A stretch of 64,000 bases of DNA, taken from Novosphingobium marinum. Its GTDB lineage: Bacteria; Pseudomonadota; Alphaproteobacteria; Sphingomonadales; Sphingomonadaceae. The notes beneath the pieces are model-generated. The model was not told the origin of the DNA and made no database searches. It saw nothing but the letters and a program-made list of their open reading frames with translations. The DNA is taken from positions 806,001-870,000 of the forward strand of contig NZ_JACBZF010000001.1 of the NCBI RefSeq assembly GCF_013408095.1, read 5' to 3'. Shown here piece by piece: positions 1-64,000 of this stretch; within the stretch, counting starts at the first letter, position 1; each line of letters opens with the position of its first letter. The translations under genes and the position numbers were made by a program.

Positions 1-406
1 TGCGCAGCGGCTCCCCGGTGGGCGGAAGCGGCGCGGGCGCGTCGCTGCGCAGCGTCACGCCCAGCCCCGGAAGCGCCACCGCACCGATAGCGGCCTCTCC
101 GCCGATGGAAAGCCCGATGTGCACCGCCCAGTCGGACCGCTCCTCGCCGTATTCGCGCGTGCCGTCGACCGGATCGACGATCCAGACACGCTCCTTCGAA
201 AGGCGTTCCTGCGTGTCCTTGCTTTCCTCGGACAGCAGGCCGTCGTCGGGCCGGTTGTGGCGCAGGGCGTGGCAGATGAACTGGTTCGCCGTTTCGTCGC
301 CTGCATTCCCGAGCGGCTTGCCTTCGAGAAGCGAGGACCGGCGCACCGCGAGCAACAGTTCGCCGGCGGCGTGCGCAACGCGCGCCGCGAGTTCGGCATC
401 GGTCAT
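1..406 (-). CDS. cysQ: 3'(2'),5'-bisphosphate nucleotidase CysQ (partial, N-terminal part)
   Basis: This gene runs off the left edge, so only its first ~135 codons are seen. The protein begins MTDAELAARVAHAAGELLLA and carries the inositol-monophosphatase-family metal motif IVDPVDGTREY near residue 90. That motif binds the Mg2+ ions and presents the catalytic Asp residues. The family removes the 3'-phosphate of PAP or PAPS formed during sulfate assimilation. It lies just downstream of cysD, cysNC and a DUF2061 gene on the same strand, which fits that role. The start is the ATG at 406-404, 10 bases after the DUF2061 stop. I am confident of the family; CysQ rather than another inositol phosphatase is inferred from the neighbours. 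Confidence 0.88.
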   Translation of the reverse strand, partial: MTDAELAARVAHAAGELLLAVRRSSLLEGKPLGNAGDETANQFICHALRHNRPDDGLLSEESKDTQERLSKERVWIVDPVDGTREYGEERSDWAVHIGLSIGGEAAIGAVALPGLGVTLRSDAPAPLPPTGEPLR

Positions 407-416
407 CGAATTTCCT

Positions 417-665
417 TCAGATCTTTGCCGCAGGATCAGCGGCCTCTTCGCTTTTGACGCCCCACTTGATGGCGCTCCACACCCGTTCGTGACCGTAATA
501 GAGGAACATCTTGGTGATGACCTCGGTCGTAGCGATCGCTCCTGCGGCCTTGGGACTCCCGGTGAACAGCCAGCTCAGCAGGAAGGTGTCGACGCTGCCA
601 AGCACGCGCCAGCTCAGCGCCTTGGCGAACGAACGCTGGTGTGCTTCCCGCCCCCCGAGAAGCAT
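417..665 (-). CDS. DUF2061 domain-containing small membrane protein
   Basis: This 82-residue protein matches the DUF2061 pattern. It has a basic start (residues ~10-20, SFAKALSWRVLGSVDT), then a hydrophobic segment (FLLSWLFTG), a TEV-x-KM-x-LYYGHERVW stretch and a short charged tail. It is probably an inner-membrane protein; its biochemical role is unknown. It lies between cysNC and cysQ on the same strand, with only 10 bases on each side. Members of this family are often found in sulfur-assimilation operons, so a link to sulfate metabolism is plausible but unproven. The start is the first ATG after the cysNC stop. Confidence 0.8.
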   Translation of the reverse strand: MLLGGREAHQRSFAKALSWRVLGSVDTFLLSWLFTGSPKAAGAIATTEVITKMFLYYGHERVWSAIKWGVKSEEAADPAAKI

Positions 666-675
666 CAGCCCGCGC

Positions 676-2598
676 TCACCTGTCGCCCAGCAGCGTGTCG
701 ACCACCAGGTCGGCTGCTTCCTGCGGGCTCATCGCGGTCGTGTCGATGCGGATTTCGGGGCTTTCCGGCGCTTCGTAGGGCGAGTCTATGCCCGTGAAAT
801 TCTTGAGTTCGCCGGCCCGCGCCTTCTTGTAGAGGCCCTTTTCGTCACGCTCTTCGGCCACCGAAAGCGGCGTATCGACGAAGATCTCGATGAATTCCCC
901 CTCAGGCATCATGGCGCGAACCATATCGCGCTCAGCCCGGAAAGGCGAGATGAACGCCGTAATCGCGATCAGGCCCGCATCCGCCATGAGCTTCGCGACT
1001 TCGCCGATGCGCCGGATATTCTCGATCCGGTCGGCCTCGGTGAAGCCCAGGTCCTTGTTGAGACCGTGCCGCACGTTGTCGCCGTCGAGCAGGAAAGTAT
1101 GCCGGTTCATCCGGTAGAGCTTCTTCTCGACCAGGTTGGCGATGGTCGACTTGCCCGAACCCGAAAGCCCGGTGAACCACAGCACTGCGGGTACCTGGTT
1201 CTTCATGTCGGCGCGGGCCTTGCGGCTGATGTCGATCGCCTGCCAGTGCACGTTCTGCGCACGCCGCAGCGAGAAGTTGAGCATCCCCGCAGCGACCGTG
1301 GCGTTGCTCATCTTGTCGATCAGGATGAACCCGCCAAGCGCCTGGTTGTCGGCATAGGGCTCGAACACGATGGGCTTGTCGGTAAAAACCTCGGCCACGC
1401 CGATCTCGTTGAGTTGCAGCGTCTTGGCAGCCATGTGTGAAAGCGTGCCTACGTTCAACGTGTACTTCGGCTGCTGAACGGTGGCGGAAACGGTCTGCGT
1501 GCCGATCTTGAGCCAGTAGGCGCGGCCGACATGCAGCGATTCGTCGTTCATCCAGACGAGGGTCGCCTCGAACTGGTCCGACGTCTGCGGCGGATCGTCT
1601 GCCGACGCGATCACACTGCCGCGCGAGCAGTCGATCTCGTCGGCTAGGCAGATCGTCACCGACTGTCCCGCGACGGCGCTGTCGAGGTCTCCGTCCATGG
1701 TCACGATGCGGCTTACCGTGCTGGTCTTGCCCGAAGGAAGTACGCGCACGCGGTCTCCCGGTGTAACGCCCCCGCTGGCGACGAGGCCCGAGAAGCCCCG
1801 GAAATCGAGGTTCGGGCGATTGACCCACTGGACCGGCATGCGGAATGGCTTTCGCAGCGCGACACTCGTATCGACCTCGACCGTTTCGAGATGATCGACG
1901 AGCGTCGGCCCTTCGTACCAGGGCGTGTTCTGCGAAAGCGACGTGATGTTGTCGCCCCTGAAACCCGAAATGGGCATGGGAACGAAGTCCGCGATCCCGA
2001 TCTCGTCCGCGAAGGCGCGGAACTCGGCGACGATGGCCTCGAACTTGTCGCGGTCGTAGTCGATGAGGTCCATCTTGTTGACGGCGAGCACCACGTTGCG
2101 AATGCCGACGAGGTGGCACAGGTACGCATGCCGCCGGGTCTGGGGAAGCACGCCCTTGCGCGCATCGATCAGGATCACGGCGAGGTCGGCGGTCGACGCC
2201 CCGGTCACCATGTTGCGCGTGTACTGCTCGTGCCCCGGCGTGTCGGCGACGATGAACTTGCGCTTCTCGGTCGAGAAGAACCTGTAGGCGACATCGATGG
2301 TGATGCCCTGCTCGCGCTCGGCGGCAAGCCCGTCGACGAGGAGCGCGAAATCGATCTCCTCCCCTTGCGTGCCGACTCGCTTCGAATCCGCCTCGAGCTG
2401 GCTCAGCTGGTCCTCGAAGATCATCTTCGAATCGTAGAGGAGCCGGCCGATCAGCGTCGACTTGCCGTCGTCTACGCTCCCGCAGGTAAGAAAGCGCAGC
2501 ATCGTCTTGTGCTGGTGCTGGTCGAGGTAGGCGTCGATGTCCTCGGCGATGAGATCGTCGACCACGTAGCGGGGATCGTTCTGGCCGGACCGCTCCAT
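676..2598 (-). CDS. cysNC: Bifunctional sulfate adenylyltransferase GTPase subunit / APS kinase CysNC
   Basis: This 640-residue fusion combines two activities. The N-terminal half is an elongation-factor-like GTPase with the P-loop GSVDDGKS (residues 40-47), DTPGH (119-123) and NKMD (174-177). The C-terminal ~170 residues are adenylyl-sulfate kinase with its own P-loop GLSGSGKST (477-485). With CysD it makes APS from ATP and sulfate, driven by GTP, and then phosphorylates APS to PAPS in the cytoplasm. The start ATG shares one base with the cysD stop (TGATG), a sign of translational coupling. An open frame continues upstream in this register, but that region is cysD in another frame, so I rejected the longer start. 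Confidence 0.96.
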
Positions 2599-3521
2599 CA
2601 GAAATATCCCTCCTGCTTCTTCTTCTCCATGCCCGCGCCGCCCGCGTCCTTGTCGATCACGCGGCCCTGCCTTTCTGAAGTCGTGGTCAGCAGCGTTTCC
2701 TGGATGACTTCGGGAAGCGTCGCCGCCTCGCTCTCGACCGCGCCGGTGAGCGGGAAGCAACCGAGCGTGCGGAACCGGACCGAACGTTCCTCGATCTCGG
2801 GCCGGTAACCGAGCACCTTCTCGATCCGCTCGATGTCGTCGGCCATGAACAGCTGGCCTTCCCAGATGTAGGTCGGGCGCTTCGCGGCGAAGTAGAGCGG
2901 CACGATCGGGATGTCGTTCAGGTGGATGTATTGCCAGACGTCGAGCTCGGTCCAGTTCGAGATCGGGAAGACGCGGATCGACTCGCGCTTGTTCTTGCGG
3001 GCGTTGTAGAGGTTCCAGAGTTCGGGGCGCTGGTTCTTCGGGTCCCATCCGTGGCTCGCCGTGCGGAAGGAAAAGATGCGCTCCTTGGCGCGGCTCTTCT
3101 CCTCGTCGCGGCGCGCGCCGCCGAACGCGGCATCGAAGCCCCACTTGTCGAGCGCCTGCTTCAGGCCCTCGGTCTTCCACATGTCGGTATGGAGCGGACC
3201 GTGCTCGAACGGATTGATCCCGCGTTCCTGCGCCTCCGGGTTCTGGTAGACCAGCAGTTCCATCCCCGCGTCGCCGGCCGCGCGGTTGCGCAGGTCGTAC
3301 ATCGCGCGAAACTTCCAGGTGGTATCGACGTGGAGAAGCGGAAACGGTGGCGGCGACGGATAAAAGGCCTTGCGCGCCAGATGCAGCATGACCGCCGAAT
3401 CCTTGCCCACCGAATAGAGCATCACCGGCTTTTCCGCTTCGGCCACGACTTCTCGGATGATGTGGATGCTCTCGGCCTCGAGCCGCTCGAGGTGGGTCAG
3501 GCTTCTGTTCGCGTCGTGCAT
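2598..3521 (-). CDS. cysD: Sulfate adenylyltransferase subunit 2 CysD
   Basis: This 307-residue subunit has the PP-loop ATP pyrophosphatase motif [12 protein letters not shown] near residue 40 and the family's C-terminal [12 protein letters not shown]. It adenylates sulfate and works as a heterodimer with CysN. I chose the ATG at 3521, giving [19 protein letters not shown], which matches usual CysD N-termini. An ATG 39 bases upstream would add an atypical extension. It is the first gene of a minus-strand operon, cysD-cysNC-DUF2061-cysQ, with 1-base overlap or short gaps throughout. Confidence 0.96.
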
Positions 3522-3607
3522 GGTGCCGTCGCCCCTGTCAGATAATCGGATTGGCAACAATCAAGACATTCTTTGCGCGCTTCACGGGCAACTTTCCGGT
3601 TGTGCGC

Positions 3608-4255
3608 TCAGGGCCTGCGCAGCTTTTCGGCGAAAGCCCTCACCGCAGCAGCCTCGTCGCCGTTCCACACCGCGCCGCATACGGCCAGGAAATCCGCGCC
3701 CGCCTCGACCAGCGGCATGCAATTGCCGGGCGTGATCCCGCCTATCGCCACGCACGGGATTTCGAAGATCGACTGCCACCATTCGAGCACGTCGAGACCG
3801 GGCCGGTGACGGGTTTCCTTGGTCGTGGTCGGGAAGAATGCGCCGAACGCGACGTAGTCCGCGCCGGCCTCGCCCGCTTCCATGGCAAGGTGGCGGCTGT
3901 CGTGGCAGGTGACACCGATCTGCGCCTCCCGCCCCAGTTCCTCGCGCGCGTGGGCCACTTCGCCGTCACCCTGCCCGAGGTGGACACCGTCCGCCCCGAT
4001 GCGTCTGGCGAGCGCTATAGAATCGTTGACGATGAACGCGACCTCGCGCGCGGCGCAGATTTCCAGCAACGGCCCGGCGAGCGCCGCAGCCGCGTGCTGG
4101 TCTACATCCTTGACGCGGAACTGGAACGCGGCGACCGGCCCTGCATCGAGCGCACGCTCGAGCCGGACCGGGAAATCGCCGCCGACCTCGAGCGGCGAAA
4201 TCAGGTAGAGCGCGCTGTCCGGACGCTCTGCCTCCCTGTCGTCGCGCGTTTTCAT
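3608..4255 (-). CDS. thiE: Thiamine phosphate synthase (ThiE family)
   Basis: This 215-residue TIM-barrel protein has the ThiE landmarks in order: YLISP at the start, FQFRVKDVD in the phosphate/pyrimidine region, FIVNDSIALA, GADGVHLGQGD, VTCHDS, YVAFGAFFPT and AIGGITPGN. The family couples hydroxymethylpyrimidine diphosphate with thiazole phosphate to give thiamine phosphate. Sphingomonads often have more than one ThiE-like gene, and some TenI-like relatives do other chemistry. The VHLGQ and FPTTT elements favour true ThiE. It lies 20 bases after the next gene's region on the same strand, downstream of the class I aldolase gene. Confidence 0.85.
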   Translation of the reverse strand: MKTRDDREAERPDSALYLISPLEVGGDFPVRLERALDAGPVAAFQFRVKDVDQHAAAALAGPLLEICAAREVAFIVNDSIALARRIGADGVHLGQGDGEVAHAREELGREAQIGVTCHDSRHLAMEAGEAGADYVAFGAFFPTTTKETRHRPGLDVLEWWQSIFEIPCVAIGGITPGNCMPLVEAGADFLAVCGAVWNGDEAAAVRAFAEKLRRP

Positions 4256-4274
4256 CGTCAGCCGGTGCCCAGCC

Positions 4275-5183
4275 TCACGCCGAGGCCGAGGCGGTCTTCT
4301 GCGTCGAGGCGGCGTGGATCTGGTCGATCGCGCCGCCCAGCGACTTGTCGAATTCGGCGTCGCTCATCGATGCGCGCAGGTCCTGCAGGAGCGCGCGGCT
4401 GAAGCTGGCGATCATGCCCCGGTTCTTCGCAAGTTCCTCGCACGCCTCGGGACGCTCGTATCCGCCCGAAAGCGCAACGACGCGCAGCACGCGCGGATGA
4501 TCGACGAGGGCATCGTAGTGACCGGGTTTCACCGGAATCGACAGCTTGAGCATGACCTTCTCGTCGCCGGGCATCGCGGAAAGCTGCTTTTCAAGCTCCT
4601 CGACGAGGATCGTGTCGCATTCGGCGCGGTTCGCGCCCTTGATGTTCGTTTCCGGCTCGAGGATCGGCATCAGGCCGTGCGAGAGCACCTGCCTGCCGAT
4701 CTCGATCTGCTGCGCGACGATGGCGGCGATACCCTCGCGGTTCGGCTCGTGGATGACCGAACGTTCCTTGGTGCCGAACATGCCCAGCACGCGCGAGTGG
4801 TCGAGCAGGTCGTCGAGGCCGGGCATCGGCTTCATCAGCTGCACGCCGTTGGCCTGCTCCTCCAGTCCCTTGTCGATCTTGATGAAGGGGACGATGCCCT
4901 TGTCGTGCAGCACGCCGGGCACGGGCTTGCCATCGATCTCGCCGTTCATGGTGCGCTCGAACAGGATGGCGCCGATCACCTTGTCCCCGGTGAAGGCGGG
5001 CGAAGTGATGATGCGGCTGCGCATCTCGTGGATCTTCGCGAACATTTCCTCGTCGCCCGACCATTCGTCGTCGGACACGCCGTATCCGCGCAGCGCCTTG
5101 GGGGTCGAGCCCCCGCTCTGGTCGAGCGCGGCGATGAAGCCGTTTCCTTCGGCGATCTTGGCGGTCATCTCTGAGGTCTGCAT
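4275..5183 (-). CDS. fda: Class I fructose-bisphosphate aldolase
   Basis: This 302-residue protein resembles the bacterial class I aldolases of the staphylococcal Fda type, with GNGFIAALDQSGGSTPKAL near the N-terminus, FERTMNGEID, VPFIKIDKGL, PILEPE and KLSIPVKPG. It cleaves fructose 1,6-bisphosphate through a Schiff-base lysine and needs no metal. I chose the ATG at 5183 (MQTSEMTAKIAEGNGFIAAL), which has a GAAGAGACG ribosome-binding-like stretch just upstream. A longer in-frame extension would overlap the pgk end. It is downstream of pgk and gap on the same strand, in a glycolysis/Calvin-type cluster. Confidence 0.92.
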   Translation of the reverse strand: MQTSEMTAKIAEGNGFIAALDQSGGSTPKALRGYGVSDDEWSGDEEMFAKIHEMRSRIITSPAFTGDKVIGAILFERTMNGEIDGKPVPGVLHDKGIVPFIKIDKGLEEQANGVQLMKPMPGLDDLLDHSRVLGMFGTKERSVIHEPNREGIAAIVAQQIEIGRQVLSHGLMPILEPETNIKGANRAECDTILVEELEKQLSAMPGDEKVMLKLSIPVKPGHYDALVDHPRVLRVVALSGGYERPEACEELAKNRGMIASFSRALLQDLRASMSDAEFDKSLGGAIDQIHAASTQKTASASA

Positions 5184-5268
5184 CGTCTCTTCCTGTTCTG
5201 GCCCGTGGCTATGGTCTGTTTCGATGTGTAGTTTCGCAACCGGCGGCGCGGCGGCAGGTTCCGGGCGG

Positions 5269-6471
5269 TCAGCCGCCCAGCGCCTTGACGCCCGGCAGTT
5301 CCCTGCCTTCCATCCATTCCAGGAAGGCACCGCCCGCAGTCGAGATATAGGTGAAGTCTTCGGCAACCCCGGCGTGGTTGAGCGCGGCGACCGTGTCGCC
5401 TCCGCCCGCGACCGAGACCAGCGATCCCTCGCGCGTGAGCGCGGCGGCGGTCCTTGCCAGCCAAACCGTCGCCGCATCGAACGGTTCGGTCTCGAACGCG
5501 CCCACCGGACCGTTCCAGACGAGCGTGCGGCAGGTCTTGAGAACGTCGGCCAGCGCCTCGACCGCAGCGGGGCCGACATCGAGGATCATTTCCTCCGCCG
5601 CGACCTCGTGCACGTTGCAGGTGCGCAGGCTTTCCGGATTGGCGGCGAATTCCTTCGCTACCACCACGTCGTAGGGCAGGTGCACGGTGCAGCCCGACCG
5701 GTCCGCGGCCTCGAGGATCTCGGTCGCGGTGCCGGTAAGGTCGTGCTCGCACAGCGACTTGCCCACATCGACACCCTTCGCGGCGAGGAAGGTGTTCGCC
5801 ATGCCGCCGCCGATGATGAGGTGGTCGACCTGCCCGACGAGGTGGCGCAGCACGTCGAGCTTGGAGGACACCTTGGCCCCGCCGACGACCGCGGCGACCG
5901 GCCGCTCGGGAGTGCCCAGCGCCTTCTGCAGCGCTTCGAGCTCGGCCTGCATCGAGCGTCCGGCATAGGCGGGCAGCAGGTGCGCAAGGCCCTCGGTCGT
6001 GGCGTGCGCGCGGTGCGCGGCGGAAAAGGCATCGTTGACGTAGAAGTCGGCCACCGCCGCGATCGCCTGCGCGAATTCGGCATCGTTGGCTTCCTCGCCC
6101 TTCCAGAACCGCGTGTTCTCGAGGATGGCGATGTCGCCGTCGCTCAGGATGCCGACCGACTGCCCGGTGACCGGCCCGGCGACTTCGGGAACGAACATGA
6201 TTTCCTTGTCGAGCACGCGCTCGACCGCGCCGACGACGAGGCTGAGCGACATGGTCGAATTGCGCTCGCCCCTTGGCCGCCCGAAGTGCGCGAGCAGCAG
6301 GACTTTCGCGCCCTTCTCCGACAGTTCGAGGATCGTCGGCGCCGAGGCTCGGACCCGCGTCGTGTCGGTCACGTCGCCGTCCTTCATCGGCAGGTTGAGG
6401 TCGACGCGCACGAGCGCCACCTTGCCGCTTAGGTCGTCCCCAAGATCATCCAGCGTGCGAAATCCGCTCAT
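5269..6471 (-). CDS. pgk: Phosphoglycerate kinase
   Basis: The protein is 400 residues, the usual length. It starts [20 protein letters not shown] with the signature [13 protein letters not shown], followed by [37 protein letters not shown] and the C-terminal [10 protein letters not shown]. It transfers phosphate between 1,3-bisphosphoglycerate and ADP. Its ATG (6471) overlaps the stop of the MOSC gene by 4 bases. A long open frame continues upstream in this register but is only the shadow of the MOSC gene. Confidence 0.97.
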
Positions 6472-6941
6472 TCCTCGATCCTCACTTCGTCGCCCACGGC
6501 AATGTCGCCGCCGGTCAGTACCCGCGCCAGCGCGCCGCCGCGCCAGTCGGGCGTCAGCGCCGCCTTCAGTCCCGGCCTGATCGCATCCATGCGGCTGCAC
6601 GGGTTGCATTCGTCGGTAATCTCGAGCCGCAGCGTCTTGCCGACCGCGACGATCGCTCCGACTTCGCGCGGCAGGCGCAGCCCGTCGACCAGCAGGTTCG
6701 CGCGGCGCTCCTGCCAGGGGATTGCGAACGCCTCTTCGAGCCCGAGGTCTGCCATCGCGTCGGCCCAGCCCCGCGCTTCGATCAGCGTGCCCTGCCGCCA
6801 GTTCTTCGGGCCGGAGAACTGCGTGCCGCGATAGTCTCCGTGGAGGCCTTCCTCGCGACTCACGCTGACGGCGTCGACGGTCTCCATGGGGCCGCGCGGC
6901 CGGTCGTGCCGCGCGATCCCGCAAAGCCGTCCCGTCGTCAC
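6468..6941 (-). CDS. MOSC domain-containing protein
   Basis: This 157-residue protein starts at a GTG (6941) with GGGAG a few bases upstream; a nearby ATG is blocked by a stop. It has MOSC features: [14 protein letters not shown] early, [12 protein letters not shown] and PREVGAIV in the middle, and the cysteine-bearing [11 protein letters not shown] near residue 115. MOSC domains are found in molybdenum cofactor sulfurases and related proteins, and the conserved Cys is thought to carry sulfur. The precise substrate is unknown. It sits between gap (12 bases) and pgk (4-base overlap), a position that does not explain its role. Confidence 0.8.
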
Positions 6942-6952
6942 GGCATGCTCCC

Positions 6953-7960
6953 TTAGAGGAAGCTCGCCATCACGCCCGCGGTGTCGAGCATGCGGTTCGA
7001 GAAGCCCCACTCGTTGTCGTACCATGAAACGACGCGGACCAGCTTGCCCTCGAGAACCGCGGTTTCGAGGCTGTCGACGGTCGAGCTGGCCGGGTAGTGG
7101 TTGAAGTCCGAGGAAACGAGCGGCTGGTCGGTGAAATCGAGCACGCCCTTCATCGGCCCTTCGGCGGCCTTCTTTAGCGCCGCGTTGATTTCCTCGGCGT
7201 TGGTGTCGCGGCCCGGCGTGAAGACGAGGTCGATCAGGCTGACGTTCGGCGTCGGCACGCGGACCGAGGAGCCGTCGAGCTTGCCGTTGAGTTCGGGAAG
7301 AACAAGGCCGACCGCGCGCGCGGCACCGGTAGTCGTCGGGATCATGTTCTGCGCACCGGCGCGGGCGCGGCGCAGGTCGCTATGGATCTGGTCGAGCATG
7401 CGCTGGTCGTTGGTGTAGCTGTGGATCGTGGTCATGAAGCCGCGCTCGATCCCCACCGCCTCGTGGCAGACCTTGGCGACCGGCGCGAGGCAGTTGGTGG
7501 TGCAACTCGCGTTCGAGACGACGATGTCGTCGGCGGTCAGCGAGTCGTGGTTGACGCCGTAGACGACGGTCTTGTCGACGCCCTTGGCCGGGGCCGAGAT
7601 CAGCACGCGCCTTGCGCCGGCATCGAGGTGCGGCTGCGAAGCTTCCTTGGACTGGAAGAAGCCGGTGCATTCAAGGACGAGCTCGACGCCCATGTCCTTG
7701 TGCGGAAGCTTGCCGGGATCGCGTTCGGCGGTGACCGCGATGTCCTTGCCGTTGACGGTCATCTTGCCGTCGCCGGCCTCGACATTCCCGGGGAAGCGTC
7801 CGTGGCTCGAATCGAACTGGAACAGGAGAGCGTTGGACTTCGTGTCGGCGAGGTCGTTGATGGACACCAGTTCCAGGCCGCAATCGGGCCGCTCGAGAAT
7901 GGCACGCGCCACCAGGCGCCCGATACGTCCGAAACCGTTGATCGCAACCTTGGTCGCCAT
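6953..7960 (-). CDS. gap: Glyceraldehyde-3-phosphate dehydrogenase, type I
   Basis: This 335-residue protein starts [15 protein letters not shown], the NAD(P)-binding dinucleotide fold. The active-site motif is [12 protein letters not shown] around residue 152, where the first Cys is the nucleophile. The C-terminus [14 protein letters not shown] is typical. It oxidises glyceraldehyde 3-phosphate with phosphate to 1,3-bisphosphoglycerate. It lies 15 bases after tkt on the same strand and feeds directly into pgk downstream. Confidence 0.97.
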
Positions 7961-7975
7961 GTGAAGAACTCCTGC

Positions 7976-9976
7976 TTACTTGCTGATTTTTTCCATGATT
8001 TTCGGAACGATGGCATCGGCTGCGAAGCCGAAGCGCTCGAACAGGTCCTTTGCCGGAGCCGAAGCGCCGAAACGATCGAGACCGATGTTGAGCCCGTTCG
8101 CCATCGTGTAGCGTTCCCACCCGAAGGTCGTTCCCGCCTCGATCGACACGCGCAGGATTTTCTCCGGCCCCACGTCGGGCAGAAGGTCCTCGCGATAATC
8201 GGCATCCTGCTCGTCGAACAGTTCGGTGCACGGCATCGAGACGACGTCGGCGCCGACGCCCTTCTTCTCCAGCGCCTGCGCGACTTTCATCGCGACCTCG
8301 ACCTCGGAGCCGGTGGCGATCAGGATGACGCGCCGGTCGGCCTCGGCGGCCTTGAGGCGATAGGCTCCGCGCGCGCAGGCGTTGCCGCCCGCGTTCTCGA
8401 CATTCTCGGTGCGCATCTGCGGCAGGCCCTGGCGGGTTAGCGCAAGGACCGTGGGGCGATCCTTCTGGCGCAGCGCCAGTTCCCAGCACTCGGCGGTCTC
8501 GACCACGTCGGCGGGCCGCATGACGAGAAGGTTGGGCATCGCGCGCAGGCTCTGCAGGTGTTCTACCGGCTGGTGCGTCGGGCCGTCCTCGCCAAGTCCG
8601 ATGCTGTCGTGCGTCATCACATAGACGACGCGCGCCTGTTGCAGCGCGGACAGCCGGATCGCGGGGCGGCAATAGTCGGTGAACACCATGAAGGTGCCGC
8701 CATAGGGAATAATCCCGCCATGCAGCGCCATCCCGTTCATCGCGGCGGCCATGCCGAACTCGCGGATGCCGTAATAGACATAGCGGCCCGCATAGTCCTC
8801 GGCGGTGAACGGGGTGGTGGCCCTGGTCTTGGTATTGTTCGAACCGGTCAGGTCGGCGGAGCCGCCGACCATCTCGGGCACCGCCTCGGTCAGTACGCCG
8901 AGCGCCATTTCGCTAGCCTTGCGGGTGGCGACCTTCTGCGGTTCCTTGAGCAGGCCGTCGATGTAATCGTGCAGCGCACCCGTGTCGGGCAGATCGCCGG
9001 TGTAGCGGCGAATGAACTCGGTCGACTTCGGATGGCCTGACAGACTTTCGTTCCAGGCGGCGCGCGTTCCGGCGCCGGCATCGCCGACCTTCAGCCACGC
9101 GGCGAGAACGTCGTCCGGAATCTCGAACGGCGGCGCGTCCCAGCCCAGCTCCTTGCGCGCCGCGGCGATTTCCTCGTCGCCCAGCGGCGATCCGTGGACC
9201 GAGTGCGAGCCTTCCTTGTTCGGCGCACCCTTGCCGATGACGGTGCGGCACGCGACGAGCGACGGCTTTTCCGAAGCCGCCGCGGCGGCGAGCGCCTTCT
9301 CGATATCGACGAAATCGTGACCGTCGCAGTAGGCGACATGCCATCCCGCAGCCTGGAAGCGCGCGGGAATGTCCTCGCTCGTCGAAAGATCGGTGCTGCC
9401 GTCGATGGTGATGCGGTTGTCGTCCCACAGGACGTTGAGCCGCCCGAGCTTGAGGTGCCCGGCTAGGCCGATCGCCTCGTGGTTGACGCCTTCCATCAGG
9501 CACCCGTCGCCCGCGATCACCCAGGTGCGATGGTCGACGAGGTCGTCGCCGAACTCGGCGTTGAGGTGGCGCTCTGCCATCGCCATGCCGACCGCCATAG
9601 CCAGCCCCTGCCCCAGCGGACCGGTGGTGCATTCCACCCCGTCGAGCAGGAAGTTCTCCGGGTGCCCGGCGCACGGGCTGCCCAGCTGGCGGAAATTGCG
9701 GATGTCGTCCATCGTCGGATGCTCGTACCCGGTGAGGTGGAGCAGCGAATAGATGAGCATCGAGCCGTGGCCTGCCGAGAGCACGAAGCGGTCGCGGTCC
9801 GCCCAGTCGGGCGCCTTGGGGTCGAACTTCAGGAACTTCGAGTAGAGGACCGTCGCCACGTCCGCCATGCCCATCGGCATGCCCGGATGGCCGCTGTTGG
9901 CTGCCTGAACCGCGTCCATGGAAAGGGCGCGAATGGCGTTTGCCATCTGCGCCAGCGGGGCGGGATTGAGGCTCAT
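7976..9976 (-). CDS. tkt: Transketolase
   Basis: This 666-residue enzyme has the N-terminal NSGHPGMPMGMA, the thiamine-diphosphate signature GDGCLMEGVNHEA-x-LAGHL near residue 155, and THDSIGLGEDGPTHQP in the pyrimidine domain. It moves two-carbon units in the pentose phosphate pathway. I chose the ATG at 9976 (MSLNPAPLAQMANAIRALSM); the ATG 33 bases upstream adds an untypical arginine-rich stretch. It is the first gene of a tkt-gap-MOSC-pgk-fda run. Confidence 0.96.
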   Translation of the reverse strand: MSLNPAPLAQMANAIRALSMDAVQAANSGHPGMPMGMADVATVLYSKFLKFDPKAPDWADRDRFVLSAGHGSMLIYSLLHLTGYEHPTMDDIRNFRQLGSPCAGHPENFLLDGVECTTGPLGQGLAMAVGMAMAERHLNAEFGDDLVDHRTWVIAGDGCLMEGVNHEAIGLAGHLKLGRLNVLWDDNRITIDGSTDLSTSEDIPARFQAAGWHVAYCDGHDFVDIEKALAAAAASEKPSLVACRTVIGKGAPNKEGSHSVHGSPLGDEEIAAARKELGWDAPPFEIPDDVLAAWLKVGDAGAGTRAAWNESLSGHPKSTEFIRRYTGDLPDTGALHDYIDGLLKEPQKVATRKASEMALGVLTEAVPEMVGGSADLTGSNNTKTRATTPFTAEDYAGRYVYYGIREFGMAAAMNGMALHGGIIPYGGTFMVFTDYCRPAIRLSALQQARVVYVMTHDSIGLGEDGPTHQPVEHLQSLRAMPNLLVMRPADVVETAECWELALRQKDRPTVLALTRQGLPQMRTENVENAGGNACARGAYRLKAAEADRRVILIATGSEVEVAMKVAQALEKKGVGADVVSMPCTELFDEQDADYREDLLPDVGPEKILRVSIEAGTTFGWERYTMANGLNIGLDRFGASAPAKDLFERFGFAADAIVPKIMEKISK

Positions 9977-10156
9977 TACTTCAAGGCTCCGGAAAGGACG
10001 GCGGGACACGAATCGGGTTTCCGCGCCTCTTTGGGGAAACCCGCCGTCGCGTCAAGTTCGCCGCCCGCCCGGATGCGAGGGAAACGCGCGGCGAAACGGT
10101 GGAAAGTTGCGGCGGCAAACCTTTGCAGTTCGATGACATTCGGTTAGCCCGAAGGC

Positions 10157-10342
10157 ATGGATGCGCAAAGGGCCGAAAGAGCACTGGCAAGGATCGCCGC
10201 TGCCGCGGACCGGCTGGAGCGCGCGGCGAACGCCCCGGCACTGCCCGACGACGAACTCGCACGGCGACACGAGGCTCTGAAAGGCTCGGTCGCCGATGCG
10301 CTGCGCAGGCTCGATGCCCTGCTGCCGGACGGCGAACGGTGA
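10157..10342 (+). CDS. Small helical protein upstream of zapA
   Basis: This 61-residue acidic/basic helix-rich protein (starting MDAQRAERALARIAAAADRL) has no domain I recognise. Its stop overlaps the GTG start of zapA in the arrangement GTGA, so the two are probably translated together. A short coiled-coil-like protein directly before zapA is common in sphingomonads, which suggests a cell-division link; that is inference from position. The region between this gene and tkt (10010-10156) is the divergent promoter region; I see no clear binding site there. Confidence 0.7.
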   Translation: MDAQRAERALARIAAAADRLERAANAPALPDDELARRHEALKGSVADALRRLDALLPDGER

Positions 10343-10650
10343 GCAACGTCACGCTCTCGATAGGCGGGCGCAACTACGCCGTCGCCTGCGCCGAGGGCGA
10401 GGAGGAACGCGTCGCGGACCTCGGCCGCCTGATCGACCGCAAGCTGCGCGAGGCCGATGCCGTCCAGGGCCAGAGCGAGCTTCGCATGCTGCTGTTCGCA
10501 GCGCTGCTCCTCGCCGACGAGGTCAAGGACGAGGATGCGGGTGCGGCGGCGGCGGAGCCGGCTTCCGACCATTGCGAGAAGCTCGAGGCGCTCGCGGACA
10601 GGCTGGAAAATCTCGCGGCGCGACTTGAGGGCGGCGTCGGGGCATCCTAA
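10339..10650 (+). CDS. zapA: Cell division protein ZapA
   Basis: This 103-residue protein starts at a GTG (10339) overlapping the previous stop by 4 bases. The N-terminus reads VSNVTLSIGGRNYAVACAEG, the ZapA globular head pattern, followed by EEERVADLGRLIDRKL and a long helical C-terminal region that forms the tetramer coiled coil. ZapA bundles FtsZ filaments at the division site. The downstream 6S RNA and formyltetrahydrofolate cyclo-ligase gene reproduce the widely conserved zapA-ssrS-ygfA order. Confidence 0.9.
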   Translation: MSNVTLSIGGRNYAVACAEGEEERVADLGRLIDRKLREADAVQGQSELRMLLFAALLLADEVKDEDAGAAAAEPASDHCEKLEALADRLENLAARLEGGVGAS

Positions 10651-10660
10651 ATAGCTGCAC

Positions 10661-10830
10661 GGCGGGACCTGCCCGGCACGAGCCGCAGAATATCCCTGAG
10701 GCTATAAGCAATCCAAGGGAGCTGTCCCTGTCGGGGCCACTCTGTTTCCATTGGGGTCCTATGCATACGGCGCCCACCTGACGTTTTGGCGTCAGAGGAT
10801 TTCCAGGCAACGACCCATGGTGGGCCCGCC
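10661..10830 (+). ncRNA. ssrS: 6S RNA (SsrS), probable
   Basis: The 212-base gap between zapA and the folate cyclo-ligase gene is the standard place for 6S RNA. A closing stem can be drawn between GGCGGG at 10661 and CCCGCC at 10825-10830, and the inside is rich in self-complementary stretches, as expected for a long rod with a central bubble. 6S RNA binds sigma-70 RNA polymerase by mimicking an open promoter. The exact ends are approximate, and I could not fold it. Confidence 0.7.
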
Positions 10831-10862
10831 ACCCACCGAACAAGCGCGACGGAGGGAGCGGG

Positions 10863-11441
10863 ATGGAAGACAAGTCCGAGCTGCGAAAGCGAATGCGCGC
10901 TACCCGTCGCGATCACGTCGCCACCCTGCCCGACTCGGTCCGCGCGCTGCTCTTCATGCGACCGCCTGGCCCCGTTGCCGAGCTGGCGGCGAAGGGTTCG
11001 ACCGTCGGCCTCTACAGCGCCCACCCGGTCGAGGCGCCGACGCTGTCCTACGCCTCGTGGTTCTTCGAGAACGGCAGGACGCTCGCGCTGCCGTGGTTCG
11101 AGGACCGCGACGCGCCGATGGAGTTCCGCGCGTGGGAAAACCCGTTCGACGAGGATGCGCTCGAAACCGGCCCGTTCGGCATCCTGCAACCGGCTGCGGG
11201 AAGCGCAACGGCGGTGCCCCACCTTGCGATGGTGCCGCTGCTCGCGTTCACCGAGGACGGCATTCGGCTCGGCCAGGGCGGCGGACACTACGATCGCTGG
11301 CTCGAGGCCAATCCAGGGGCGATACCCGTCGGAATGGCGTGGGACTGCCAGCTTGTGGACGAGTTGCCGGCAGAGCCGCACGATGTCCCGCTTCACGCCG
11401 TCGTCACTCCGACGCGGCTGTATCTCACGACGGAGGGTTGA
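10863..11441 (+). CDS. ygfA: 5-formyltetrahydrofolate cyclo-ligase
   Basis: This 192-residue protein has the N-terminal KSELRKRMRATRRDH and the ATP/phosphate loop RLGQGGGHYDRWL near residue 138. It converts 5-formyltetrahydrofolate to 5,10-methenyltetrahydrofolate using ATP. A GGAGCGGG sequence precedes the ATG at 10863. Its stop overlaps the ATG of the next gene (TGATG). It lies just after the predicted 6S RNA, with which it is commonly co-transcribed. Confidence 0.92.
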   Translation: MEDKSELRKRMRATRRDHVATLPDSVRALLFMRPPGPVAELAAKGSTVGLYSAHPVEAPTLSYASWFFENGRTLALPWFEDRDAPMEFRAWENPFDEDALETGPFGILQPAAGSATAVPHLAMVPLLAFTEDGIRLGQGGGHYDRWLEANPGAIPVGMAWDCQLVDELPAEPHDVPLHAVVTPTRLYLTTEG

Positions 11442-11671
11442 TGCCGATGCGCACCGAACCGACATGGCGGATACCGTTCGGCATCCTCTCGCTGTGCATC
11501 GCACTCGCGGCCTACGCGCTGGCGGTGGCGTTCCTCGTCGCGCCGGCGATCCAGGACTGGCCGGTGCCTGTCCAGACGCCGGTGTACCTGCTGCTCGGCG
11601 TGGCATGGCTGCTGCCGCTGCGACGCTTCCTGATCTGGATGGAAACGGGGCGCTGGCGCCACGACACTTAG
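11441..11671 (+). CDS. DUF2842 domain-containing membrane protein
   Basis: This 76-residue protein fits DUF2842: PTWRIPFGILSLCIALAAYA is the first membrane segment, PVQTPVYLLLGVAWLLPLR the second, and FLIWMETGRW ends the protein. The family is found in alphaproteobacteria and its function is unknown. Its ATG overlaps the stop of the upstream cyclo-ligase gene by one base, so both are likely translated from one message. Confidence 0.85.
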   Translation: MPMRTEPTWRIPFGILSLCIALAAYALAVAFLVAPAIQDWPVPVQTPVYLLLGVAWLLPLRRFLIWMETGRWRHDT

Positions 11672-11710
11672 CCTTGCGCCGCGCTTTTGAATTCGAGGAA
11701 CATCCCAAGG

Positions 11711-11787
<77 letters not shown>

Positions 11788-11831
11788 ATCCAAACACGTT
11801 GCGCTGGGTGCGCGCCCCTTGGGGAGCCGCG

Positions 11832-11860
11832 CCACTAGGGCAGCCGGTTGGGGCTGTCAA
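11832..11860 (-). promoter_or_regulatory. Promoter of tRNA-Asp
   Basis: On the minus strand TTGACA (11860-11855) is followed after 17 bases by TAGTGG (11837-11832), about 45 bases before the tRNA. This is a good sigma-70-type -35 box with a weaker -10. The rest of the gap to the next gene (11861-12058) shows no other signal that I can support. Confidence 0.6.
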
Positions 11861-12058
11861 CAGCATTCGGAGCGTGCCCGCGAAATGCAATTTCTGTCGC
11901 TCATTTTGCATTTGTCACAGAGCGAGGAACCATAATCGGCAGAGCGGGTTGTCCTAGTGCTCGGCGAATAAAACAGAAAGTCGCTGCCATTCTACGGCTT
12001 TGTGTGACCGTCCCTCGTCGGAGCGACGAAAAGCGACTCGCAACAGAGGATCAATCCA

Positions 12059-12772
12059 ATGGCTCGACTATTTCTGACACCCTTCACGATGGATGGCCCG
12101 ACCCAGCTTGCATTCAATGCCACGCGGCTTACCGGCGAAGGCGATTTCCTGGGCGCGGAAGAAATCTATTTCACTTCGCTCACGGCGCTCAATGATTCAG
12201 GCGTCAACGCCGTGGCGCTGATCGGCTTCGACGACGACACCGACACGATCACCGTATCGATCCGGGCCGACGGCCTCGAGGCCGACCAGCTTCATCCGCA
12301 GCACATCCATGGCTTCATGGGCGACGATCCGGATGAAGCGATGCTTCCGACCATGGACGCCGATACCGATGGCGACGGCTTCATCGAACTGCTCGAAGCC
12401 GCGCCGAGCTACGGACCGGTCCTGCTGAGCCTGACCGACGACGGGATGGCGGATGCATTCCCGATGGCGGAAGACGGAACGATCTCGTTCACCGAGACCT
12501 ATTCCCTGCCGATGCAGGATCTGGGCGACGACCCGATGCTCGACCTGCGCGAAATCGTGCTGCACGGCATGTCGGTCGACGGTTCGGCCGGTGACGGTAC
12601 CGATGGCGAAATCGACGGCACCGCGGGCTACAAGGCGACGCTGCCGGTCGCCGCAGGCGAACTCGACATGATCGAGGACACCGATGGCCTGCTGACCGCA
12701 CTGGGAATCGACGGTATCGATTTCGGCGGGTTCGGACCGCCGATGGGCGATGCCGGCATGACGATGGGCTGA
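12059..12772 (+). CDS. Acidic EF-hand-like protein of unknown function, CHRD-like
   Basis: This 237-residue, strongly acidic protein is not one I can name. It contains HPQHIHG at 79-85, reminiscent of the histidine cluster of CHRD proteins, followed by a textbook EF-hand loop DTDGDGFIELLE at 102-113 with Asp at positions 1, 3 and 5, Gly at 6, Ile at 8 and Glu at 12. A glycine- and methionine-rich tail ends the protein. No signal peptide is visible at the chosen ATG. An intrinsic terminator follows at 12795. Calcium binding is inferred from the loop; the function is unknown. Confidence 0.75.
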   Translation: MARLFLTPFTMDGPTQLAFNATRLTGEGDFLGAEEIYFTSLTALNDSGVNAVALIGFDDDTDTITVSIRADGLEADQLHPQHIHGFMGDDPDEAMLPTMDADTDGDGFIELLEAAPSYGPVLLSLTDDGMADAFPMAEDGTISFTETYSLPMQDLGDDPMLDLREIVLHGMSVDGSAGDGTDGEIDGTAGYKATLPVAAGELDMIEDTDGLLTALGIDGIDFGGFGPPMGDAGMTMG

Positions 12773-12794
12773 CCGCGAGCCCATCCCGAAACGC

Positions 12795-12826
12795 GAAACG
12801 CCCTGCCCTTGCGGCGGGGCGTTTTC
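12795..12826 (+). terminator. Intrinsic terminator after the EF-hand-like gene
   Basis: The sequence AAACGCCCTGCC, a short loop, then GGCGGGGCGTTTTC forms a strong G+C-rich stem followed by a T run. It lies 23 bases after the stop of the EF-hand-like gene. Confidence 0.8.
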
Positions 12827-12925
12827 GTTTGGGCAGGCAGGTCCGGGCGGGCCGTTAACCATATCTTTGCAGGCGCCGTGCCATTCCCGCCGGGTCACAG
12901 AGCAACCGGGGGAGCCGCCTTGCGC

Positions 12926-13366
12926 ATGTCGATCGCCAGAGGCCTTGCAAGTTCGCTTGCTGTCGCCGCCTTCGCTTTTGCAGGGGTCGCCGAGGCCCGC
13001 GTGAGCACCGACAGTTCCGTCTATGTAGAGCGCGGATCGCGCGGCGACATGCGAACGTTGGAAAACGTCGACAGCCTTTCGCCGGGCGATCGCATCGTCA
13101 CCATCGTGCGCTGGAAGCGGCAGGACGGCCGTGGCGGTTTCACCATCACCAATCCGCTTCCCGAGGCGGTGGCATACCAGTCGAGCGGACAGCCTTACGA
13201 GGAGGTCTCGGTCGATGGCGGCCGCACCTGGGGTCGCCTCGGCACCCTTCGCATCGGCACGCGGCTGGCCTCGCCCGAGGACGTGACGCACGTACGCTGG
13301 CACATCCCCGCGCGCCGTGCGGCGCAGGGTCGCGGCCAGATCGCCTACAGCGGGATCGTGCGCTAG
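12926..13366 (+). CDS. Secreted protein of unknown function
   Basis: This 146-residue protein starts MSIARGLASSLAVAAFAFAG and ends its signal peptide near VAEA-RVSTD (about residue 23), so it is exported. The mature part contains SPGDRIVTIVRWKR, NPLPEAVAYQS and SVDGGRTWGRLGTLRIG. That pattern recalls the DUF11-like or surface-repeat style of exported proteins common in sphingomonads. An alternative TTG start lies 6 bases upstream, closer to the GGGGGAG ribosome-binding site. Its stop is 4 bases before the convergent end of the E2 gene. Confidence 0.72.
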   Translation: MSIARGLASSLAVAAFAFAGVAEARVSTDSSVYVERGSRGDMRTLENVDSLSPGDRIVTIVRWKRQDGRGGFTITNPLPEAVAYQSSGQPYEEVSVDGGRTWGRLGTLRIGTRLASPEDVTHVRWHIPARRAAQGRGQIAYSGIVR

Positions 13367-13370
13367 AGCC

Positions 13371-14717
13371 TCAGCCTGCCAGCAGCAGCGCCGGTTTCTC
13401 GACCAGCTTCCTGAGGTCCTGCGCGAAGCTCGCCGCGTCGTAGCCGTCGACCACGCGGTGGTCGCAGCTCATCGAGATGTTCATCAGCTTGCGCTTCTCG
13501 ACCCGCTCTCCGCCCATGCCGTCGGGTACGAACATCGGTCGCTCGACGATCCGGTTCGGACCGATGATCGCGACCTCGGGCCGGTTGATGACCGGCGTCG
13601 TTGCGACCCCGCCCATGGGACCGAGCGAAGTGATCGTGATCGTCGAGCCGGAAAGCTCCTCAGACCTAGCCGTACCGTCGCGCGCGGCTTCGGCGAGGCG
13701 GGCGATCTCGTTGGCAAGCTGCCACAGGTTGCGGTCCTGCGCATCGCGGATGACCGGGACCATTAGGCCCGCCGGTGTCTGCGTCGCCATGCCCATGTGC
13801 ACCGCGCCCGAGCGTGAAACTATCCCCGCCTCGTCGTCGTAACGCGCATTGAGCATCGGGTATTTCGGGATCAGCCGGCAAATCGCGGTAACGAGGAACG
13901 GCAGCAGCGTCAGCTTGGGCCGCTCGCCCCGGTCCTCGTTCAGCTGCGCCCGCGCTTCTTCCAGCGCGGTCACGTCGAATTCCTCGACATAGGCGAAGTG
14001 CGGGATGTTGCGCTTGGCGGCCGCCATGTTCTCGGCGATGCGGCGGCGCAGGCCGATGACGCGGACGTCCTCGTCCCTGCCCTTCGTACCCGCAGGCTGG
14101 AAGCCGCCGGCCGCGCTGTACGAGATGAACGCATCGAGATCGGCATGCCGGATGCGGCCGTCCTCGGCGGGACGCACTTCGCCAAGGTCGATGCCGAGGT
14201 CGCGCGCGCGCTTGCGAACGGCAGGCGAGGCCAGGACCTTGGCGTCGCCCGCAGGTGCCGCCGGTCGCGCGGTTTCCTGCGACCTCTGCTTCGGCGGCGC
14301 AGGCGGTGCCGGGGCTGGTGCCGGAGCAGGAGCCGGCTCGGTCTGGCCCGCTGCCGCGATCACCTCGTCGACATCGCCCGCATCGGGCGTTTCCTCGTCG
14401 ACGCGCTCTTCCAGCGTTTCTTCCTTTGCCGTTTCCTCCTTGCGGGCGCGCGGCTGTTCGGCCTCGTTCCCCTCGCCCTCGACCTCGATCACGACGAGCG
14501 GCGAGCCGATGGCGATCACGTCGCCCGTATCGCCGGCAACTTCGACGACGGTGCCCGAAACCGGGCTTTCCATCTCGACCGTCGCCTTGTCGGTCATCAT
14601 GTCGGCGATGCGCGCGTCTTCCTCGACGGCGTCGCCTACCTTGACGTGCCAGGCGACGATCTCGGCCTCGGCGATGCCCTCGCCGATGTCGGGCAGGCGG
14701 AAGGTGTAGCGGCCCAT
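13371..14717 (-). CDS. bkdB: Branched-chain 2-oxoacid dehydrogenase E2 (dihydrolipoyl acyltransferase)
   Basis: This 448-residue subunit has one N-terminal lipoyl domain with the lipoylated lysine in MMTDKATVEME (Lys44), an acidic Ala/Pro linker, a peripheral subunit-binding domain (SPAVRKRARDLGIDLGEV) and a C-terminal catalytic domain. The active-site motif HRVVDG begins at residue 420. It transfers the acyl group from E1 to CoA. The E1 genes lie directly upstream on the same strand. The E3 dihydrolipoamide dehydrogenase is not in the window. Confidence 0.93.
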   Translation of the reverse strand: MGRYTFRLPDIGEGIAEAEIVAWHVKVGDAVEEDARIADMMTDKATVEMESPVSGTVVEVAGDTGDVIAIGSPLVVIEVEGEGNEAEQPRARKEETAKEETLEERVDEETPDAGDVDEVIAAAGQTEPAPAPAPAPAPPAPPKQRSQETARPAAPAGDAKVLASPAVRKRARDLGIDLGEVRPAEDGRIRHADLDAFISYSAAGGFQPAGTKGRDEDVRVIGLRRRIAENMAAAKRNIPHFAYVEEFDVTALEEARAQLNEDRGERPKLTLLPFLVTAICRLIPKYPMLNARYDDEAGIVSRSGAVHMGMATQTPAGLMVPVIRDAQDRNLWQLANEIARLAEAARDGTARSEELSGSTITITSLGPMGGVATTPVINRPEVAIIGPNRIVERPMFVPDGMGGERVEKRKLMNISMSCDHRVVDGYDAASFAQDLRKLVEKPALLLAG

Positions 14718-14719
14718 CT

Positions 14720-17151
<2,432 letters not shown>

Positions 17152-18108
17152 TCAGACCGCGACCGGCGCCCTGATCGGTGCCTGCGGCGTGTAATCCACG
17201 ACTTCGAAGTCCCCGATCGCGTAGTCGAAAATCGTCGGCGGTTTCCTCTGGAGGATAAGCCGCGGCTCGCCATCGGGTTCCCGCGAAAGCTGCTCGGTCA
17301 CCAGGTGCTCGTGATTGAGGTAAAGGTGCGTGTCCCCCCCGCTCCAGACAAGGTGCCCGGGTTCGAGCCCGACCTGCTGCGCGATCATCCGGGTCAGCAG
17401 CGCCGCGCCGAACAGGTTGAACGGCAAGCCCAGCGCGACGTCGCAGCTTCGCTGGTAGAGCAGGCACGACAGCCGGTCGCCCGCGACGTGGAACTGGTAG
17501 GTCTTGTGACACGGCGGCAGCGCCATGCGGTCGAGCTCGGCAACGTTCCAACCCTCGACGATGTGGCGGCGGCTGCCGGGATTGTCGCGCAGCGATGCGA
17601 TGACGCCGCTGACCTGGTCGATCCCCGGTCCGCGCCGGTAAAGGCCCTCGCCCGCCGGTTCGTACGTCGGCCAGTCGACCCACTGCTTGCCGTAGACCGG
17701 GCCGAGATCGCCCCACTCGCGCGCGAAATCCTCGTCCTCGCGGATGCGCTCGACGAAGGCGTCGAGGTCGAGGTCCTCGCCCGTCTCTCGCACGTAGCGC
17801 GCGTGCGGCCACTCGTTCCAGATCTTCACGCCCTGCAGCACGAGCGGTCGGATGTTCGTCTCGCCCGAAAGGAACCACAGCATCTCGCGCGCGGCGGTCT
17901 TCCAGTAGACGCGCTTGGTGGTGATGAGCGGGACGCGGTCGTTGCCGAGATCGAACCGGAGCGTCGCGCCGAACACCGAGCGGGTGCCGATGCCGGTGCG
18001 GTCGACGCGCTCGTCGCCCTCTTCCCAGATTCGGCGCATCAGGTCGAGGTACTGCCGCTCCCAGTGCGGCGTGTCGGCAGAATCGTTCGCGGGCGATGCG
18101 GTGGCCAT
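17152..18108 (-). CDS. thyA: Thymidylate synthase
   Basis: This 318-residue protein methylates dUMP to dTMP using methylene-tetrahydrofolate. It has RTGIGTRSVFG near the N-terminus, the catalytic cysteine in ALPPCHKTYQFHV, and QRSCDVALGLPFNL with HLYLNHEH for substrate binding. It is about 50 residues longer than the E. coli enzyme because of an insertion in the middle. I chose the ATG at 18108. The open frame continues upstream through the tRNA-Pro antisense strand, which is not coding. Confidence 0.95.
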   Translation of the reverse strand: MATASPANDSADTPHWERQYLDLMRRIWEEGDERVDRTGIGTRSVFGATLRFDLGNDRVPLITTKRVYWKTAAREMLWFLSGETNIRPLVLQGVKIWNEWPHARYVRETGEDLDLDAFVERIREDEDFAREWGDLGPVYGKQWVDWPTYEPAGEGLYRRGPGIDQVSGVIASLRDNPGSRRHIVEGWNVAELDRMALPPCHKTYQFHVAGDRLSCLLYQRSCDVALGLPFNLFGAALLTRMIAQQVGLEPGHLVWSGGDTHLYLNHEHLVTEQLSREPDGEPRLILQRKPPTIFDYAIGDFEVVDYTPQAPIRAPVAV

Positions 18109-18138
18109 GGCAACCCTGTTAAACTTGCGATTGCCCGC

Positions 18139-18167
18139 TTGCCACCCCGGCAATCGCCTTCTATAGG
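18139..18167 (+). promoter_or_regulatory. Promoter of tRNA-Pro
   Basis: TTGCCA (18139-18144), a 17-base spacer and TATAGG (18162-18167) lie 45 bases before tRNA-Pro. The same TTGCCA/TATAGG pair, with a 16-base spacer, stands before tRNA-Asn at 61020, which supports both calls. Confidence 0.65.
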
Positions 18168-18212
18168 CCCGCTCCTGCCTCGCCGGCGCCCCAGCGCGCC
18201 GCGACGACCGGT

Positions 18213-18289
18213 CGGGGAGTAGCTCAGCCTGGTAGAGCACTGTCTTCGGGAGGCAGGGGCCGGAGGTTCGAATCCTCTCTCCCCGACCA
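18213..18289 (+). tRNA. tRNA-Pro (CGG)
   Basis: The acceptor arm is CGGGGAG paired with CTCCCCG, the D arm TAGCTCAGCCTGGTAGAGC, the anticodon stem CTGTC/GGCAG with loop TTCGGGA (anticodon CGG), the T arm GGAGGTTCGAATCCTCT and the encoded ACCA end. The catabolic island starts right behind it. Confidence 0.97.
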
Positions 18290-18330
18290 TTTTTCTCCAG
18301 CGTCAACGCAGCCCGGATCCTTTAAAAAGA

Positions 18331-18348
18331 CAATCGTGAATGTTTTTT
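18331..18348 (+). promoter_or_regulatory. Island operator site 1 (TetR-type), before Rieske gene A
   Basis: CAATCGTGAATGTTTTTT lies 75 bases before the Rieske gene start. It is one of eight related sites in the island with the form CAAWCATGWWTG plus a T run, and is preceded by AAAAAGA. I infer binding by one or both of the TetR paralogues. Confidence 0.65.
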
Positions 18349-18355
18349 CCGGAAG

Positions 18356-18371
18356 CTTGACGCAGGTCAAG
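18356..18371 (+). promoter_or_regulatory. FNR/CRP-like box before Rieske gene A
   Basis: CTTGACGCAGGTCAAG is a perfect 6-4-6 inverted repeat. TTGAC-N4-GTCAA resembles FNR/FixK/CRP-family boxes. It lies 7 bases after operator site 1 and 52 bases before the start codon, so this promoter may answer to two signals. Confidence 0.5.
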
Positions 18372-18423
18372 TTTGCGAGGGCGCCTGCGCGGTAATGCGG
18401 TCTCCGACAACGGGAGATTTGGC

Positions 18424-19626
18424 ATGGATGTCACGTTCGAACAGACGCTTTACGAAGGCATGGCGGCCGAAAAGGCGCGCACCGGTCCGCCCGAGGGCTT
18501 TCCCCGGCTGCCGATGATCCCGGCGGCGCGCTACACCGATCCGGATTTCCTGGCGCTCGAGCAGAAGCACCTCTGGCAGGCGACGTGGCTTTACGCGCTG
18601 CATTCCGACGAGCTGCCCAATCCCGGCGACTATCGCATCTGGGACCGCACCGGATCGCCCATCGTTATCGTGCGCGGCAAGGACGGCGACATCCGCGCGT
18701 TCTACAACAGCTGCAGCCACCGCGGCGCACCGCTGGTCGAGAAGACCGAAGGCACCGCGCAGGGCTTTTTCTGCCGCTACCACGGCTGGACCTACGACTT
18801 GCAGGGCAACCTCAACGCCGTTCGCGAACTGCGCGACTTCCCCGATTTCGACAAGAGCTGTCACGGCCTGAAAGCCGTGCGGTGCGAGATGTTCGGCAAC
18901 TGGGTGTTCATCAACGAGGACCCCGAGGCCGAGCCGCTTTCCGCGTTCCTCGGCGGCATTCCGCACGACTGGGAGAACCTCGAAGTCGAGAAGATGCGGC
19001 ACATCCAGTCCGACAGCTTCGAGATCGGCTGCCAGGTCAAGGTGCTGATCGACGCCTTCCTCGAGACCTACCACCTGAAGTCGATCCACCCCAACACGGT
19101 GGACCGGTTCCTCGATTCGCGTTCGTCGTACATGAACCTGTGGACCCACGGGCACTCGATGATGACCACCGCACACCGCAACCCCGACTGGCGCGATCCG
19201 GGAGCGAAGGGCATGCCCGAGATCGACGGTGCGGAGGACATCTTCGAGCAGAACCCCTCGTACAACATCTTCCCGAACCTGGTGACGCCGCCGTCGAACA
19301 CCGGAATGCCGATCCTGACGTTCTGGCCGAAAACCGAGCGAACCATGATCGTGGACGTGCACTGGTTCGGTCCGGAGGGTTCGGAAGGCCACCCGATGTG
19401 GCCGACGCGCATCTCCAACCTGGGCCGCATCCTCGAGGAGGACACGCAGTTCGCGCCGTCCATCCAGCGCTCGGTAGAGGCGAAGGGATTTGCCGGCCTC
19501 CACCTCTCCTACCAGGAGCGGCGGATCTATCACTGGCACCTCGAGCTCGACCGCAAGATCGGCGACGCGATGCCCGCGCACCTGCGCCTTCCTGACGTGC
19601 TGGCCGACTATGTCGAAGAACACTGA
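18424..19626 (+). CDS. Rieske oxygenase alpha subunit A
   Basis: This 400-residue protein has a Rieske [2Fe-2S] centre (SCSHRGAPLV ... CRYHGW, around residues 97-122) and a mononuclear iron site DAFLETYHLKSIHP near residues 218-231. These are the marks of aromatic ring-hydroxylating oxygenase large subunits. It probably adds O2 to a hydrophobic ring or terpenoid substrate using electrons from a reductase encoded elsewhere. It resembles Rieske gene C (21909) at the N-terminus (PPEGFPRLP), so the two are paralogues. An operator and an FNR-like box lie upstream. The substrate is unknown. Confidence 0.9.
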   Translation: MDVTFEQTLYEGMAAEKARTGPPEGFPRLPMIPAARYTDPDFLALEQKHLWQATWLYALHSDELPNPGDYRIWDRTGSPIVIVRGKDGDIRAFYNSCSHRGAPLVEKTEGTAQGFFCRYHGWTYDLQGNLNAVRELRDFPDFDKSCHGLKAVRCEMFGNWVFINEDPEAEPLSAFLGGIPHDWENLEVEKMRHIQSDSFEIGCQVKVLIDAFLETYHLKSIHPNTVDRFLDSRSSYMNLWTHGHSMMTTAHRNPDWRDPGAKGMPEIDGAEDIFEQNPSYNIFPNLVTPPSNTGMPILTFWPKTERTMIVDVHWFGPEGSEGHPMWPTRISNLGRILEEDTQFAPSIQRSVEAKGFAGLHLSYQERRIYHWHLELDRKIGDAMPAHLRLPDVLADYVEEH

Positions 19627-19642
19627 GACGGCGACCGCGCAG

Positions 19643-20980
19643 ATGACCGCGACCTACCAGAAGCTGCTTGATGCGGACAGCCGGCAGGCCCCTGCCGGGT
19701 TGCGCGCGGAGCGCCCGGGCGACTTCGGTGCGGCACCGATCGAGGCCGAACGCTACATCTCGCAGGAATTCTTCGACCGCGAGGCGAAGGCGATCTGGCC
19801 GCATGTCTGGCAGATGGCCTGCCGCGAGGAGGACATTCCCGAAGTCGGCGACGTCCATGTCTACGACGTCGTCGATCACTCGATCCTCGTCGTGCGCTGC
19901 GGGCCGGACACGATCAGGGCCTATCCCAACTCGTGCCTGCACCGGGGACGCAAGCTGCTCGACGAGAGCGGCAGGGTCGAGGCCTTGCGCTGCACATTCC
20001 ACGGGTGGAGCTGGGAACTGGGCGGCGAACTGAAGTCGCTGCCCTGCCGGCAGCAGTTCGCGGCCCTGAGCGACGAGGACCTTGCGCTGCCCGAAATCCG
20101 CGTCGGACGCTGGGGCGGGTTCGTATTCGTGAACCCCGATCCCGACGCACCGCCGCTTACGGACTATCTTGGCGTTCTTCCCGAGCATTTCGCCCGCTGG
20201 AAGCCGGAGGAGCGGTGGAAGGCCGTGCACGTCGCGCGCCGCATCCCGTGCAACTGGAAGGTCGCGCAGGAAGCCTTCATGGAGAGCTACCACGTCATTG
20301 CGACGCACCCGCAGATCCTGTCGGTATTCGACGATGTCGGCTCCGAATACGACATCTACGACGCGCACGTGAACCGCAACGTCGCCGCGTTCGGCGAACC
20401 GAGCCCGCACTTGCGCGACCGGCCTTCGGGCAGGGCCGTGGTCGAGGCGATGTTCGGCATGTGGGGCCGCGACGCGACGGACCTCGACGAGGACAGCGCC
20501 CTTCCCCCTCGCGAGATCCTCGGCGAAGCGGCGCGTTCGGCGATCGGACGCGCGGCGAAGACCGACCTCGACGCGGCGACCGATGCCGAGATGCTCGACG
20601 CGATCGTCTACAACGTCTTCCCGAACTTCGCGCCGTGGGGCGGCTTTGCGCCCAACATCGTCTACCGCTGGCTGCCCGACGGGCGCGACGTCGACAGCTG
20701 CATCATGGAAGTGATGATCCTGAAGCCCGTCCCGCCCGGCACCGAAAAGCCGCGCGGCGTTCCGGTTCACTGGCTCGGCGAGGACGAGCCCTGGGTGAAT
20801 GCCACCGAACTCCCGATCCTGGGCGCGGTGATCGACCAGGACATGGGCAACATGCCCTCGGTCCAGTCGGGTCTGAAGGCCAGCGGCACCGGCAAGGTCC
20901 ACCTTGCGACCTACATGGAAAGCAGGATCCGCCACTTCCACGCGACGCTCGACAGGTACATGGCCGCCCTTGACGGATAG
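19643..20980 (+). CDS. Rieske oxygenase alpha subunit B
   Basis: This ~445-residue protein has the Rieske motif SCLHRGRKLL ... CTFHGW and the iron site NWKVAQEAFMESYHVIATHPQ. The bridging residue that is Asp in the other six island Rieske proteins is Glu here (QEAF), a form also seen in choline-monooxygenase-like members. The start is uncertain: the ATG at 19643 has GAGACGG upstream, while an ATG at 19610 would overlap the previous gene by 17 bases. It is co-directional with gene A and probably in the same transcript. Confidence 0.88.
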   Translation: MTATYQKLLDADSRQAPAGLRAERPGDFGAAPIEAERYISQEFFDREAKAIWPHVWQMACREEDIPEVGDVHVYDVVDHSILVVRCGPDTIRAYPNSCLHRGRKLLDESGRVEALRCTFHGWSWELGGELKSLPCRQQFAALSDEDLALPEIRVGRWGGFVFVNPDPDAPPLTDYLGVLPEHFARWKPEERWKAVHVARRIPCNWKVAQEAFMESYHVIATHPQILSVFDDVGSEYDIYDAHVNRNVAAFGEPSPHLRDRPSGRAVVEAMFGMWGRDATDLDEDSALPPREILGEAARSAIGRAAKTDLDAATDAEMLDAIVYNVFPNFAPWGGFAPNIVYRWLPDGRDVDSCIMEVMILKPVPPGTEKPRGVPVHWLGEDEPWVNATELPILGAVIDQDMGNMPSVQSGLKASGTGKVHLATYMESRIRHFHATLDRYMAALDG

Positions 20981-21036
20981 CCGCCCGAAGGCCGAACCCT
21001 TCGCATGACGAATCCAAAACGCGAAGGGAGAGGGCG

Positions 21037-21807
21037 ATGGCCGGACTGAAGATCGAGCGCGAAGGCGCGGTTGTGGTGCTGACCATCGACCGCGAGGAAG
21101 CGCGCAACGCGCTCGATGCCGCAACCTCGCACGCGCTCGACACAGCGATCACCGAGGCCGAGGCTGACGATTCGGTCGGCGCGATGATCGTCACCGGCAC
21201 CGGTGAACGCGCCTTCTGCGCCGGCATGGACCTCAAGGAAGCGGCGCGGATCGGCGCTGGGCACGGCCTCATCCCGGGTCGCGGTTTCGGGGGCATCACC
21301 GAGCGCAAGCGAACCAAGCCGCTGATCGCAGCGATCAACGGTACCGCCGTCGCCGGCGGGTTCGAGATCATGATGGCGTGCGACATGGTCTTCGCCGCCG
21401 CGCACGCGCACATGGGAGTCAGCGAAGTAAAGCGCGGCCTGTTCGCCTTCGCGGGCGGCATCCAGCGGCTGGCGCAGCAGGTCCCTCGCGCCACCGCACT
21501 GGCGATGATCATGACCGGGGAACTGCTTCCCGCCCGCCGTCTCTACGAACTGGGCATCGTGACCGAAGTCGTGCCGGGAGAGCAGCTGCGTCAGCATACC
21601 CTCGACGTGGTGCAGTCGATGCTGGAAAACAGCTGGCAGGCGATCAACAACGGCAGGCATCTCTACGAGCTGTCGACCGGCATGGACATCGACCAGGCGC
21701 TCGCCGTGGGCAACGCCTGGGGCAAGGCCACGCTCGACAGTACCGCAAGCCGCGAGGGCGTTGCGGCCTATGCGGAGAAGCGAGGCGCACGATTCGGCGA
21801 CGGATAG
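21037..21807 (+). CDS. Enoyl-CoA hydratase/isomerase family protein
   Basis: This 256-residue crotonase-fold protein has the oxyanion-hole segments RAFCAGMDLKEAA and NGTAVAGGFEIMMACD. Glutamates stand at both classical catalytic positions (GGFE and SEVKRG). It probably hydrates an enoyl-CoA in the degradation of a CoA-linked intermediate. A strong AGGGAGAGGG ribosome-binding site precedes the ATG. It follows Rieske gene B by 56 bases. Isomerase or hydrolase activity cannot be excluded. Confidence 0.88.
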   Translation: MAGLKIEREGAVVVLTIDREEARNALDAATSHALDTAITEAEADDSVGAMIVTGTGERAFCAGMDLKEAARIGAGHGLIPGRGFGGITERKRTKPLIAAINGTAVAGGFEIMMACDMVFAAAHAHMGVSEVKRGLFAFAGGIQRLAQQVPRATALAMIMTGELLPARRLYELGIVTEVVPGEQLRQHTLDVVQSMLENSWQAINNGRHLYELSTGMDIDQALAVGNAWGKATLDSTASREGVAAYAEKRGARFGDG

Positions 21808-21841
21808 CGCCTCATGCCCGACCGCCCGGAAAAATAACGTT

Positions 21842-21860
21842 CAAACATGATTGTTTTTTT
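21842..21860 (+). promoter_or_regulatory. Island operator site 2 (TetR-type), before Rieske gene C
   Basis: CAAACATGATTGTTTTTTT lies 48 bases before the Rieske gene C start. The CAAACATGATTG core is nearly a perfect palindrome centred on CATG. It belongs to the eight-site family. Confidence 0.68.
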
Positions 21861-21908
21861 GCTAGAGTCTCGCAAAAGCAGACGACCGCCTGAGGGAGAT
21901 ACGCAAGG

Positions 21909-23135
21909 ATGCTCGACCTGGTAACCGACCAGCGCCCCGAAAACGACTTCGCGCGCATGGATTTCGAGCGCGAACGCAAGGACCCGCCCGAGGGGTTTCC
22001 CAAGCTGCCCGACATTCCGGGCAAGCGTTACGTCGATCCCGAGTTCCTCCGCCTCGAAAAGGAGGAGATGTGGGACAAGGCGTGGCTCTACGCGGGCCAT
22101 GTCGACCAGCTGCCCAACAAGGGAAGCTGGTTCCTGACGCGCAACACTGGCTCGCCCGTGATCGTCGTGCGCACGCTCAAGGACGAGATCAAGGCCTACT
22201 ACAACACCTGCCAGCATCGCGGCGCGCCGCTCGTGAAAGAGGAATCCGGCGAGGATCGCGGCTTCGTGTGCGGTTATCACGGCTGGAGCTACACCCTCGA
22301 CGGCAAGCTGACCGCGGTCCGCGACAAGCGCGACTTCGTCGACCTCGATTTCTCGTGCCGCTCGCTCGTCCCGGTGCGCTGCGAACTTCTGGGCTCGCTG
22401 ATCTTCCTCAACCAGGACGAGGATGCGCAGCCGCTGATGGAACACATCGGCCCGATGGCCCAGCAGCTGGAGCAGTTCCAGCTCGAGAAGCTGCGGCTTG
22501 TCGACAGTCGCAGCTACGACGTGGACTGCAACGTCAAGGTGCTCCTCGACGCGTTCCTGGAAGTCTATCACCTGAAGTCGATCCACGTCGACACGGTCGA
22601 CCGCTTCCTCGATCACCGCGCGATGATCGCCACGCTCTGGCCCAACGGGCACAGCCGCATGGCGACCCCGAACCGGCGCGACGACTGGGTCGATCCGGGC
22701 ACGAAAGGCATGCCGGAAATCCCGACGGTCAACGACTTCCCGGCCAAGAACAACGTCAGCTACCAGATCTACCCGAACTTCGTGATGCCGGCAGCGCCCA
22801 CGGGCATTCCCATCCTGCAGTTCTGGCCAATGGGTCCGAAGAAGTCGCGCGTCGTGTCGAGCTGGCTTGCGCCCGACTACGATCCGGAGAACCCGCACCC
22901 GCTGTGGCCGACGCGCCTCTCCAACTGGGAGCGCATCCTCTACGAGGACCTGCAGTTCGCACCGCAGATTCAGGAATCGCTCGAAAGCCCCGGCTTCAAG
23001 GGCATGCCGCTCAATTACCAGGAGCGCCGCATCTATCACTGGCACGAGGAACTCGACCGCCGCATCGGCCTAAACCGGGTGCCCGGGGATGCGCGGGTCG
23101 AACAGGTGCTCGAACCCTGGGTCCAGAAGGACTGA
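21909..23135 (+). CDS. Rieske oxygenase alpha subunit C
   Basis: This 408-residue protein has the Rieske motif TCQHRGAPLV ... CGYHGW and the iron site DAFLEVYHLKSIHV. It is closely similar to Rieske gene A along its length, with the same RDFPP-like and TKGMPEI / YPNF segments, so it arose by duplication. It starts a transcript under operator site 2, followed by SDR, VOC, thioesterase and MaoC genes. The substrate is unknown. Confidence 0.9.
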   Translation: MLDLVTDQRPENDFARMDFERERKDPPEGFPKLPDIPGKRYVDPEFLRLEKEEMWDKAWLYAGHVDQLPNKGSWFLTRNTGSPVIVVRTLKDEIKAYYNTCQHRGAPLVKEESGEDRGFVCGYHGWSYTLDGKLTAVRDKRDFVDLDFSCRSLVPVRCELLGSLIFLNQDEDAQPLMEHIGPMAQQLEQFQLEKLRLVDSRSYDVDCNVKVLLDAFLEVYHLKSIHVDTVDRFLDHRAMIATLWPNGHSRMATPNRRDDWVDPGTKGMPEIPTVNDFPAKNNVSYQIYPNFVMPAAPTGIPILQFWPMGPKKSRVVSSWLAPDYDPENPHPLWPTRLSNWERILYEDLQFAPQIQESLESPGFKGMPLNYQERRIYHWHEELDRRIGLNRVPGDARVEQVLEPWVQKD

Positions 23136-23171
23136 GGCGAAAAACAACGACAATCGGGAGAGGAACGGGAA

Positions 23172-23972
23172 ATGGCTGACCTTACCGGCAAGGTCGCCGT
23201 CGTCATGGGCGCGGCGAACAAGGACAACATGGCGCAGGTCATCGCCAGGCGCCTTGCCGCCGATGGCGCGAAGCTGGTCGTCGCGGGGCGCAAGCCCGAG
23301 CATCTCGAGGCGCTTGCAAAGGAACTGGGCGGCGTCGCGGTGCCCGATTGCGACCTGACCAGCGAGGAGGACCTGAAGCGCCTGACCGACGCGGCTGTCG
23401 ACAAGTTCGGCGGCCTCGACATCGCTGTGAACGCGACTGGCTGGGGCCTGCTCAAGCCCTTTCTCGACAACACCAAGGAAGAGATCGAGAAGATGGTCGC
23501 GCTCCAGTTCACGGGCGCGTTCCTGTTCTACCAGGCGATGCTGCGGGCGATGAACGACGGCGGATCGCTGATCCAGATCACCTCGGCAACGGCGACCATC
23601 ATGCTCGAGGACCACGCCGCCTACATGGGCACCAAGGCGGGCGCCGATCACGTCATTCGCTGCATCGCCAACGAGTTCGGCCATCGCGGCATTCGCGCCA
23701 ACTCGGTCGCGCCGGGCTTCACGGTCACCCCGATGACCGAGGGCGCCGCCGCCAATCCCGCCATCGTGCAGAGTTTCGAGAAGGAGTACCCGCTCGGTCG
23801 TGTCGGAACGAGCGAGGATATCGCAGAAGCGGTGTCATGGCTGTGCGGCGACAACTGCTTCGTGACCGGACAGGTCATCCAGGCCAACGGCGGGCTGACG
23901 CTCCGCCGCAATCCGACCAACAGGGAAATCCGCACGGCGGTGAAGGCGGCACGCGCGGCGAGCCAGGCATGA
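23172..23972 (+). CDS. Short-chain dehydrogenase/reductase
   Basis: This 266-residue SDR has the cofactor segment MGAANKDNMAQVIA, which is looser than the usual GxxxGxG and closer to enoyl-reductase-like forms. Catalytic Ser138, Tyr151 and Lys155 (YMGTK) are present. It probably oxidises an alcohol or dihydrodiol or reduces a ketone made by Rieske gene C. Its stop overlaps the start of the VOC gene by 4 bases. A TTACC-GGCAAG start region and GGGAGAGG ribosome-binding site support the ATG. Confidence 0.85.
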   Translation: MADLTGKVAVVMGAANKDNMAQVIARRLAADGAKLVVAGRKPEHLEALAKELGGVAVPDCDLTSEEDLKRLTDAAVDKFGGLDIAVNATGWGLLKPFLDNTKEEIEKMVALQFTGAFLFYQAMLRAMNDGGSLIQITSATATIMLEDHAAYMGTKAGADHVIRCIANEFGHRGIRANSVAPGFTVTPMTEGAAANPAIVQSFEKEYPLGRVGTSEDIAEAVSWLCGDNCFVTGQVIQANGGLTLRRNPTNREIRTAVKAARAASQA

Positions 23973-24439
23973 TCCGCGGCGTCCACCACCTCGCGATCTC
24001 GACGCCCGACCTCGACCGCTTCATCGACCATTACGAGCGCTGGTTCGGGTTCGAGCGCGCGGGCGAAGGCGGCTGGGAGACCGGCAACGAGCGGATCGAC
24101 ACGATGGTCGGCCTGAAGGACAGCAAGGCCCGCTACGCGATGATCCGGCTCGGCAACCTGCACATCGAGGTCTTCGAGTATTCGAGCAACGACCCGCAGG
24201 ACATGCGGCCACGGATGTGCGACCGGGGACTGACGCACCTGTGCCTCTACTGCGACGACGTCTTCGCCGAGTACGAGCGGCTGAAGGACCTTGGCATGGA
24301 GTTCAATTGCCCGCCGGGCGGATCGGGAATGACCCGCGCGACCTATGGCCGCGATTGCGACGGCAACGTCGTCGAACTCCTCCAGATCGTCGACCCGGAG
24401 TGCGGTTTCCACTTCGAAAAGCAGGTCGGCGCGGCTTGA
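23969..24439 (+). CDS. VOC-family (glyoxalase/extradiol dioxygenase fold) protein
   Basis: This 156-residue protein has VHHLAISTPDLDRFIDHYERW at the start, LTHLCLYCDDV in the middle and NVVELLQI near the end. The two His and the Glu stand at the metal-ligand positions of the vicinal oxygen chelate fold. It could be a dioxygenase, isomerase or lyase acting on a ring intermediate. The ATG overlaps the SDR stop (ATGA). Confidence 0.8.
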   Translation: MIRGVHHLAISTPDLDRFIDHYERWFGFERAGEGGWETGNERIDTMVGLKDSKARYAMIRLGNLHIEVFEYSSNDPQDMRPRMCDRGLTHLCLYCDDVFAEYERLKDLGMEFNCPPGGSGMTRATYGRDCDGNVVELLQIVDPECGFHFEKQVGAA

Positions 24440-24470
24440 TCGCCGGCACCGGCGCGCTAGGGCTGGAGGC

Positions 24471-25403
24471 GTGAGCCGTACCGAACAGATGACCGCGCAA
24501 CGCGGCGCGAACCCCTACCCCGACGATCCGGCGGTCGAGCGACGCCGGGCCTACGATTTCGAGGCGGTCGGGACCGACCGTTTCCGCGTGGAGCCATGGC
24601 CGAGCGGCCTCCTGCGTCACTACGGCGGCATGGTCCTTTCGCAGTGTCTTGCCGCCGCGCAGGAGACGGTCTCGCCCGAAAAGTCCGCGCACAGCCTTCA
24701 CGCCTATTTCCTCAAGCCCGGCCTTGTCGACGAGCCGCTCGACATCGCGGTTTCGCGCGAAACCGACGGTCGCAGCTTCGCGATGCGCCAGGTCCGGATG
24801 ACGCAGGGCGGCAAGCCGGTGATGAACCTCATGGCCTCCTTCCAGATCGACGAGGATTCCGCCGACTACCTGCCCGCCGGGCCGACCGATCTCCCGGAAC
24901 CCGAGGGCCTGGAGAACATCTTCGACATCGTCGGGAGGCTGGGCGATGACCTCGTCAGGCGGCACCGTCCCTTCTGGCTGAGGCGGCATCCGGTCGACTG
25001 GCGTCCCGTCGAGCCGTTCGATTTCCGCAAGGTCGAGAAGTCCGAAAGACCGCGTCACTACTGGTTCCGCTTCTACGAACCGCCGGGCGGGGACCTTCGC
25101 ATCAACCAGCGCCTGCTGGCCTACGCGTCCGACCTCCACGTCCTTCATGCGGGCATGCAGCCGATGGGGATCGCGCCAGGCAACGACCACCTGCAACCGT
25201 CCAGCCTCGACCACGCGATGTGGTTCCATGCGCCGTTCGTTCTCGACGACTGGATGATCTACCGGCTCGAACCCGTGGCCGCGAGCAACTCGCGCGCGTT
25301 GGGGCGCGGCAGCATTTTCACGCGCGAGGGGCGCCTGGTCGCGACGACGCTCCAGCAGGGCCTGGCGCGATTGCTCGAGGAAAAGCGGACGGCATCGCTA
25401 TGA
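24471..25403 (+). CDS. Acyl-CoA thioesterase II (TesB family)
   Basis: This ~310-residue double hot-dog protein has HYGGMVLSQCLAAA, HSLHAYFLKPG, SLDHAMWFHAPF (catalytic Asp) and a C-terminal TTLQQGLAR with the catalytic Gln region. TesB enzymes hydrolyse acyl-CoA thioesters. The start is a GTG at 24471 tightly behind GGAGG, with an ATG 18 bases on as an alternative. The end overlaps the MaoC gene by 4 bases. It may release a CoA-blocked intermediate or recycle CoA. Confidence 0.85.
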   Translation: MSRTEQMTAQRGANPYPDDPAVERRRAYDFEAVGTDRFRVEPWPSGLLRHYGGMVLSQCLAAAQETVSPEKSAHSLHAYFLKPGLVDEPLDIAVSRETDGRSFAMRQVRMTQGGKPVMNLMASFQIDEDSADYLPAGPTDLPEPEGLENIFDIVGRLGDDLVRRHRPFWLRRHPVDWRPVEPFDFRKVEKSERPRHYWFRFYEPPGGDLRINQRLLAYASDLHVLHAGMQPMGIAPGNDHLQPSSLDHAMWFHAPFVLDDWMIYRLEPVAASNSRALGRGSIFTREGRLVATTLQQGLARLLEEKRTASL

Positions 25404-25894
25404 ACGGAACATCCTTCGTCGCACGCGAACCGTACCGTACCTTCGAGGACCTCGAGGTGGGCGAATTTCGCAAGTCGTCCCCGCGCACCGTGACACAGGA
25501 CGAAATCGTCGAGTTCGCTCGCTCCTACGATCCCCAGTGGTTCCATGCCGACCCCGAAAGCGCGAAGGAATCGGTTTTCGGCGAAGTCGTGGCAAGCGGC
25601 ATTCACGTGCTCGCCATGTGGCGGCAGATGGACCACGAGATCAACTGGGACATCGACCACGTCTGCGGGATCGGCTGGGACGAACTGCGCCTCAAGCGCG
25701 CGGTCAGGGCAGGCGACGTCATTCACGTGACCAGCGAGATCGTGGAGCTTAATCCGTCGAAGTCGCGTGACGACAGGGGCACCGCCCTCACCCGCTATGC
25801 CGTCGTGCTCGAGGACGGGACCGAGTGCGTCACCTTCACCAGCATCAACCTCGTCTACACTCGCGAAGGCCGGGAACGCCGCGCTCGGAGCTAG
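25400..25894 (+). CDS. MaoC-like hot-dog hydratase/dehydratase
   Basis: This 164-residue protein has a MaoC dehydratase domain with YDPQWFHADPESA, where the Asp and His are the catalytic pair, and FGEVVASGIHVLAMW, the substrate-binding glycine segment. It probably hydrates an enoyl-CoA. It is translationally coupled to the thioesterase gene (ATGA overlap). Its stop overlaps the convergent MFS gene end by 4 bases. Confidence 0.85.
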   Translation: MNGTSFVAREPYRTFEDLEVGEFRKSSPRTVTQDEIVEFARSYDPQWFHADPESAKESVFGEVVASGIHVLAMWRQMDHEINWDIDHVCGIGWDELRLKRAVRAGDVIHVTSEIVELNPSKSRDDRGTALTRYAVVLEDGTECVTFTSINLVYTREGRERRARS

Positions 25895-27216
25895 GCGGAG
25901 CCGAACCCGCGCCCGAGCATGTCGTCGTAGGCCGCCAGCGCGCGGCGCAGGAAGAACACCGCCAGCAGCGACGATAATCCGCATGCGATCGCGACCGACA
26001 GTCCCACCTTGCTTTCGTCCTGCAACACGAAATCGGTGATCAGCGCGACGATCGTCGGCGCTGCCCCCAGCCCGATGACGCTGACGATGAAGACATAGAC
26101 CGCAGACGACATGCCGCGCATGCGATTGGGCGTGACCAGCTGGAGCGCCGATGATGCCAGCGCCATCGGCAGCGAGTAGACGAAGCTCGCCGCGCCCGCG
26201 ATCGCGAGCACCGCGACATAGCTGTTCGCCAGCGCCAGCAGGCCCGAAAGCAGGACAAGCGTACCGGCGACGAACACCGGCACGACCATCAGCGCATCGC
26301 GCCGCCCGCGCTTCTTGATGAGCCTTGCGACCCACGGCCCGGTCAGGACGCCGAGCGAACCGCCCAGCAGCACCAGCACGCCGTAGTGCAGTCCGACCGT
26401 AGACGCCGCGACCTCGAACTTGCGCATCAGAAGCGCAGGCATCCACGACGGGTAGGCATAGAGCACGAAGATGATGCCGGTCATGCCGAGATAGAAATTG
26501 AGGTAGAACGCCCGCTCGTCCGAGAACCGCTTGCGCACCTCGGCAAGCGACATGGTCTCGCCGGCGGTTTCGCCGGCGAGCATCCTGCGCTCCGGTTCCT
26601 TCACGAACGCGATGCAGATCGCGGCAAGGACGAAGCCCGGAACGGCGGCGGCTAGGAACACGATCTGCCAGGGTTCGAATGCACCGATGTCCGAGCCTGC
26701 CGCGAGGTCGAGGATCAGGCCGCCGAAGATCAGCGCAAGTCCGCCGCCGAGATAGGGTCCCATCAGGTAGACGCTGAGCGCGCGCGGCGTGGCTTCGGGC
26801 GGAAACCGGTCCATGATCATCGACCATGCGGCCGGGGTCAGGCTGGCCTCCGCCCCGCCGACGGTGAAGCGTCCGGCGAAAAGCTGCCAGTAGCTGCGCG
26901 CAAGGCCACAGAATGCGGTCCCGACGCTCCACAGGACAATGCCCAGCGCAACGAGATTGCGTCGGTTACCGGTGTCAGTCAGTCGCCCGAAAACCGGGCT
27001 GAACAGGACGTAGGCACCGGTAAAGGCAAGCCCCTGCAACAGGCTCAGCCGCGTGTCCGACAGATCGAAGCTGAGCTTGAGCGGCTCGACAAGCAGGTTC
27101 AGCACCTGCCGGTCGATGAAGCTCACCGTGTAGGCGGCGGTGAGGATCGCCACCATCGTCCATGCACCGCGCTCGACGCCTCTCGGCACACTTTCGATGG
27201 GCGTGGTTTCAGGCAA
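25891..27216 (-). CDS. MFS transporter
   Basis: This protein of about 441 residues has twelve hydrophobic segments and the MFS loop motif FGRLTDTGNRRN between helices 2 and 3. The sequence SFIDRQVLNLLVEPLKLS marks the spinster-like/PcaK-like MFS branch seen in sphingomonad catabolic islands. It probably moves the substrate or an intermediate across the inner membrane. The start is uncertain: I used the TTG at 27216, just after the acyl-CoA dehydrogenase stop; further in-frame codons exist upstream inside that gene. Confidence 0.82.
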   Translation of the reverse strand: MPETTPIESVPRGVERGAWTMVAILTAAYTVSFIDRQVLNLLVEPLKLSFDLSDTRLSLLQGLAFTGAYVLFSPVFGRLTDTGNRRNLVALGIVLWSVGTAFCGLARSYWQLFAGRFTVGGAEASLTPAAWSMIMDRFPPEATPRALSVYLMGPYLGGGLALIFGGLILDLAAGSDIGAFEPWQIVFLAAAVPGFVLAAICIAFVKEPERRMLAGETAGETMSLAEVRKRFSDERAFYLNFYLGMTGIIFVLYAYPSWMPALLMRKFEVAASTVGLHYGVLVLLGGSLGVLTGPWVARLIKKRGRRDALMVVPVFVAGTLVLLSGLLALANSYVAVLAIAGAASFVYSLPMALASSALQLVTPNRMRGMSSAVYVFIVSVIGLGAAPTIVALITDFVLQDESKVGLSVAIACGLSSLLAVFFLRRALAAYDDMLGRGFGSA

Positions 27217-27221
27217 ACCCG

Positions 27222-28382
27222 TCAGCGGCGCTGGTCGAAGCGGCGGCCCAGCATCGCGCCGGCGATATTCGTCTTCTGGATGTCGATCGCGCCGCCCGCG
27301 ATGCCCCAGCCCCACGAATCGCGCAGGCGCCGCTCCATCGGGAAGTCCTTAGAATAACCGTATGCGCCCATGAGCTGCAGCGCATCGCCGGTTACTTCGC
27401 GCGAGATCGAGTTGGCAAAGCACTTGCCGGTCGAGCTGTGGAGGATCGAGGGCAGGCCGTCCTCTGCAAGCGATGCCGCCCGCCAGATGAGCAGGCGCGC
27501 CGCCTCCACCTTCATGTGCATCTCGGCGAGCTTGAGCTGCACGGCCTGGAATTCGGCGATGGCCTTGCCGAACTGCTTGCGCTCCTGGACATAGTCGCAC
27601 ACGTCCTCGAGCGCGCCCGACGCCTGCGCCAGCGACATGGTCGCGTTGCCGCAGCGTTCGAGGTCGAATGCCTCCATCAGCTTCTTGAAGCCGCCTGCCG
27701 GCACGATGATGTTCCCGACCGGAATCTCGCAATCGTCGAAATTGAGGTCGGAGGACGGTACGCCGCGAAACCCCATGAGGTTCTCGTTGGGTCCGAAAGA
27801 GAGGCCGGGCGCGTCCTTCTCGACGAGAACCGCGCCGATGCCTTTGGCCCCCGGATCGTCCGAGAGGCGCACGTAGACGACGTAGGCATCGGCATGGCCG
27901 CCGCCCGAACACCAGCGCTTGGTGCCGTTGATGACGACCTTGTCACCCTTGACTACGCCCTTGGTCTTGAGGTCGGTCAGCGCCGATCCGGCGTCGGGTT
28001 CCGACATCGATACGGCAACGACCATGTCGCCCGAGCAGACGGCCGGGACGACGCGCTTCTTCAGCGCATCGGAGCCGAAGTGCTCGATCGCGCGCACAGG
28101 ACCGACCGAGGATTCGAAGACCGGAAAACCGACTGCCGACGAGATCTTGCCGAATTCCTCGAGCACGACGAGCGCCTCGATATTGCCGAGGCCGAGCCCG
28201 CCGAGATCGCTCGACACGTTGATGCCGAGGAAACCTAGTTCGGCGAACTGCTTTACGAGCGCGCGGCTCGGCGGCTTGTTGTCGCGTTCCAGCTCGGCAG
28301 CGATCGCGGGCAGTTCGGCCCTTGCGTACTCGCGCGCGGCGTCTCTCAGCTGCTGCTGATCTTCGGTCAGCTGGAAATTCAT
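27222..28382 (-). CDS. Acyl-CoA dehydrogenase with relocated catalytic base
   Basis: This 386-residue acyl-CoA dehydrogenase has VAVSMSEPDAGSALTD, NGTKRWCSGG and the C-terminal LMGAYGYSKDFPMERRLRD. At the usual catalytic position (the Glu of IYEGT) it reads IAGGAIDIQ, so Glu is replaced by Gly363. A Glu stands at residue 242 in FDLER, the helix-G place used by isovaleryl-CoA and long-chain acyl-CoA dehydrogenases. It should oxidise an acyl-CoA with a branched or bulky chain. It is 5 bases upstream of the MFS gene on the same strand. Confidence 0.9.
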   Translation of the reverse strand: MNFQLTEDQQQLRDAAREYARAELPAIAAELERDNKPPSRALVKQFAELGFLGINVSSDLGGLGLGNIEALVVLEEFGKISSAVGFPVFESSVGPVRAIEHFGSDALKKRVVPAVCSGDMVVAVSMSEPDAGSALTDLKTKGVVKGDKVVINGTKRWCSGGGHADAYVVYVRLSDDPGAKGIGAVLVEKDAPGLSFGPNENLMGFRGVPSSDLNFDDCEIPVGNIIVPAGGFKKLMEAFDLERCGNATMSLAQASGALEDVCDYVQERKQFGKAIAEFQAVQLKLAEMHMKVEAARLLIWRAASLAEDGLPSILHSSTGKCFANSISREVTGDALQLMGAYGYSKDFPMERRLRDSWGWGIAGGAIDIQKTNIAGAMLGRRFDQRR

Positions 28383-28414
28383 TCCTGTCGGTCCTCCCCG
28401 TTTCGGCCGCTATG

Positions 28415-29782
28415 TCAGATGTCGTCCGGCTTCTTGCCGCCGGGGCCGTAGATGAAATCGTCGATGACCTTGTGGAAGTGCCGGATGCGTAGCTCCTGGT
28501 CGCCGATCCACAGGCCGGGAAAATAGTCGGACTGCATGCCCTGCTGCACGAACGGCAGGTTGAAGGCGTCCTGGTCGAGCACCTGCCCGATGGTCTTGTC
28601 GCCGTGCTTGAAGCGCTTGTGCCTCACGCGCTCGGGCCACTCCTCGCCGTCCGGGACGAGTTCGAACATCCAGATGTCGTAATACATCTTGTTCGGATCG
28701 GTCGCGTGCGGGCGCTGGCGGAACATCATGATGTCGTCGGCGTGCACGTTGAGCGAGACGTTGGGGAAAATCGTGTAGTGATAGTCGTCGGTCAGCTGCT
28801 CGTCGTGCAGTTCCGAATAGTCCTTGCCCTGTTCCGGCCCGTTTTGGCGCTTGAACAGCTGGACGTCGCGGCGGATGTCTCCGACCCGGCCGGTGTACTC
28901 CGCCGGATCCATGCCCGCGTTCACCATGATTTCGTAGATCGCGGGCGGGATCTGGCTCGGCATGGCGACGCGCGGGCTGATCGCGGCGAACGGGATCAGG
29001 TAGCGGTTGTGCTTGCCGTAACAGTCGATCTGGACGTTGACGTCGTCGAGGTACCACTTGAGCTGCGGGTGGATGCCCTGCACGTGATAGGTTTCGTTGA
29101 ACGCGTCGACCGAGGTCTTCCAGTTGCAGTCCCATTCGACCGTGATGTCGCGCTTCCATGCCATCCGTTCGGGGTGATACGGCTCGATGTGCTGCTTGAG
29201 CGGATCGATGAAATCGTCGAACGGCTCTACATCGGGATTGAGCGAGAACCAGACGAAGCTGGCCCATTCGACGCACGGGAGCGACGGCAGCGTCATTCCC
29301 GGCGGGCCGCCCTGGTGGAATGTGCACATGTCGGGGATGTGGTCGAGATTGCCGTCGAGGCCGTAGGTCCAGTGATGGTACATGCACTGGAAGCGCTCGA
29401 CGTTGCCGATGCCCTCGGGACGCAGCCTGTTGCCGCGATGGAGACAGACGTTCGGGAAGCAGCGCAGCGAACCGTCGTTCTGGCGGACGAGCAGCACGCT
29501 TTCCTTGCCGATGTCGGTGCAGATGTAGTCGCCCGGTTCTTTCAGATCGTCGGCACGCCCGCCAAGCAGCCAGGTCTTGGTCCAGATGCGATCCCATTCG
29601 AGCTTCATGAATTCTTCGGAATAGTATCGCTCGGCCGGGATCAGCTCGGTGCCCAGTTCCGGGTCGGGGGCCTTCTCCACGGGAGTGCCGTTCCCGGCCT
29701 TCTCGGGATCGTCGCGCCAGACCTCCTGGACGCGCTTGACGTCCATCCTGGTCTGGTCCCAGCCCATGACGTGCTTGTTCAT
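28415..29782 (-). CDS. Rieske oxygenase alpha subunit D
   Basis: This 455-residue protein has the Rieske motif VCLHRGNRLR ... CMYHHW and the iron site NWKTSVDAFNETYHVQGIHPQ. It is longer than genes A and C and contains an internal insertion (DPAEYTGRVGDIRRDV). The ATG at 29782 overlaps the upstream SDR stop (TGATG). It lies between that SDR and the acyl-CoA dehydrogenase on one strand, so SDR, oxygenase, dehydrogenase and transporter form one likely operon under operator site 3. Confidence 0.9.
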   Translation of the reverse strand: MNKHVMGWDQTRMDVKRVQEVWRDDPEKAGNGTPVEKAPDPELGTELIPAERYYSEEFMKLEWDRIWTKTWLLGGRADDLKEPGDYICTDIGKESVLLVRQNDGSLRCFPNVCLHRGNRLRPEGIGNVERFQCMYHHWTYGLDGNLDHIPDMCTFHQGGPPGMTLPSLPCVEWASFVWFSLNPDVEPFDDFIDPLKQHIEPYHPERMAWKRDITVEWDCNWKTSVDAFNETYHVQGIHPQLKWYLDDVNVQIDCYGKHNRYLIPFAAISPRVAMPSQIPPAIYEIMVNAGMDPAEYTGRVGDIRRDVQLFKRQNGPEQGKDYSELHDEQLTDDYHYTIFPNVSLNVHADDIMMFRQRPHATDPNKMYYDIWMFELVPDGEEWPERVRHKRFKHGDKTIGQVLDQDAFNLPFVQQGMQSDYFPGLWIGDQELRIRHFHKVIDDFIYGPGGKKPDDI

Positions 29783-30543
29783 CAGAAGTTCGTCCGGTTC
29801 GTGTAGCCGCCGTCGACGACGAGGTTGGAGCCGTTGCACCAGCTCGCCGCGTCGCTGGCGAGGAAGACGATCGCGCGCGCCACTTCCTCGGGCTTGCCGA
29901 GGCGGCCCATCGGCTGCTGGCGAAGCTGGGAGTTGTAGAACTTCTCCATCGTGCCCTTGATCATGTCCCAGTTGCCCCCCTCGAACTCGATCGGTCCTGG
30001 GCAGACGACGTTGACGCGAATGCCGTCCTTGCCGTGGTGGAGCGCAAGCTGCTTGCCCCATGTGAGCAGCGATCCCTTCATGGCATTGTAGGCCATCGGT
30101 CCGCCCATCGCCTCGAGCGCCGAAGTCGTCGAAATGAGAACGATCGATCCGGACTGCTGCTCCGTCATCGTCTCGATCACCGCGTCGACGGCGCGCACCG
30201 GGCCGAGAACGTCCACCTCGAACGCGTTGTGCCAGTATTTCTCGCTGCCGAGGCCGCCACCTGCGGAACTGATCGGGATGAGGATATCGACCCCGTCGAG
30301 CTCCTCAATCGCCCACTCGAACCAGGCCTTGTAGTCGTCCGCGTTCTTGGCGTTGACGGGCTTGCCGATAATCTTCGTGCCGTACTTGCCGAGTTCGGCG
30401 ACGGCGTCCTTCACCGAATCCTCGCTGCGGGCGCAAAGCGCGATGTTGCAGCCTTCGCGCGCCAGGATTTCCGCGACCGAATAGCCGATGCCGCGTGCCC
30501 CGCCGACGATGATCGCTTTCTTGCCCGATAGTCCGAGGTCCAT
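29782..30543 (-). CDS. Short-chain dehydrogenase/reductase
   Basis: This 253-residue SDR has GGARGIGYSVAE (NAD(P) loop), catalytic Tyr152 and Lys156 in AYNAMKGS, Ser141 nearby and CPGPIEFEGG. It probably oxidises an alcohol or diol from Rieske gene D, with which it is translationally coupled. I chose the ATG at 30543; a long upstream extension in the same frame crosses the operator region and is not real. Confidence 0.87.
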   Translation of the reverse strand: MDLGLSGKKAIIVGGARGIGYSVAEILAREGCNIALCARSEDSVKDAVAELGKYGTKIIGKPVNAKNADDYKAWFEWAIEELDGVDILIPISSAGGGLGSEKYWHNAFEVDVLGPVRAVDAVIETMTEQQSGSIVLISTTSALEAMGGPMAYNAMKGSLLTWGKQLALHHGKDGIRVNVVCPGPIEFEGGNWDMIKGTMEKFYNSQLRQQPMGRLGKPEEVARAIVFLASDAASWCNGSNLVVDGGYTNRTNF

Positions 30544-30692
30544 GTCTTGCCCTTTCGCCAGCTTCGTTTCGGAGGATCGCGGCTCGAACCATTGGCGGCC
30601 CTGCACGAAGCATGGACGTTCCAGGCAACGCCTTGCGCCTGCAGCCTTCCTCTCCCGACCGGTATTATGGGACCGCGCGGGGGCAACGCAAT

Positions 30693-30710
30693 AAAAAACA
30701 TTCACGCATG
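30693..30710 (-). promoter_or_regulatory. Island operator site 3 (TetR-type), between SDR and TetR gene 1
   Basis: The minus strand reads CATGCGTGAATGTTTTTT. It lies in the divergent region, 51 bases before the TetR gene 1 start and 150 bases before the SDR start, so it could control both. It is one of the eight-site family. Confidence 0.65.
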
Positions 30711-30760
30711 CTTTTTCTCGCGGGATTATTGGTCTACCGTCCTCGTTCTGAAAGGCCGGG

Positions 30761-31447
30761 GTGGCCGTACCGGGACAGGAGCACGTGGGAGCAAGCGCGA
30801 AAAGAGCACAGGCGGTCGAGGCGGCCACGGTGGCGGCAAAGCCGCGCTCGCACCAGGCGAACAAGAGCGCCGCGACGCGCAAGCGCCTGATCGACGCTGC
30901 CATAAAATGCATCGTCAAGCACGGCTATGCCGATACCACGACATTGCAGGTGGCGAACGAGGCAGGCCTTTCGCGCGGGGCGATGCTTCACCATTTCGAG
31001 AACGGTCGCGAGCTCATCAAGGCGACCGTCGCCGAACTGCACGAGCGGCGGCTCAATGCCTTCCGCCGCGCGGCGGAACGCAATGCCGAAAACAGCCGCG
31101 GCATGGTCCGCGATTACTGGAGGCAACTGCAGAAACCGGGATTCGTCGCTTTCCAGGAGCTGGCGATGGCTGCCCGCACCAATGCCGAGCTTGCCGAAAT
31201 CCTGCACCCGATGCAGGTCGAATTCCGGGAGCGGCTGCACGAGCTTGCCGTGCAACTCTTCCCCGAATGGCAATCGCGGCCCGAACAGTTCGAACTGGCG
31301 ATGGCACTGGCCCAGACCCTGACCGAGGGCGCGGCGACGGCATTGCTGACAGGCGCGCTCGAACCCGAGATGGTGGAGCCGCTGCTCGACGAGCTTGAAC
31401 ACAGGATCGTGGCCCTGCGTCCCGGCGCGAAGAACGACAACGTCTGA
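30761..31447 (+). CDS. TetR-family regulator 1
   Basis: This 228-residue protein has an N-terminal TetR helix-turn-helix (residues ~41-85) with recognition helix GLSRGAMLHHFE at 69-80, and a helical ligand-binding C-terminal domain. It is paralogous to TetR 2 (36082), whose recognition helix is nearly the same, so both should bind the same operator. The start is GTG at 30761; another GTG at 30785 with a better AGGAG is possible. It probably represses the divergent SDR operon and its own gene, with a CoA ester or pathway intermediate as inducer (inference). Confidence 0.88.
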   Translation: MAVPGQEHVGASAKRAQAVEAATVAAKPRSHQANKSAATRKRLIDAAIKCIVKHGYADTTTLQVANEAGLSRGAMLHHFENGRELIKATVAELHERRLNAFRRAAERNAENSRGMVRDYWRQLQKPGFVAFQELAMAARTNAELAEILHPMQVEFRERLHELAVQLFPEWQSRPEQFELAMALAQTLTEGAATALLTGALEPEMVEPLLDELEHRIVALRPGAKNDNV

Positions 31448-31488
31448 ACGCCGGACCGGGACCTGAATCGAGAATTGGAGAGAGGATT

Positions 31489-32691
31489 ATGAGCGGTCGT
31501 GGAGCCGGCCCGCTGGCCGGCGTTACGGTGCTGGACCTGACCAGCGTCCTGATGGGGCCTTATGCGACCCAGATTTTCGCAGACCTCGGCGCCGACGTCG
31601 TCAAGATCGAAAGCCCCTCCGGCGACACCACGCGCTATATCCCGCCCGGTCCCGATGCGGACCGGGGCGCGATGTTCCTAAACGTCAATCGCGGCAAGCG
31701 CAGCCTCGGCCTCAACCTCAAGACGGAGGAGGCACGCGCGGCGCTGCTCCGGCTGGCAGCGAAGGCCGACGTCTTCGTGCATACCATGCGCTCGCAGGCG
31801 ATCGCTCGGCTCGGTCTCGACTACGCAGCGCTGAAGGCGGCGAACCCGCGCATCATCTACTGCAACATGTACGGGTACGGCCGGAAGGGTCCCTACCGCG
31901 ATCACCCTGCCTACGACGACATCGTGCAGGCGGCGTCGGGGATCGTCGACCTGCAGGCGAGCCTTAGCGGTGGTGAGCCGACATATGTCGCCAATGTCAT
32001 CGCCGACAAGGTGGCGGGCCTTACCGGGGCCTACGCGGTCATGGCGGCGCTCTATGCGCGCGAGAAAACGGGCGAAGGGCAGGAGATCGAAGTCCCGATG
32101 TTCGAGACGATGGTGTCGTTCTGCGCGACCGAGCACCTGTGCGGTTCGCTGTTCGATCCCCCGCTTGGCCCTCCGCACTATCCGCGCGCCACGTCCGAAG
32201 CGCGCCGCCCCTATCGCACGGCGGACGGCTACGTCGGGGTGATGATCTACAACGACAAGCACTGGCGAAACTTCTTCCGCGAGCTCGGCGATCCCGACTG
32301 GTCAAAGGACCCCATCTTCCAATCGATGCGGACGCGGACCGAGAACATCGGCACCGTCCTTTCGCGCGTCGCCGAAGTGCTCGAGACCAGGAGGACTGCC
32401 GAGTGGCTGGACATCTTCCGGCGCGCCGAAATTCCCGCGACCGCGATCGCCTCGCTTACCGAACTCCTCGACGACGAGCACTTGCGAGAGGTCGGGTTCT
32501 GGGAGCGCCGCGTGACGCCGATGGGCACGCTGCGCTTTCCCGGCATCCCGACCTCGTTCTCGGAAACGCCCGGCGCGATCGGGGATCCCGGGCCGGCGCT
32601 GGGGGCGGACAACGACGCGCTTCTGCGGGAGGCGGGATACACCGACACGGAAATCGATAAATTGCGGTCGAAGGGAGCGATAACGGGATGA
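31489..32691 (+). CDS. Family III CoA-transferase (CaiB/BaiF type)
   Basis: This 400-residue protein starts PLAGVTVLDLTSVLMGPYAT and has DLGADVVKIE, NRGKRSLGLNL and PAYDDIVQAAS with the catalytic Asp near residue 143. Family III CoA-transferases pass CoA from one thioester to a free acid. It probably activates a carboxylic acid substrate or intermediate without ATP. A GAGAGGA ribosome-binding site precedes the ATG, and the stop overlaps the DUF35 gene by 4 bases. Confidence 0.88.
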   Translation: MSGRGAGPLAGVTVLDLTSVLMGPYATQIFADLGADVVKIESPSGDTTRYIPPGPDADRGAMFLNVNRGKRSLGLNLKTEEARAALLRLAAKADVFVHTMRSQAIARLGLDYAALKAANPRIIYCNMYGYGRKGPYRDHPAYDDIVQAASGIVDLQASLSGGEPTYVANVIADKVAGLTGAYAVMAALYAREKTGEGQEIEVPMFETMVSFCATEHLCGSLFDPPLGPPHYPRATSEARRPYRTADGYVGVMIYNDKHWRNFFRELGDPDWSKDPIFQSMRTRTENIGTVLSRVAEVLETRRTAEWLDIFRRAEIPATAIASLTELLDDEHLREVGFWERRVTPMGTLRFPGIPTSFSETPGAIGDPGPALGADNDALLREAGYTDTEIDKLRSKGAITG

Positions 32692-33059
32692 GCGGAGCAG
32701 ACGCACACTGGGATGCCGCACTGGCGGAAGGCCGCATACTTCTCCAGCGCCCGATATCGGGCGGACAGGCGATCTTCCCGCCGCGCATCATGGCGCCGGG
32801 TTCGGGCGACAAACTCGAATGGTTCGAGGCTTCGGGCGACGGGGAGGTCTATTCGGTCACCTGGGTGCAGCAAAAGCCCCCGAAACCTGCGTACAATGTC
32901 GTGATCGTCGAACTGGCCGAGGGCGCGCGGATGATGTCGCGCGTCGAGGGCGTGGACGAGGACGCGCTGCGCATCGGCATGCCCGTGAAGGCCCGCATCG
33001 CGGAAACCGAGGACGGCCCGGTCATCGTCTTCGACGCGAAGGAGAACGCTCATGGGTGA
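32688..33059 (+). CDS. DUF35 OB-fold protein without zinc-ribbon cysteines
   Basis: This 123-residue protein has the DUF35 layout: an N-terminal rubredoxin-like segment (FPPRIMAPGSG near residues 30-40), then an OB fold (VYSVTWVQ ... YNVVIVELAEGARMMSRV). The four zinc cysteines of usual members are absent and the protein has no cysteine at all. DUF35 proteins pair with thiolase-like partners, as in IpfE and the ChsH2-Ltp2 complex. It overlaps the thiolase-like gene by 8 bases, so the two are made together. Confidence 0.85.
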   Translation: MSGADAHWDAALAEGRILLQRPISGGQAIFPPRIMAPGSGDKLEWFEASGDGEVYSVTWVQQKPPKPAYNVVIVELAEGARMMSRVEGVDEDALRIGMPVKARIAETEDGPVIVFDAKENAHG

Positions 33060-34203
33060 TACCTTCGCTACCGGAAAGGTCTCGGTCGCCGGCGTCGCCA
33101 CGTTCGGCGTCGGGGAAGCGCCGGGCTACTCGACGATCGAGCTTGCCGCACAGGCCACCAGGATGGCGATGGCCGACGCAGGCGTGAGCCTGCCGCAAGT
33201 CGACGGGCTGTTCATCTGCCTTCCGGACGACCTCTTCTCCGCGCTGTCGCTCGCGCAGTATCTCGGCATCCATCCGCGCTTCACCGACAACAACCGAAAT
33301 GGTGGATCGTCCTTTCTGAGCCATCTAGTCACCGCCTGCGCGATGCTCGATGCCGGATACCTGGATTGCGCGGTGATCGCCTACGGATCGAACCAGCGTT
33401 CGAGCGGGGGCAAGCTTGCGACGCCGGCAGGTGCGGACAGGTGGGATGCGCCGTACAGGCCCCGCTACCCGGTTTCGCTCTATGCGCTGGCGGCGGCTCG
33501 ACACATGCACCGGTACGGCACCACGCGCGAGCAGCTTGCCGAAGTCGCCGTCGCCGCGCGGCAATGGGCGAACACGAACCCCGAGGCGTTCGCGCAGGGT
33601 CCGCTCACGGTCGAGGATATCCTTGCCACCCGCATGATCAGCACGCCGATTTCGGTCGGCGATTGCTGCCTGGTGACGGACGGTGCGGCCGCGCTTGTGC
33701 TGCGCCGGACCGAAGATGCCCGGCAGGGTCAGGACGCGCCGGTGCCGATCCTCGGCGCGGCAGCAGCCACCTGGTACAACTCGGTTACGCAGGCCGAGGA
33801 CCTGACTGTCACTTCGGCCAGGGAATCAGGCGCGCGTGCACTCGCCATGGCGGGGCTGACGCCTGCCGACATCGACGTAGTCCAGCTTTACGATGCCTTC
33901 ACGATCAACACGATCCTGTTCCTCGAGGACCTCGGCTTCTGCAAGAAGGGCGAAGGCGGGGATTTCGTGTCGGGCGGTCGGATTGCGCCGGGTGGCTCGC
34001 TGCCCGTGAACACGAACGGCGGAGGCCTGTCGTGCTGTCATCCGGGCATGTACGGCATGTTCACCATGGCCGAGGCGATCCGCCAGATGCGCGGCATCGC
34101 TGCGAACCAGATCGAGGGCGCCGAGACCGCCCTTGCCCATGCGAACGGCGGCACGCTTTCGGCTCAGGCGACGGTAGTGTTCGGCTCACCGGCAACGGTT
34201 TAG
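33052..34203 (+). CDS. Thiolase-like (SCPx-type) protein, probable aldolase/deacylase
   Basis: This 383-residue thiolase-fold protein lacks both catalytic cysteines. The first site reads GGSSFLSH at 84-91 where thiolases have Cys, and the third reads HANGGT at 363-368 instead of a Cys-containing loop. His330 of the CHPG motif is kept. Such proteins act with DUF35 partners as retro-aldolases or side-chain deacylases: Ltp2 in steroid degradation and IpfD in ibuprofen degradation. I infer the same kind of chemistry here. It follows the DUF35 gene with an 8-base overlap. Confidence 0.85.
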   Translation: MGDTFATGKVSVAGVATFGVGEAPGYSTIELAAQATRMAMADAGVSLPQVDGLFICLPDDLFSALSLAQYLGIHPRFTDNNRNGGSSFLSHLVTACAMLDAGYLDCAVIAYGSNQRSSGGKLATPAGADRWDAPYRPRYPVSLYALAAARHMHRYGTTREQLAEVAVAARQWANTNPEAFAQGPLTVEDILATRMISTPISVGDCCLVTDGAAALVLRRTEDARQGQDAPVPILGAAAATWYNSVTQAEDLTVTSARESGARALAMAGLTPADIDVVQLYDAFTINTILFLEDLGFCKKGEGGDFVSGGRIAPGGSLPVNTNGGGLSCCHPGMYGMFTMAEAIRQMRGIAANQIEGAETALAHANGGTLSAQATVVFGSPATV

Positions 34204-34215
34204 CCGGACCACTCG

Positions 34216-35853
34216 TCAGGCAAGCTGGAGTTCGTCGATCAGGTCCTGGCGCAGTTTGAACTTCTGGATCTTCGAGGTCGACATCGGCCATTCGCTCACG
34301 AAGCGGACGTGCCGGGGGACCTTGAAGCTGGAAATCTTGCCCTTGCAGTGCTCGATAAGCTCCTGCTCGGTCGCGGACTTGCCCGGTGCCAGCTCGACGA
34401 AGGCGGCGGGCACTTCCGAATAGCGATCGTCGGGCAGGCCGACGACCTGCGCCAGTTTGACCGCCTCGTGCGTCTGCAGCATCGATTCGATCTCCGCCGC
34501 GGCGACGTTCTCTCCGCCGACCTTGAGCATGTCCTTGGTCCGGCCGTGGAACATGACGTTGCCGTTGGCATCGATCGAGCCGATATCGCCGGTGTAGAAC
34601 CAACCGCCGCGGATCGCTTCGGCGGTTTTCTCGGGCGCGTTGTAATATCCCTTGAGCATGTTCGGCCCGCGCAACGCGATCTCGCCGCGGTTGCCTGCCG
34701 CGCAGTCTTCGCCCGTTTCGGGATCGACGATGCGCATCTCCCATTCCTCGAGCGGAGTGCCGCACTTGCCCGTGCGAACCTCGTAACTGTCGGACAGGCG
34801 GCTCGTCGAGACGGTTCCGGCGCCCTCGGTAAGGCCATAGGTCCCGACCTGGATCGTGTGCGGCATCGCCTTTGCGACCGCGTTCTTGATCCACTCGGGC
34901 TGTACCGCGAAATTCGAATTCATCACGCGAAGCTTCGACAGGTCTGTCTTGTCGAAAGTGTCGTGCGTGATGAGGTCCTGCATGATCGTGACGAAACTGG
35001 GATAGGCGATCGTCGCGCCCTCCCGGCCGAGCATCTCCAGAGCGACTCCCGCATCGAAATACGAGACCGTCAGGTAGGCGCCGCCGATATCGAGGATCAT
35101 CGTCATCGGCAGGATTCCGGCGATGTGATAGATTGGCAGCGGCGACCAGACCTTGTCTTCGCTCGTGCATTCGTAGCGCTTGCCGAGGTTGCGGCTGTTG
35201 CCGACCTGCGAGCGGTGCGCGATCATCGCGCCCTTCGGATTCGCGGTGGTCCCCGACGTATAGAGCACCATCGCGGTGTCTTCGGCGTCGACGTCGTCGA
35301 TCCGTGCATCGATGACCGAATCCTCGATCCCCTCGCCCCTTGCCAGCGCGTCCTTCATCGGCACGAGGTAGGACGGGCAGCTCGCATCGAGGCAGATGAT
35401 GGTGCGCAGCGCGGGGGCTTCGTCGAGCTTGAGGTGTGCCGCGTCCGTCGCGTCCTTCAGTGAAGGAAGCGCAGTGGCCAGCCTTTCGCCGAAGTCGAGG
35501 TTGTCGGTGATCCTGCCGGTGGTCACGATGGCGACAAGGTCGGCATCGCGCGCGACGAAGCCCAGTTCGTGCGCCTGGTAGCGCGCATTGACCGGCACGG
35601 CGACCGCACCGATCATCACGATGCCGTAGAATGCCTCGATGAATTCGGAGCATGTCGGAAGCAAGAGGCCGACGTGCTCGCCGGGGCGAACCCCCATCGC
35701 GACGAAAGCCTTCGCCCAGCGGCGCGCGGATGCCTCCAACTGGGCGTAATTCAGCCTGCGGTCGGGAAAGACGATCGCATCCCGGTCCGCGAATCTCGCT
35801 GCCGATGCCCGCAGCATTTCGCCCATGGTGTAGATCGGCTGTGCTTCGCCCAT
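34216..35853 (-). CDS. Acyl-CoA ligase (AMP-binding family)
   Basis: This 545-residue protein has the AMP-binding signature LYTSGTTANPKGAMIAH, YGLTEGAG, GWFYTGDIG, GRTKDMLKVGGENV and a C-terminal lysine segment STSKIQKFKL. It adenylates a carboxylic acid and forms its CoA thioester. I chose the ATG at 35853, which has GAGAGGA a few bases upstream; an ATG at 35877 lacks one. It converges on the thiolase-like gene and starts at operator site 4 together with divergent TetR gene 2. The acid is unknown; fatty, aryl-alkanoic and terpenoid acids are all possible. Confidence 0.9.
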   Translation of the reverse strand: MGEAQPIYTMGEMLRASAARFADRDAIVFPDRRLNYAQLEASARRWAKAFVAMGVRPGEHVGLLLPTCSEFIEAFYGIVMIGAVAVPVNARYQAHELGFVARDADLVAIVTTGRITDNLDFGERLATALPSLKDATDAAHLKLDEAPALRTIICLDASCPSYLVPMKDALARGEGIEDSVIDARIDDVDAEDTAMVLYTSGTTANPKGAMIAHRSQVGNSRNLGKRYECTSEDKVWSPLPIYHIAGILPMTMILDIGGAYLTVSYFDAGVALEMLGREGATIAYPSFVTIMQDLITHDTFDKTDLSKLRVMNSNFAVQPEWIKNAVAKAMPHTIQVGTYGLTEGAGTVSTSRLSDSYEVRTGKCGTPLEEWEMRIVDPETGEDCAAGNRGEIALRGPNMLKGYYNAPEKTAEAIRGGWFYTGDIGSIDANGNVMFHGRTKDMLKVGGENVAAAEIESMLQTHEAVKLAQVVGLPDDRYSEVPAAFVELAPGKSATEQELIEHCKGKISSFKVPRHVRFVSEWPMSTSKIQKFKLRQDLIDELQLA

Positions 35854-35930
35854 TGTCCTCTCGCCTTCGCTTCTCATGCCCTTCGCTCGCGACGGAGCGA
35901 TCGTTGTGTTCTGGGGGCGAACTTATCCAT

Positions 35931-35970
35931 GCCGATAAAAAAGACAATCATTCATGTCTTTTTTATCGGC
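35931..35970. promoter_or_regulatory. Island operator site 4: long perfect palindrome
   Basis: Two 16-base arms, GCCGATAAAAAAGACA and its exact complement, flank 8 bases (ATCATTCA). The core CAATCATTCATG matches the island operator family. It lies between the acyl-CoA ligase (77 bases away) and TetR gene 2 (111 bases away), a divergent promoter. It is the longest and most symmetric site in the window. A terminator is unlikely because the arms are A+T-rich and it lies between divergent starts. Confidence 0.72.
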
Positions 35971-36081
35971 ATGATGCACAATCGGGCGGATATTACGGGC
36001 ATTCTTGCACAGAACCGCAAACGCTCGCTAAGAACAGGCGCGAGAGGTGCGCAAGCGCGCGACAATAACAGGACAGGCGCA

Positions 36082-36741
36082 ATGGCCCTACCCCGCACGA
36101 AGACCGAGAAGGAAGGCGAAGTCGCGCTGGCCCCTCGCAACGCCGGGACGCTGCAATCGGCGAAGGCGGCGCAGACGCGTGCAAGGCTGATCGACGCCAC
36201 GATCCGCTGTCTCGTCAAATACGGCTATGCCAAGACGACGACACCGCGCGTTGCCGCCGAAGCAGGCCTGTCGCGCGGGGCGATGATGCATCATTTCGAA
36301 AACAGCGCCGCGCTGGTCAAGGCGACGGTGATCGCACTGCACGAACGTCGCCTGCGCGCGTTCCGCCGGGCTGCGGACAAGCCGCAGCATGAGGTCGGCG
36401 ATCTCGTCGCGGCCTATTGGCGGCAGGTCCAGAAGCCTGCCTTCATCGCTTTCCACGAACTTGCCGTCGCTGCCCGGACCGATCCCGACCTCGCGCGGAT
36501 CATGAAGCCGTTGCAGGAGGAATTCACCGAACGGTTCAATGCGCAGGCCGAGCAGCTTTTTCCCGAATGGGAAGGTGCGCGGCGCGAGTTCGACCTCGCC
36601 ATGAGCCTTTCGCAGACCATCCTCGAAGGCATGGCGATCGCGGTCGAGACCGGTGCGATGAGTCGCGAGAAAGTGGAGCCGCTCCTGCGCAACCTCGAGG
36701 ATCAGATTCGCGCGCTGATGCCCGGCGACAATCGCGCGTGA
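36082..36741 (+). CDS. TetR-family regulator 2
   Basis: This 219-residue protein is a paralogue of TetR regulator 1. Both share RLIDA-T/A-I, the recognition helix GLSRGAMMHHFE (residues 62-73) and the C-terminal HERRLRAFRRA and LFPEWE segments. It probably controls the acyl-CoA ligase and its own gene through operator site 4 and perhaps other sites. The ATG at 36082 has AGGACAGG upstream; a longer frame crossing the operator was rejected. Confidence 0.88.
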   Translation: MALPRTKTEKEGEVALAPRNAGTLQSAKAAQTRARLIDATIRCLVKYGYAKTTTPRVAAEAGLSRGAMMHHFENSAALVKATVIALHERRLRAFRRAADKPQHEVGDLVAAYWRQVQKPAFIAFHELAVAARTDPDLARIMKPLQEEFTERFNAQAEQLFPEWEGARREFDLAMSLSQTILEGMAIAVETGAMSREKVEPLLRNLEDQIRALMPGDNRA

Positions 36742-36772
36742 CCGGCCGTGCCCGGCGCGCGGTACAAAAAAT

Positions 36773-36792
36773 CAAACCTGTTTGTCTTTTTT
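36773..36792 (+). promoter_or_regulatory. Island operator site 5 (TetR-type), before SDR gene
   Basis: CAAACCTGTTTG, a near-perfect palindrome, is followed by TC and six T, 76 bases before the SDR TTG start. ATCAAA and TTTGAT stand outside it as an outer repeat. It belongs to the eight-site family. Confidence 0.65.
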
Positions 36793-36868
36793 GATCGGTG
36801 CGATTAGCCTCCGCGCAAACAAGGGAGGGGTGACGAGACGCGCCCCGCGGGAGCAGGAGAGGACGACC

Positions 36869-37789
36869 TTGAGCAATTCCAATGTGCCGCCGCCGAAGAT
36901 CTTCAAGCCGGAGGACGGCGATCCCGGTCGCCCCAAGCGCGGGATGGACGAGGACGCGATCAAGACGCAGCCGACGATCTTTCGCGAGGACCTGCTTGAA
37001 GGAAAGACCGTGCTGATCAGCGGCGCGGGCAGCGGCATGGGCAAGGCGACCGCCTACCTCGCTGCCAAGCTAGGCGCCAATGTCGCGATCTGCGGGCGCA
37101 CCATGGAAAAGCTGGACAGCACAGTCGAGATGATCCGCGACGGGCTCGGCAAGGAGATCCTTTCGGTCCAGACCAACATCCGCTCGCCCGAGGAAGTCGA
37201 GGACCTGATCGGGACGGTGCACGACCACTTCGGCGGCCTCGACACGCTGGTTAACAACGCAGGCGGACAGTTCCCGCAGGACGCGATCGACTTCAGCCGC
37301 AAGGGCTGGCTCGCGGTCATCGACACGAACCTCAACGGAACCTGGTGGATGATGCAGGAGGCGGCCAAGCGCTGGCGCGCGGACGGCAAGCCCGGCAACA
37401 TCGTCAACATCGTCGCCAACATCGAGCGTGGCATGCCGCAGGCGGCGCATACCTGCGCGGCCCGCGCGGGCGTGATCTACCTGTCGAAGACGCTCGCCAC
37501 CGAATGGGCGCAATGGGACGTGCGGGTAAACTGCATCGGCCCCGGAGTGATCGAGACCGAGGGCTTCCGCATGTACCCCGAAGAAGCGCTCAAGCGCTTC
37601 CACAAGGCGAACCCGATGAAGATGCGCGGCAATGCCTGGGACGTGGCCGAGATGATCGCCTACCTCGCCTCGCCTGCGGCACGGTTTATCAACGGCGATC
37701 TCATCATCATCGATGGCGGACAGGCCCAGTGGGGTGTCATCTGGCCGGCGGGAATGCCTGACTATTTCAACGAATCGGGAGCCGCCTGA
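36869..37789 (+). CDS. SDR resembling 2,4-dienoyl-CoA reductase, atypical active site
   Basis: This 306-residue SDR begins at a TTG with GGAGAGGA upstream. SGAGSGMG at 51-58 is the cofactor loop. Where most SDRs have YxxxK it reads HTCAARAG, with Thr195 and Arg199. The HTCAARAG and EGFR-type C-terminal stretch recalls peroxisomal-type 2,4-dienoyl-CoA reductases, which also lack the Tyr, although those keep the Lys. It follows operator site 5 and leads a transcript with an SDR and the epoxide hydrolase. The reaction is unknown; a reductase of unsaturated acyl-CoA is my best guess. Confidence 0.82.
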   Translation: MSNSNVPPPKIFKPEDGDPGRPKRGMDEDAIKTQPTIFREDLLEGKTVLISGAGSGMGKATAYLAAKLGANVAICGRTMEKLDSTVEMIRDGLGKEILSVQTNIRSPEEVEDLIGTVHDHFGGLDTLVNNAGGQFPQDAIDFSRKGWLAVIDTNLNGTWWMMQEAAKRWRADGKPGNIVNIVANIERGMPQAAHTCAARAGVIYLSKTLATEWAQWDVRVNCIGPGVIETEGFRMYPEEALKRFHKANPMKMRGNAWDVAEMIAYLASPAARFINGDLIIIDGGQAQWGVIWPAGMPDYFNESGAA

Positions 37790-37827
37790 GCTTTCGCCGA
37801 ACAAAGAACGAGCAGCAGGAGAGATAC

Positions 37828-38583
37828 ATGGGCCGGGTTCAAGGCAAGGTCGCGCTGGTAACCGGAGGCGGCTCCGGTCTCGGCGCCGCCGATTGCGAGG
37901 CGCTGGCGCGCGAGGGCGCGACCATCGTGGTGACGGACGTCAAGCTGGAGCCGGCGCAGGCCGTCGCCGACCGCATCGGCAACGGCGCGATCGCGCTGAC
38001 GCTCGATGTCGCGCAGGAAGACCAGTGGATCGCCGTCATGGGCGAGATCGAGAAGCGGTTCGGCCGTCTCGATATCCTCGTCAACAATGCCGGCGTGGTG
38101 CTTGTCGCCGACGTCGAGGAGACCACGCTCGAGCAGTATCGCTGGGTCAACGCGATCATGAGCGACGGCGTATTCCTCGGCTGCAAGTACGCGATTCCGC
38201 TGATGAACAGGAACGACGGCGGTTCGATCATCAACATGTCCTCTACCGGCGCGCTGCTCGGCTACCCGATTTTCCTCGCCTACTCCGCCGCCAAGGGCGC
38301 GGTGCGGTCGCTGACCAAGTCGGTCGCGGTGATGTGCCAGGAAAAGGGGTACAAGATCCGCTGCAACTCGGTGCACCCCGGCGCGATCGAGACGCCGATG
38401 GTACAGAGCGCCGAGGGCCGGGAGGCGAAGGACGTACCCGAACAGGGCGTACTTCCGCCTGGCACTCCGGGCCATCCATCCGACATCGCGGCGATGATCG
38501 TCTACCTCGCGTCCGACGAATCGCGCTTCGTCAACGGTGCCGAGATGGTGGTCGACAACGCGGTTACCATCCGGCCGTTCTGA
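37828..38583 (+). CDS. Short-chain dehydrogenase/reductase, hydroxysteroid-dehydrogenase-like
   Basis: This 251-residue SDR has GGGSGLGAADCEAL as cofactor loop, Ser139, Tyr152 and Lys156 in AYSAAKGAV, and LDILVNNAG. It resembles classical SDRs that include 3-alpha(20-beta)-hydroxysteroid dehydrogenases and cyclohexanol dehydrogenases; the exact substrate cannot be read. It is 38 bases after the previous SDR on the same strand and nearly touches the epoxide hydrolase start. Confidence 0.87.
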   Translation: MGRVQGKVALVTGGGSGLGAADCEALAREGATIVVTDVKLEPAQAVADRIGNGAIALTLDVAQEDQWIAVMGEIEKRFGRLDILVNNAGVVLVADVEETTLEQYRWVNAIMSDGVFLGCKYAIPLMNRNDGGSIINMSSTGALLGYPIFLAYSAAKGAVRSLTKSVAVMCQEKGYKIRCNSVHPGAIETPMVQSAEGREAKDVPEQGVLPPGTPGHPSDIAAMIVYLASDESRFVNGAEMVVDNAVTIRPF

Positions 38584-38584
38584 C

Positions 38585-39763
38585 GTGGCGCCGCAGCCGT
38601 TCCGCATCGAAATCCCGCAAGCGGCGCTCGACGACGTTGCGCAGCGGCTGGAGCGGGCGCGGCTGCCGCACGACTACGCCAACGAGGACTGGTCGTACGG
38701 CACGCCGACCTCGTACCTGCGCGAACTCGTCGACTACTGGCGCGACGAATACGACTGGCGCACGCAGGAAAAGGCGATCAACCGCTTCGACCATTACCGC
38801 GTAGAGGTCGACGGACTGCCGATCCATTTCATCCGGGCTCCGGGAAAGGGCCTCGCGCCGCGCCCGCTGATCCTTTCGCACGGCTGGCCGTGGACGTTCT
38901 GGGACATGCACGAGGTAATCGGCCCGCTTTCCGACCCGGCGGCGCACGGCGGCGATCCCGCCGATGCCTTCGACGTGATCGTCCCGTCGATGCCGGGGTT
39001 CGGCTTCTCCACCCCGCTGACGCGGACCGGGATCAACTTCTGGTCGACCGCCGACCTCTGGCACGAACTGATGACCGGCGTCCTGGGCTACGAGCGATAT
39101 TTCGCTGCCGGGGGCGACTGGGGCGCGCTCACCACGAGCCAGCTCGGCCACAAGTTTGCCGCTTCGGTCGATGCAATCCACATTTCCACGGTCGCGCCGC
39201 TGAGCCTGTTCGGACACGAGCGCCCGTGGGACGTCACCGGCGGGATGCTGGCTCCGGACGGACTGTCCGAAGACGAGCGCGAGGCCTTTCTCGCCTGGCA
39301 ACGCCGGATCGCCTCGCACGTCTGCGTGCAGGTCCTCGATCCGCAGACCCTTTCGTTCGGAATGCACGATTCGCCGGCGGCCCTGCTCGGCTGGCTGGTC
39401 GAACGGCGCAGGACCTGGGGCGACGCGCGCGAAGGACTGGACAAGGCTTTCGGCCGCGACTTCCTCATCACAACCGCGATGATCTACTGGCTGACCGAGA
39501 GTTTCGTCACCTCTGCCCGCTTCTATGCCGAGGCTGCGCGCCATCCCTGGGTTCCGTCGCACGATCGCGCGCCGGTAATCGAGGCTCCGACCGGCATCAG
39601 CCGGTTCACGCATGACGGTACCACGGGGCTCGGAGCCGGGCTGGAGAGCCAGTTCAACCTCGTGCTCGACCGCACGCACAATGTGGGCGGGCACTTCGCG
39701 CATGTCGAAGCGCCCGAGGCGGTCGTCGCGGATATCAGGGAGACGATGCGACCCTATCGCTGA
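38585..39763 (+). CDS. Epoxide hydrolase (EHN-type alpha/beta hydrolase)
   Basis: This 392-residue protein starts at a GTG 1 base after the SDR stop. It has an N-terminal epoxide-hydrolase domain (FRIEIPQAALDDVAQRL), the oxyanion-hole HGWP at 99-102, the nucleophile Asp178 in GGDWGA and a C-terminal GGHFAH with the catalytic His. It opens an epoxide with water to a diol. It suggests an epoxidised or ring-opened intermediate in the pathway. It is the last gene of the SDR-SDR-hydrolase transcript and converges on Rieske gene E. Confidence 0.9.
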   Translation: MAPQPFRIEIPQAALDDVAQRLERARLPHDYANEDWSYGTPTSYLRELVDYWRDEYDWRTQEKAINRFDHYRVEVDGLPIHFIRAPGKGLAPRPLILSHGWPWTFWDMHEVIGPLSDPAAHGGDPADAFDVIVPSMPGFGFSTPLTRTGINFWSTADLWHELMTGVLGYERYFAAGGDWGALTTSQLGHKFAASVDAIHISTVAPLSLFGHERPWDVTGGMLAPDGLSEDEREAFLAWQRRIASHVCVQVLDPQTLSFGMHDSPAALLGWLVERRRTWGDAREGLDKAFGRDFLITTAMIYWLTESFVTSARFYAEAARHPWVPSHDRAPVIEAPTGISRFTHDGTTGLGAGLESQFNLVLDRTHNVGGHFAHVEAPEAVVADIRETMRPYR

Positions 39764-39783
39764 GCGACGGGCCGCCATCGCTC

Positions 39784-41133
39784 TCAGCTTTCGAGCCAGC
39801 GATCCAGTTCGACGTGGAAGTGGCGCAAGCGCGCTTCCTGCTCGCACCACAGCGGGCCACGGAAACCTCGCGAACGGGCGCCCTTCTGCACGCTGGGCAG
39901 AAGGTCCGAATCCTGGTCGAGCACCTCGCCCATTCCGGGCGGCTCGCCAAGGCCGGTATGCGCGATCTCGGGACGGGTAGCGCCGGTCAGGTCGACCTCA
40001 TCGCCCAGCCCCATCCAGCCCGGCGCGCCATAGCCGGGCGCGTCGACGTGACGGTACATGATCGTCGTGTCGTAGGTGAATTTCTCCGGATCGTCCTCGT
40101 AGGGCTTGAACCGGTGCAGGAAAACCGCTTCCGGGTGGCAGCCGATCTGCGCGTTGGGAAACAGCCCGAAAATCGTGCTGTCGGTGAGCTGCGCGTCGGA
40201 AAACCGGTCGTAGTCGAGCCCCATCTCCTTCGCGCGCTTGCGCTTGGCGAGCGCTACCGCGGCGCGGCTTTCCTGCGCAGTGCCCTCGAAGCTGTCCGGA
40301 TCGACTCCTGCGTCCTTCAGAAGCATTGCGATGCCCGGATTGATGCCCTCCTGGTCGGAGAAGTGCGAGTTGGGCTGCGCCATCGGCACGAACTGGCGGC
40401 TGAACCCGCGTTCGTAGAGGTCGATATGCGTGCGATCGTCGATCACGCCCATCGTCTGCGGATGGATCGCATGGAGGTGATAGCTTTCGTAGAACGCGTC
40501 GATGCCGCCCTTCCAGTTCGCCGCCCAGTCCGACCGGCGATGCTGGACCACGTGCATCTTGTCAATCTCGTAGGTCTCGATCAGGGACAGGATCGGGGCG
40601 AGATATTCCTTCAGCGGCGGGGCCTCGTCCGACATGCAGATGAAGACGAGGCCGGCAGCTTCATCGGCCCGGATCGTCGAAAGGTCGGTACCGTGGCACA
40701 GGACCTCGGGACGGAACGTTTCCTCGTCCGTGACTTTGATGTTGCTGCCGTCGAGGCCGAACTGCCAGCTGTGAAACGGACAGGTGAAGCTGTCCTGGCT
40801 TCCCATCTCGGTGGTGACCAGCTGGCTGCCGCGATGCGGACACACGTTGTAATGCGCCGCCAGCGATCCGTCGTTCAGGCGAACGACGATGAAGCTTTCG
40901 GGTCCGATATCGAACTTGAACCAGTCGCCGGCTTCCTGAAGGTCGCTGGACGGACCGGCGAGCAGCCAGGTCTTGGTGAAGACCTTTTCCCACTCGCGAT
41001 CGAAGAATTCCTTCGAGGTGTACCGCGAGGGATCGGGCCGCTCGGACCCGTTGTCTATCGGTTCGGCATGGCGGTCGAAGGGATGCTCCGAATCCTTGTG
41101 AACCGCCCAGCTTCTGGGATCGTAGTTCACCAT
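39784..41133 (-). CDS. Rieske oxygenase alpha subunit E
   Basis: This 449-residue protein has the Rieske motif VCPHRGSQLV ... CPFHSW and the iron site NWKGGIDAFYESYHLHAIHPQ. It is a tandem paralogue of Rieske gene F: most segments match closely, including SRQFVP and GARSRGFRGPLW. It overlaps F by 7 bases. No beta subunit or electron-transfer gene is adjacent. The substrate is unknown. Confidence 0.9.
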   Translation of the reverse strand: MVNYDPRSWAVHKDSEHPFDRHAEPIDNGSERPDPSRYTSKEFFDREWEKVFTKTWLLAGPSSDLQEAGDWFKFDIGPESFIVVRLNDGSLAAHYNVCPHRGSQLVTTEMGSQDSFTCPFHSWQFGLDGSNIKVTDEETFRPEVLCHGTDLSTIRADEAAGLVFICMSDEAPPLKEYLAPILSLIETYEIDKMHVVQHRRSDWAANWKGGIDAFYESYHLHAIHPQTMGVIDDRTHIDLYERGFSRQFVPMAQPNSHFSDQEGINPGIAMLLKDAGVDPDSFEGTAQESRAAVALAKRKRAKEMGLDYDRFSDAQLTDSTIFGLFPNAQIGCHPEAVFLHRFKPYEDDPEKFTYDTTIMYRHVDAPGYGAPGWMGLGDEVDLTGATRPEIAHTGLGEPPGMGEVLDQDSDLLPSVQKGARSRGFRGPLWCEQEARLRHFHVELDRWLES

Positions 41134-42485
41134 TCACCCCGGTTCATCATGCGATCGAGCTCGCCGTGGAAGTGGCGCAGGCGACCCTCCTGTTCGCTCC
41201 ACAGCGGCCCCCGGAACCCGCGCGAGCGCGCGCCCTTCTGGACGATGGGGAGCAGGTCGGAATCCTGGTCGAGCACTTCGCCGAGACCCGGCGGCTCGCC
41301 CAGGCCCGTATGGACGATCTCCGGCCGAGTCTCCCCCGAAAGGTCGGTTTCGGGGCCAAGGCCCATCCACGCGGGCGCGCTGTATCCCGGTGCATCGACA
41401 TCGCGATAGAGGATGCAGGTGTCGTATGTGAACTGGTTGGGATCGCTCTCGTGCGGGAGGAAACGATGGAGGAAGATCGCTTCGGGGTGACACCCGATCT
41501 GCGTGTTCGGGAAGATCGAGTACACTACCGAGTCGCTGAGCTGGCTGTCGCTGAACTTCTCGTAGCCGAGGTCGAGATCGTCTGAGCGCTTGCGCTTGGC
41601 CTGCTGCACGGCAGCGCGAGTTTCGGCGGCAGTTCCCTGGTAAGTCTCAGGATCGATCCCGGCATCGCGCAGCATGAGCTGGATGCCCGGGTTGACCGTC
41701 TCTTGGTCGGGGTAGCGCTCGGCAGGCTGCGCGAACGGCACGAACTGCCGGCTGAGGCCGCCTTCCCACAGATCGATCTGCGTGCGGTCGTCCATCAGGC
41801 ACTGAGTCTGCGGGTGAACGGCGTGCAGGTGATAAATCTCGGCGAAGGCGTCGACGCCGCCTTTCCAGTTCGCCCCCCAGTCGGACTTGCGATGCTGCAC
41901 GACGTACATCTTGTCGATGTCGTACAGCTCGAGCTGCGGCAGGATCGGCGCGAGGAATTCCTTCAGCGGCTTGATGTTCTCGTCCATCGAGATGAACACG
42001 AGGCCGACCGCCACTTCACAGCGAACCGAAGTGAGGTTGCGGTCATGGCAAAGCACTTCCGGACGGAAAGTCTCTTCATCGGTAACCTTGGTATTGTGCC
42101 CCTCGAGGTCGAACTGCCAGCTGTGGAACGGGCAGGTAAATTGCTCGACAGTGCCGAAGTCGCTCTCGACAAGTTGGCTGCCGCGGTGCGGGCAGACATT
42201 GTAGTGCGCCTTGATCGCACCGTCCTCGCCGCGAACGACGATGAAGCTTTCGGGGCCGATGTCGAACTTGAAGAAGTCGCCCGGCTCGGGAATGTCGGAT
42301 GCCGGACCGGCCAGCAGCCAGCTCCTGGCGAAGACCTTCTCCCACTCCTCATGCGCGAACTCGTCGTCGTGATAGCGCGCCGGCGAAGGACGGTCAGTGC
42401 CGTTATCGATCTTCGGCGCACGCTTGTTGAACGGGTGCGGCGTGCCGACGTGAATGTTCCAGTCTTCGAAATCGAGCTTCATCAT
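41127..42485 (-). CDS. Rieske oxygenase alpha subunit F
   Basis: This 452-residue protein has the Rieske motif VCPHRGSQLV ... CPFHSW and the iron site NWKGGVDAFAEIYHLHAVHPQ. It is the upstream member of a tandem pair with gene E; the high similarity shows a recent duplication. GGAGAGGACAG precedes the ATG at 42485. An upstream frame extension runs into operator site 6 and was rejected. Confidence 0.9.
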   Translation of the reverse strand: MMKLDFEDWNIHVGTPHPFNKRAPKIDNGTDRPSPARYHDDEFAHEEWEKVFARSWLLAGPASDIPEPGDFFKFDIGPESFIVVRGEDGAIKAHYNVCPHRGSQLVESDFGTVEQFTCPFHSWQFDLEGHNTKVTDEETFRPEVLCHDRNLTSVRCEVAVGLVFISMDENIKPLKEFLAPILPQLELYDIDKMYVVQHRKSDWGANWKGGVDAFAEIYHLHAVHPQTQCLMDDRTQIDLWEGGLSRQFVPFAQPAERYPDQETVNPGIQLMLRDAGIDPETYQGTAAETRAAVQQAKRKRSDDLDLGYEKFSDSQLSDSVVYSIFPNTQIGCHPEAIFLHRFLPHESDPNQFTYDTCILYRDVDAPGYSAPAWMGLGPETDLSGETRPEIVHTGLGEPPGLGEVLDQDSDLLPIVQKGARSRGFRGPLWSEQEGRLRHFHGELDRMMNRGEW

Positions 42486-42587
42486 CTGTCCTCTCCGTCG
42501 TTGACGGGTTTCGATCTGTCGCCCTGCTCTTGCGGCAGTGTTGGCTTTACCCGCGAGCAGTGGAACCTCCGGGAATAGACACCCATT

Positions 42588-42605
42588 AAAAAACATGCAT
42601 GATTG
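42588..42605 (-). promoter_or_regulatory. Island operator site 6 (TetR-type), between Rieske F and VOC gene
   Basis: The minus strand reads CAATCATGCATGTTTTTT in the divergent region between Rieske gene F (102 bases) and the VOC gene (58 bases). One site could control both directions. Confidence 0.66.
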
Positions 42606-42663
42606 TTTGGCAAGGGCAATCGGACAAAATGCGCCCTGATTGCGACACGGGAGAGTATACACG

Positions 42664-43197
42664 ATGAGCAATATCTACGGCGACGTGTTCCAGGTAGCCT
42701 ACGTGGTCCCGGATCTGGACAAGGCGATTGCGCACTGGACGGAAAAGCTGTGCGTCGGTCCGTTCTTCACCTTTCCGCTTCCCCTGCCGTTTTCGTACCT
42801 CAAGATTCGCGACGACGATGTTGCGGGCGACACTCCCGTCTTCGGCGGCGTCGCGATATCGTTCAGCGGCGACATGATGATCGAGCTCATCCAGCCCGGC
42901 GAGGCGCACACGACCTACACCGAGTTTCTCGAATCGGGGCAGAGCGGCATCCACCATTTCGGCACCTTCACAGACCGGTTCGACGACGTCCTCGCCGATG
43001 CCCGGTCGCGCGGGACCCCGTTCCTTCTGGAAGGCGCTTTGCCGATGTCGCGGTTCGTCTATCTCGACACGTACGAGAAAGGGCTTTCGCCGATCATCGA
43101 GGTCGTCGAGCCGCATCAGCCGATGCTGGACACCTTCGCTATGATCAAGGACGCGGCAAAAGGCTGGGACGGCAAGGACCCGGTTCGCTCGCTCTGA
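42664..43197 (+). CDS. VOC-family protein
   Basis: This 177-residue protein has two VOC half-domains: FQVAYVVPDLDKAIAHWTEKL at the start, and GIHHFGTFTDRF with SPIIEVVEP later. The His of the second half and the Glu near the end fit metal ligands, but the first-half ligand position is Gln instead of His. It could be an isomerase or lyase; I cannot name its substrate. GGGAGAG lies upstream, with operator site 6 further up. Confidence 0.8.
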   Translation: MSNIYGDVFQVAYVVPDLDKAIAHWTEKLCVGPFFTFPLPLPFSYLKIRDDDVAGDTPVFGGVAISFSGDMMIELIQPGEAHTTYTEFLESGQSGIHHFGTFTDRFDDVLADARSRGTPFLLEGALPMSRFVYLDTYEKGLSPIIEVVEPHQPMLDTFAMIKDAAKGWDGKDPVRSL

Positions 43198-43208
43198 ATT
43201 GGTGGACG

Positions 43209-43229
43209 CCGCGCCCCGGCCGGGCGCGG
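43209..43229. terminator. Hairpin between convergent VOC and PQQ-dehydrogenase genes
   Basis: CCGCGCCC and GGGCGCGG form a perfect 8-base stem with a 5-base loop between the two convergent stops. It has no T tract, so it may act as a weak bidirectional terminator or RNA stabiliser. Confidence 0.4.
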
Positions 43230-43236
43230 TGCCTGC

Positions 43237-45393
43237 TCACTTACCCATGTTGGGCTTCACGGTCGAAGCCGATTCGCTGTCGTTCCTGCCCGAACGCAGC
43301 ATCTCGGCACGCGCCCGCACATACTGTCGCAGACCGGCCAGTTCCCTGTCGGTGAGTTCTCCGTAAGCGGGCATGCCGTTCGGCACGAGAATGCCATCGC
43401 GCACCACAGCGCGGAACGCCTGCTCGTTGGCTGCAATCATCGAGGTCCGAAGATCGGGTGCCGTGCCCCCGGCGATCGCACCGGTACCGTGGCAGACCGC
43501 GCACCGCATGTTGAATATGCCCTCGCCAAGTTCGGCAAGTTCGGGGTTCGGCATGTAATCGGCATCGGGAAAGGCCACGGGAGTGTAGGGCTCGTTTTCG
43601 GGCAGGGTCTTGTCGCCGCCAAGCGCGAACGTGAGCACGCGGCGCTTCTGCATGCGATAATCGATGCCGTACTGCTTGAACATCGGTCCGAAAAGGCCCG
43701 CGCTCGTGCCGATCCCGGCGATGACGGTCACGTACTGCTTGCCCTTGTGGCTGTAAGAGATCGGAGGCGCGACGACGGGCGCCTTCGCATCGTACTGCCA
43801 TGCCTTTTTGCCGGTCCCGGCATCGTAGGCAGTGAAGCTGCCGTCGGGCTGGCCGTGGAAAACCAGGTTGCCGCTGGTACTCAGGACGCCGCCCGTGAGG
43901 TGGACGGGCATCGGCAGTCGCCAGCGCGGCTCCTGCTTCACCGGGTCCCAGGCGATCAGCCACCCCGTCACGTCCTTGCCGCCGTCGCCGATCGCGTATC
44001 CGACGCCGGGGGAAAGTCCCATGCCCTCGGTGAACTCGAAATTCTCGGGCGTGATCCCGGCATCGTCGAACGTCACTTCAAGGTCGATTGCCGGGATGTA
44101 GACAAGGCCGGTGTCGGGGCTGAATGCCATCGGCATCCAGCTGTGCGCTCCGAGCGGTGTCGGCCGGAAGGTGACCGGTCCGCCTTCGTATCGCACGCCT
44201 TCGGCCTCTACGGGACGACCGGTTTCGAGATCGATCCGCTCCGCCCAGGTCACCTCGACGAACGGCTCGGCCGAGATCAGCTTACCGTCGGTGCGATCGA
44301 TGACGTAGAAGAAGCCGTTCTTGGGCGCGGTCATGACGACCTGGCGTTCCTCGCCGTCGATGACGAGGTCGGCCAGTTCCATGTCCATCGAGGCATTGAA
44401 GTCCCAGCTTTCGCCGGGATTGATCTGGTAGTGCCACTTGTACTCGCCGGTCTTCGCATCGAGAGCGACGATCGAACACAGGAACAGGTTGTCCCCTTCC
44501 CCCTGCGAGCGGATCTTGTGGTTCCACGGCGCGCCGTTGCCGGTGCCGAGAAGGATCTGGTCGTTCGCCTCGTCGTAGGTGATCGAATTCCAGACCGCAC
44601 CGCCGCCGCCCAGCTTCCACCATTCGCCTGACCAGGTCTTCGCGGCCATTTCCATGGCCTCGCTTTCAAAGCCGTCGGCGGGGTTGCCGGGGACGGTATG
44701 GAACTTCCAGAGATATTCGCCGGTGTCGGCATCCCACGCGGTCACGTAACCGCGTATCGGGCCGCTGTCGGCCCCGCCGTGCCCGATGATGACCTTGCCG
44801 TCGAACACGCGCGGCGCGCCGGAGATGAAGCGGAGCGCGTCGTCTTCCAGCGTCTTGGCCGTCCACACCGGCGCGCCCGTTTCCTCATCGAGCGCGATCA
44901 GTCGTCCGTCCTGCGTCGCGGTGATGACCTTGCCGTTCCAGTAGGCGATGCCACGGCTGCCCCAGCCCTGCCGCAGCTTCATGCCCGACGCCTGCGGGGC
45001 CTTGGGATCGTGAGTCCACTTCACCTCGCCGGTTTCTACGTCGATGGCGCGGATCACGCTGTAGCCGGTGGCGGTATAGATCGTGCCGTTCACTTCGATC
45101 GGCCCGGTCGCGGGGTTGCCCACGGGCAGGTCCAGCGCCCAGACCAGGCCCAGCTCGTCAACGTTGTCGGTGTTGATCTGGTCGAGCGGGCTGTGGTGCT
45201 GCTCGCCATAAGTGCGCCCGAAGGCAGGCCAGTCGCCGCCCGCGCTGTCGTCGCTCAGCTCGGCAAGCCATTCGGGCGTGCCTTGCTGGCCGGTAGCGCC
45301 GGTGGCGAAGGTGCCTGCAAGGGCGACGGCGGTTGCGATGCCCAGGGCAAGGCGGGTCCTGCTCGGACGGGTGGCAAGCGAACGGGTCTTCAT
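43237..45393 (-). CDS. PQQ-dependent alcohol dehydrogenase with C-terminal cytochrome c (quinohaemoprotein)
   Basis: This 718-residue protein has an N-terminal signal peptide (ending near residue 35), eight propeller blades with GTGNGAPWN and GDNL around the catalytic Asp, and a C-terminal c-type haem motif CAVCH at 631-635 with an axial Met at 674. It oxidises an alcohol to an aldehyde in the periplasm and passes electrons to a cytochrome. The vicinal Cys-Cys pair of methanol/ethanol dehydrogenases is replaced by RQ in RQGWGSRG. It is downstream of Rieske gene G. Confidence 0.92.
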   Translation of the reverse strand: MKTRSLATRPSRTRLALGIATAVALAGTFATGATGQQGTPEWLAELSDDSAGGDWPAFGRTYGEQHHSPLDQINTDNVDELGLVWALDLPVGNPATGPIEVNGTIYTATGYSVIRAIDVETGEVKWTHDPKAPQASGMKLRQGWGSRGIAYWNGKVITATQDGRLIALDEETGAPVWTAKTLEDDALRFISGAPRVFDGKVIIGHGGADSGPIRGYVTAWDADTGEYLWKFHTVPGNPADGFESEAMEMAAKTWSGEWWKLGGGGAVWNSITYDEANDQILLGTGNGAPWNHKIRSQGEGDNLFLCSIVALDAKTGEYKWHYQINPGESWDFNASMDMELADLVIDGEERQVVMTAPKNGFFYVIDRTDGKLISAEPFVEVTWAERIDLETGRPVEAEGVRYEGGPVTFRPTPLGAHSWMPMAFSPDTGLVYIPAIDLEVTFDDAGITPENFEFTEGMGLSPGVGYAIGDGGKDVTGWLIAWDPVKQEPRWRLPMPVHLTGGVLSTSGNLVFHGQPDGSFTAYDAGTGKKAWQYDAKAPVVAPPISYSHKGKQYVTVIAGIGTSAGLFGPMFKQYGIDYRMQKRRVLTFALGGDKTLPENEPYTPVAFPDADYMPNPELAELGEGIFNMRCAVCHGTGAIAGGTAPDLRTSMIAANEQAFRAVVRDGILVPNGMPAYGELTDRELAGLRQYVRARAEMLRSGRNDSESASTVKPNMGK

Positions 45394-45438
45394 AAGTCTC
45401 TTTTGATCCAGTGTGCGTGATCGGGCGGTGAACGAACC

Positions 45439-46806
45439 TCAGCGCATTCCGAGGTAGCGTTCGAGCTCGGCGTGGAAATGCCCGATGCGCTGCTCCTGTT
45501 CGGAGAGGATTGCGCCCTCGTAGCTCTGGCTCTCCACCCCGCGCTGGACGTCGCGGAACAGCGAAGCATCCTGGTCGAACAGTTCGCCGAGGCCGCCCTC
45601 TTCCCAGTCGATCACCTCGATCTGCGCCGGTTCCTTGCCCGAGATATCCCAGCCTTCGGGCAAGCCCATGTAGGCAGGCGGAAGGATGTCCGGATTGTCC
45701 TGCGGGTGCATCATGACGATGACGTCGAAGATGAACTTGCGCGGATCCGACGGATGCGGCCGGAAGTAGAGCATGCTGATCCCTTCCGGATGGATACCCA
45801 TCTGGATGTTCGGGAAAATGTCGTAGTTCCAGTCGTCGGTAAGCTGGTTGTCCGTAAAGCGCGAATAGTCGATGCCGAGCCGGTCGGCGCGCTCGCGCTT
45901 TGCCTTCTGGATCGCGGGGCGGACGTCTTCCATGCGGCCCTCGAACGAGTCGGGATCGAGGCCGACTTCCTCCATCATCGCCCTGAGCACGGGATTGAGG
46001 CCCTCATGCTCCATGCGCGGGCTCTGATGCGCGAACTTCGTGGTCATGCGGCTCATGCCGTTGGGGAAGAGGTCGATCTGCGCGTGGTAATCGTTGAAGA
46101 CCGGCAGGATCTGCGGATGGATCGAATGGACGTGATAGGCCTCGTTGAACCCGTCGACGCCGATCTTCCAGTTCGATTCCCACACCGCCTGCACGCGGCG
46201 CATGATCCGCATGTCGGCAATGCGGTAGGGTGCTGCATGCTCGGCAAGCGGGCCGATCTGCTCGATCAGCGGCCTTGCCTCGTCGTCCATGTTGATGAAC
46301 ACGAAACCTTCCCAGGTATCGCATCGCACCTCGCGCAGGTCGAGGTTCCGGCACAGGGCCTCGGGCCGGAAGGTCTCGCGGTCGGTGACTTCGGCGTTCT
46401 TCCCGTCGAGATCGAAGCGCCAGTTGTGGAAGCGGCAGACAAAGCCTATCGGTCGCGATCCGTCGGCATCGTCGACAAGGCGGTTACCGCGGTGCGGGCA
46501 GACGTTGTAGAATGCGCGGATTTTGCCGTCGTCGCCGCGTGCGACGACAAAGCTTTCCCGGCCGATCTCGAACTGCACGTAATCGCCCGGCTCCGGAATG
46601 TCCTCGTCGCGGCAGGCCCAGTTCCATACCTTGGGCCAGAGCAGCGCGCGCTCCTTTTCCATCCATTCGCGCGAGTAGTAGCGGTCTGGCGAGATCGGGC
46701 CGCAGCCATTGTCGACGAACGGCTGGCTCGCGCCGAAATCGTCGGGAGCCGCCTTCGGATCGACGACCCTCTCGCGAAGGTATTCTTCGAGGTTTGCTTC
46801 GGGCAT
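45439..46806 (-). CDS. Rieske oxygenase alpha subunit G
   Basis: This 455-residue protein has the Rieske motif VCPHRGNRLV ... CRFHNW and the iron site NWKIGVDGFNEAYHVHSIHPQ. It is more divergent from the others than E and F are from each other. It is 95 bases after the TonB receptor gene on the same strand and 45 bases before the PQQ dehydrogenase gene. The ATG lies behind a GGAGAATCC sequence. Confidence 0.9.
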   Translation of the reverse strand: MPEANLEEYLRERVVDPKAAPDDFGASQPFVDNGCGPISPDRYYSREWMEKERALLWPKVWNWACRDEDIPEPGDYVQFEIGRESFVVARGDDGKIRAFYNVCPHRGNRLVDDADGSRPIGFVCRFHNWRFDLDGKNAEVTDRETFRPEALCRNLDLREVRCDTWEGFVFINMDDEARPLIEQIGPLAEHAAPYRIADMRIMRRVQAVWESNWKIGVDGFNEAYHVHSIHPQILPVFNDYHAQIDLFPNGMSRMTTKFAHQSPRMEHEGLNPVLRAMMEEVGLDPDSFEGRMEDVRPAIQKAKRERADRLGIDYSRFTDNQLTDDWNYDIFPNIQMGIHPEGISMLYFRPHPSDPRKFIFDVIVMMHPQDNPDILPPAYMGLPEGWDISGKEPAQIEVIDWEEGGLGELFDQDASLFRDVQRGVESQSYEGAILSEQEQRIGHFHAELERYLGMR

Positions 46807-46863
46807 GGGGGATTCTCCGGAATTCTATTCGTTTGCGACCCGCCTCCCCCCAAGAACGGGTCC

Positions 46864-46894
46864 GGCCCCCGGCAGGCAAACCTGCGCGGGGGCC
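46864..46894 (-). terminator. Hairpin after the TonB-dependent receptor gene
   Basis: GGCCCCCG with CGGGGGCC, extended by CAGG/CCTG around a CAAA-type loop, forms a long G+C-rich stem directly after the receptor stop. There is no T run, so it may only attenuate read-through into Rieske gene G. Confidence 0.5.
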
Positions 46895-46901
46895 AAGCCT
46901 G

Positions 46902-49418
46902 TTACATGTTTTCGCCGAACTTGAAGCCGACTTCCACGCCGAAGTAGCGCGGCGGGCCGTACTGGGCATTCTGCCACAGGCCGGCAACGTTCTGGATGGC
47001 GACCTTGTACCGCTCGTCGGTCAGGTTCTGGCCGATCAGGCGGACGTAGTACTTGTCGTCCACCTGGTTCAGCGTGATCGACGCATTCACCAGAGTACGG
47101 GCGTTGAGGTAGGTATTGCCGTCCGGATCGGTGATCGCCTGCGTATTGAGGTTGCGACCGACATAAGCGACCGAACCGTTCAGCGTCAGGTCGAATTCCG
47201 ACGTAACCGGAACCTCGTAGGTGCCGTTGACCGTCCATTGCCACTTCGGCGCGCGGTCGAGCGGGGCGGTCGCGAGATCATAGCCTGCGCCAGTCGATTC
47301 GTAACGGTTGTACTTGCCGTCCTGGTAGCCAAGCACGCCGCGTAGGGTGAAGCCCTCGAACGGATTGGCCGAAGCCTCGACCTCGAGGCCCTTCACCTCG
47401 GCGCTCGCCGCGTTGACAAAGGTGGTCAGCTGGTTCGGCTGGCCGTTCACGATGATCGGGACGTTCAGCTGCTTCTGCAGGTCCTTGTACTTCACGTAGA
47501 AGGCCGTGACGTTGAGGCGAGCGCGGTTGTCGAGGAACTCGGACTTGAAGCCGGCCTCGAAACTGTCGGCTGTTTCGGGATTGGTCGGTTGCGCCGCCAC
47601 GCGGAAGGCATCGAGGTCATCGCCGAACGCGCCGAAGTTACCGGCCTGGTCGTTGAAGCCGCCGCCCTTGAAGCCGTGCGAATACGTTCCGTAGATATAG
47701 AGGTCGTCGGTCGCTTCGTAGCTGATGCTGGCCCGGTAGGTCGGCTCGCTCCAGCTGCCATCAACGCTGATCACGCCCGCCGGATAGTCGAAAACGTTGG
47801 CGTCGAGCGGCGTGTTGATCTGGCCGGGAAGCGAGGGATCGAACCCACCATTGAGCGCTTCGTAGAAGACCTGCTGGCGACCGAACCAGGTCTTGTCTTC
47901 CCAGGTGTAGCGTCCGCCTGCCGTAATAGAGAGGCGATCGGTAACCTCGAAGGTTCCTTCGACGAACACGGCCTTCGACGTGGCGTTCTGCGCATTGCAC
48001 AACGTGTAGATCGTATCGTTCCAGTTGCCGAAAGGCAGCGGACCGTTGGTCAGGTCGAGGAAACCCAGAAGCTGCGGCACACAGAACGAAGTCTTGTCCT
48101 TCTGGTAGAAGCCGCCGGCAACGAAGTTGAACGGTCCTGCGAAGTCGCTGGCGAAGCGGAGTTCCTGCTGCCAGGTCTTGCGATCATCGTCGCGGCTGGC
48201 ATCGAAGAACGAAAGATACGTACCGTCAGGTGCAACCGCGGTCGCGCCGGCATACGAGTTCGGAATGCGCGAACGCTGGAACCGGTACCCGGAGACCGAG
48301 GTGAACGTACCGAAGTCCGCATCGAACTCGAGGTTGGCATAAATGCCGTCGACGTAGATTCGCTGGCCCTTCTGTAGGAACAGCCCGCCGGCATTGCGGC
48401 CGGTGTAGGCAGCATTGTCGAGCGGATCGTTGCTGTTCGGATTCGGCCTGATCGTGCCGAGAAGATCCGAAAGGAACGGCACCGTACCGGTATATTCATC
48501 GTTCACGTTGACCGAGGGAACCACGTCGGAATCGTCGCGGAAGAATTCGTACTGGATCAGCGCCTCGAACCGGTCGCTGGGCTGGACGAGCAGCTTGGCC
48601 CGCGCGGAAATCACGCTGGTCCCGCCAAGCGTCTCTCCGTCGAGACAGCCCTCGACACCGTCGAACTTGCTCGGAACGAAACCCTGGACGGGGCCGTAGC
48701 AGGCGCCGTTCTTGTAATAGCCATCCGAGGATTCGTACCCGGCCACGAGGCGGAGCGCGGCGATGTCGCCGATCGGCAGGTTGGCCGAGCCCTTCATGTT
48801 GAACGTGCCGAAGCTGCCGACCTCGACCTGCGCCTCGGCACCGACGTAGTTCATTTCCGGTCGCTTGGTGCGGATGGTGACCGCGCCGCCCGTCGTGTTC
48901 TTGCCGAACAGGGTACCCTGCGGACCGCGAAGAACCTCGACCTGTTCGATGTCGAAGGTATCGAGAAGCTGGGTCTGCACCGACGGCATCACGAAGTCGT
49001 CGACGAGGACGGCCACAGGCGGTTCGTAGTAGATGATGATCGAGGTCTGGCCGACGCCCCGCATGGCGAACGAGGCGGCATTGAAGTTGGCGATCGTGGC
49101 GGCCGAGAAGTTCGGAACGAACGCGGCAAGGTCGCCGACATCGCGCGGCGCCGACTGCTGGATAAGCTGCGTGTCGACCGCCGAGACTGCGACTGGCGTG
49201 GTCTGCAGGTCGGTGGCGCGACGCGTAGCCGTGACGACGATCTCGTTGAGGCCGCCGCGCATCGTGGGTTCGGGCGCCGGACCGTCGTCGACGGGGCCTG
49301 CCGGAACCGTCTCGGGCCCGGCCTGATCGATGCTGTCCTGCGCATACGCCGGTGCGGACATTCCTGCCGCGACCAGAGCGATCATGCACGTCGAACGATA
49401 AAGACTGGTAGCTTTCAT
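46902..49418 (-). CDS. TonB-dependent outer-membrane receptor
   Basis: This 838-residue protein has a signal peptide ending AYA-Q (about residue 27), a plug domain starting at NEIVVTATRRATDLQ and a long beta-barrel region ending GFKFGENM. Receptors of this type import hydrophobic or large molecules across the outer membrane with energy from TonB. In sphingomonads they often stand in catabolic clusters. Operator site 7 lies 80 bases upstream. The import substrate is probably the pathway substrate, which is inference from position. Confidence 0.93.
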   Translation of the reverse strand: MKATSLYRSTCMIALVAAGMSAPAYAQDSIDQAGPETVPAGPVDDGPAPEPTMRGGLNEIVVTATRRATDLQTTPVAVSAVDTQLIQQSAPRDVGDLAAFVPNFSAATIANFNAASFAMRGVGQTSIIIYYEPPVAVLVDDFVMPSVQTQLLDTFDIEQVEVLRGPQGTLFGKNTTGGAVTIRTKRPEMNYVGAEAQVEVGSFGTFNMKGSANLPIGDIAALRLVAGYESSDGYYKNGACYGPVQGFVPSKFDGVEGCLDGETLGGTSVISARAKLLVQPSDRFEALIQYEFFRDDSDVVPSVNVNDEYTGTVPFLSDLLGTIRPNPNSNDPLDNAAYTGRNAGGLFLQKGQRIYVDGIYANLEFDADFGTFTSVSGYRFQRSRIPNSYAGATAVAPDGTYLSFFDASRDDDRKTWQQELRFASDFAGPFNFVAGGFYQKDKTSFCVPQLLGFLDLTNGPLPFGNWNDTIYTLCNAQNATSKAVFVEGTFEVTDRLSITAGGRYTWEDKTWFGRQQVFYEALNGGFDPSLPGQINTPLDANVFDYPAGVISVDGSWSEPTYRASISYEATDDLYIYGTYSHGFKGGGFNDQAGNFGAFGDDLDAFRVAAQPTNPETADSFEAGFKSEFLDNRARLNVTAFYVKYKDLQKQLNVPIIVNGQPNQLTTFVNAASAEVKGLEVEASANPFEGFTLRGVLGYQDGKYNRYESTGAGYDLATAPLDRAPKWQWTVNGTYEVPVTSEFDLTLNGSVAYVGRNLNTQAITDPDGNTYLNARTLVNASITLNQVDDKYYVRLIGQNLTDERYKVAIQNVAGLWQNAQYGPPRYFGVEVGFKFGENM

Positions 49419-49498
49419 CCCCTGCTCCTCTCCTTTGGATCCCCGCCATTACCTGCGGGTGATGCAGGTTTGATAACAGCATGTCGGACATTGGCAAT

Positions 49499-49517
49499 CA
49501 ATCATGAATGTTTTTTT
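49499..49517 (+). promoter_or_regulatory. Island operator site 7 (TetR-type), before TonB receptor
   Basis: CAATCATGAATGTTTTTTT lies 80 bases before the TonB receptor start in the divergent region, 59 bases from site 8. With site 8 it may allow cooperative control of both directions. Confidence 0.67.
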
Positions 49518-49575
49518 CCGCAGAAATCCGCATGGGTGTGGCAAGAAAGGCGCACGCGGACCCGCCGGGCAAAGG

Positions 49576-49594
49576 CAAACATGTTTGTTTTTTT
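49576..49594 (+). promoter_or_regulatory. Island operator site 8 (TetR-type), before SnoaL gene 1
   Basis: CAAACATGTTTGTTTTTTT holds a perfect 12-base palindrome, 64 bases before the SnoaL gene start. It is the closest match to the family consensus. Confidence 0.7.
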
Positions 49595-49658
49595 CTCCTG
49601 TCGGCTTATCCTCCCTTCGAGGAATGACTCCGCGAAGGAGCGAACTGGGAGAGTGACA

Positions 49659-50261
49659 ATGGCTACCACCGCAACCGCAAGCGCGGTTTCCGACGCCGAC
49701 ATCGAAGACCTGCTCGCGCGGCGCGACATCTACCACGTCCTGACGACCTACTGTCGCGCGCTCGATCGCGCGGACGTCGAGCTCATGAAAAGCGTCTACT
49801 GGTCAGACGGATCGGACTCGCACGGCGTCTTCGACGGCAATGCAGCCGAATTCGCCGAATTCATCGTCCGCGAAATCCAGGAGTGGTTCGAGGTGACGAT
49901 GCACGGCATCATGAACGTGCACATGGAAGTCGACGGCGACCGCGCAGCGACGGAAACCTACCTTTTCGCCTACCACAAGGTTCGCGAGGACAAGGGCGAG
50001 GAAATCTTCGGTTCGCGTTACATGGAGCGCTTCAAGGGCGGCGGACTCGATCCGAAGCACCACCATTTCTTCTTCGGCGGGCGCTATCTCGACAGGTTCG
50101 AGCGGCGCAACGGCGAGTGGCGCATCTTCCGGCGCGAGGTCGTTATGGACTGGAACGAGAGCCGGCCCTCGAACGAAATCCTCGACCAGGGCATGTTCGC
50201 GACCCTGCGCCCGCTTGGCGAACGCGGCGCGGGCGACCCCGTCTGGAACAACAAGCCGTGA
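49659..50261 (+). CDS. SnoaL-like protein (NTF2 fold, SnoaL_4 type) 1
   Basis: This 200-residue protein fits the SnoaL_4/LinA-like family. CRALDRADVELMKSVYW supplies an Asp (residue 36) and TMHGIMNVHMEV a His (residue 82), the dyad positions of gamma-hexachlorocyclohexane dehydrochlorinase. NTF2-fold proteins include dehydratases, isomerases and Rieske beta subunits. It could be a dehydratase acting on an intermediate, or a beta-like partner of a Rieske protein. It is paralogous to the next gene, with a GTGA overlap. Confidence 0.8.
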   Translation: MATTATASAVSDADIEDLLARRDIYHVLTTYCRALDRADVELMKSVYWSDGSDSHGVFDGNAAEFAEFIVREIQEWFEVTMHGIMNVHMEVDGDRAATETYLFAYHKVREDKGEEIFGSRYMERFKGGGLDPKHHHFFFGGRYLDRFERRNGEWRIFRREVVMDWNESRPSNEILDQGMFATLRPLGERGAGDPVWNNKP

Positions 50262-50860
50262 GCGCGGCACGCGAACGCCTTGCAGAACTCGTTGCCGTAC
50301 GCGACGTCTACGACGTGCTGACCCGGTACTGCCGCGCGCTCGACCGGGCGGACCTGGAACTCATGGAGACCGTGTACTGGTCCGACGGAGAGGACATACA
50401 CGGCATCTACTCCGGCAATGCCGGGGAATTCGTGCCGTTCATCATCTCGGAGATCACGAAGTACTTCACGATGGGCACGCACTGCCTGCTCAACGTGCAG
50501 ATCGATGTCGATGGCGACCACGCGGCAAGCGAGAGCTACCTCTATTCGGCCTGCCGGGTGCGCAACGGCATGGCAGAAGACATGCTGGGATCGCGCTATT
50601 TCGGGCAGCTTGCGGGCAAGGGCCTCGATCCCGATCACGAGATGTTCGTGATGGCGGGCCGATACCTCGACCGGTTCGAGAAGCGCGACGGCGAATGGCG
50701 CATCCTGCGCCGCATGGTCGTGATGGACTGGAACGCCAGCCACGCTTCCAACCAGATCCTCGACCAGGGGATGAACGAGACGCTCCGGCCCATCGGTGAA
50801 TGGGGCAAGGGCGATCCCGTCTACAGGATCGCAAGCTATCTGGAAGGCACGAACGCATGA
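50258..50860 (+). CDS. SnoaL-like protein 2
   Basis: This 200-residue protein is a paralogue of SnoaL 1: it has CRALDRADLELMETVYW with Asp29 and THCLLNVQIDVDGD with His75. The GTG start overlaps the previous stop and the end overlaps the third SnoaL-like gene by 4 bases, so they are translated together. The two paralogues may form a heterodimer or act on two intermediates. The reaction is unknown. Confidence 0.8.
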   Translation: MSAARERLAELVAVRDVYDVLTRYCRALDRADLELMETVYWSDGEDIHGIYSGNAGEFVPFIISEITKYFTMGTHCLLNVQIDVDGDHAASESYLYSACRVRNGMAEDMLGSRYFGQLAGKGLDPDHEMFVMAGRYLDRFEKRDGEWRILRRMVVMDWNASHASNQILDQGMNETLRPIGEWGKGDPVYRIASYLEGTNA

Positions 50861-51411
50861 GCGACATGGAAGCCCGCATCGCCAGGCTCGAGGCCGAATC
50901 GCAGATCCGCCAGCTAATCGCGCACTACTGCTTCGATATCGACGATCGCAATATCGAGGCGGTGCGCAACCTGTTCACCGACGACGGCATCCTGAAGTCC
51001 GCGGACGGCGTCATGTTCGCGCAAGGGCCCGACGCGATCATCGAGCAGTATCATGGCCGCTTCGACGTTCTGGGCCCCGGTCACCACTTCATGCACGACG
51101 TGCAGATCGACTTTGTCGGCGACGGATCGGTCGAAGCGACGGGGCGCGTATCGGGGCACGCCGAGCTTAAGCGCAAGGGCATGATGATGGTTACGGCGCT
51201 GCGCTATGCGGACAAGTACCGGAACACACCGGCAGGATGGAAATTCGCCGAGCGTGAAATCCAGTTCCTCTACTATGTCCCGGTGTCCGAATATCCCGGT
51301 ATCCTGCTGCGATCCGACCGCAATCTCGCCTACGACGAGCCCGGACCTGCCGATTTCCCCGAGCGGTTGCCGAGCTGGATCGAATATCACAAGTCGCGCC
51401 CAGGCGCCTGA
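50857..51411 (+). CDS. SnoaL-like protein 3
   Basis: This 184-residue NTF2-fold protein has LIAHYCFDIDDRNIEAVRNLF and GPGHHFMHDVQIDFVGDG, again giving an Asp/His pair at LinA-like positions. It is less similar to the first two than they are to each other. It is the last of three coupled SnoaL-like genes, followed by two ABM-like genes. Confidence 0.78.
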   Translation: MSDMEARIARLEAESQIRQLIAHYCFDIDDRNIEAVRNLFTDDGILKSADGVMFAQGPDAIIEQYHGRFDVLGPGHHFMHDVQIDFVGDGSVEATGRVSGHAELKRKGMMMVTALRYADKYRNTPAGWKFAEREIQFLYYVPVSEYPGILLRSDRNLAYDEPGPADFPERLPSWIEYHKSRPGA

Positions 51412-51425
51412 GGAGAAACGAAAAC

Positions 51426-51728
51426 ATGGCCTACAGTTTCCTGTCCCGGTTCAGGATCAAGGACGACAAGCAGGAAGAGTTCATCGCGCTTGCCCGCAAG
51501 ATGGAGGAGCAGGCGCCCAAGGAGCCGGGGACGCTGCATTTCCAGTTCTTCCGCCTGTCCGAACCCGGCATGTTCGCCGTGCTCGAAAGCTTCGTGGACG
51601 AGGCGGCGGACAAGCAGCACATGGAGTACGAGATCAACAAGCCGCTTATCGACGGCATGATCGCGTGCATGGACGGCAGCTACGAGCGCGAGCTTCTCCA
51701 CGATCTCGAACCGCATCCGAAGGACTGA
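51426..51728 (+). CDS. Antibiotic-biosynthesis-monooxygenase-fold protein 1
   Basis: This 100-residue protein fits the ABM (dimeric alpha-beta barrel) fold: it starts AYSFLSRFRIKDDKQEEFIAL and has FFRLSEPGMFAVLESFVDEAA. The family includes small oxygenases and isomerases; the substrate is unknown. AGGAGAAACG precedes the ATG. It is 14 bases after the SnoaL gene and 4 bases from the next ABM-like gene. Confidence 0.75.
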   Translation: MAYSFLSRFRIKDDKQEEFIALARKMEEQAPKEPGTLHFQFFRLSEPGMFAVLESFVDEAADKQHMEYEINKPLIDGMIACMDGSYERELLHDLEPHPKD

Positions 51729-51732
51729 GCCG

Positions 51733-52029
51733 ATGGCCGGAAAAAGCTTCATCGCGCAGCTTCGCACCAAACCCGAAAAGCGCGACGAAATGATCGCGCT
51801 CCAGGCCGAACTGAAGGGCCTCGTCTTCGAGCACGAGCCCAATGCACTGGTCTACGAGCTCCTGCAGTCCGAGGAAGACCCTGACCTTTTCCAGGTCGTG
51901 GCATCCTTCAAGGACGAAGCGGCGTTCGACCATCACATGTCGATCGACTTCCACGACCGCCTCGTGCCGCCCATCCTCGAATGCCTGGCCGAGGACATGC
52001 AACTCGCATTCTACAGATCGCTGCCCTAA
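51733..52029 (+). CDS. Antibiotic-biosynthesis-monooxygenase-fold protein 2
   Basis: This 98-residue protein has the same fold pattern: FIAQLRTKPEKRDEMIAL, then VYELLQSEEDPDLFQVVASFKDEAAF and a helical end. It is the last gene of the catabolic island and its stop overlaps the convergent recG stop by 4 bases. It may act with the first ABM-like protein. Function unknown. Confidence 0.73.
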   Translation: MAGKSFIAQLRTKPEKRDEMIALQAELKGLVFEHEPNALVYELLQSEEDPDLFQVVASFKDEAAFDHHMSIDFHDRLVPPILECLAEDMQLAFYRSLP

Positions 52030-54086
52030 CCCCCGCGCAACAGCTGGACGCCGTAGTCGCGCTCGAACAGGTATAGCAGAAGCCGGGCGGCCTCTCCTCG
52101 CTCGCCGGTGAGGCCGCCGTCGCGCTCCATCAGCAGGCGCGCGTCGTCGTGCGCGATCGGCAGAAGCTTCTCGATCTGTTCGAGCGAGGCGATGCGGAAC
52201 GGCGTATCGCCCGACTGGCGAGTGCCGAGAAGCTCGCCGCCGCCGCGCAGGCGAAGGTCCTCCTCGGCGAGGCGAAAGCCGTCCTGCGTCTCGCGCATCA
52301 GCGCCAGCCGCTCGCGCGAGACCTCCGACAGCGCCTCTCCGCGAAGCAGCAGGCAGACGGACCTGGCCGCGCCGCGCCCCACGCGCCCGCGCAACTGGTG
52401 AAGCTGGGCCAGGCCGAAGCGCTCGGCCTGCTCGATCACCATGAGCGTCGCGTTGGGAACGTCCACTCCGACCTCGATCACCGTTGTCGCGACCAGAAGC
52501 CTGGCGGCACCGCTGGCGAAGCGCTCCATCGCGGTGTCCTTCAGGTCTGGCTTGAGCTGACCATGGACGAGAACCACGTCATCGTGCCCGAACCGTTCGG
52601 CAAGCTGGGCGTAGCGGGCCTCGGCGGCGGCGATGTCTTCGCCTTCGCTTTCGCGGACCATCGGGCAAACCCAGTAGGCCTGCCCTCCCCCATCGATGTG
52701 GCGGGCCAGACCACCGACTACATCTTCGATCCGCTCGGCCGCAACCACACGGGTATCGATCGCCTGCCGCCCCGGCGGCAGCTCGTCGAGCCGGGAGACG
52801 TCCATTTCTCCGTATTGTGCCAGCGTCAGCGTTCGCGGGATCGGCGTCGCGGTCATGGCAAGGCAGTGCGGTGTGCGCCTCCCCTTCTGCGCCAGCATCA
52901 GGCGCTGGCCGACGCCGAAACGATGCTGCTCGTCGATCACCACGAGCGCGAGGTCCCTGTACGCGACACTGTCCTGGAAGATCGCGTGGGTGCCGACGAC
53001 GATGTCGATGCTCCCGTCGAGCAGGCCCATCAGGATCGATTCGCGCGGACGTCCCTTGTCGCGGCCGGTCAGGAGCGCGATCTCGACGCCGGTGCCGCGC
53101 GCCATGCGCATCAGTGTCTCGTGGTGCTGGCGCGCGAGGATTTCGGTCGGCGCCAGCAGCGCCGCCTGCTTGCCTGCCTCGACCGCAACAAGCATGGCGG
53201 AGAGCGCGACCACGGTCTTGCCCGATCCGACATCGCCCTGCAGCAGGCGCAGCATCGGCGATTCCTGCGCGAGGTCGCCCTCGATCTCCCGGATCGAGCG
53301 CTGCTGCGCGCCGGTCAGCGCGAACGGCAGGTCGAGTTTCGCGCGCAAGGCGCCGTCTCCTGCGAGCGGCGTACCCCGTCGCGTGCGGTTGGCATCGCGC
53401 ACCAGCATCAGCGCGAGGGCGTTGGCGAACAGTTCGTCGTAGGCGAGTCGGTCGCGCGCGGCTGCGTCTCTGCCCTTGTGGGCCGAACGAAGTGCCGTCG
53501 CCCAGCCCGGCCACCCCATCCGCTCCAGCAGGCCCGGCTCGGTCCATTCGGGCAGGTCGGGCAGCAAGTCGAGCGCCTGCGCGACGAGCGAAGCGACGCG
53601 CCCTTGCGTCAGACCCTCCGAAAGCGCGTAGACCGGTTCGCACAGCCGCCCGCCCAGCGATGCGCTGTCCTCCGCGACATGGTCCGGGTGCACGATCTGC
53701 AGCATCTGGCCGAACTGGTCGAGCCTGCCTGCCACCCACCGCTTCTCGCCGGTCGGAAGCTGCTTGCGCGCGGTGTAGGATGCCCTGCCGAAATAGGTTA
53801 GCGTACAGACGTTGCCCACCGCGTCTTCGGCAAGGATACGGTACGGCCCTCGCCCCGACGAAGCGCGGTGCTCGCGCACGGTCAGCGCGACGACGATGTT
53901 CTCCCCGACCGATGCTTCGTCGAGGTCGGTTACCGCGCGGCGCTCCACGAAGCGGTCGGGCAAGTGATAGGCAAGGTCCTTAACTCGCGTGAGGCCGAGC
54001 TTTTCGAGCGGCTTGGCAAGCTGCGGCCCCACGCCCTTCAGACTGGCGGTTTCGGCGAACAGGCTGTTGAGGCGTTCGGGGCGCAT
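52026..54086 (-). CDS. recG: ATP-dependent DNA helicase RecG
   Basis: This 686-residue protein has an N-terminal wedge/OB domain, helicase motif I LLQGDVGSGKTVVAL, the DEQH box in VVIDEQHRFGVGQR, motif III MTATPIPRTL and motif VI QLRGRVGRG. It remodels stalled replication forks and branched DNA. I chose the ATG at 54086 (MRPERLNSLFAETASLKGVG). It marks the return to housekeeping genes after the island. Confidence 0.95.
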   Translation of the reverse strand: MRPERLNSLFAETASLKGVGPQLAKPLEKLGLTRVKDLAYHLPDRFVERRAVTDLDEASVGENIVVALTVREHRASSGRGPYRILAEDAVGNVCTLTYFGRASYTARKQLPTGEKRWVAGRLDQFGQMLQIVHPDHVAEDSASLGGRLCEPVYALSEGLTQGRVASLVAQALDLLPDLPEWTEPGLLERMGWPGWATALRSAHKGRDAAARDRLAYDELFANALALMLVRDANRTRRGTPLAGDGALRAKLDLPFALTGAQQRSIREIEGDLAQESPMLRLLQGDVGSGKTVVALSAMLVAVEAGKQAALLAPTEILARQHHETLMRMARGTGVEIALLTGRDKGRPRESILMGLLDGSIDIVVGTHAIFQDSVAYRDLALVVIDEQHRFGVGQRLMLAQKGRRTPHCLAMTATPIPRTLTLAQYGEMDVSRLDELPPGRQAIDTRVVAAERIEDVVGGLARHIDGGGQAYWVCPMVRESEGEDIAAAEARYAQLAERFGHDDVVLVHGQLKPDLKDTAMERFASGAARLLVATTVIEVGVDVPNATLMVIEQAERFGLAQLHQLRGRVGRGAARSVCLLLRGEALSEVSRERLALMRETQDGFRLAEEDLRLRGGGELLGTRQSGDTPFRIASLEQIEKLLPIAHDDARLLMERDGGLTGERGEAARLLLYLFERDYGVQLLRGG

Positions 54087-54147
54087 GACGGGCCTATAGC
54101 CGGGCTTTGCCCTTGCCTCCATCCGTCGCTCGCCCTACCGCGCGGCC

Positions 54148-54414
54148 ATGGACAAAGAGACGCGCCTCCGCCGCCTGAAATTCCGTGCCTGGCACCGCGG
54201 CACGCGCGAGGCGGACTACATGATCGGCGGCTTTTTCGATCGCTACCATGCCACCTGGGGCGAGCCGGAGATGGACTGGTTCGAGGCGCTGCTCGAAGAG
54301 GACGACGTCGATGTCATGGCATGGGCGCTACGTACGCAGGCAGTGCCCGTCCGGTTCGACGGCCCCCAGATGTCGGCGATGCAGAAGCTCGACTACGTCG
54401 AAATCCCGCGCTGA
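54148..54414 (+). CDS. sdhE: FAD assembly factor SdhE
   Basis: This 88-residue protein matches SdhE/YgfY: RLRRLKFRAWHRGTREADYMIGGF contains the RGxxE motif, followed by WFEALLEEDD and VMAWALR. It helps covalent attachment of FAD to succinate dehydrogenase. It lies divergent from recG and 3 bases from the convergent SDR stop. Confidence 0.92.
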   Translation: MDKETRLRRLKFRAWHRGTREADYMIGGFFDRYHATWGEPEMDWFEALLEEDDVDVMAWALRTQAVPVRFDGPQMSAMQKLDYVEIPR

Positions 54415-54417
54415 GGC

Positions 54418-55173
54418 CTAGAGCCCAGAGACAAGGTGACCTCCGTCGACGGGTATCACCGTGCCCGTCATGTACCGCGACGCGTCCGACACGAGCAGCA
54501 GCAACGGTCCGTCGAGGTCCTCGATCTGGCCCAGCCGCCGTTGCGGAATCCGCTTGATGAGCTTTTCTCCGGCTGCCTGGCTGAAGAATTCGCGGTTGAT
54601 GTCCGTGAGGATATAGCCCGGCGCGAGGGCGTTCACGCGAATTTCGTACCTTGCCAGTTCGAGCGCGAGTTGCCTGGTCATCTGGACGACGCCGGCCTTG
54701 GAAATCGCGTAGGGCAGAACGGTGGTCGCCTGCCGCAATCCCAGGATCGACGCGACGTTCACCATCGCGCCGCCCTTGCCCCGCTCGCGCATGCCGCGCG
54801 CCGCTTCCAGCGCGACGAGGTACGCCCCTTTCAGGTTGGTATCGACGATCCAGTCGAAATCCTCCTCGGTCTGGTCGAGCGCCGGCTTGGAATTGGTGAC
54901 CCCGGCGTTGTTGACGAGTATGTCGATGTCGCCCGCCTCGCCGATGGCGTCTCTGACCGAACCGCTGTCAGTCACGTCGAGGGCGAGCGCCCTTGCATCG
55001 ACCGCAAACTCCTCGGCGATCCCCCCGACAAGCCGTTCGAGCCTCTCCACCCGGCGCGCGGCCACCACCACGTCCGCGCCGTTTTCCGCGAGTAGCCGCG
55101 CGAAGTGCTCGCCGAGGCCGCTCGATGCGCCCGTCACCAGCGCTCGCTTACCCGATAGCTGCTTTTCGGCCAT
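54418..55173 (-). CDS. Short-chain dehydrogenase/reductase
   Basis: This 251-residue classical SDR has GASSGLGEHFARLL, NNAGVTNSKP, Ser142, Tyr155 and Lys159 (YAISKA) and a C-terminal VDGGHLVSGL. It resembles 3-ketoacyl-ACP reductases and related alcohol dehydrogenases. The substrate is unknown. It is outside the island and lacks the island operator. The gap to mfd (55174-55319) holds only promoters. Confidence 0.87.
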   Translation of the reverse strand: MAEKQLSGKRALVTGASSGLGEHFARLLAENGADVVVAARRVERLERLVGGIAEEFAVDARALALDVTDSGSVRDAIGEAGDIDILVNNAGVTNSKPALDQTEEDFDWIVDTNLKGAYLVALEAARGMRERGKGGAMVNVASILGLRQATTVLPYAISKAGVVQMTRQLALELARYEIRVNALAPGYILTDINREFFSQAAGEKLIKRIPQRRLGQIEDLDGPLLLLVSDASRYMTGTVIPVDGGHLVSGL

Positions 55174-55319
55174 GTCCGTCTCCCTTGTGCTCGCCGCCCT
55201 ATAGGGGCTCGCTCCGAATGCGGAACCCCGGAGGTCGCGAAACGCTTTGCACTCGACCCGATCGCGCGCGCCGCGATTGAAATTCCCGCCCGAAAGGCTA
55301 TCTCGCGCCCTTCCCTTCC

Positions 55320-58300
55320 ATGCCAGACTTCGACCGCATCCTTTCCGCCAGTTCGCCCCTGACGCTCGCCTCCATCGTGCGCGGCGCGCAGCCGCTTGTC
55401 ATGGCTGACCTGGCCCGCGCGGCGAAAACCGCGAAGAAATCCGGGCGCGCGGTCTTTGTCGCGACAGCCGATGCCGAGATGCGCAGCGTCACCGATGCCG
55501 CCGCCTTCTTCGCGCCCGAACTCGACGTCATAGAGTTTCCCGCATGGGACTGCCTGCCCTACGACCGGGCCAGCCCCGCACACTCGGTAAGCGCGCGCCG
55601 GCTTTCGGCACTCCACCGCCTCCAGCGAAAGAGCGACAAACCTCAGCTTCTCGTCACCACGATCAACGCTGTGCTCCAGCGCGTGCTGACCCCATTCCGA
55701 ATCCGCGAGTCGGTACGCCTTATCGAGCCGGGCATGGAGATCGGGCGCGACAGCCTCGTTGCCCTGCTCCGGCGGCAGGGCTACACTCGGAGCGATACCG
55801 CGATCGATGCAGGCGATTTTGCAGTCCGCGGCTCGGTGTTCGACATCGTGCCATCGGGCCTTGGCAAGGGCCTGAGGCTCGATTTCTTCGGCGACGAGCT
55901 TGAGACGCTGCGGCTGTACGATCCCAACGACCAGCGCTCGACCGGCGCTGTCGACCGGCACCTGCTCCTTCCGGCAAGCGAGACCCTGCTCGACGATGAC
56001 AGCGTCAAGCGATTCCGCAGCCGGTATCGCGAACTGTTCGGAGCGAACGCGACCGGCGACCCGCTCTACCAGGCAGTCAGCGACGGGCGGCGCCTCGCCG
56101 GGATGGAGCACTGGCTCCCGCTGTTCGAAGACAAGATGGTCACGCTGTTCGACCACCTTTCCGAATACGACCTCGTCGTGATCGACAACGCCGCGATGGG
56201 CGCTGCGGAAGAGCGCCTCAAGGACATCGCCGACTATTGCGCTGCTCGCAGGGACACCTCCGGCAAGGCTCCCGGCAGCTATCGACCGCTCGATACCGGT
56301 GCACTGTACCTCGGGCAGGATGAATTAGACGCGAAGCTGTCAGCCTGGCCCGTGCACCGTGCCGATCCCTTCGCTCAGCCCGAAAGCGGCAAGGTAGTCG
56401 ATTTCGGATTCCGCAATTCGCGCGATTTCGCTCCGGAACGTGCGCGCGGCGACAATGCCTACGATGCGGCGGCCAAACACCTGCACTCGGTTGCGAAGGC
56501 CAAGCGCAAGGCGATCGTCGCTGCCTATTCGACCGGCAGCCGCGCACGTATCGCGGCGATCCTCGGCGAAGCGGTCCCGCCCGAGCCCGCGCTGGCGGAA
56601 GACTGGCAGCAGGCGCTGGGCCTCGCCGCGAAAGGGCGACCGTCCGCCCTCGTCCTCCCTCTCGAGACCGGCTTCGCCAACGACGAGATCGAACTCGTTA
56701 CCGAGCAGGACATTCTCGGCGACAGGCTCGTCAGGCGGAAGAAGCGCAAGAAGGACGCCGACGCCTTCCTTGCCGAACTGGCGGCGCTGACGCCCGGCGA
56801 CCTCGTCGTGCACATGGACCACGGTATCGGCAAGTACGAGGGCCTGCAGTCGATCCCGGTGGGCCAGAGCCCTCACGATTGCGTGATGCTGGAGTACTCC
56901 GGCGGCGACAAGCTCTATATCCCGGTCGAGAATCTCGAGGTCCTGTCGCGCTATGGCAGCGCCGAGGAAGCCGTGCCTCTCGACCGGCTTGGCGGCGAAG
57001 CCTGGCAGAAGCGCCGCTCGAAGCTCAAGGAGCGGATCCAGGCGATTGCCGGCGAGCTGATGAAGACCGCTGCCGAACGTGCGCTCAAGAAGGCCCCGGT
57101 GATCGAGCCGGAAGAATCCTCCTACCCGCAGTTCGTCGACCGCTTCCCGTGGGAAGAAACCGACGATCAGGATCGCGCCATCGACGACGTCCTGAGGGAC
57201 TTGGCCGACGGCAAGCCGATGGACCGCCTCGTTTGCGGCGATGTCGGCTTCGGCAAAACCGAAGTCGCGCTGCGCGCGGCCTTCGTCGCGGCGATGAGCG
57301 GGCGGCAGGTGGCGGTGGTGGCGCCCACCACGCTCCTTGCCCGCCAGCACTACAAGGGCTTTTCCGAGCGCTTCTCAGGCTTTCCGCTCAAGGTCGGGCG
57401 GCTTTCGCGCCTAGTGCCCGAGAAGGAAGCGAAGGAGACGCGCGCCGCGCTCGCCGACGGGACGCTCGATGTGGTGATCGGCACGCATGCGCTCCTTTCC
57501 AAGTCGGTCAGCTTCAAGCGCCTCGGCCTCGTCGTCGTCGACGAGGAGCAGCGTTTCGGCGTTACCCACAAGGAAAAGCTCAAGCAGCTTCGCACCAATG
57601 TCCATGTCCTGACGCTCACCGCCACACCGATCCCGCGAACGTTGCAGATGGCCATGTCGGGGCTGCGCGAGCTGTCGACCATCCAGACCCCGCCGGTCGA
57701 CCGACTCGCAGTCCGCACCTACGTCATGGAGTGGGACGACATGGTGATGCGCGAGGCCCTTCTGCGCGAGCACCATCGCGGGGGTCAGAGCTTCATCGTC
57801 GTCCCGCGCATCGCCGACATGCCCGAAGTCGAGGAATGGCTTGCGAAGAACGTGCCCGAAATCAAGGCCGTCACTGCCCACGGCCAGATGGGCGCTGGCG
57901 AGGTCGAGGAAAGGATGAGTGCGTTCTACGAGGGCAAGTACGAAGTGCTTCTTTCGACCACCATCGTCGAGAGCGGTCTCGACATACCCTCGGCGAACAC
58001 GATCATCATCCATCGCGCCGACCGGTTCGGACTTGCCCAGCTGTACCAGCTTCGCGGCCGCGTCGGACGATCCAAGCTTCGCGCCTACGCTTACCTCACG
58101 ACGCCTGCGAACACCTCGCTGAGCGAAGTCGCGGAGAAGCGCCTCAAGGTCCTTGGCGACCTCGACAGTCTGGGTTCCGGCTTCCAGCTTGCCAGCCACG
58201 ACCTCGACATTCGCGGCGCGGGCAACCTGCTGGGCGACGAACAGTCGGGTCACATCCGCGAAGTCGGCTTCGAACTCTACCAGTCGATGCTCGAAGATGC

Positions 58301-58826
58301 GATCGTCGCTGCCAAGGCCGGAGAGCTGGGCCTCACGAAGCAGACCGAGAAGTTCTCGCCTCAGATAACCGTCGATGCACCGATCATGATCCCGGAAGAC
58401 TACGTGCCCGACCTTGCCGTGCGCATGGCGCTCTATCGCCGCCTGAACGATGCGACCGAGCAGCAGGAGATCGAGGCGCTCTCCGCCGAGATGATCGATC
58501 GCTTCGGCGCCCTGCCGCAGCCGACGATCAACCTGATCAAGCTGATCGAGATCAAGCGGCAGGCGATCGAGGCGCAGGTCTCGAAGATCGACGTCGGGCC
58601 GCGCGGCGCGCTGGTCAGCTTTCACAACGACAGCTTTCCGGATCCGGCGGGGCTCGTCGAATATGCCTCCAGGCGCGAGGGCACGATCAAGCTGCGCCCC
58701 GACAACAAGCTTCAGGTCAACCGCGCCTGGGGCGATCCCAAGGCCCGGCTCAACGGCCTTTTCCAGCTTACGAGGGGCCTCGGAGCCATCGCGCGCAAGG
58801 CGCAGAAGCAGGTCGAACCCGCCTAG
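55320..58826 (+). CDS. mfd: Transcription-repair coupling factor Mfd
   Basis: This 1168-residue translocase has a UvrB-homology N-terminus, the RNA-polymerase-interacting domain with DLVVHMDHGIGKYEGL, helicase motif I CGDVGFGKTEVALRAAF, the DEEQ box in VVVDEEQRFGV, TATPIPRTLQMA and QLRGRVGR. It removes stalled RNA polymerase and recruits UvrA. Its stop overlaps the convergent EAL gene stop by 4 bases. Confidence 0.96.
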   Translation: MPDFDRILSASSPLTLASIVRGAQPLVMADLARAAKTAKKSGRAVFVATADAEMRSVTDAAAFFAPELDVIEFPAWDCLPYDRASPAHSVSARRLSALHRLQRKSDKPQLLVTTINAVLQRVLTPFRIRESVRLIEPGMEIGRDSLVALLRRQGYTRSDTAIDAGDFAVRGSVFDIVPSGLGKGLRLDFFGDELETLRLYDPNDQRSTGAVDRHLLLPASETLLDDDSVKRFRSRYRELFGANATGDPLYQAVSDGRRLAGMEHWLPLFEDKMVTLFDHLSEYDLVVIDNAAMGAAEERLKDIADYCAARRDTSGKAPGSYRPLDTGALYLGQDELDAKLSAWPVHRADPFAQPESGKVVDFGFRNSRDFAPERARGDNAYDAAAKHLHSVAKAKRKAIVAAYSTGSRARIAAILGEAVPPEPALAEDWQQALGLAAKGRPSALVLPLETGFANDEIELVTEQDILGDRLVRRKKRKKDADAFLAELAALTPGDLVVHMDHGIGKYEGLQSIPVGQSPHDCVMLEYSGGDKLYIPVENLEVLSRYGSAEEAVPLDRLGGEAWQKRRSKLKERIQAIAGELMKTAAERALKKAPVIEPEESSYPQFVDRFPWEETDDQDRAIDDVLRDLADGKPMDRLVCGDVGFGKTEVALRAAFVAAMSGRQVAVVAPTTLLARQHYKGFSERFSGFPLKVGRLSRLVPEKEAKETRAALADGTLDVVIGTHALLSKSVSFKRLGLVVVDEEQRFGVTHKEKLKQLRTNVHVLTLTATPIPRTLQMAMSGLRELSTIQTPPVDRLAVRTYVMEWDDMVMREALLREHHRGGQSFIVVPRIADMPEVEEWLAKNVPEIKAVTAHGQMGAGEVEERMSAFYEGKYEVLLSTTIVESGLDIPSANTIIIHRADRFGLAQLYQLRGRVGRSKLRAYAYLTTPANTSLSEVAEKRLKVLGDLDSLGSGFQLASHDLDIRGAGNLLGDEQSGHIREVGFELYQSMLEDAIVAAKAGELGLTKQTEKFSPQITVDAPIMIPEDYVPDLAVRMALYRRLNDATEQQEIEALSAEMIDRFGALPQPTINLIKLIEIKRQAIEAQVSKIDVGPRGALVSFHNDSFPDPAGLVEYASRREGTIKLRPDNKLQVNRAWGDPKARLNGLFQLTRGLGAIARKAQKQVEPA

Positions 58827-60133
58827 TCTTCGGCAAGATCGAGGAAGTGCGCCGGCTCCATCGGCGGCGCGCGCAGGAAGCCCTGGTAGAAGCGGCAGCC
58901 TTCGCGCGCAATCAGCGCGCGCTGCGCCTCGTCTTCGACGCCCTCCGCTATGACCTCCAGATCGAGTGCGCCGGCCATCGCGACCATCGCGCGGAATATC
59001 GCAAGGTCGCGCGGGTCAGAGGTGATCCCGTCGATCATCGTCCGGTCGAGCTTGAGGTAATGCAGCGGCAAGACCTTCAGGTACCTGAAGTTGCAGAACC
59101 CCGCTCCGAAATCGTCGAGAGCGATGCGCACGCCCTTCGCCGAGAGCTCGGCCATGGTGCGGGCCGCGCGATCGATGTCGTGAAGCAACGCCTGCTCGGT
59201 CACCTCGAGCGTCAGGCGCTCTGCCGGAAAGCCGGTCTCCGCAATTTTCTCGCACAGCTGCGCCGCGTAACTGCCGCTCGCAAGATCGGCTGGCGTGACG
59301 TTCAGCGAAAGCCGCAGGTCGGCGGGCCAGAGCGCCGCGCCTTCCAGCGCGCGGCGGGCGATGTGGCGTGAAAGCGGCGCGACATGGTCGGTCCTCTCGG
59401 CCAGCGCGAACAGAGTCTCGGCCCCGATCCGCCCGAGGCGGGGATGATTCCACCGCGCCAGCGCCTCGGCACCGGTCAGGATCTCGTCGGGAAGCCGGAA
59501 CTGCGGCTGGTAGACGATTTCGATCTCGTCGTTGTCGATGGCGCCCAGGAGGTCTGCTTCCAGTTCCGCGGCACTGTGTCCGGGCGGCGTGATGTCTCCG
59601 TCCGCCCAGGCAAGGCGCATGCCGGGTTTCCGCTCCGCCCCGGCCAGCGCATGGCCAAGCCTGTCGAGCATCGAATCGGCCGTCTCGCCCTCGAGGCCGC
59701 GCAGCAGAGCGATGCGCGGCGACAGGCGCAACAGCCCCGCCGGAACCGCGATCGGGCGCGCAATCGCGTCGGCAAGCTGCTCCGCGACGAGCTGCCAGCG
59801 CTCGCGGCTGCAGCGCTCTCTCGCCGCGAGAAGGAAACTGCCTCCGCTGCTGCGAGAGACGATCCATTGTCCCTCAAGTTCGGAATTGGCGAAGCGCACC
59901 ATGCGGACCGCTACCTTGGCCAGCGCACCGTCCCCCGCCGCCGCTCCGTAGGCGAGGTTGACCGCATCGAAGCGGCGCAGCCTCACGAGCATGGCGTGGA
60001 CGTGCGCGCGCGCCAACGGCTCCGTGCCCGCATCCTGCCATTCCCCGATGCGCTGCTGCAGCACGTCGAGGCCCGGCAGGCCCGTCAGCGCATCGCGCGG
60101 CCCGTGGCCGTGGTGGAGCCCATCGCCTTCCAT
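58823..60133 (-). CDS. c-di-GMP phosphodiesterase with degenerate GGDEF and intact EAL domain
   Basis: This 436-residue protein has a degenerate GGDEF domain: the active motif reads SRSSGGSF (residues 93-100) instead of GGDEF. The EAL domain follows, with GAEALARW (Glu223), LSLNVTPADLA, LEVTEQ, IALDDFGAGF, LKLDRTMI and AEGVEDE, so its metal and catalytic residues are all present. It should hydrolyse cyclic di-GMP. I used the ATG at 60133; an ATG at 60181 is also possible but leaves only 29 bases to the divergent nadK. Confidence 0.88.
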   Translation of the reverse strand: MEGDGLHHGHGPRDALTGLPGLDVLQQRIGEWQDAGTEPLARAHVHAMLVRLRRFDAVNLAYGAAAGDGALAKVAVRMVRFANSELEGQWIVSRSSGGSFLLAARERCSRERWQLVAEQLADAIARPIAVPAGLLRLSPRIALLRGLEGETADSMLDRLGHALAGAERKPGMRLAWADGDITPPGHSAAELEADLLGAIDNDEIEIVYQPQFRLPDEILTGAEALARWNHPRLGRIGAETLFALAERTDHVAPLSRHIARRALEGAALWPADLRLSLNVTPADLASGSYAAQLCEKIAETGFPAERLTLEVTEQALLHDIDRAARTMAELSAKGVRIALDDFGAGFCNFRYLKVLPLHYLKLDRTMIDGITSDPRDLAIFRAMVAMAGALDLEVIAEGVEDEAQRALIAREGCRFYQGFLRAPPMEPAHFLDLAED

Positions 60134-60210
60134 TTGCGCGGAAATACGGCAAAGCCTTTGCCAAACCGTAACCGCCGCCATATCTGTGGCGCGGGATCGA
60201 GAGGGTTTTC

Positions 60211-60978
60211 ATGCGTTTGGCACTTGTCGCATCGGATGGACCGCGCGCCCAGGAGGCGCGGCATGCGCTTGCCGATGCGCACGACTGGGTCGCGCCCGAG
60301 GAGGCCGAGGCGCTCGTCGTGCTTGGCGGCGACGGATACATGCTGCACGTCCTTCACGGCATGCTCGACAACGACCGCGTGATACCGGCATTCGGGGTAA
60401 ACCACGGCACCGTGGGCTTCCTCATGAACAAGCCGCGCAGCAGCAGGCACCTGATCGAACGGATCGAGAAGGCCAAGCCGATCTCGATCACGCCACTTAA
60501 AATGACCGCCGTCACCAACGCTGGCACCGAACACAGTTTCCACGCCATCAACGAGGTCTCGCTGCTGCGCGAAACACGCCAGACCGCGAAACTTGAAGTG
60601 CGCGTCAACGACAAGCTGCGCATGCCCGAACTTTCCTGCGACGGTGTGCTGGTGGCCACGCCGGCAGGTTCCACGGCCTACAACCTCTCGGCGCACGGCC
60701 CTATCCTGCCGCTCGATTCGAAGCTCCTTGCCCTCACGCCGATCAGTCCGTTCCGGCCGCGTCGGTGGCGGGGCGCGATCCTGCCCGAGAAGTCGCGGGT
60801 GACGTTCACGGTTCTGCAACCGGACAAGCGGCCCGTCGCGGCCGTGGCCGACCAGAAGGAAGTGCGCGACATCAGCGAAGTGCGCGTCGCCGTCGCGCAC
60901 GATCGCAAGCTCACGCTGCTTTTCGACCGCGCCAGCTCACTCGACGAGCGCATTTTCGCCGAGCAGTTCCAGGTCTGA
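60211..60978 (+). CDS. nadK: NAD kinase
   Basis: This 255-residue protein has the catalytic GGDG at 39-42 (VVLGGDGYML), NHGTVGFLMN, the NE/D motif FHAINEVSL, and DGVLVATPAGSTAYNLSAHGPI. It phosphorylates NAD to NADP. It is a short version typical of alphaproteobacteria. It is divergent from the EAL gene. Confidence 0.94.
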   Translation: MRLALVASDGPRAQEARHALADAHDWVAPEEAEALVVLGGDGYMLHVLHGMLDNDRVIPAFGVNHGTVGFLMNKPRSSRHLIERIEKAKPISITPLKMTAVTNAGTEHSFHAINEVSLLRETRQTAKLEVRVNDKLRMPELSCDGVLVATPAGSTAYNLSAHGPILPLDSKLLALTPISPFRPRRWRGAILPEKSRVTFTVLQPDKRPVAAVADQKEVRDISEVRVAVAHDRKLTLLFDRASSLDERIFAEQFQV

Positions 60979-61019
60979 GGCCACCCGGGCCGCTGCCCGA
61001 ATTTTGAGACATCAACGGC

Positions 61020-61047
61020 TTGCCAAACGTCTTCATGCTGCTATAGG
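61020..61047 (+). promoter_or_regulatory. Promoter of tRNA-Asn
   Basis: TTGCCA (61020-61025), a 16-base spacer and TATAGG (61042-61047) lie 38 bases before tRNA-Asn. The same boxes precede tRNA-Pro. Confidence 0.62.
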
Positions 61048-61085
61048 CGCACCCCTGCCCGGCGATGGAGACATCGCAGGGTCGC

Positions 61086-61160
61086 TCCCCGATAGCTCAG
61101 CGGTAGAGCATTCGACTGTTAATCGAATGGCCGTAGGTTCGAATCCTACTCGGGGAGCCA
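61086..61160 (+). tRNA. tRNA-Asn (GTT)
   Basis: Acceptor TCCCCGA pairs with TCGGGGA; the D arm is TAGCTCAGCGGTAGAGC, the anticodon loop CTGTTAA (anticodon GTT) and the T arm GTAGGTTCGAATCCTAC; the CCA end is encoded. The coding density and base composition change right after it. Confidence 0.97.
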
Positions 61161-61258
61161 TTTTTCTCACATAACGTGTTGAAATATTTAAGGAAATTGA
61201 CTTCAGTCGTTTCCGGTCCCCACACCTGAAACCTCGTGAAGATCGACACGAATCGCGC

Positions 61259-61333
61259 TCAATTGAGCAGCAAGATCGCCGCCAGAACGATCATCAGTGC
61301 GATCGCGCCTAGTTCGAGCCAGTCTCTCAGCAT
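61259..61333 (-). CDS. Possible 24-residue membrane peptide
   Basis: A 24-codon frame starts at ATG 61333 and encodes MLRDWLELGAIALMIVLAAI followed by four residues, a single hydrophobic helix. It lies 12 bases after the 65-codon frame on the same strand. Small hydrophobic peptides occur in phage lysis or toxin modules. There is no clear ribosome-binding site, so the call is weak. Confidence 0.3.
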   Translation of the reverse strand: MLRDWLELGAIALMIVLAAILLLN

Positions 61334-61345
61334 TTTGAAGTTCGG

Positions 61346-61543
61346 TCAGCTTGCGAAGAATGGAACCTTCCATGCGCGGAGTTGACGCCAGGGTCGCAAA
61401 CCTTTCCGTCGATCCTCCTCGAACGCGGCAGCCTGCTCCTGCGCAAGGGTCATTGGCCGCAAAGGCGACGGTTCAGGATGAGGATGGGGCTGGCCACGTT
61501 CCATATTGCGAATGGAATCACAGAGTTGCGCCTTTGTCGACAA
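61346..61543 (-). CDS. Possible small phage-region protein
   Basis: This 65-codon frame starts at a TTG with GGAGG 11 bases upstream. The middle part TLAQEQAAAFEEDRRKGLRPW looks like a real helical protein segment, but I recognise no family. An internal ATG (about residue 14) is an alternative start. Confidence 0.35.
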   Translation of the reverse strand: MSTKAQLCDSIRNMERGQPHPHPEPSPLRPMTLAQEQAAAFEEDRRKGLRPWRQLRAWKVPFFAS

Positions 61544-61789
61544 CTTCTGTTAGTCCTCCGGCGCTGGCGTTTACAAATTGCCCGGCACCAGGGGGCACCG
61601 GGCGAAAAGTTCCGGGTCTTCAATGAACGCCAGCCGACGTAGCGGCGCGGACGTCCTAAATCAAGAATGCCCTTCCGGTTCCTTAATGTGAATTGCTGAC
61701 TGCTCATGAAGCGAGTTGACGCGTGGCGCTGGTCCGATAGACCGTTCGCAGGCACAATAGTGCACTCACCCCAAGCATGCGGCCCTTTG

Positions 61790-61812
61790 CCCCGCGCACA
61801 GCGGGGTTTTTT
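61790..61812 (+). terminator. Intrinsic terminator in the prophage-edge region
   Basis: CCCCGC, a 5-base loop, GCGGGG and six T form a textbook rho-independent terminator on the plus strand. No convincing plus-strand gene precedes it, so it may close a transcript from the tRNA or a small RNA. Confidence 0.75.
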
Positions 61813-61945
61813 ATGCCCCTCGCCTCGATCCAAGCCTCGCCTCCGCCAAGCCAAGGATCTCATGCGGCGCTTCGGACACGATCGCGACAAGCTCAACGAG
61901 GCTGCCGTTGAGCTGAGCAGCTTGAAGGGAAACTGACGGAAAACG

Positions 61946-61984
61946 AAAAAGGCCCGGTCGCAAGGGGCGCGCCGGGCCTTCTCC
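61946..61984 (-). terminator. Intrinsic terminator after the minus-strand membrane protein genes
   Basis: GGCCCGG and CCGGGCC form a stem with AAAAA on its left side, which gives a T run on the minus strand. It lies about 110 bases after the stop of the 175-residue membrane protein gene. Confidence 0.65.
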
Positions 61985-62093
61985 AACATGGATTGCCACG
62001 GCTGCAGGATGTGGCGTCCGCACTCCGGATACAGTAGCTAGGTTAAGGATTGGTAGCTTCTCACCTGACCTTGCCATGTCTGGCAAAATGCAC

Positions 62094-62621
62094 TCAGGTT
62101 AAGTCCCATTCTCGCTCTAAGCGATCGAGTTCGTCTCTCAATAGATATAGCTTGCCATCGCGCACATCGCCTCGGGACGACATTGTGAGGCGAGGATTTT
62201 CAATTTTCTTCACGACTTCTGGATTCAAATGCTGTCTGACCGCCAGCCACGCTTCCTCCGTCGCCAAGAACCGGGCGAAACTTAATTCGCCAGACTGCCG
62301 ATTATAATCGGTGACCAATTTTCGACCAGCGTCGATTTTACGCTGTCGCTCACTGCTAATGGGGATTGTGCTGGTTGAACTTCCTCCAATACCCTTCCGG
62401 CGCGTCAGAAAAGCGTCGACCCAGCCCGTCGCAAAACCTGCATTAAGCGAAAGAGAAGCGACTAAAATCCAAGGTAGACTGAGCCAAGACAGTACGATCA
62501 CTGCAACGCTTGCGATCAGCCCACCTGAGGCGATCTCTCGTGGCAGAATGGGCCAGCGCCATCGGATGAAGGCGAATGCAGCGCTCATCGCGAAGCCAAA
62601 CCAGGGCGTCTCCCATTCCAT
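62094..62621 (-). CDS. Hypothetical membrane protein
   Basis: This 175-residue protein has two to three hydrophobic segments in the first 70 residues (FGFAMSAAFAFIRW, LIASVAVIVLSWLSLPWILV) and a charged soluble C-terminal half with FARFLATEEAWLAVRQHL and LYLLRDELDRLEREWDL. I recognise no family. It follows a 54-residue membrane protein gene by 15 bases. Its position in the prophage-edge region suggests a phage or moron gene. Confidence 0.6.
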   Translation of the reverse strand: MEWETPWFGFAMSAAFAFIRWRWPILPREIASGGLIASVAVIVLSWLSLPWILVASLSLNAGFATGWVDAFLTRRKGIGGSSTSTIPISSERQRKIDAGRKLVTDYNRQSGELSFARFLATEEAWLAVRQHLNPEVVKKIENPRLTMSSRGDVRDGKLYLLRDELDRLEREWDLT

Positions 62622-62636
62622 ATAAAAGCCATATGA

Positions 62637-62801
62637 TTACCTGCCCCGATCATCAAACGACTTGTTGGCAATACGCTCCGCCGCATCCGCATGGCTCCGG
62701 ACGAGCCGCACGTAGTCCTCGATCCGCCCTTCGCCAGCAACGCGCGCCAGTTGCCATGCCAGTGAAAAGATCCAAGCGATTGTGAGATAAGCTGCCAGCA
62801 A
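62637..62801 (-). CDS. Small membrane protein (54 residues)
   Basis: A 55-codon frame begins at a TTG 9 bases after AGGAG. It encodes one membrane helix (LAAYLTIAWIFSLAWQLA) followed by a charged helix with VRLVRSHADAAERIANKSFD. The helix-plus-amphipathic-tail plan and its coupling to the next membrane protein gene make it believable. I know no family. It is shorter than common gene-finding cut-offs. Confidence 0.5.
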   Translation of the reverse strand: MLAAYLTIAWIFSLAWQLARVAGEGRIEDYVRLVRSHADAAERIANKSFDDRGR

Positions 62802-62877
62802 GCCACTGATCTCCTGTTATGGCGGTAATTTCCGGCCCCCACCTTGCCATCCTCGCAGCAGCAAAAGCGAGGATCTT

Positions 62878-63219
62878 ATGGCAGACCAACTCCCTGACTT
62901 CGAAGGCGGTGCCGGTAGGCTTGTAGAAGCCGATCCGGTCGTCACGCTCGCCGCTAATTGCGATCTAACGGCCGTTCCCGATGGAACCACAAATGGCGCA
63001 ATTCTCCCCGATCGCCCGATTGGCGCAAGCGGCGTAGTCTTCTATGTCGGTAGCGGCGAGGAGGTGACCTTCGCAATCGCGCAGAACCAACCCTCGTCCG
63101 CGCCCAGCCTTACCCTTACGCTGGACAGCACGACGAGTCCGGCATTCGAACCGCTTGGACCCGGCACCGATATCTTCATTACGGCGATGACCGGCGCTCC
63201 GAAGTTCAGGTGGATTTGA
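62878..63219 (+). CDS. Hypothetical phage-region protein 1
   Basis: This 113-residue protein has GAGGA a few bases before the ATG. It is beta-rich, with LTAVPDGTTNGAILPDRPIG, GVVFYVGSGEEVTFAIAQN and LTLDSTTSPAFEP, suggesting a small structural or decoration protein. I recognise no family. The next gene overlaps its stop (TGATG). Confidence 0.55.
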   Translation: MADQLPDFEGGAGRLVEADPVVTLAANCDLTAVPDGTTNGAILPDRPIGASGVVFYVGSGEEVTFAIAQNQPSSAPSLTLTLDSTTSPAFEPLGPGTDIFITAMTGAPKFRWI

Positions 63220-63404
63220 TGAGGCCCCTGATCCCGTCGAAAGGACGCGCAGGCTTGCTCCAGTTCCACCCTCGGCTGCAGCTTCGATTCAGAGATATCG
63301 CTGCACTGGAAAGGTACCGTGGAAGCCTCGGTGCTAGCGCCTCTTCTCAGGGAAAGCTGAAGGGCGCTGGTTCCGCGAGCGCAGGCCTTTCCCGCTCAAC
63401 CTAG
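63219..63404 (+). CDS. Hypothetical small protein coupled to phage-region protein 1
   Basis: This 61-residue basic protein starts at the ATG in the TGATG overlap with the upstream stop, so translational coupling is likely. It starts MRPLIPSKGRAGLLQFHPRL and has a Gly/Ser/Ala-rich end with repeated GAS/GSAS elements. No family is recognised. Confidence 0.42.
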   Translation: MRPLIPSKGRAGLLQFHPRLQLRFRDIAALERYRGSLGASASSQGKLKGAGSASAGLSRST

Positions 63405-63671
63405 CTTTTCGACCGAATCTGCGTGATTACGCAGCAATCTCGCGTACCTCTTTGCGCGCTGTCCGTCCTGGTTATCGTCTGCGGCCTCGGCGAAATTCCA
63501 AGCAGCCGCGAGCATCATTTCGATGCCAGCAGTCATATGCCGTCCGCTCAGCGTCTCCCTGCTGCGTTCGGCTTTTGATGTAACTGCCGCCATTACGATT
63601 GCAGCGATCTCAGCGCTGTCAGCTTGCAGCTGTATCGCTGCCGCGTGATCTGTTGGTTCGTCACTAGACAT
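63396..63671 (-). CDS. Hypothetical small protein next to tail tape measure gene
   Basis: This 91-residue protein starts at the ATG behind AGGGG (9 bases). It is mostly helical, with QLQADSAEIAAIVMAAVTSK, GIEMMLAAAWNFAEAADD and AKRYARLLRNHADSVEK. It is 12 bases downstream of the tail tape measure gene on the same strand. Many phages have small unknown genes at this place. Confidence 0.6.
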   Translation of the reverse strand: MSSDEPTDHAAAIQLQADSAEIAAIVMAAVTSKAERSRETLSGRHMTAGIEMMLAAAWNFAEAADDNQDGQRAKRYARLLRNHADSVEKLG

Positions 63672-63683
63672 ACTGCTCAACCC

Positions 63684-64000
63684 CTAGCCCGGTATCCTGC
63701 GCCGCGATCGGCTGGCCATGCGCGCTTCGGCCTGCTTGGCGCCAATCTGCGAACCAGCCTGCGTCGCTATCTGCACGCCCTGCGCAACCCATTCCCTGAC
63801 GGTATGCGTGAGGACAGCGTCGCGGGCATTCACCGTGACGTTGATGCTCTGGCTGACAGGCGCGCCGGCCATCGCAGCATTCATCCTCCCCAGAGGAATG
63901 ATATCGCCGCCGACGTTGGGCACGAACGCTTCCACCCGGCCCGGTGACGCGCCTTCGTTCACTCGGTAAAGCCTGCCGGGCGCTACAGGCCCGCCTGAGG
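63684..64000 (-). CDS. Phage tail tape measure protein (C-terminal part, runs off the window)
   Basis: The minus-strand frame is open to the window edge and ends at 63684. It reads GGPVAPGRLYRVNEGASP followed by VEAFVPNVGGDIIPLG, the typical end of tape measure proteins (GGPVxAGxxYxVNExGxxEFVP). An SINVTVNARDAVLTHTVREW stretch follows. There is no start in the window. It is the clearest phage marker here. The tape measure sets tail length during virion assembly. Confidence 0.82.
   Translation of the reverse strand, partial: SGGPVAPGRLYRVNEGASPGRVEAFVPNVGGDIIPLGRMNAAMAGAPVSQSINVTVNARDAVLTHTVREWVAQGVQIATQAGSQIGAKQAEARMASRSRRRIPG

Follow-up and report, generated by a model that had tools for sequence, protein, structure and literature searches.

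A DUF35/thiolase-fold gene pair of Novosphingobium marinum without thiolase catalytic cysteines: a probable CoA-ester retro-aldolase with a Tyr/His pair

The closest described systems pair a thiolase-fold protein with a DUF35 protein. The steroid aldolase Ltp2-ChsH2(DUF35) (PDB entry 6ok1) acts on C3 steroid side chains and lacks a nucleophile Cys; its motif is YDHF, and its DUF35 contains a four-Cys zinc ribbon and forms part of a MaoC-type hydratase subunit. The bile-acid aldolase Sal-Shy(DUF35) (9myr) acts on C5 steroid side chains and has a YDCY motif and a zinc finger, and a Gly has been described at the nucleophile Cys position of CtSal (PMC12329534). The roles assigned to the Sal and Ltp2 tyrosines come from reported mutagenesis (PMC12329534). 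BbsAB, annotated as benzoylsuccinyl-CoA thiolase, likewise consists of a DUF35 protein and a thiolase-fold protein, and IpfD/IpfE takes part in ibuprofen degradation alongside an alpha-beta Rieske dioxygenase.

Here we describe such a pair from the window, by which we mean the whole 64,000-nucleotide stretch of Novosphingobium marinum DNA that was analysed (Table 1). As the preliminary description had stated, translation shows that the DUF35 and thiolase-like reading frames overlap by 8 bp, that the DUF35 protein contains no Cys (counted by script), and that the thiolase-like protein has GGSSFLSH at residues 84-91, HANGGT, and a His at 330. By our translation HANGGT starts at residue 363. Translation and alignment together confirm that both thiolase catalytic Cys positions are without Cys; the eight Cys of the protein (56, 96, 106, 205, 206, 297, 328 and 329) all lie elsewhere. 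The acyl-CoA ligase gene does adjoin the pair, 12 bp away, and since it is convergent on the opposite strand it is a neighbour with a separate transcript. The CaiB gene, absent from the preliminary description, and the DUF35 gene have 4 bp in common.

Table 1. Features of the gene pair and the surrounding island, in window coordinates
Feature	Position	Strand	Notes
Operator-like site	18325..18348		Upstream of Rieske gene 18424
Rieske alpha subunits A (18424-19626), B (19610-20980), C (21909-23135)	18424..23135	+	PF00355 and PF00848; hydratase between B and C
Enoyl-CoA hydratase/isomerase	21037..21807	+	PF00378, 169 bits
MaoC-like hydratase	25400..25894	+	PF01575
Acyl-CoA dehydrogenase	27222..28382	-	Pfam; candidate for step preceding hydration
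Rieske alpha subunit D	28415..29782	-	PF00355 and PF00848
Operator-like site AAAAGACA-N8-TGTCTTTT	30693..30716		3 mismatches; between SDR 29782 and TetR1-CaiB-DUF35-thiolase
TetR-type regulator 1	30761..31447	+	PF00440; 55% identical to TetR 2; first gene of putative operon
CaiB family III CoA-transferase	31489..32691	+	PF02515, 388 bits; operon shared with pair
DUF35/ChsH2-type OB-fold protein	32688..33059	+	123 aa, 0 Cys, degenerate zinc ribbon; Pfam PF01796 (OB_ChsH2_C), 69.4 bits
Thiolase-fold protein, subfamily PRK06158	33052..34203	+	383 aa; Thiolase_C_1, 215.4 bits; proposed CoA-ester retro-aldolase, Tyr280/His330
AMP-binding acyl-CoA ligase	34216..35853	-	By gene call (ORF extends to 35877); PF00501, 256 bits
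Perfect 19-bp inverted repeat, 8-nt spacer	35928..35973		Proposed operator; between ligase and TetR 2
TetR-type regulator 2	36082..36741	+	PF00440; divergent from ligase
Operator-like site	36767..36790		Upstream of SDR 36884
Rieske alpha subunits E and F	39784..42485	-	66% mutual identity
Operator-core site	42593..42606		Between divergent Rieske 41127 and VOC gene 42664
Rieske alpha subunit G	45439..46806	-	
TonB-dependent receptor	46902..49385	-	
Two operator-like sites	49498..49593		Between TonB receptor and SnoaL-like gene 49659

The thiolase-like protein scores 594.4 bits against NCBIfam NF004811 (cut-off 421), which places it in subfamily PRK06158, and 232.2 bits against the Ltp2 steroid aldolase model PRK07855 (cut-off 469); it has YDAF in place of the YDHF of Ltp2 and the YDCY of Sal, and lacks the second catalytic Tyr of Ltp2. 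Its single-chain AF2 model (pLDDT 90.1) has as its best two fold matches by Z the solved DUF35 aldolases 9myr (Z 51.6, rmsd 1.9, 366 aligned) and 6ok1 (Z 50.6, rmsd 2.1, 366 aligned), nearly tied with 4u4e (Z 50.5, rmsd 1.7, 347 aligned) and TbSLP (50.2). Thiolase 7yvy (48.1), benzoylsuccinyl-CoA thiolase (46.2) and the classical thiolases (about 36) match less well. The gap between the aldolases and the annotated thiolases 6esq (49.9) and 7yvy is just 2-3.5 Z, which counts against an aldolase reading. By sequence the closest solved relative is 4u4e, a 'putative thiolase' of Sphaerobacter thermophilus in the PDB (45-47% identity), which shares GGSSF, YD[S]F and HPGMYG with our protein and differs in having Ser at the Ala282 column. 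The literature searched, thin in subscription journals, yielded no paper on 4u4e and no biochemically characterised member of PRK06158, and because of the latter the reaction is assigned by homology.

Alignment to benzoylsuccinyl-CoA thiolase and a MAFFT alignment both place Gly85, rather than Ser86 or Ser87, at the column of the thiolase nucleophile, which is Cys in BbsB and 7yvy and is expected to be so in thiolases of the SCP2 type. In an alignment of the query with 49 sequences (54-77% identity) hand-picked from 80 fetched relatives, Gly85, Tyr280, Ala282 and His330 are each invariant in 50 of 50 rows, and the YDAF and HPGMY motifs around Tyr280 and His330 are mostly so. The identity of Gly85, Tyr280 and His330 throughout indicates that the missing nucleophile is not due to chance. 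Together with the fold and the DUF35 partner gene, the absent nucleophile Cys and the base Tyr give the protein the general features of DUF35-dependent thiolase-fold aldolases. Tyr302 of CtSal and Tyr294 of TcLtp2 align with Tyr280; at the His330 column are Tyr344 in TcLtp2 and Gln in Sal. At the Ala282 column, CtSal needs Cys304 and TcLtp2 has His296, so that neither known catalytic set is complete in our protein. True thiolases, too, have their catalytic His at the His330 position, so that this residue fits a thiolase-derived reaction as well. Both points count against the aldolase reading.

A true thiolase with a compensating Cys would have spoken against the preliminary description; we looked for one, and none of the 50 aligned rows has Cys at the nucleophile column. 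Other Cys recur in the same rows: Cys206 in 50, Cys297 in 49, Cys205 in 48, Cys328 in 43 and Cys329 in 19. Those of the DCC stretch and of GFC are read as probably structural because both recur in Ltp2, and the Cys328 column is Tyr in 4u4e; on these sequence comparisons Cys205, Cys206, Cys297, Cys328 and Cys329 were set aside as unlikely compensating nucleophiles. Two MAFFT results count against the aldolase reading: side-branch relatives (38-42% identity) have GGCS[F/W], with a Cys one column off its usual place, and a relative at 49% identity (L073) has GGCAP.

The AF2 model of the DUF35 protein (pLDDT 93.1) gave near full-length matches to 6ok1_D (Z 15.2) and 9myr_B (Z 14.3). The register of the CxxC...CxxC zinc ribbon is kept in the alignment, with its Cys replaced, and the ribbon is missing in 29 of 37 rows (the query and 36 chosen from 42 listed of 78 matches; in two of the rows, L119 and L122, the DUF35 gene is remote from the matched thiolase). 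In an unpicked count, 33 of 73 thiolase-adjacent DUF35 partners have the zinc ribbon and 40 do not. A DUF35 gene is present in the loci of 76 of the 80 relatives, in 73 of them at most 300 bp from the thiolase-like gene. The zinc site that shapes the Sal pocket is missing from our DUF35 protein, which counts against the aldolase reading.

We conclude that the pair is probably a DUF35-thiolase-fold retro-aldolase acting on a beta-hydroxyacyl-CoA through Tyr280 and His330, as judged from sequence comparisons and predicted models. The two proteins would form a heterotetramer like those of Sal-Shy(DUF35) and Ltp2-ChsH2(DUF35), the models themselves being single chains. CaiB or the ligase would form the CoA ester, and acyl-CoA dehydrogenase and hydratase would, presumably in that order, convert it to the beta-hydroxy ester. 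Tyr280 would then abstract the hydroxyl proton and the C-alpha/C-beta bond would be cut, with release of a small acyl-CoA together with either a ketone or an aldehyde; because Gly85 replaces the cysteine, no acyl-enzyme would form. The CoA enolate would be protonated, most likely by His330, which occupies the position of the Ltp2 acid Tyr344. Thiolysis requires a ketone, which oxidation of a tertiary beta-alcohol cannot provide; the likeliest type of substrate is therefore a beta-branched or ring-attached side chain that yields a ketone on cleavage.

We compared the neighbouring genes in the 52 loci of relatives that span 19 kb or more with 20 arbitrary 20-kb stretches from 20 other genomes, none of them a test-locus genome, using tblastn with the window's own proteins, which misses distant members. 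Acyl-CoA dehydrogenase was found in 39 of 52 loci against 2 of 20 controls, hydratase in 34 against 1, CaiB in 30 against 1, and ligase in 13 against 0. Rieske genes occurred in 5 loci and 1 control, and near 6 of all 80 relatives. The frequency of acyl-CoA dehydrogenase and the scarcity of Rieske genes suggest that a beta-hydroxyacyl-CoA is a likelier substrate than a ring-dihydrodiol-CoA. Aldehyde dehydrogenase was not enriched (7 of 52 against 3 of 20), and one query found no match to it in the window at E 0.001; this fits a ketone product. Among 19 compared loci, CaiB is contiguous with the pair in 14 and the ligase adjoins it in 6. Some of these loci come from one genome or from strains that are nearly identical (L042/L056; L053/L109 on one contig), a redundancy that also affects the loci behind the active-site and MAFFT comparisons. 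The gene table of Sphingobium TomTYG74, which is incomplete, lists no acyl-CoA dehydrogenase in the vicinity of the pair, and this counts against the aldolase reading. Related clusters occur in Novosphingobium resinovorum, N. sediminis, Sphingomonas oligoaromativorans, Sphingobium RAC03 and Croceicoccus marinus, and the literature searched named no substrate for them.

The pair lies in what is apparently a catabolic gene island co-regulated through shared operator-like sites. Palindromic sites of this kind head every gene run over about 34 kb, which includes seven Rieske oxygenases and the TonB receptor; judged by gene runs, all seven Rieske genes lie downstream of such sites. No inverted repeat found in the window is longer than the one between the ligase and TetR 2, whose AAAAAGACA-N8-TGTCTTTTT recurs in all 7 orthologous gaps compared; two of these gaps are on the same contig. 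Within the genome the pattern is almost confined to the island, the motifs having been defined on the window before the genome count. It is present in 5 of 7 genomes with a thiolase match of at least 65%, the others being G018 and G020 (contigs of 6.7 and 8.5 kb), and also in G010, which has no such match; a reversed control pattern matches 2 of 71 genomes. The preliminary description had suggested an undescribed pathway, and we identified no substrate for the island. The PDB relatives of the ligase and CaiB are too broad to call one, and none of the solved relatives of Rieske D and F, two of the seven genes, at E 0.001 is named KshA. A steroid or bile salt may be a candidate; the Sphingomonadaceae bile-salt clusters that have been described include Scd4AB, the TesA2-like Nov2c349, SteA/B and Hsh2 (PMC8399759, PMC8540908, PMC12882949).

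The preliminary description had likened the pair to IpfD/IpfE, a reading in which a Rieske oxygenase would ipso-dihydroxylate an aryl-acyl-CoA, the pair would strip the acyl chain, and aromaticity would be restored. We consider this unlikely, even with seven Rieske genes behind operator-like sites. IpfD, taken from pIBU218 and assigned through gene order with PMC9195938, is 42% identical to our protein over 233 residues, shares YDAF, also lacks the nucleophile Cys, and has PRK06158 as its best NCBIfam model (287 bits, below the cut-off of 421); IpfE lacks the zinc-ribbon pattern, and a ligase is nearby. However, IpfD has Tyr at the His330 column, giving a Tyr/Tyr rather than a Tyr/His pair, and it groups in the tree with Ltp2-type proteins (97/93), apart from the group of our protein. 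Forcing it into that group, which was defined after the first tree, is weakly rejected (AU p 0.0345), and the tree carries moderate weight because IpfD has a long branch and PRK06158 as its best model. The island ligase is just 27% identical to IpfF. IpfA/B is an alpha-beta dioxygenase, whereas the seven Rieske subunits encoded in the island are all of the alpha type, with no beta among them; PF00866 has 10 matches genome-wide, none on the window's contig. Rieske genes are rare near the relatives, and the island's acyl-CoA dehydrogenase and hydratases would be superfluous on an ipso-dihydroxylation route. What stands of the earlier reading is a pair of the retro-aldolase type without catalytic Cys, with Ltp2-ChsH2 and Sal-Shy as solved relatives; the IpfD/IpfE label does not.

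A retro-Claisen enzyme like BbsAB, with CoA or water attacking a beta-keto ester directly, also seems quite improbable. The bbs operon encodes CaiB, acyl-CoA dehydrogenase, hydratase, SDR, DUF35 and thiolase-fold proteins, a set that the island resembles; our CaiB matches benzylsuccinate CoA-transferase among others, BbsB is related and has a DUF35 partner, and His330 is retained. BbsB, however, has Cys at the Gly85 position and His (HDAF) rather than Tyr at 280, and with no Cys at that column in our family, a nucleophile-less thiolase would need an unknown mechanism. PhlC and TbSLP have the same fold as our protein, and PhlB is a DUF35 protein, which might suggest a synthetic or acyl-transfer enzyme (one for aldol reactions, or a PhlABC-like Friedel-Crafts acylase) or else a decarboxylase of the malonyl-CoA type, an activity for which TbSLP has been tested. 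We find this very improbable: the PhlC-type entry 9skm carries the mutation C88S, a sign that its Cys has been studied, CtSal showed no decarboxylation of malonyl-CoA (PMC12329534), and the neighbouring genes are degradative in kind. The loss of both catalytic Cys could even indicate a non-catalytic or scaffold paralogue, yet Tyr280, His330 and the greater part of YDAF and HPGMY are unchanged in all 50 rows, which is hardly to be expected of a dead enzyme, and we regard such a paralogue as scarcely credible.

Returning to the retro-aldolase reading, we tentatively extend it, at somewhat less than even confidence, to the subfamily. PRK06158, labelled 'thiolase' or 'acetyl-CoA acetyltransferase' in many Pseudomonadota, may be a class of CoA-ester retro-aldolases, hitherto uncharacterised, with a Tyr/His pair and a mid-motif Ala, part of which has lost the DUF35 zinc; the sphingomonad island may be a TetR-controlled regulon with alpha-only Rieske oxygenases that dismantles a polycyclic or branched natural acid. 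If so, a subfamily labelled acyltransferase in many catabolic clusters would be misnamed; matches to the thiolase-like protein with at least 80% coverage occur in 305 plasmid records, a count that mixes subfamilies and near-identical plasmids. The operator-like sites would provide a list of the genes of one sphingomonad pathway of which we found no description in the literature searched. Retro-aldol cleavage would be carried out in the thiolase fold with three or more acid-base pairs, namely Tyr/Tyr in Ltp2, Tyr/Cys in Sal and Tyr/His here, and the pair would make it possible to test directly how side chains that resist beta-oxidation are shortened in bacteria.

The thiolase-fold protein of the pair (P0002) scores 594 bits against the NCBIfam model PRK06158, 'acetyl-CoA acetyltransferase', for which the cut-off is 421, and among the matches listed (25 of 40) it falls under the cut-off for the 24 other NCBIfam models. 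Of 299 genomes sampled from the phylum, 13 have a protein that passes the PRK06158 cut-off. The solved structure closest to P0002 is 4u4e, titled 'putative thiolase', followed by the DUF35-partnered steroid and bile-acid aldolases Ltp2 (6ok1) and Sal (9myr), and 4u4e, 6ok1 and 9myr are also the top Foldseek ranks for an AF2 model of P0002 (mean pLDDT 90.1, weaker at about residues 321-330). The Z values of this model are 51.6 for 9myr, 50.6 for 6ok1, 50.5 for 4u4e and 50.2 for TbSLP; for thiolases they are 49.9 for 6esq (archaeal acetoacetyl-CoA thiolase complex), 48.1 for 7yvy, 46.2 for the benzoylsuccinyl-CoA thiolase BbsB and about 36 for classical thiolases. Likewise, an AF2 model of the DUF35 partner (pLDDT 93.1) matches Trf (Z 16.2), 6ok1_D (15.2) and 9myr_B (14.3) over 116-120 residues that include the N-terminal helix, the element that wraps the aldolase in Sal-Shy according to excerpts of PMC12329534. 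Three further thiolase-fold genes are present in the same genome: two (C1:40508-41611 and C1:290466-291599) retain the nucleophile Cys and adjoin DUF35 (PF01796) matches, and the third (C2:878026-879156) lacks that Cys.

We aligned P0002 with 49 chosen relatives (54-77% identity) and observed Gly84, Gly85, Tyr280, Asp281, Ala282, Phe283, His330 and Pro331 in all 50 rows, with residue 86 being Ser in 45 and Ala in five. The sequence details quoted for the pair in the preliminary description are correct with one exception: the lost nucleophile had been placed in the Ser pair, whereas the alignment puts it at Gly85. In a wider alignment of 83 rows, reaching down to 22% identity, YD[A/S/C]F together with His is kept in the PRK06158-like rows and 4u4e; rows on the Ltp2 side have YDHF, YDCF or YENF with Tyr in the His330 column, the IpfD row has YDAF with Tyr, and Sal-type rows have YDCY with Gln. 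A paralogue from the same genome (L002) has YDCF and neither His nor Tyr in that column. Cys occupies the nucleophile column in five rows, which form the thiolase group. Ten rows of the branch beside 4u4e (38-42% identity; L032, L035, L036 and L074-L080) read GGCS[F/W] and one more, L073, reads GGCAP; the Cys of these rows lies one column off the thiolase nucleophile position.

Excerpts of PMC12329534 describe Tyr302 and Cys304 as essential in CtSal, with Gly in the nucleophile's place, and assign Tyr294 as base and Tyr344 as acid in TcLtp2. The base Tyr is kept in P0002 as Tyr280, whereas Ala282 stands in the column of CtSal Cys304 and TcLtp2 His296, and His330 in that of TcLtp2 Tyr344, so no known catalytic pair is exactly copied. 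Tyr280 would act as the base and His330 as the acid or an oxyanion partner, and this predicted pair, as read from the alignments, matches that of neither Ltp2, Sal nor IpfD.

The pair had also been described as an IpfD/IpfE-like deacylation module, a label that the trees speak against with moderate weight. We took the ipf genes of the ibuprofen pathway from pIBU218 by gene order, with the accession from the available part of PMC9195938. IpfD is 42% identical to P0002 over 233 residues. In two trees it groups with Ltp2-type proteins (support 96/77 and 97/93), and its placement in the group of P0002, a group defined after the first tree, is disfavored by an AU test (p 0.0345). We grade this separation as moderate because IpfD sits on a long branch and PRK06158 is the HMM that it matches best. 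Excerpts of a review (PMC10004696) assign the dihydroxylation of ibuprofen-CoA to IpfABHI and the release of isobutylcatechol and propionyl-CoA to IpfD/E. The N. marinum genome has ten matches to the Rieske beta subunit (PF00866), one of them below the cut-off and all on contigs other than that of the window. The catalytic domain of Rieske alpha subunits (PF00848) is matched 46 times in the 3.59-Mb genome, including seven times in the island, the catabolic gene stretch of about 34 kb around the pair. Besides ipfDEF, pIBU218 carries a second DUF35-aldolase module (50938-54556; L011:938-4556) with CaiB, a hydratase, a Zn-ribbon DUF35 and an Ltp2-type protein above the PRK07855 cut-off, and its layout is nearer to that of the window than is that of ipfDEF.

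In the DUF35 partner, other residues take the place of the CxxC...CxxC zinc ribbon without shifting the alignment register, and IpfE is alike in lacking the pattern. Among the 73 adjacent DUF35 partners found for 80 relatives, 33 have the ribbon and 40 do not. When ribbon presence is mapped on a quick thiolase-fold tree, the 43 rows scored (17 ribbon-bearing, 26 ribbonless) require four changes, two of them forced by starred branches; shuffled traits require about 13.5 on average, and none of 500 shuffles was as low as four. Because of these partner counts and the few changes, zinc loss, as judged from sequence, is inherited within part of the family and not an oddity of the N. marinum genome.

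Features at the pair and operator-like sites in the window
Feature	Position	Strand	Remark
TetR 1	30761-31447	+	41 bp before CaiB
CaiB	31489-32691	+	4 bp overlap with DUF35 gene
DUF35 gene	32688-33059	+	overlaps thiolase-fold gene by 8 bp
Thiolase-fold gene	33052-34203	+	subfamily PRK06158
Ligase	34216-35853	minus	convergent on thiolase-fold gene
Perfect 19-bp inverted repeat	35928-35973		ligase/TetR 2 gap; longest inverted repeat found in window
Further operator-like sites	18325, 30693, 36767, 42593, 49498, 49570

TetR 1, CaiB, the DUF35 gene and the thiolase-fold gene probably share a single transcript, since TetR 1 sits just ahead of CaiB. In 19 compared loci (L042-L060, including some near-identical strains), CaiB, DUF35 and thiolase are contiguous in 14, the ligase converges on the thiolase in six, and in 11 the fetched stretch includes a gene homologous to one of the window's Rieske genes. 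The same genes are present in the cultivable relatives Novosphingobium sediminis and N. resinovorum. An alpha-keto-acid dehydrogenase set lies between Rieske D (one of the island's Rieske genes) and the acyl-CoA dehydrogenase in L042, L043 and L051, and is absent from that interval of the window. We also compared seven annotated plasmids from outside the sphingomonads (Polaromonas, Azospirillum, Variovorax, Roseovarius, Achromobacter, Paraburkholderia and Sulfitobacter). In their incomplete gene tables, all seven list an acyl-CoA dehydrogenase, a hydratase and a CoA-transferase close to the thiolase, all except that of Paraburkholderia list a CoA ligase there, and none lists a Rieske gene there; on the Azospirillum plasmid the DUF35 gene is not adjacent to the thiolase. 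The annotation of Sphingobium TomTYG74 shows no acyl-CoA dehydrogenase near the pair.

For the neighbour counts we used the 52 loci, out of 80, that span 19 kb or more, together with 20 control stretches. The counts are 39 versus 2 for acyl-CoA dehydrogenase, 34 versus 1 for hydratase, 30 versus 1 for CaiB, 13 versus 0 for ligase, 5 versus 1 for Rieske genes and 7 versus 3 for aldehyde dehydrogenase, for which one query of the window found no gene. We therefore favor a beta-oxidation-like route with aldolytic cleavage at its end, in which a ketone product is more likely than an aldehyde. Three SnoaL-like and two ABM-family genes lie consecutively at 49659-52029 and are partly conserved in related clusters.

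In the window, all seven operator-like sites are intergenic by the gene calls, and all 32 called genes at 18424-52029, including the seven Rieske genes, are downstream of one of six site-holding gaps. The inner part of the 19-bp repeat, AAAAAGACA-N8-TGTCTTTTT, is kept in all seven orthologous gaps examined, which amount to six as L053 and L109 are one contig. The core ACAATCATKMATGT, derived from the window sites, occurs with at most one mismatch at four places in the 3.59-Mb genome, all in the island (reversed control, 0), and AAAAGACA-N8-TGTCTTTT with at most three mismatches at six places, five of them in the island (reversed control, 1). Same-strand gene runs, meaning consecutive called genes on one strand, are probably operons where they follow these sites. 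Because these palindromic sites are almost confined to the island and head every such run at 18424-52029, they suggest a putative TetR-controlled regulon. At one mismatch or fewer, the pattern is found in six of 71 genomes searched (reversed control, two). Five of the six (N. marinum itself or G000, G009, G027, G028 and G031) have a thiolase match of 65-100% identity on the same contig, about 56 kb from the pattern in G009; G010 is the exception. Two more of the genomes searched, G018 and G020 (short contigs), have thiolase matches of 67-79% and lack the pattern.

The reaction of the pair is presumably that of an aldolase, and we conclude that the pair is a real, conserved and, to our knowledge, uncharacterized member of the DUF35-thiolase-fold aldolase kind.
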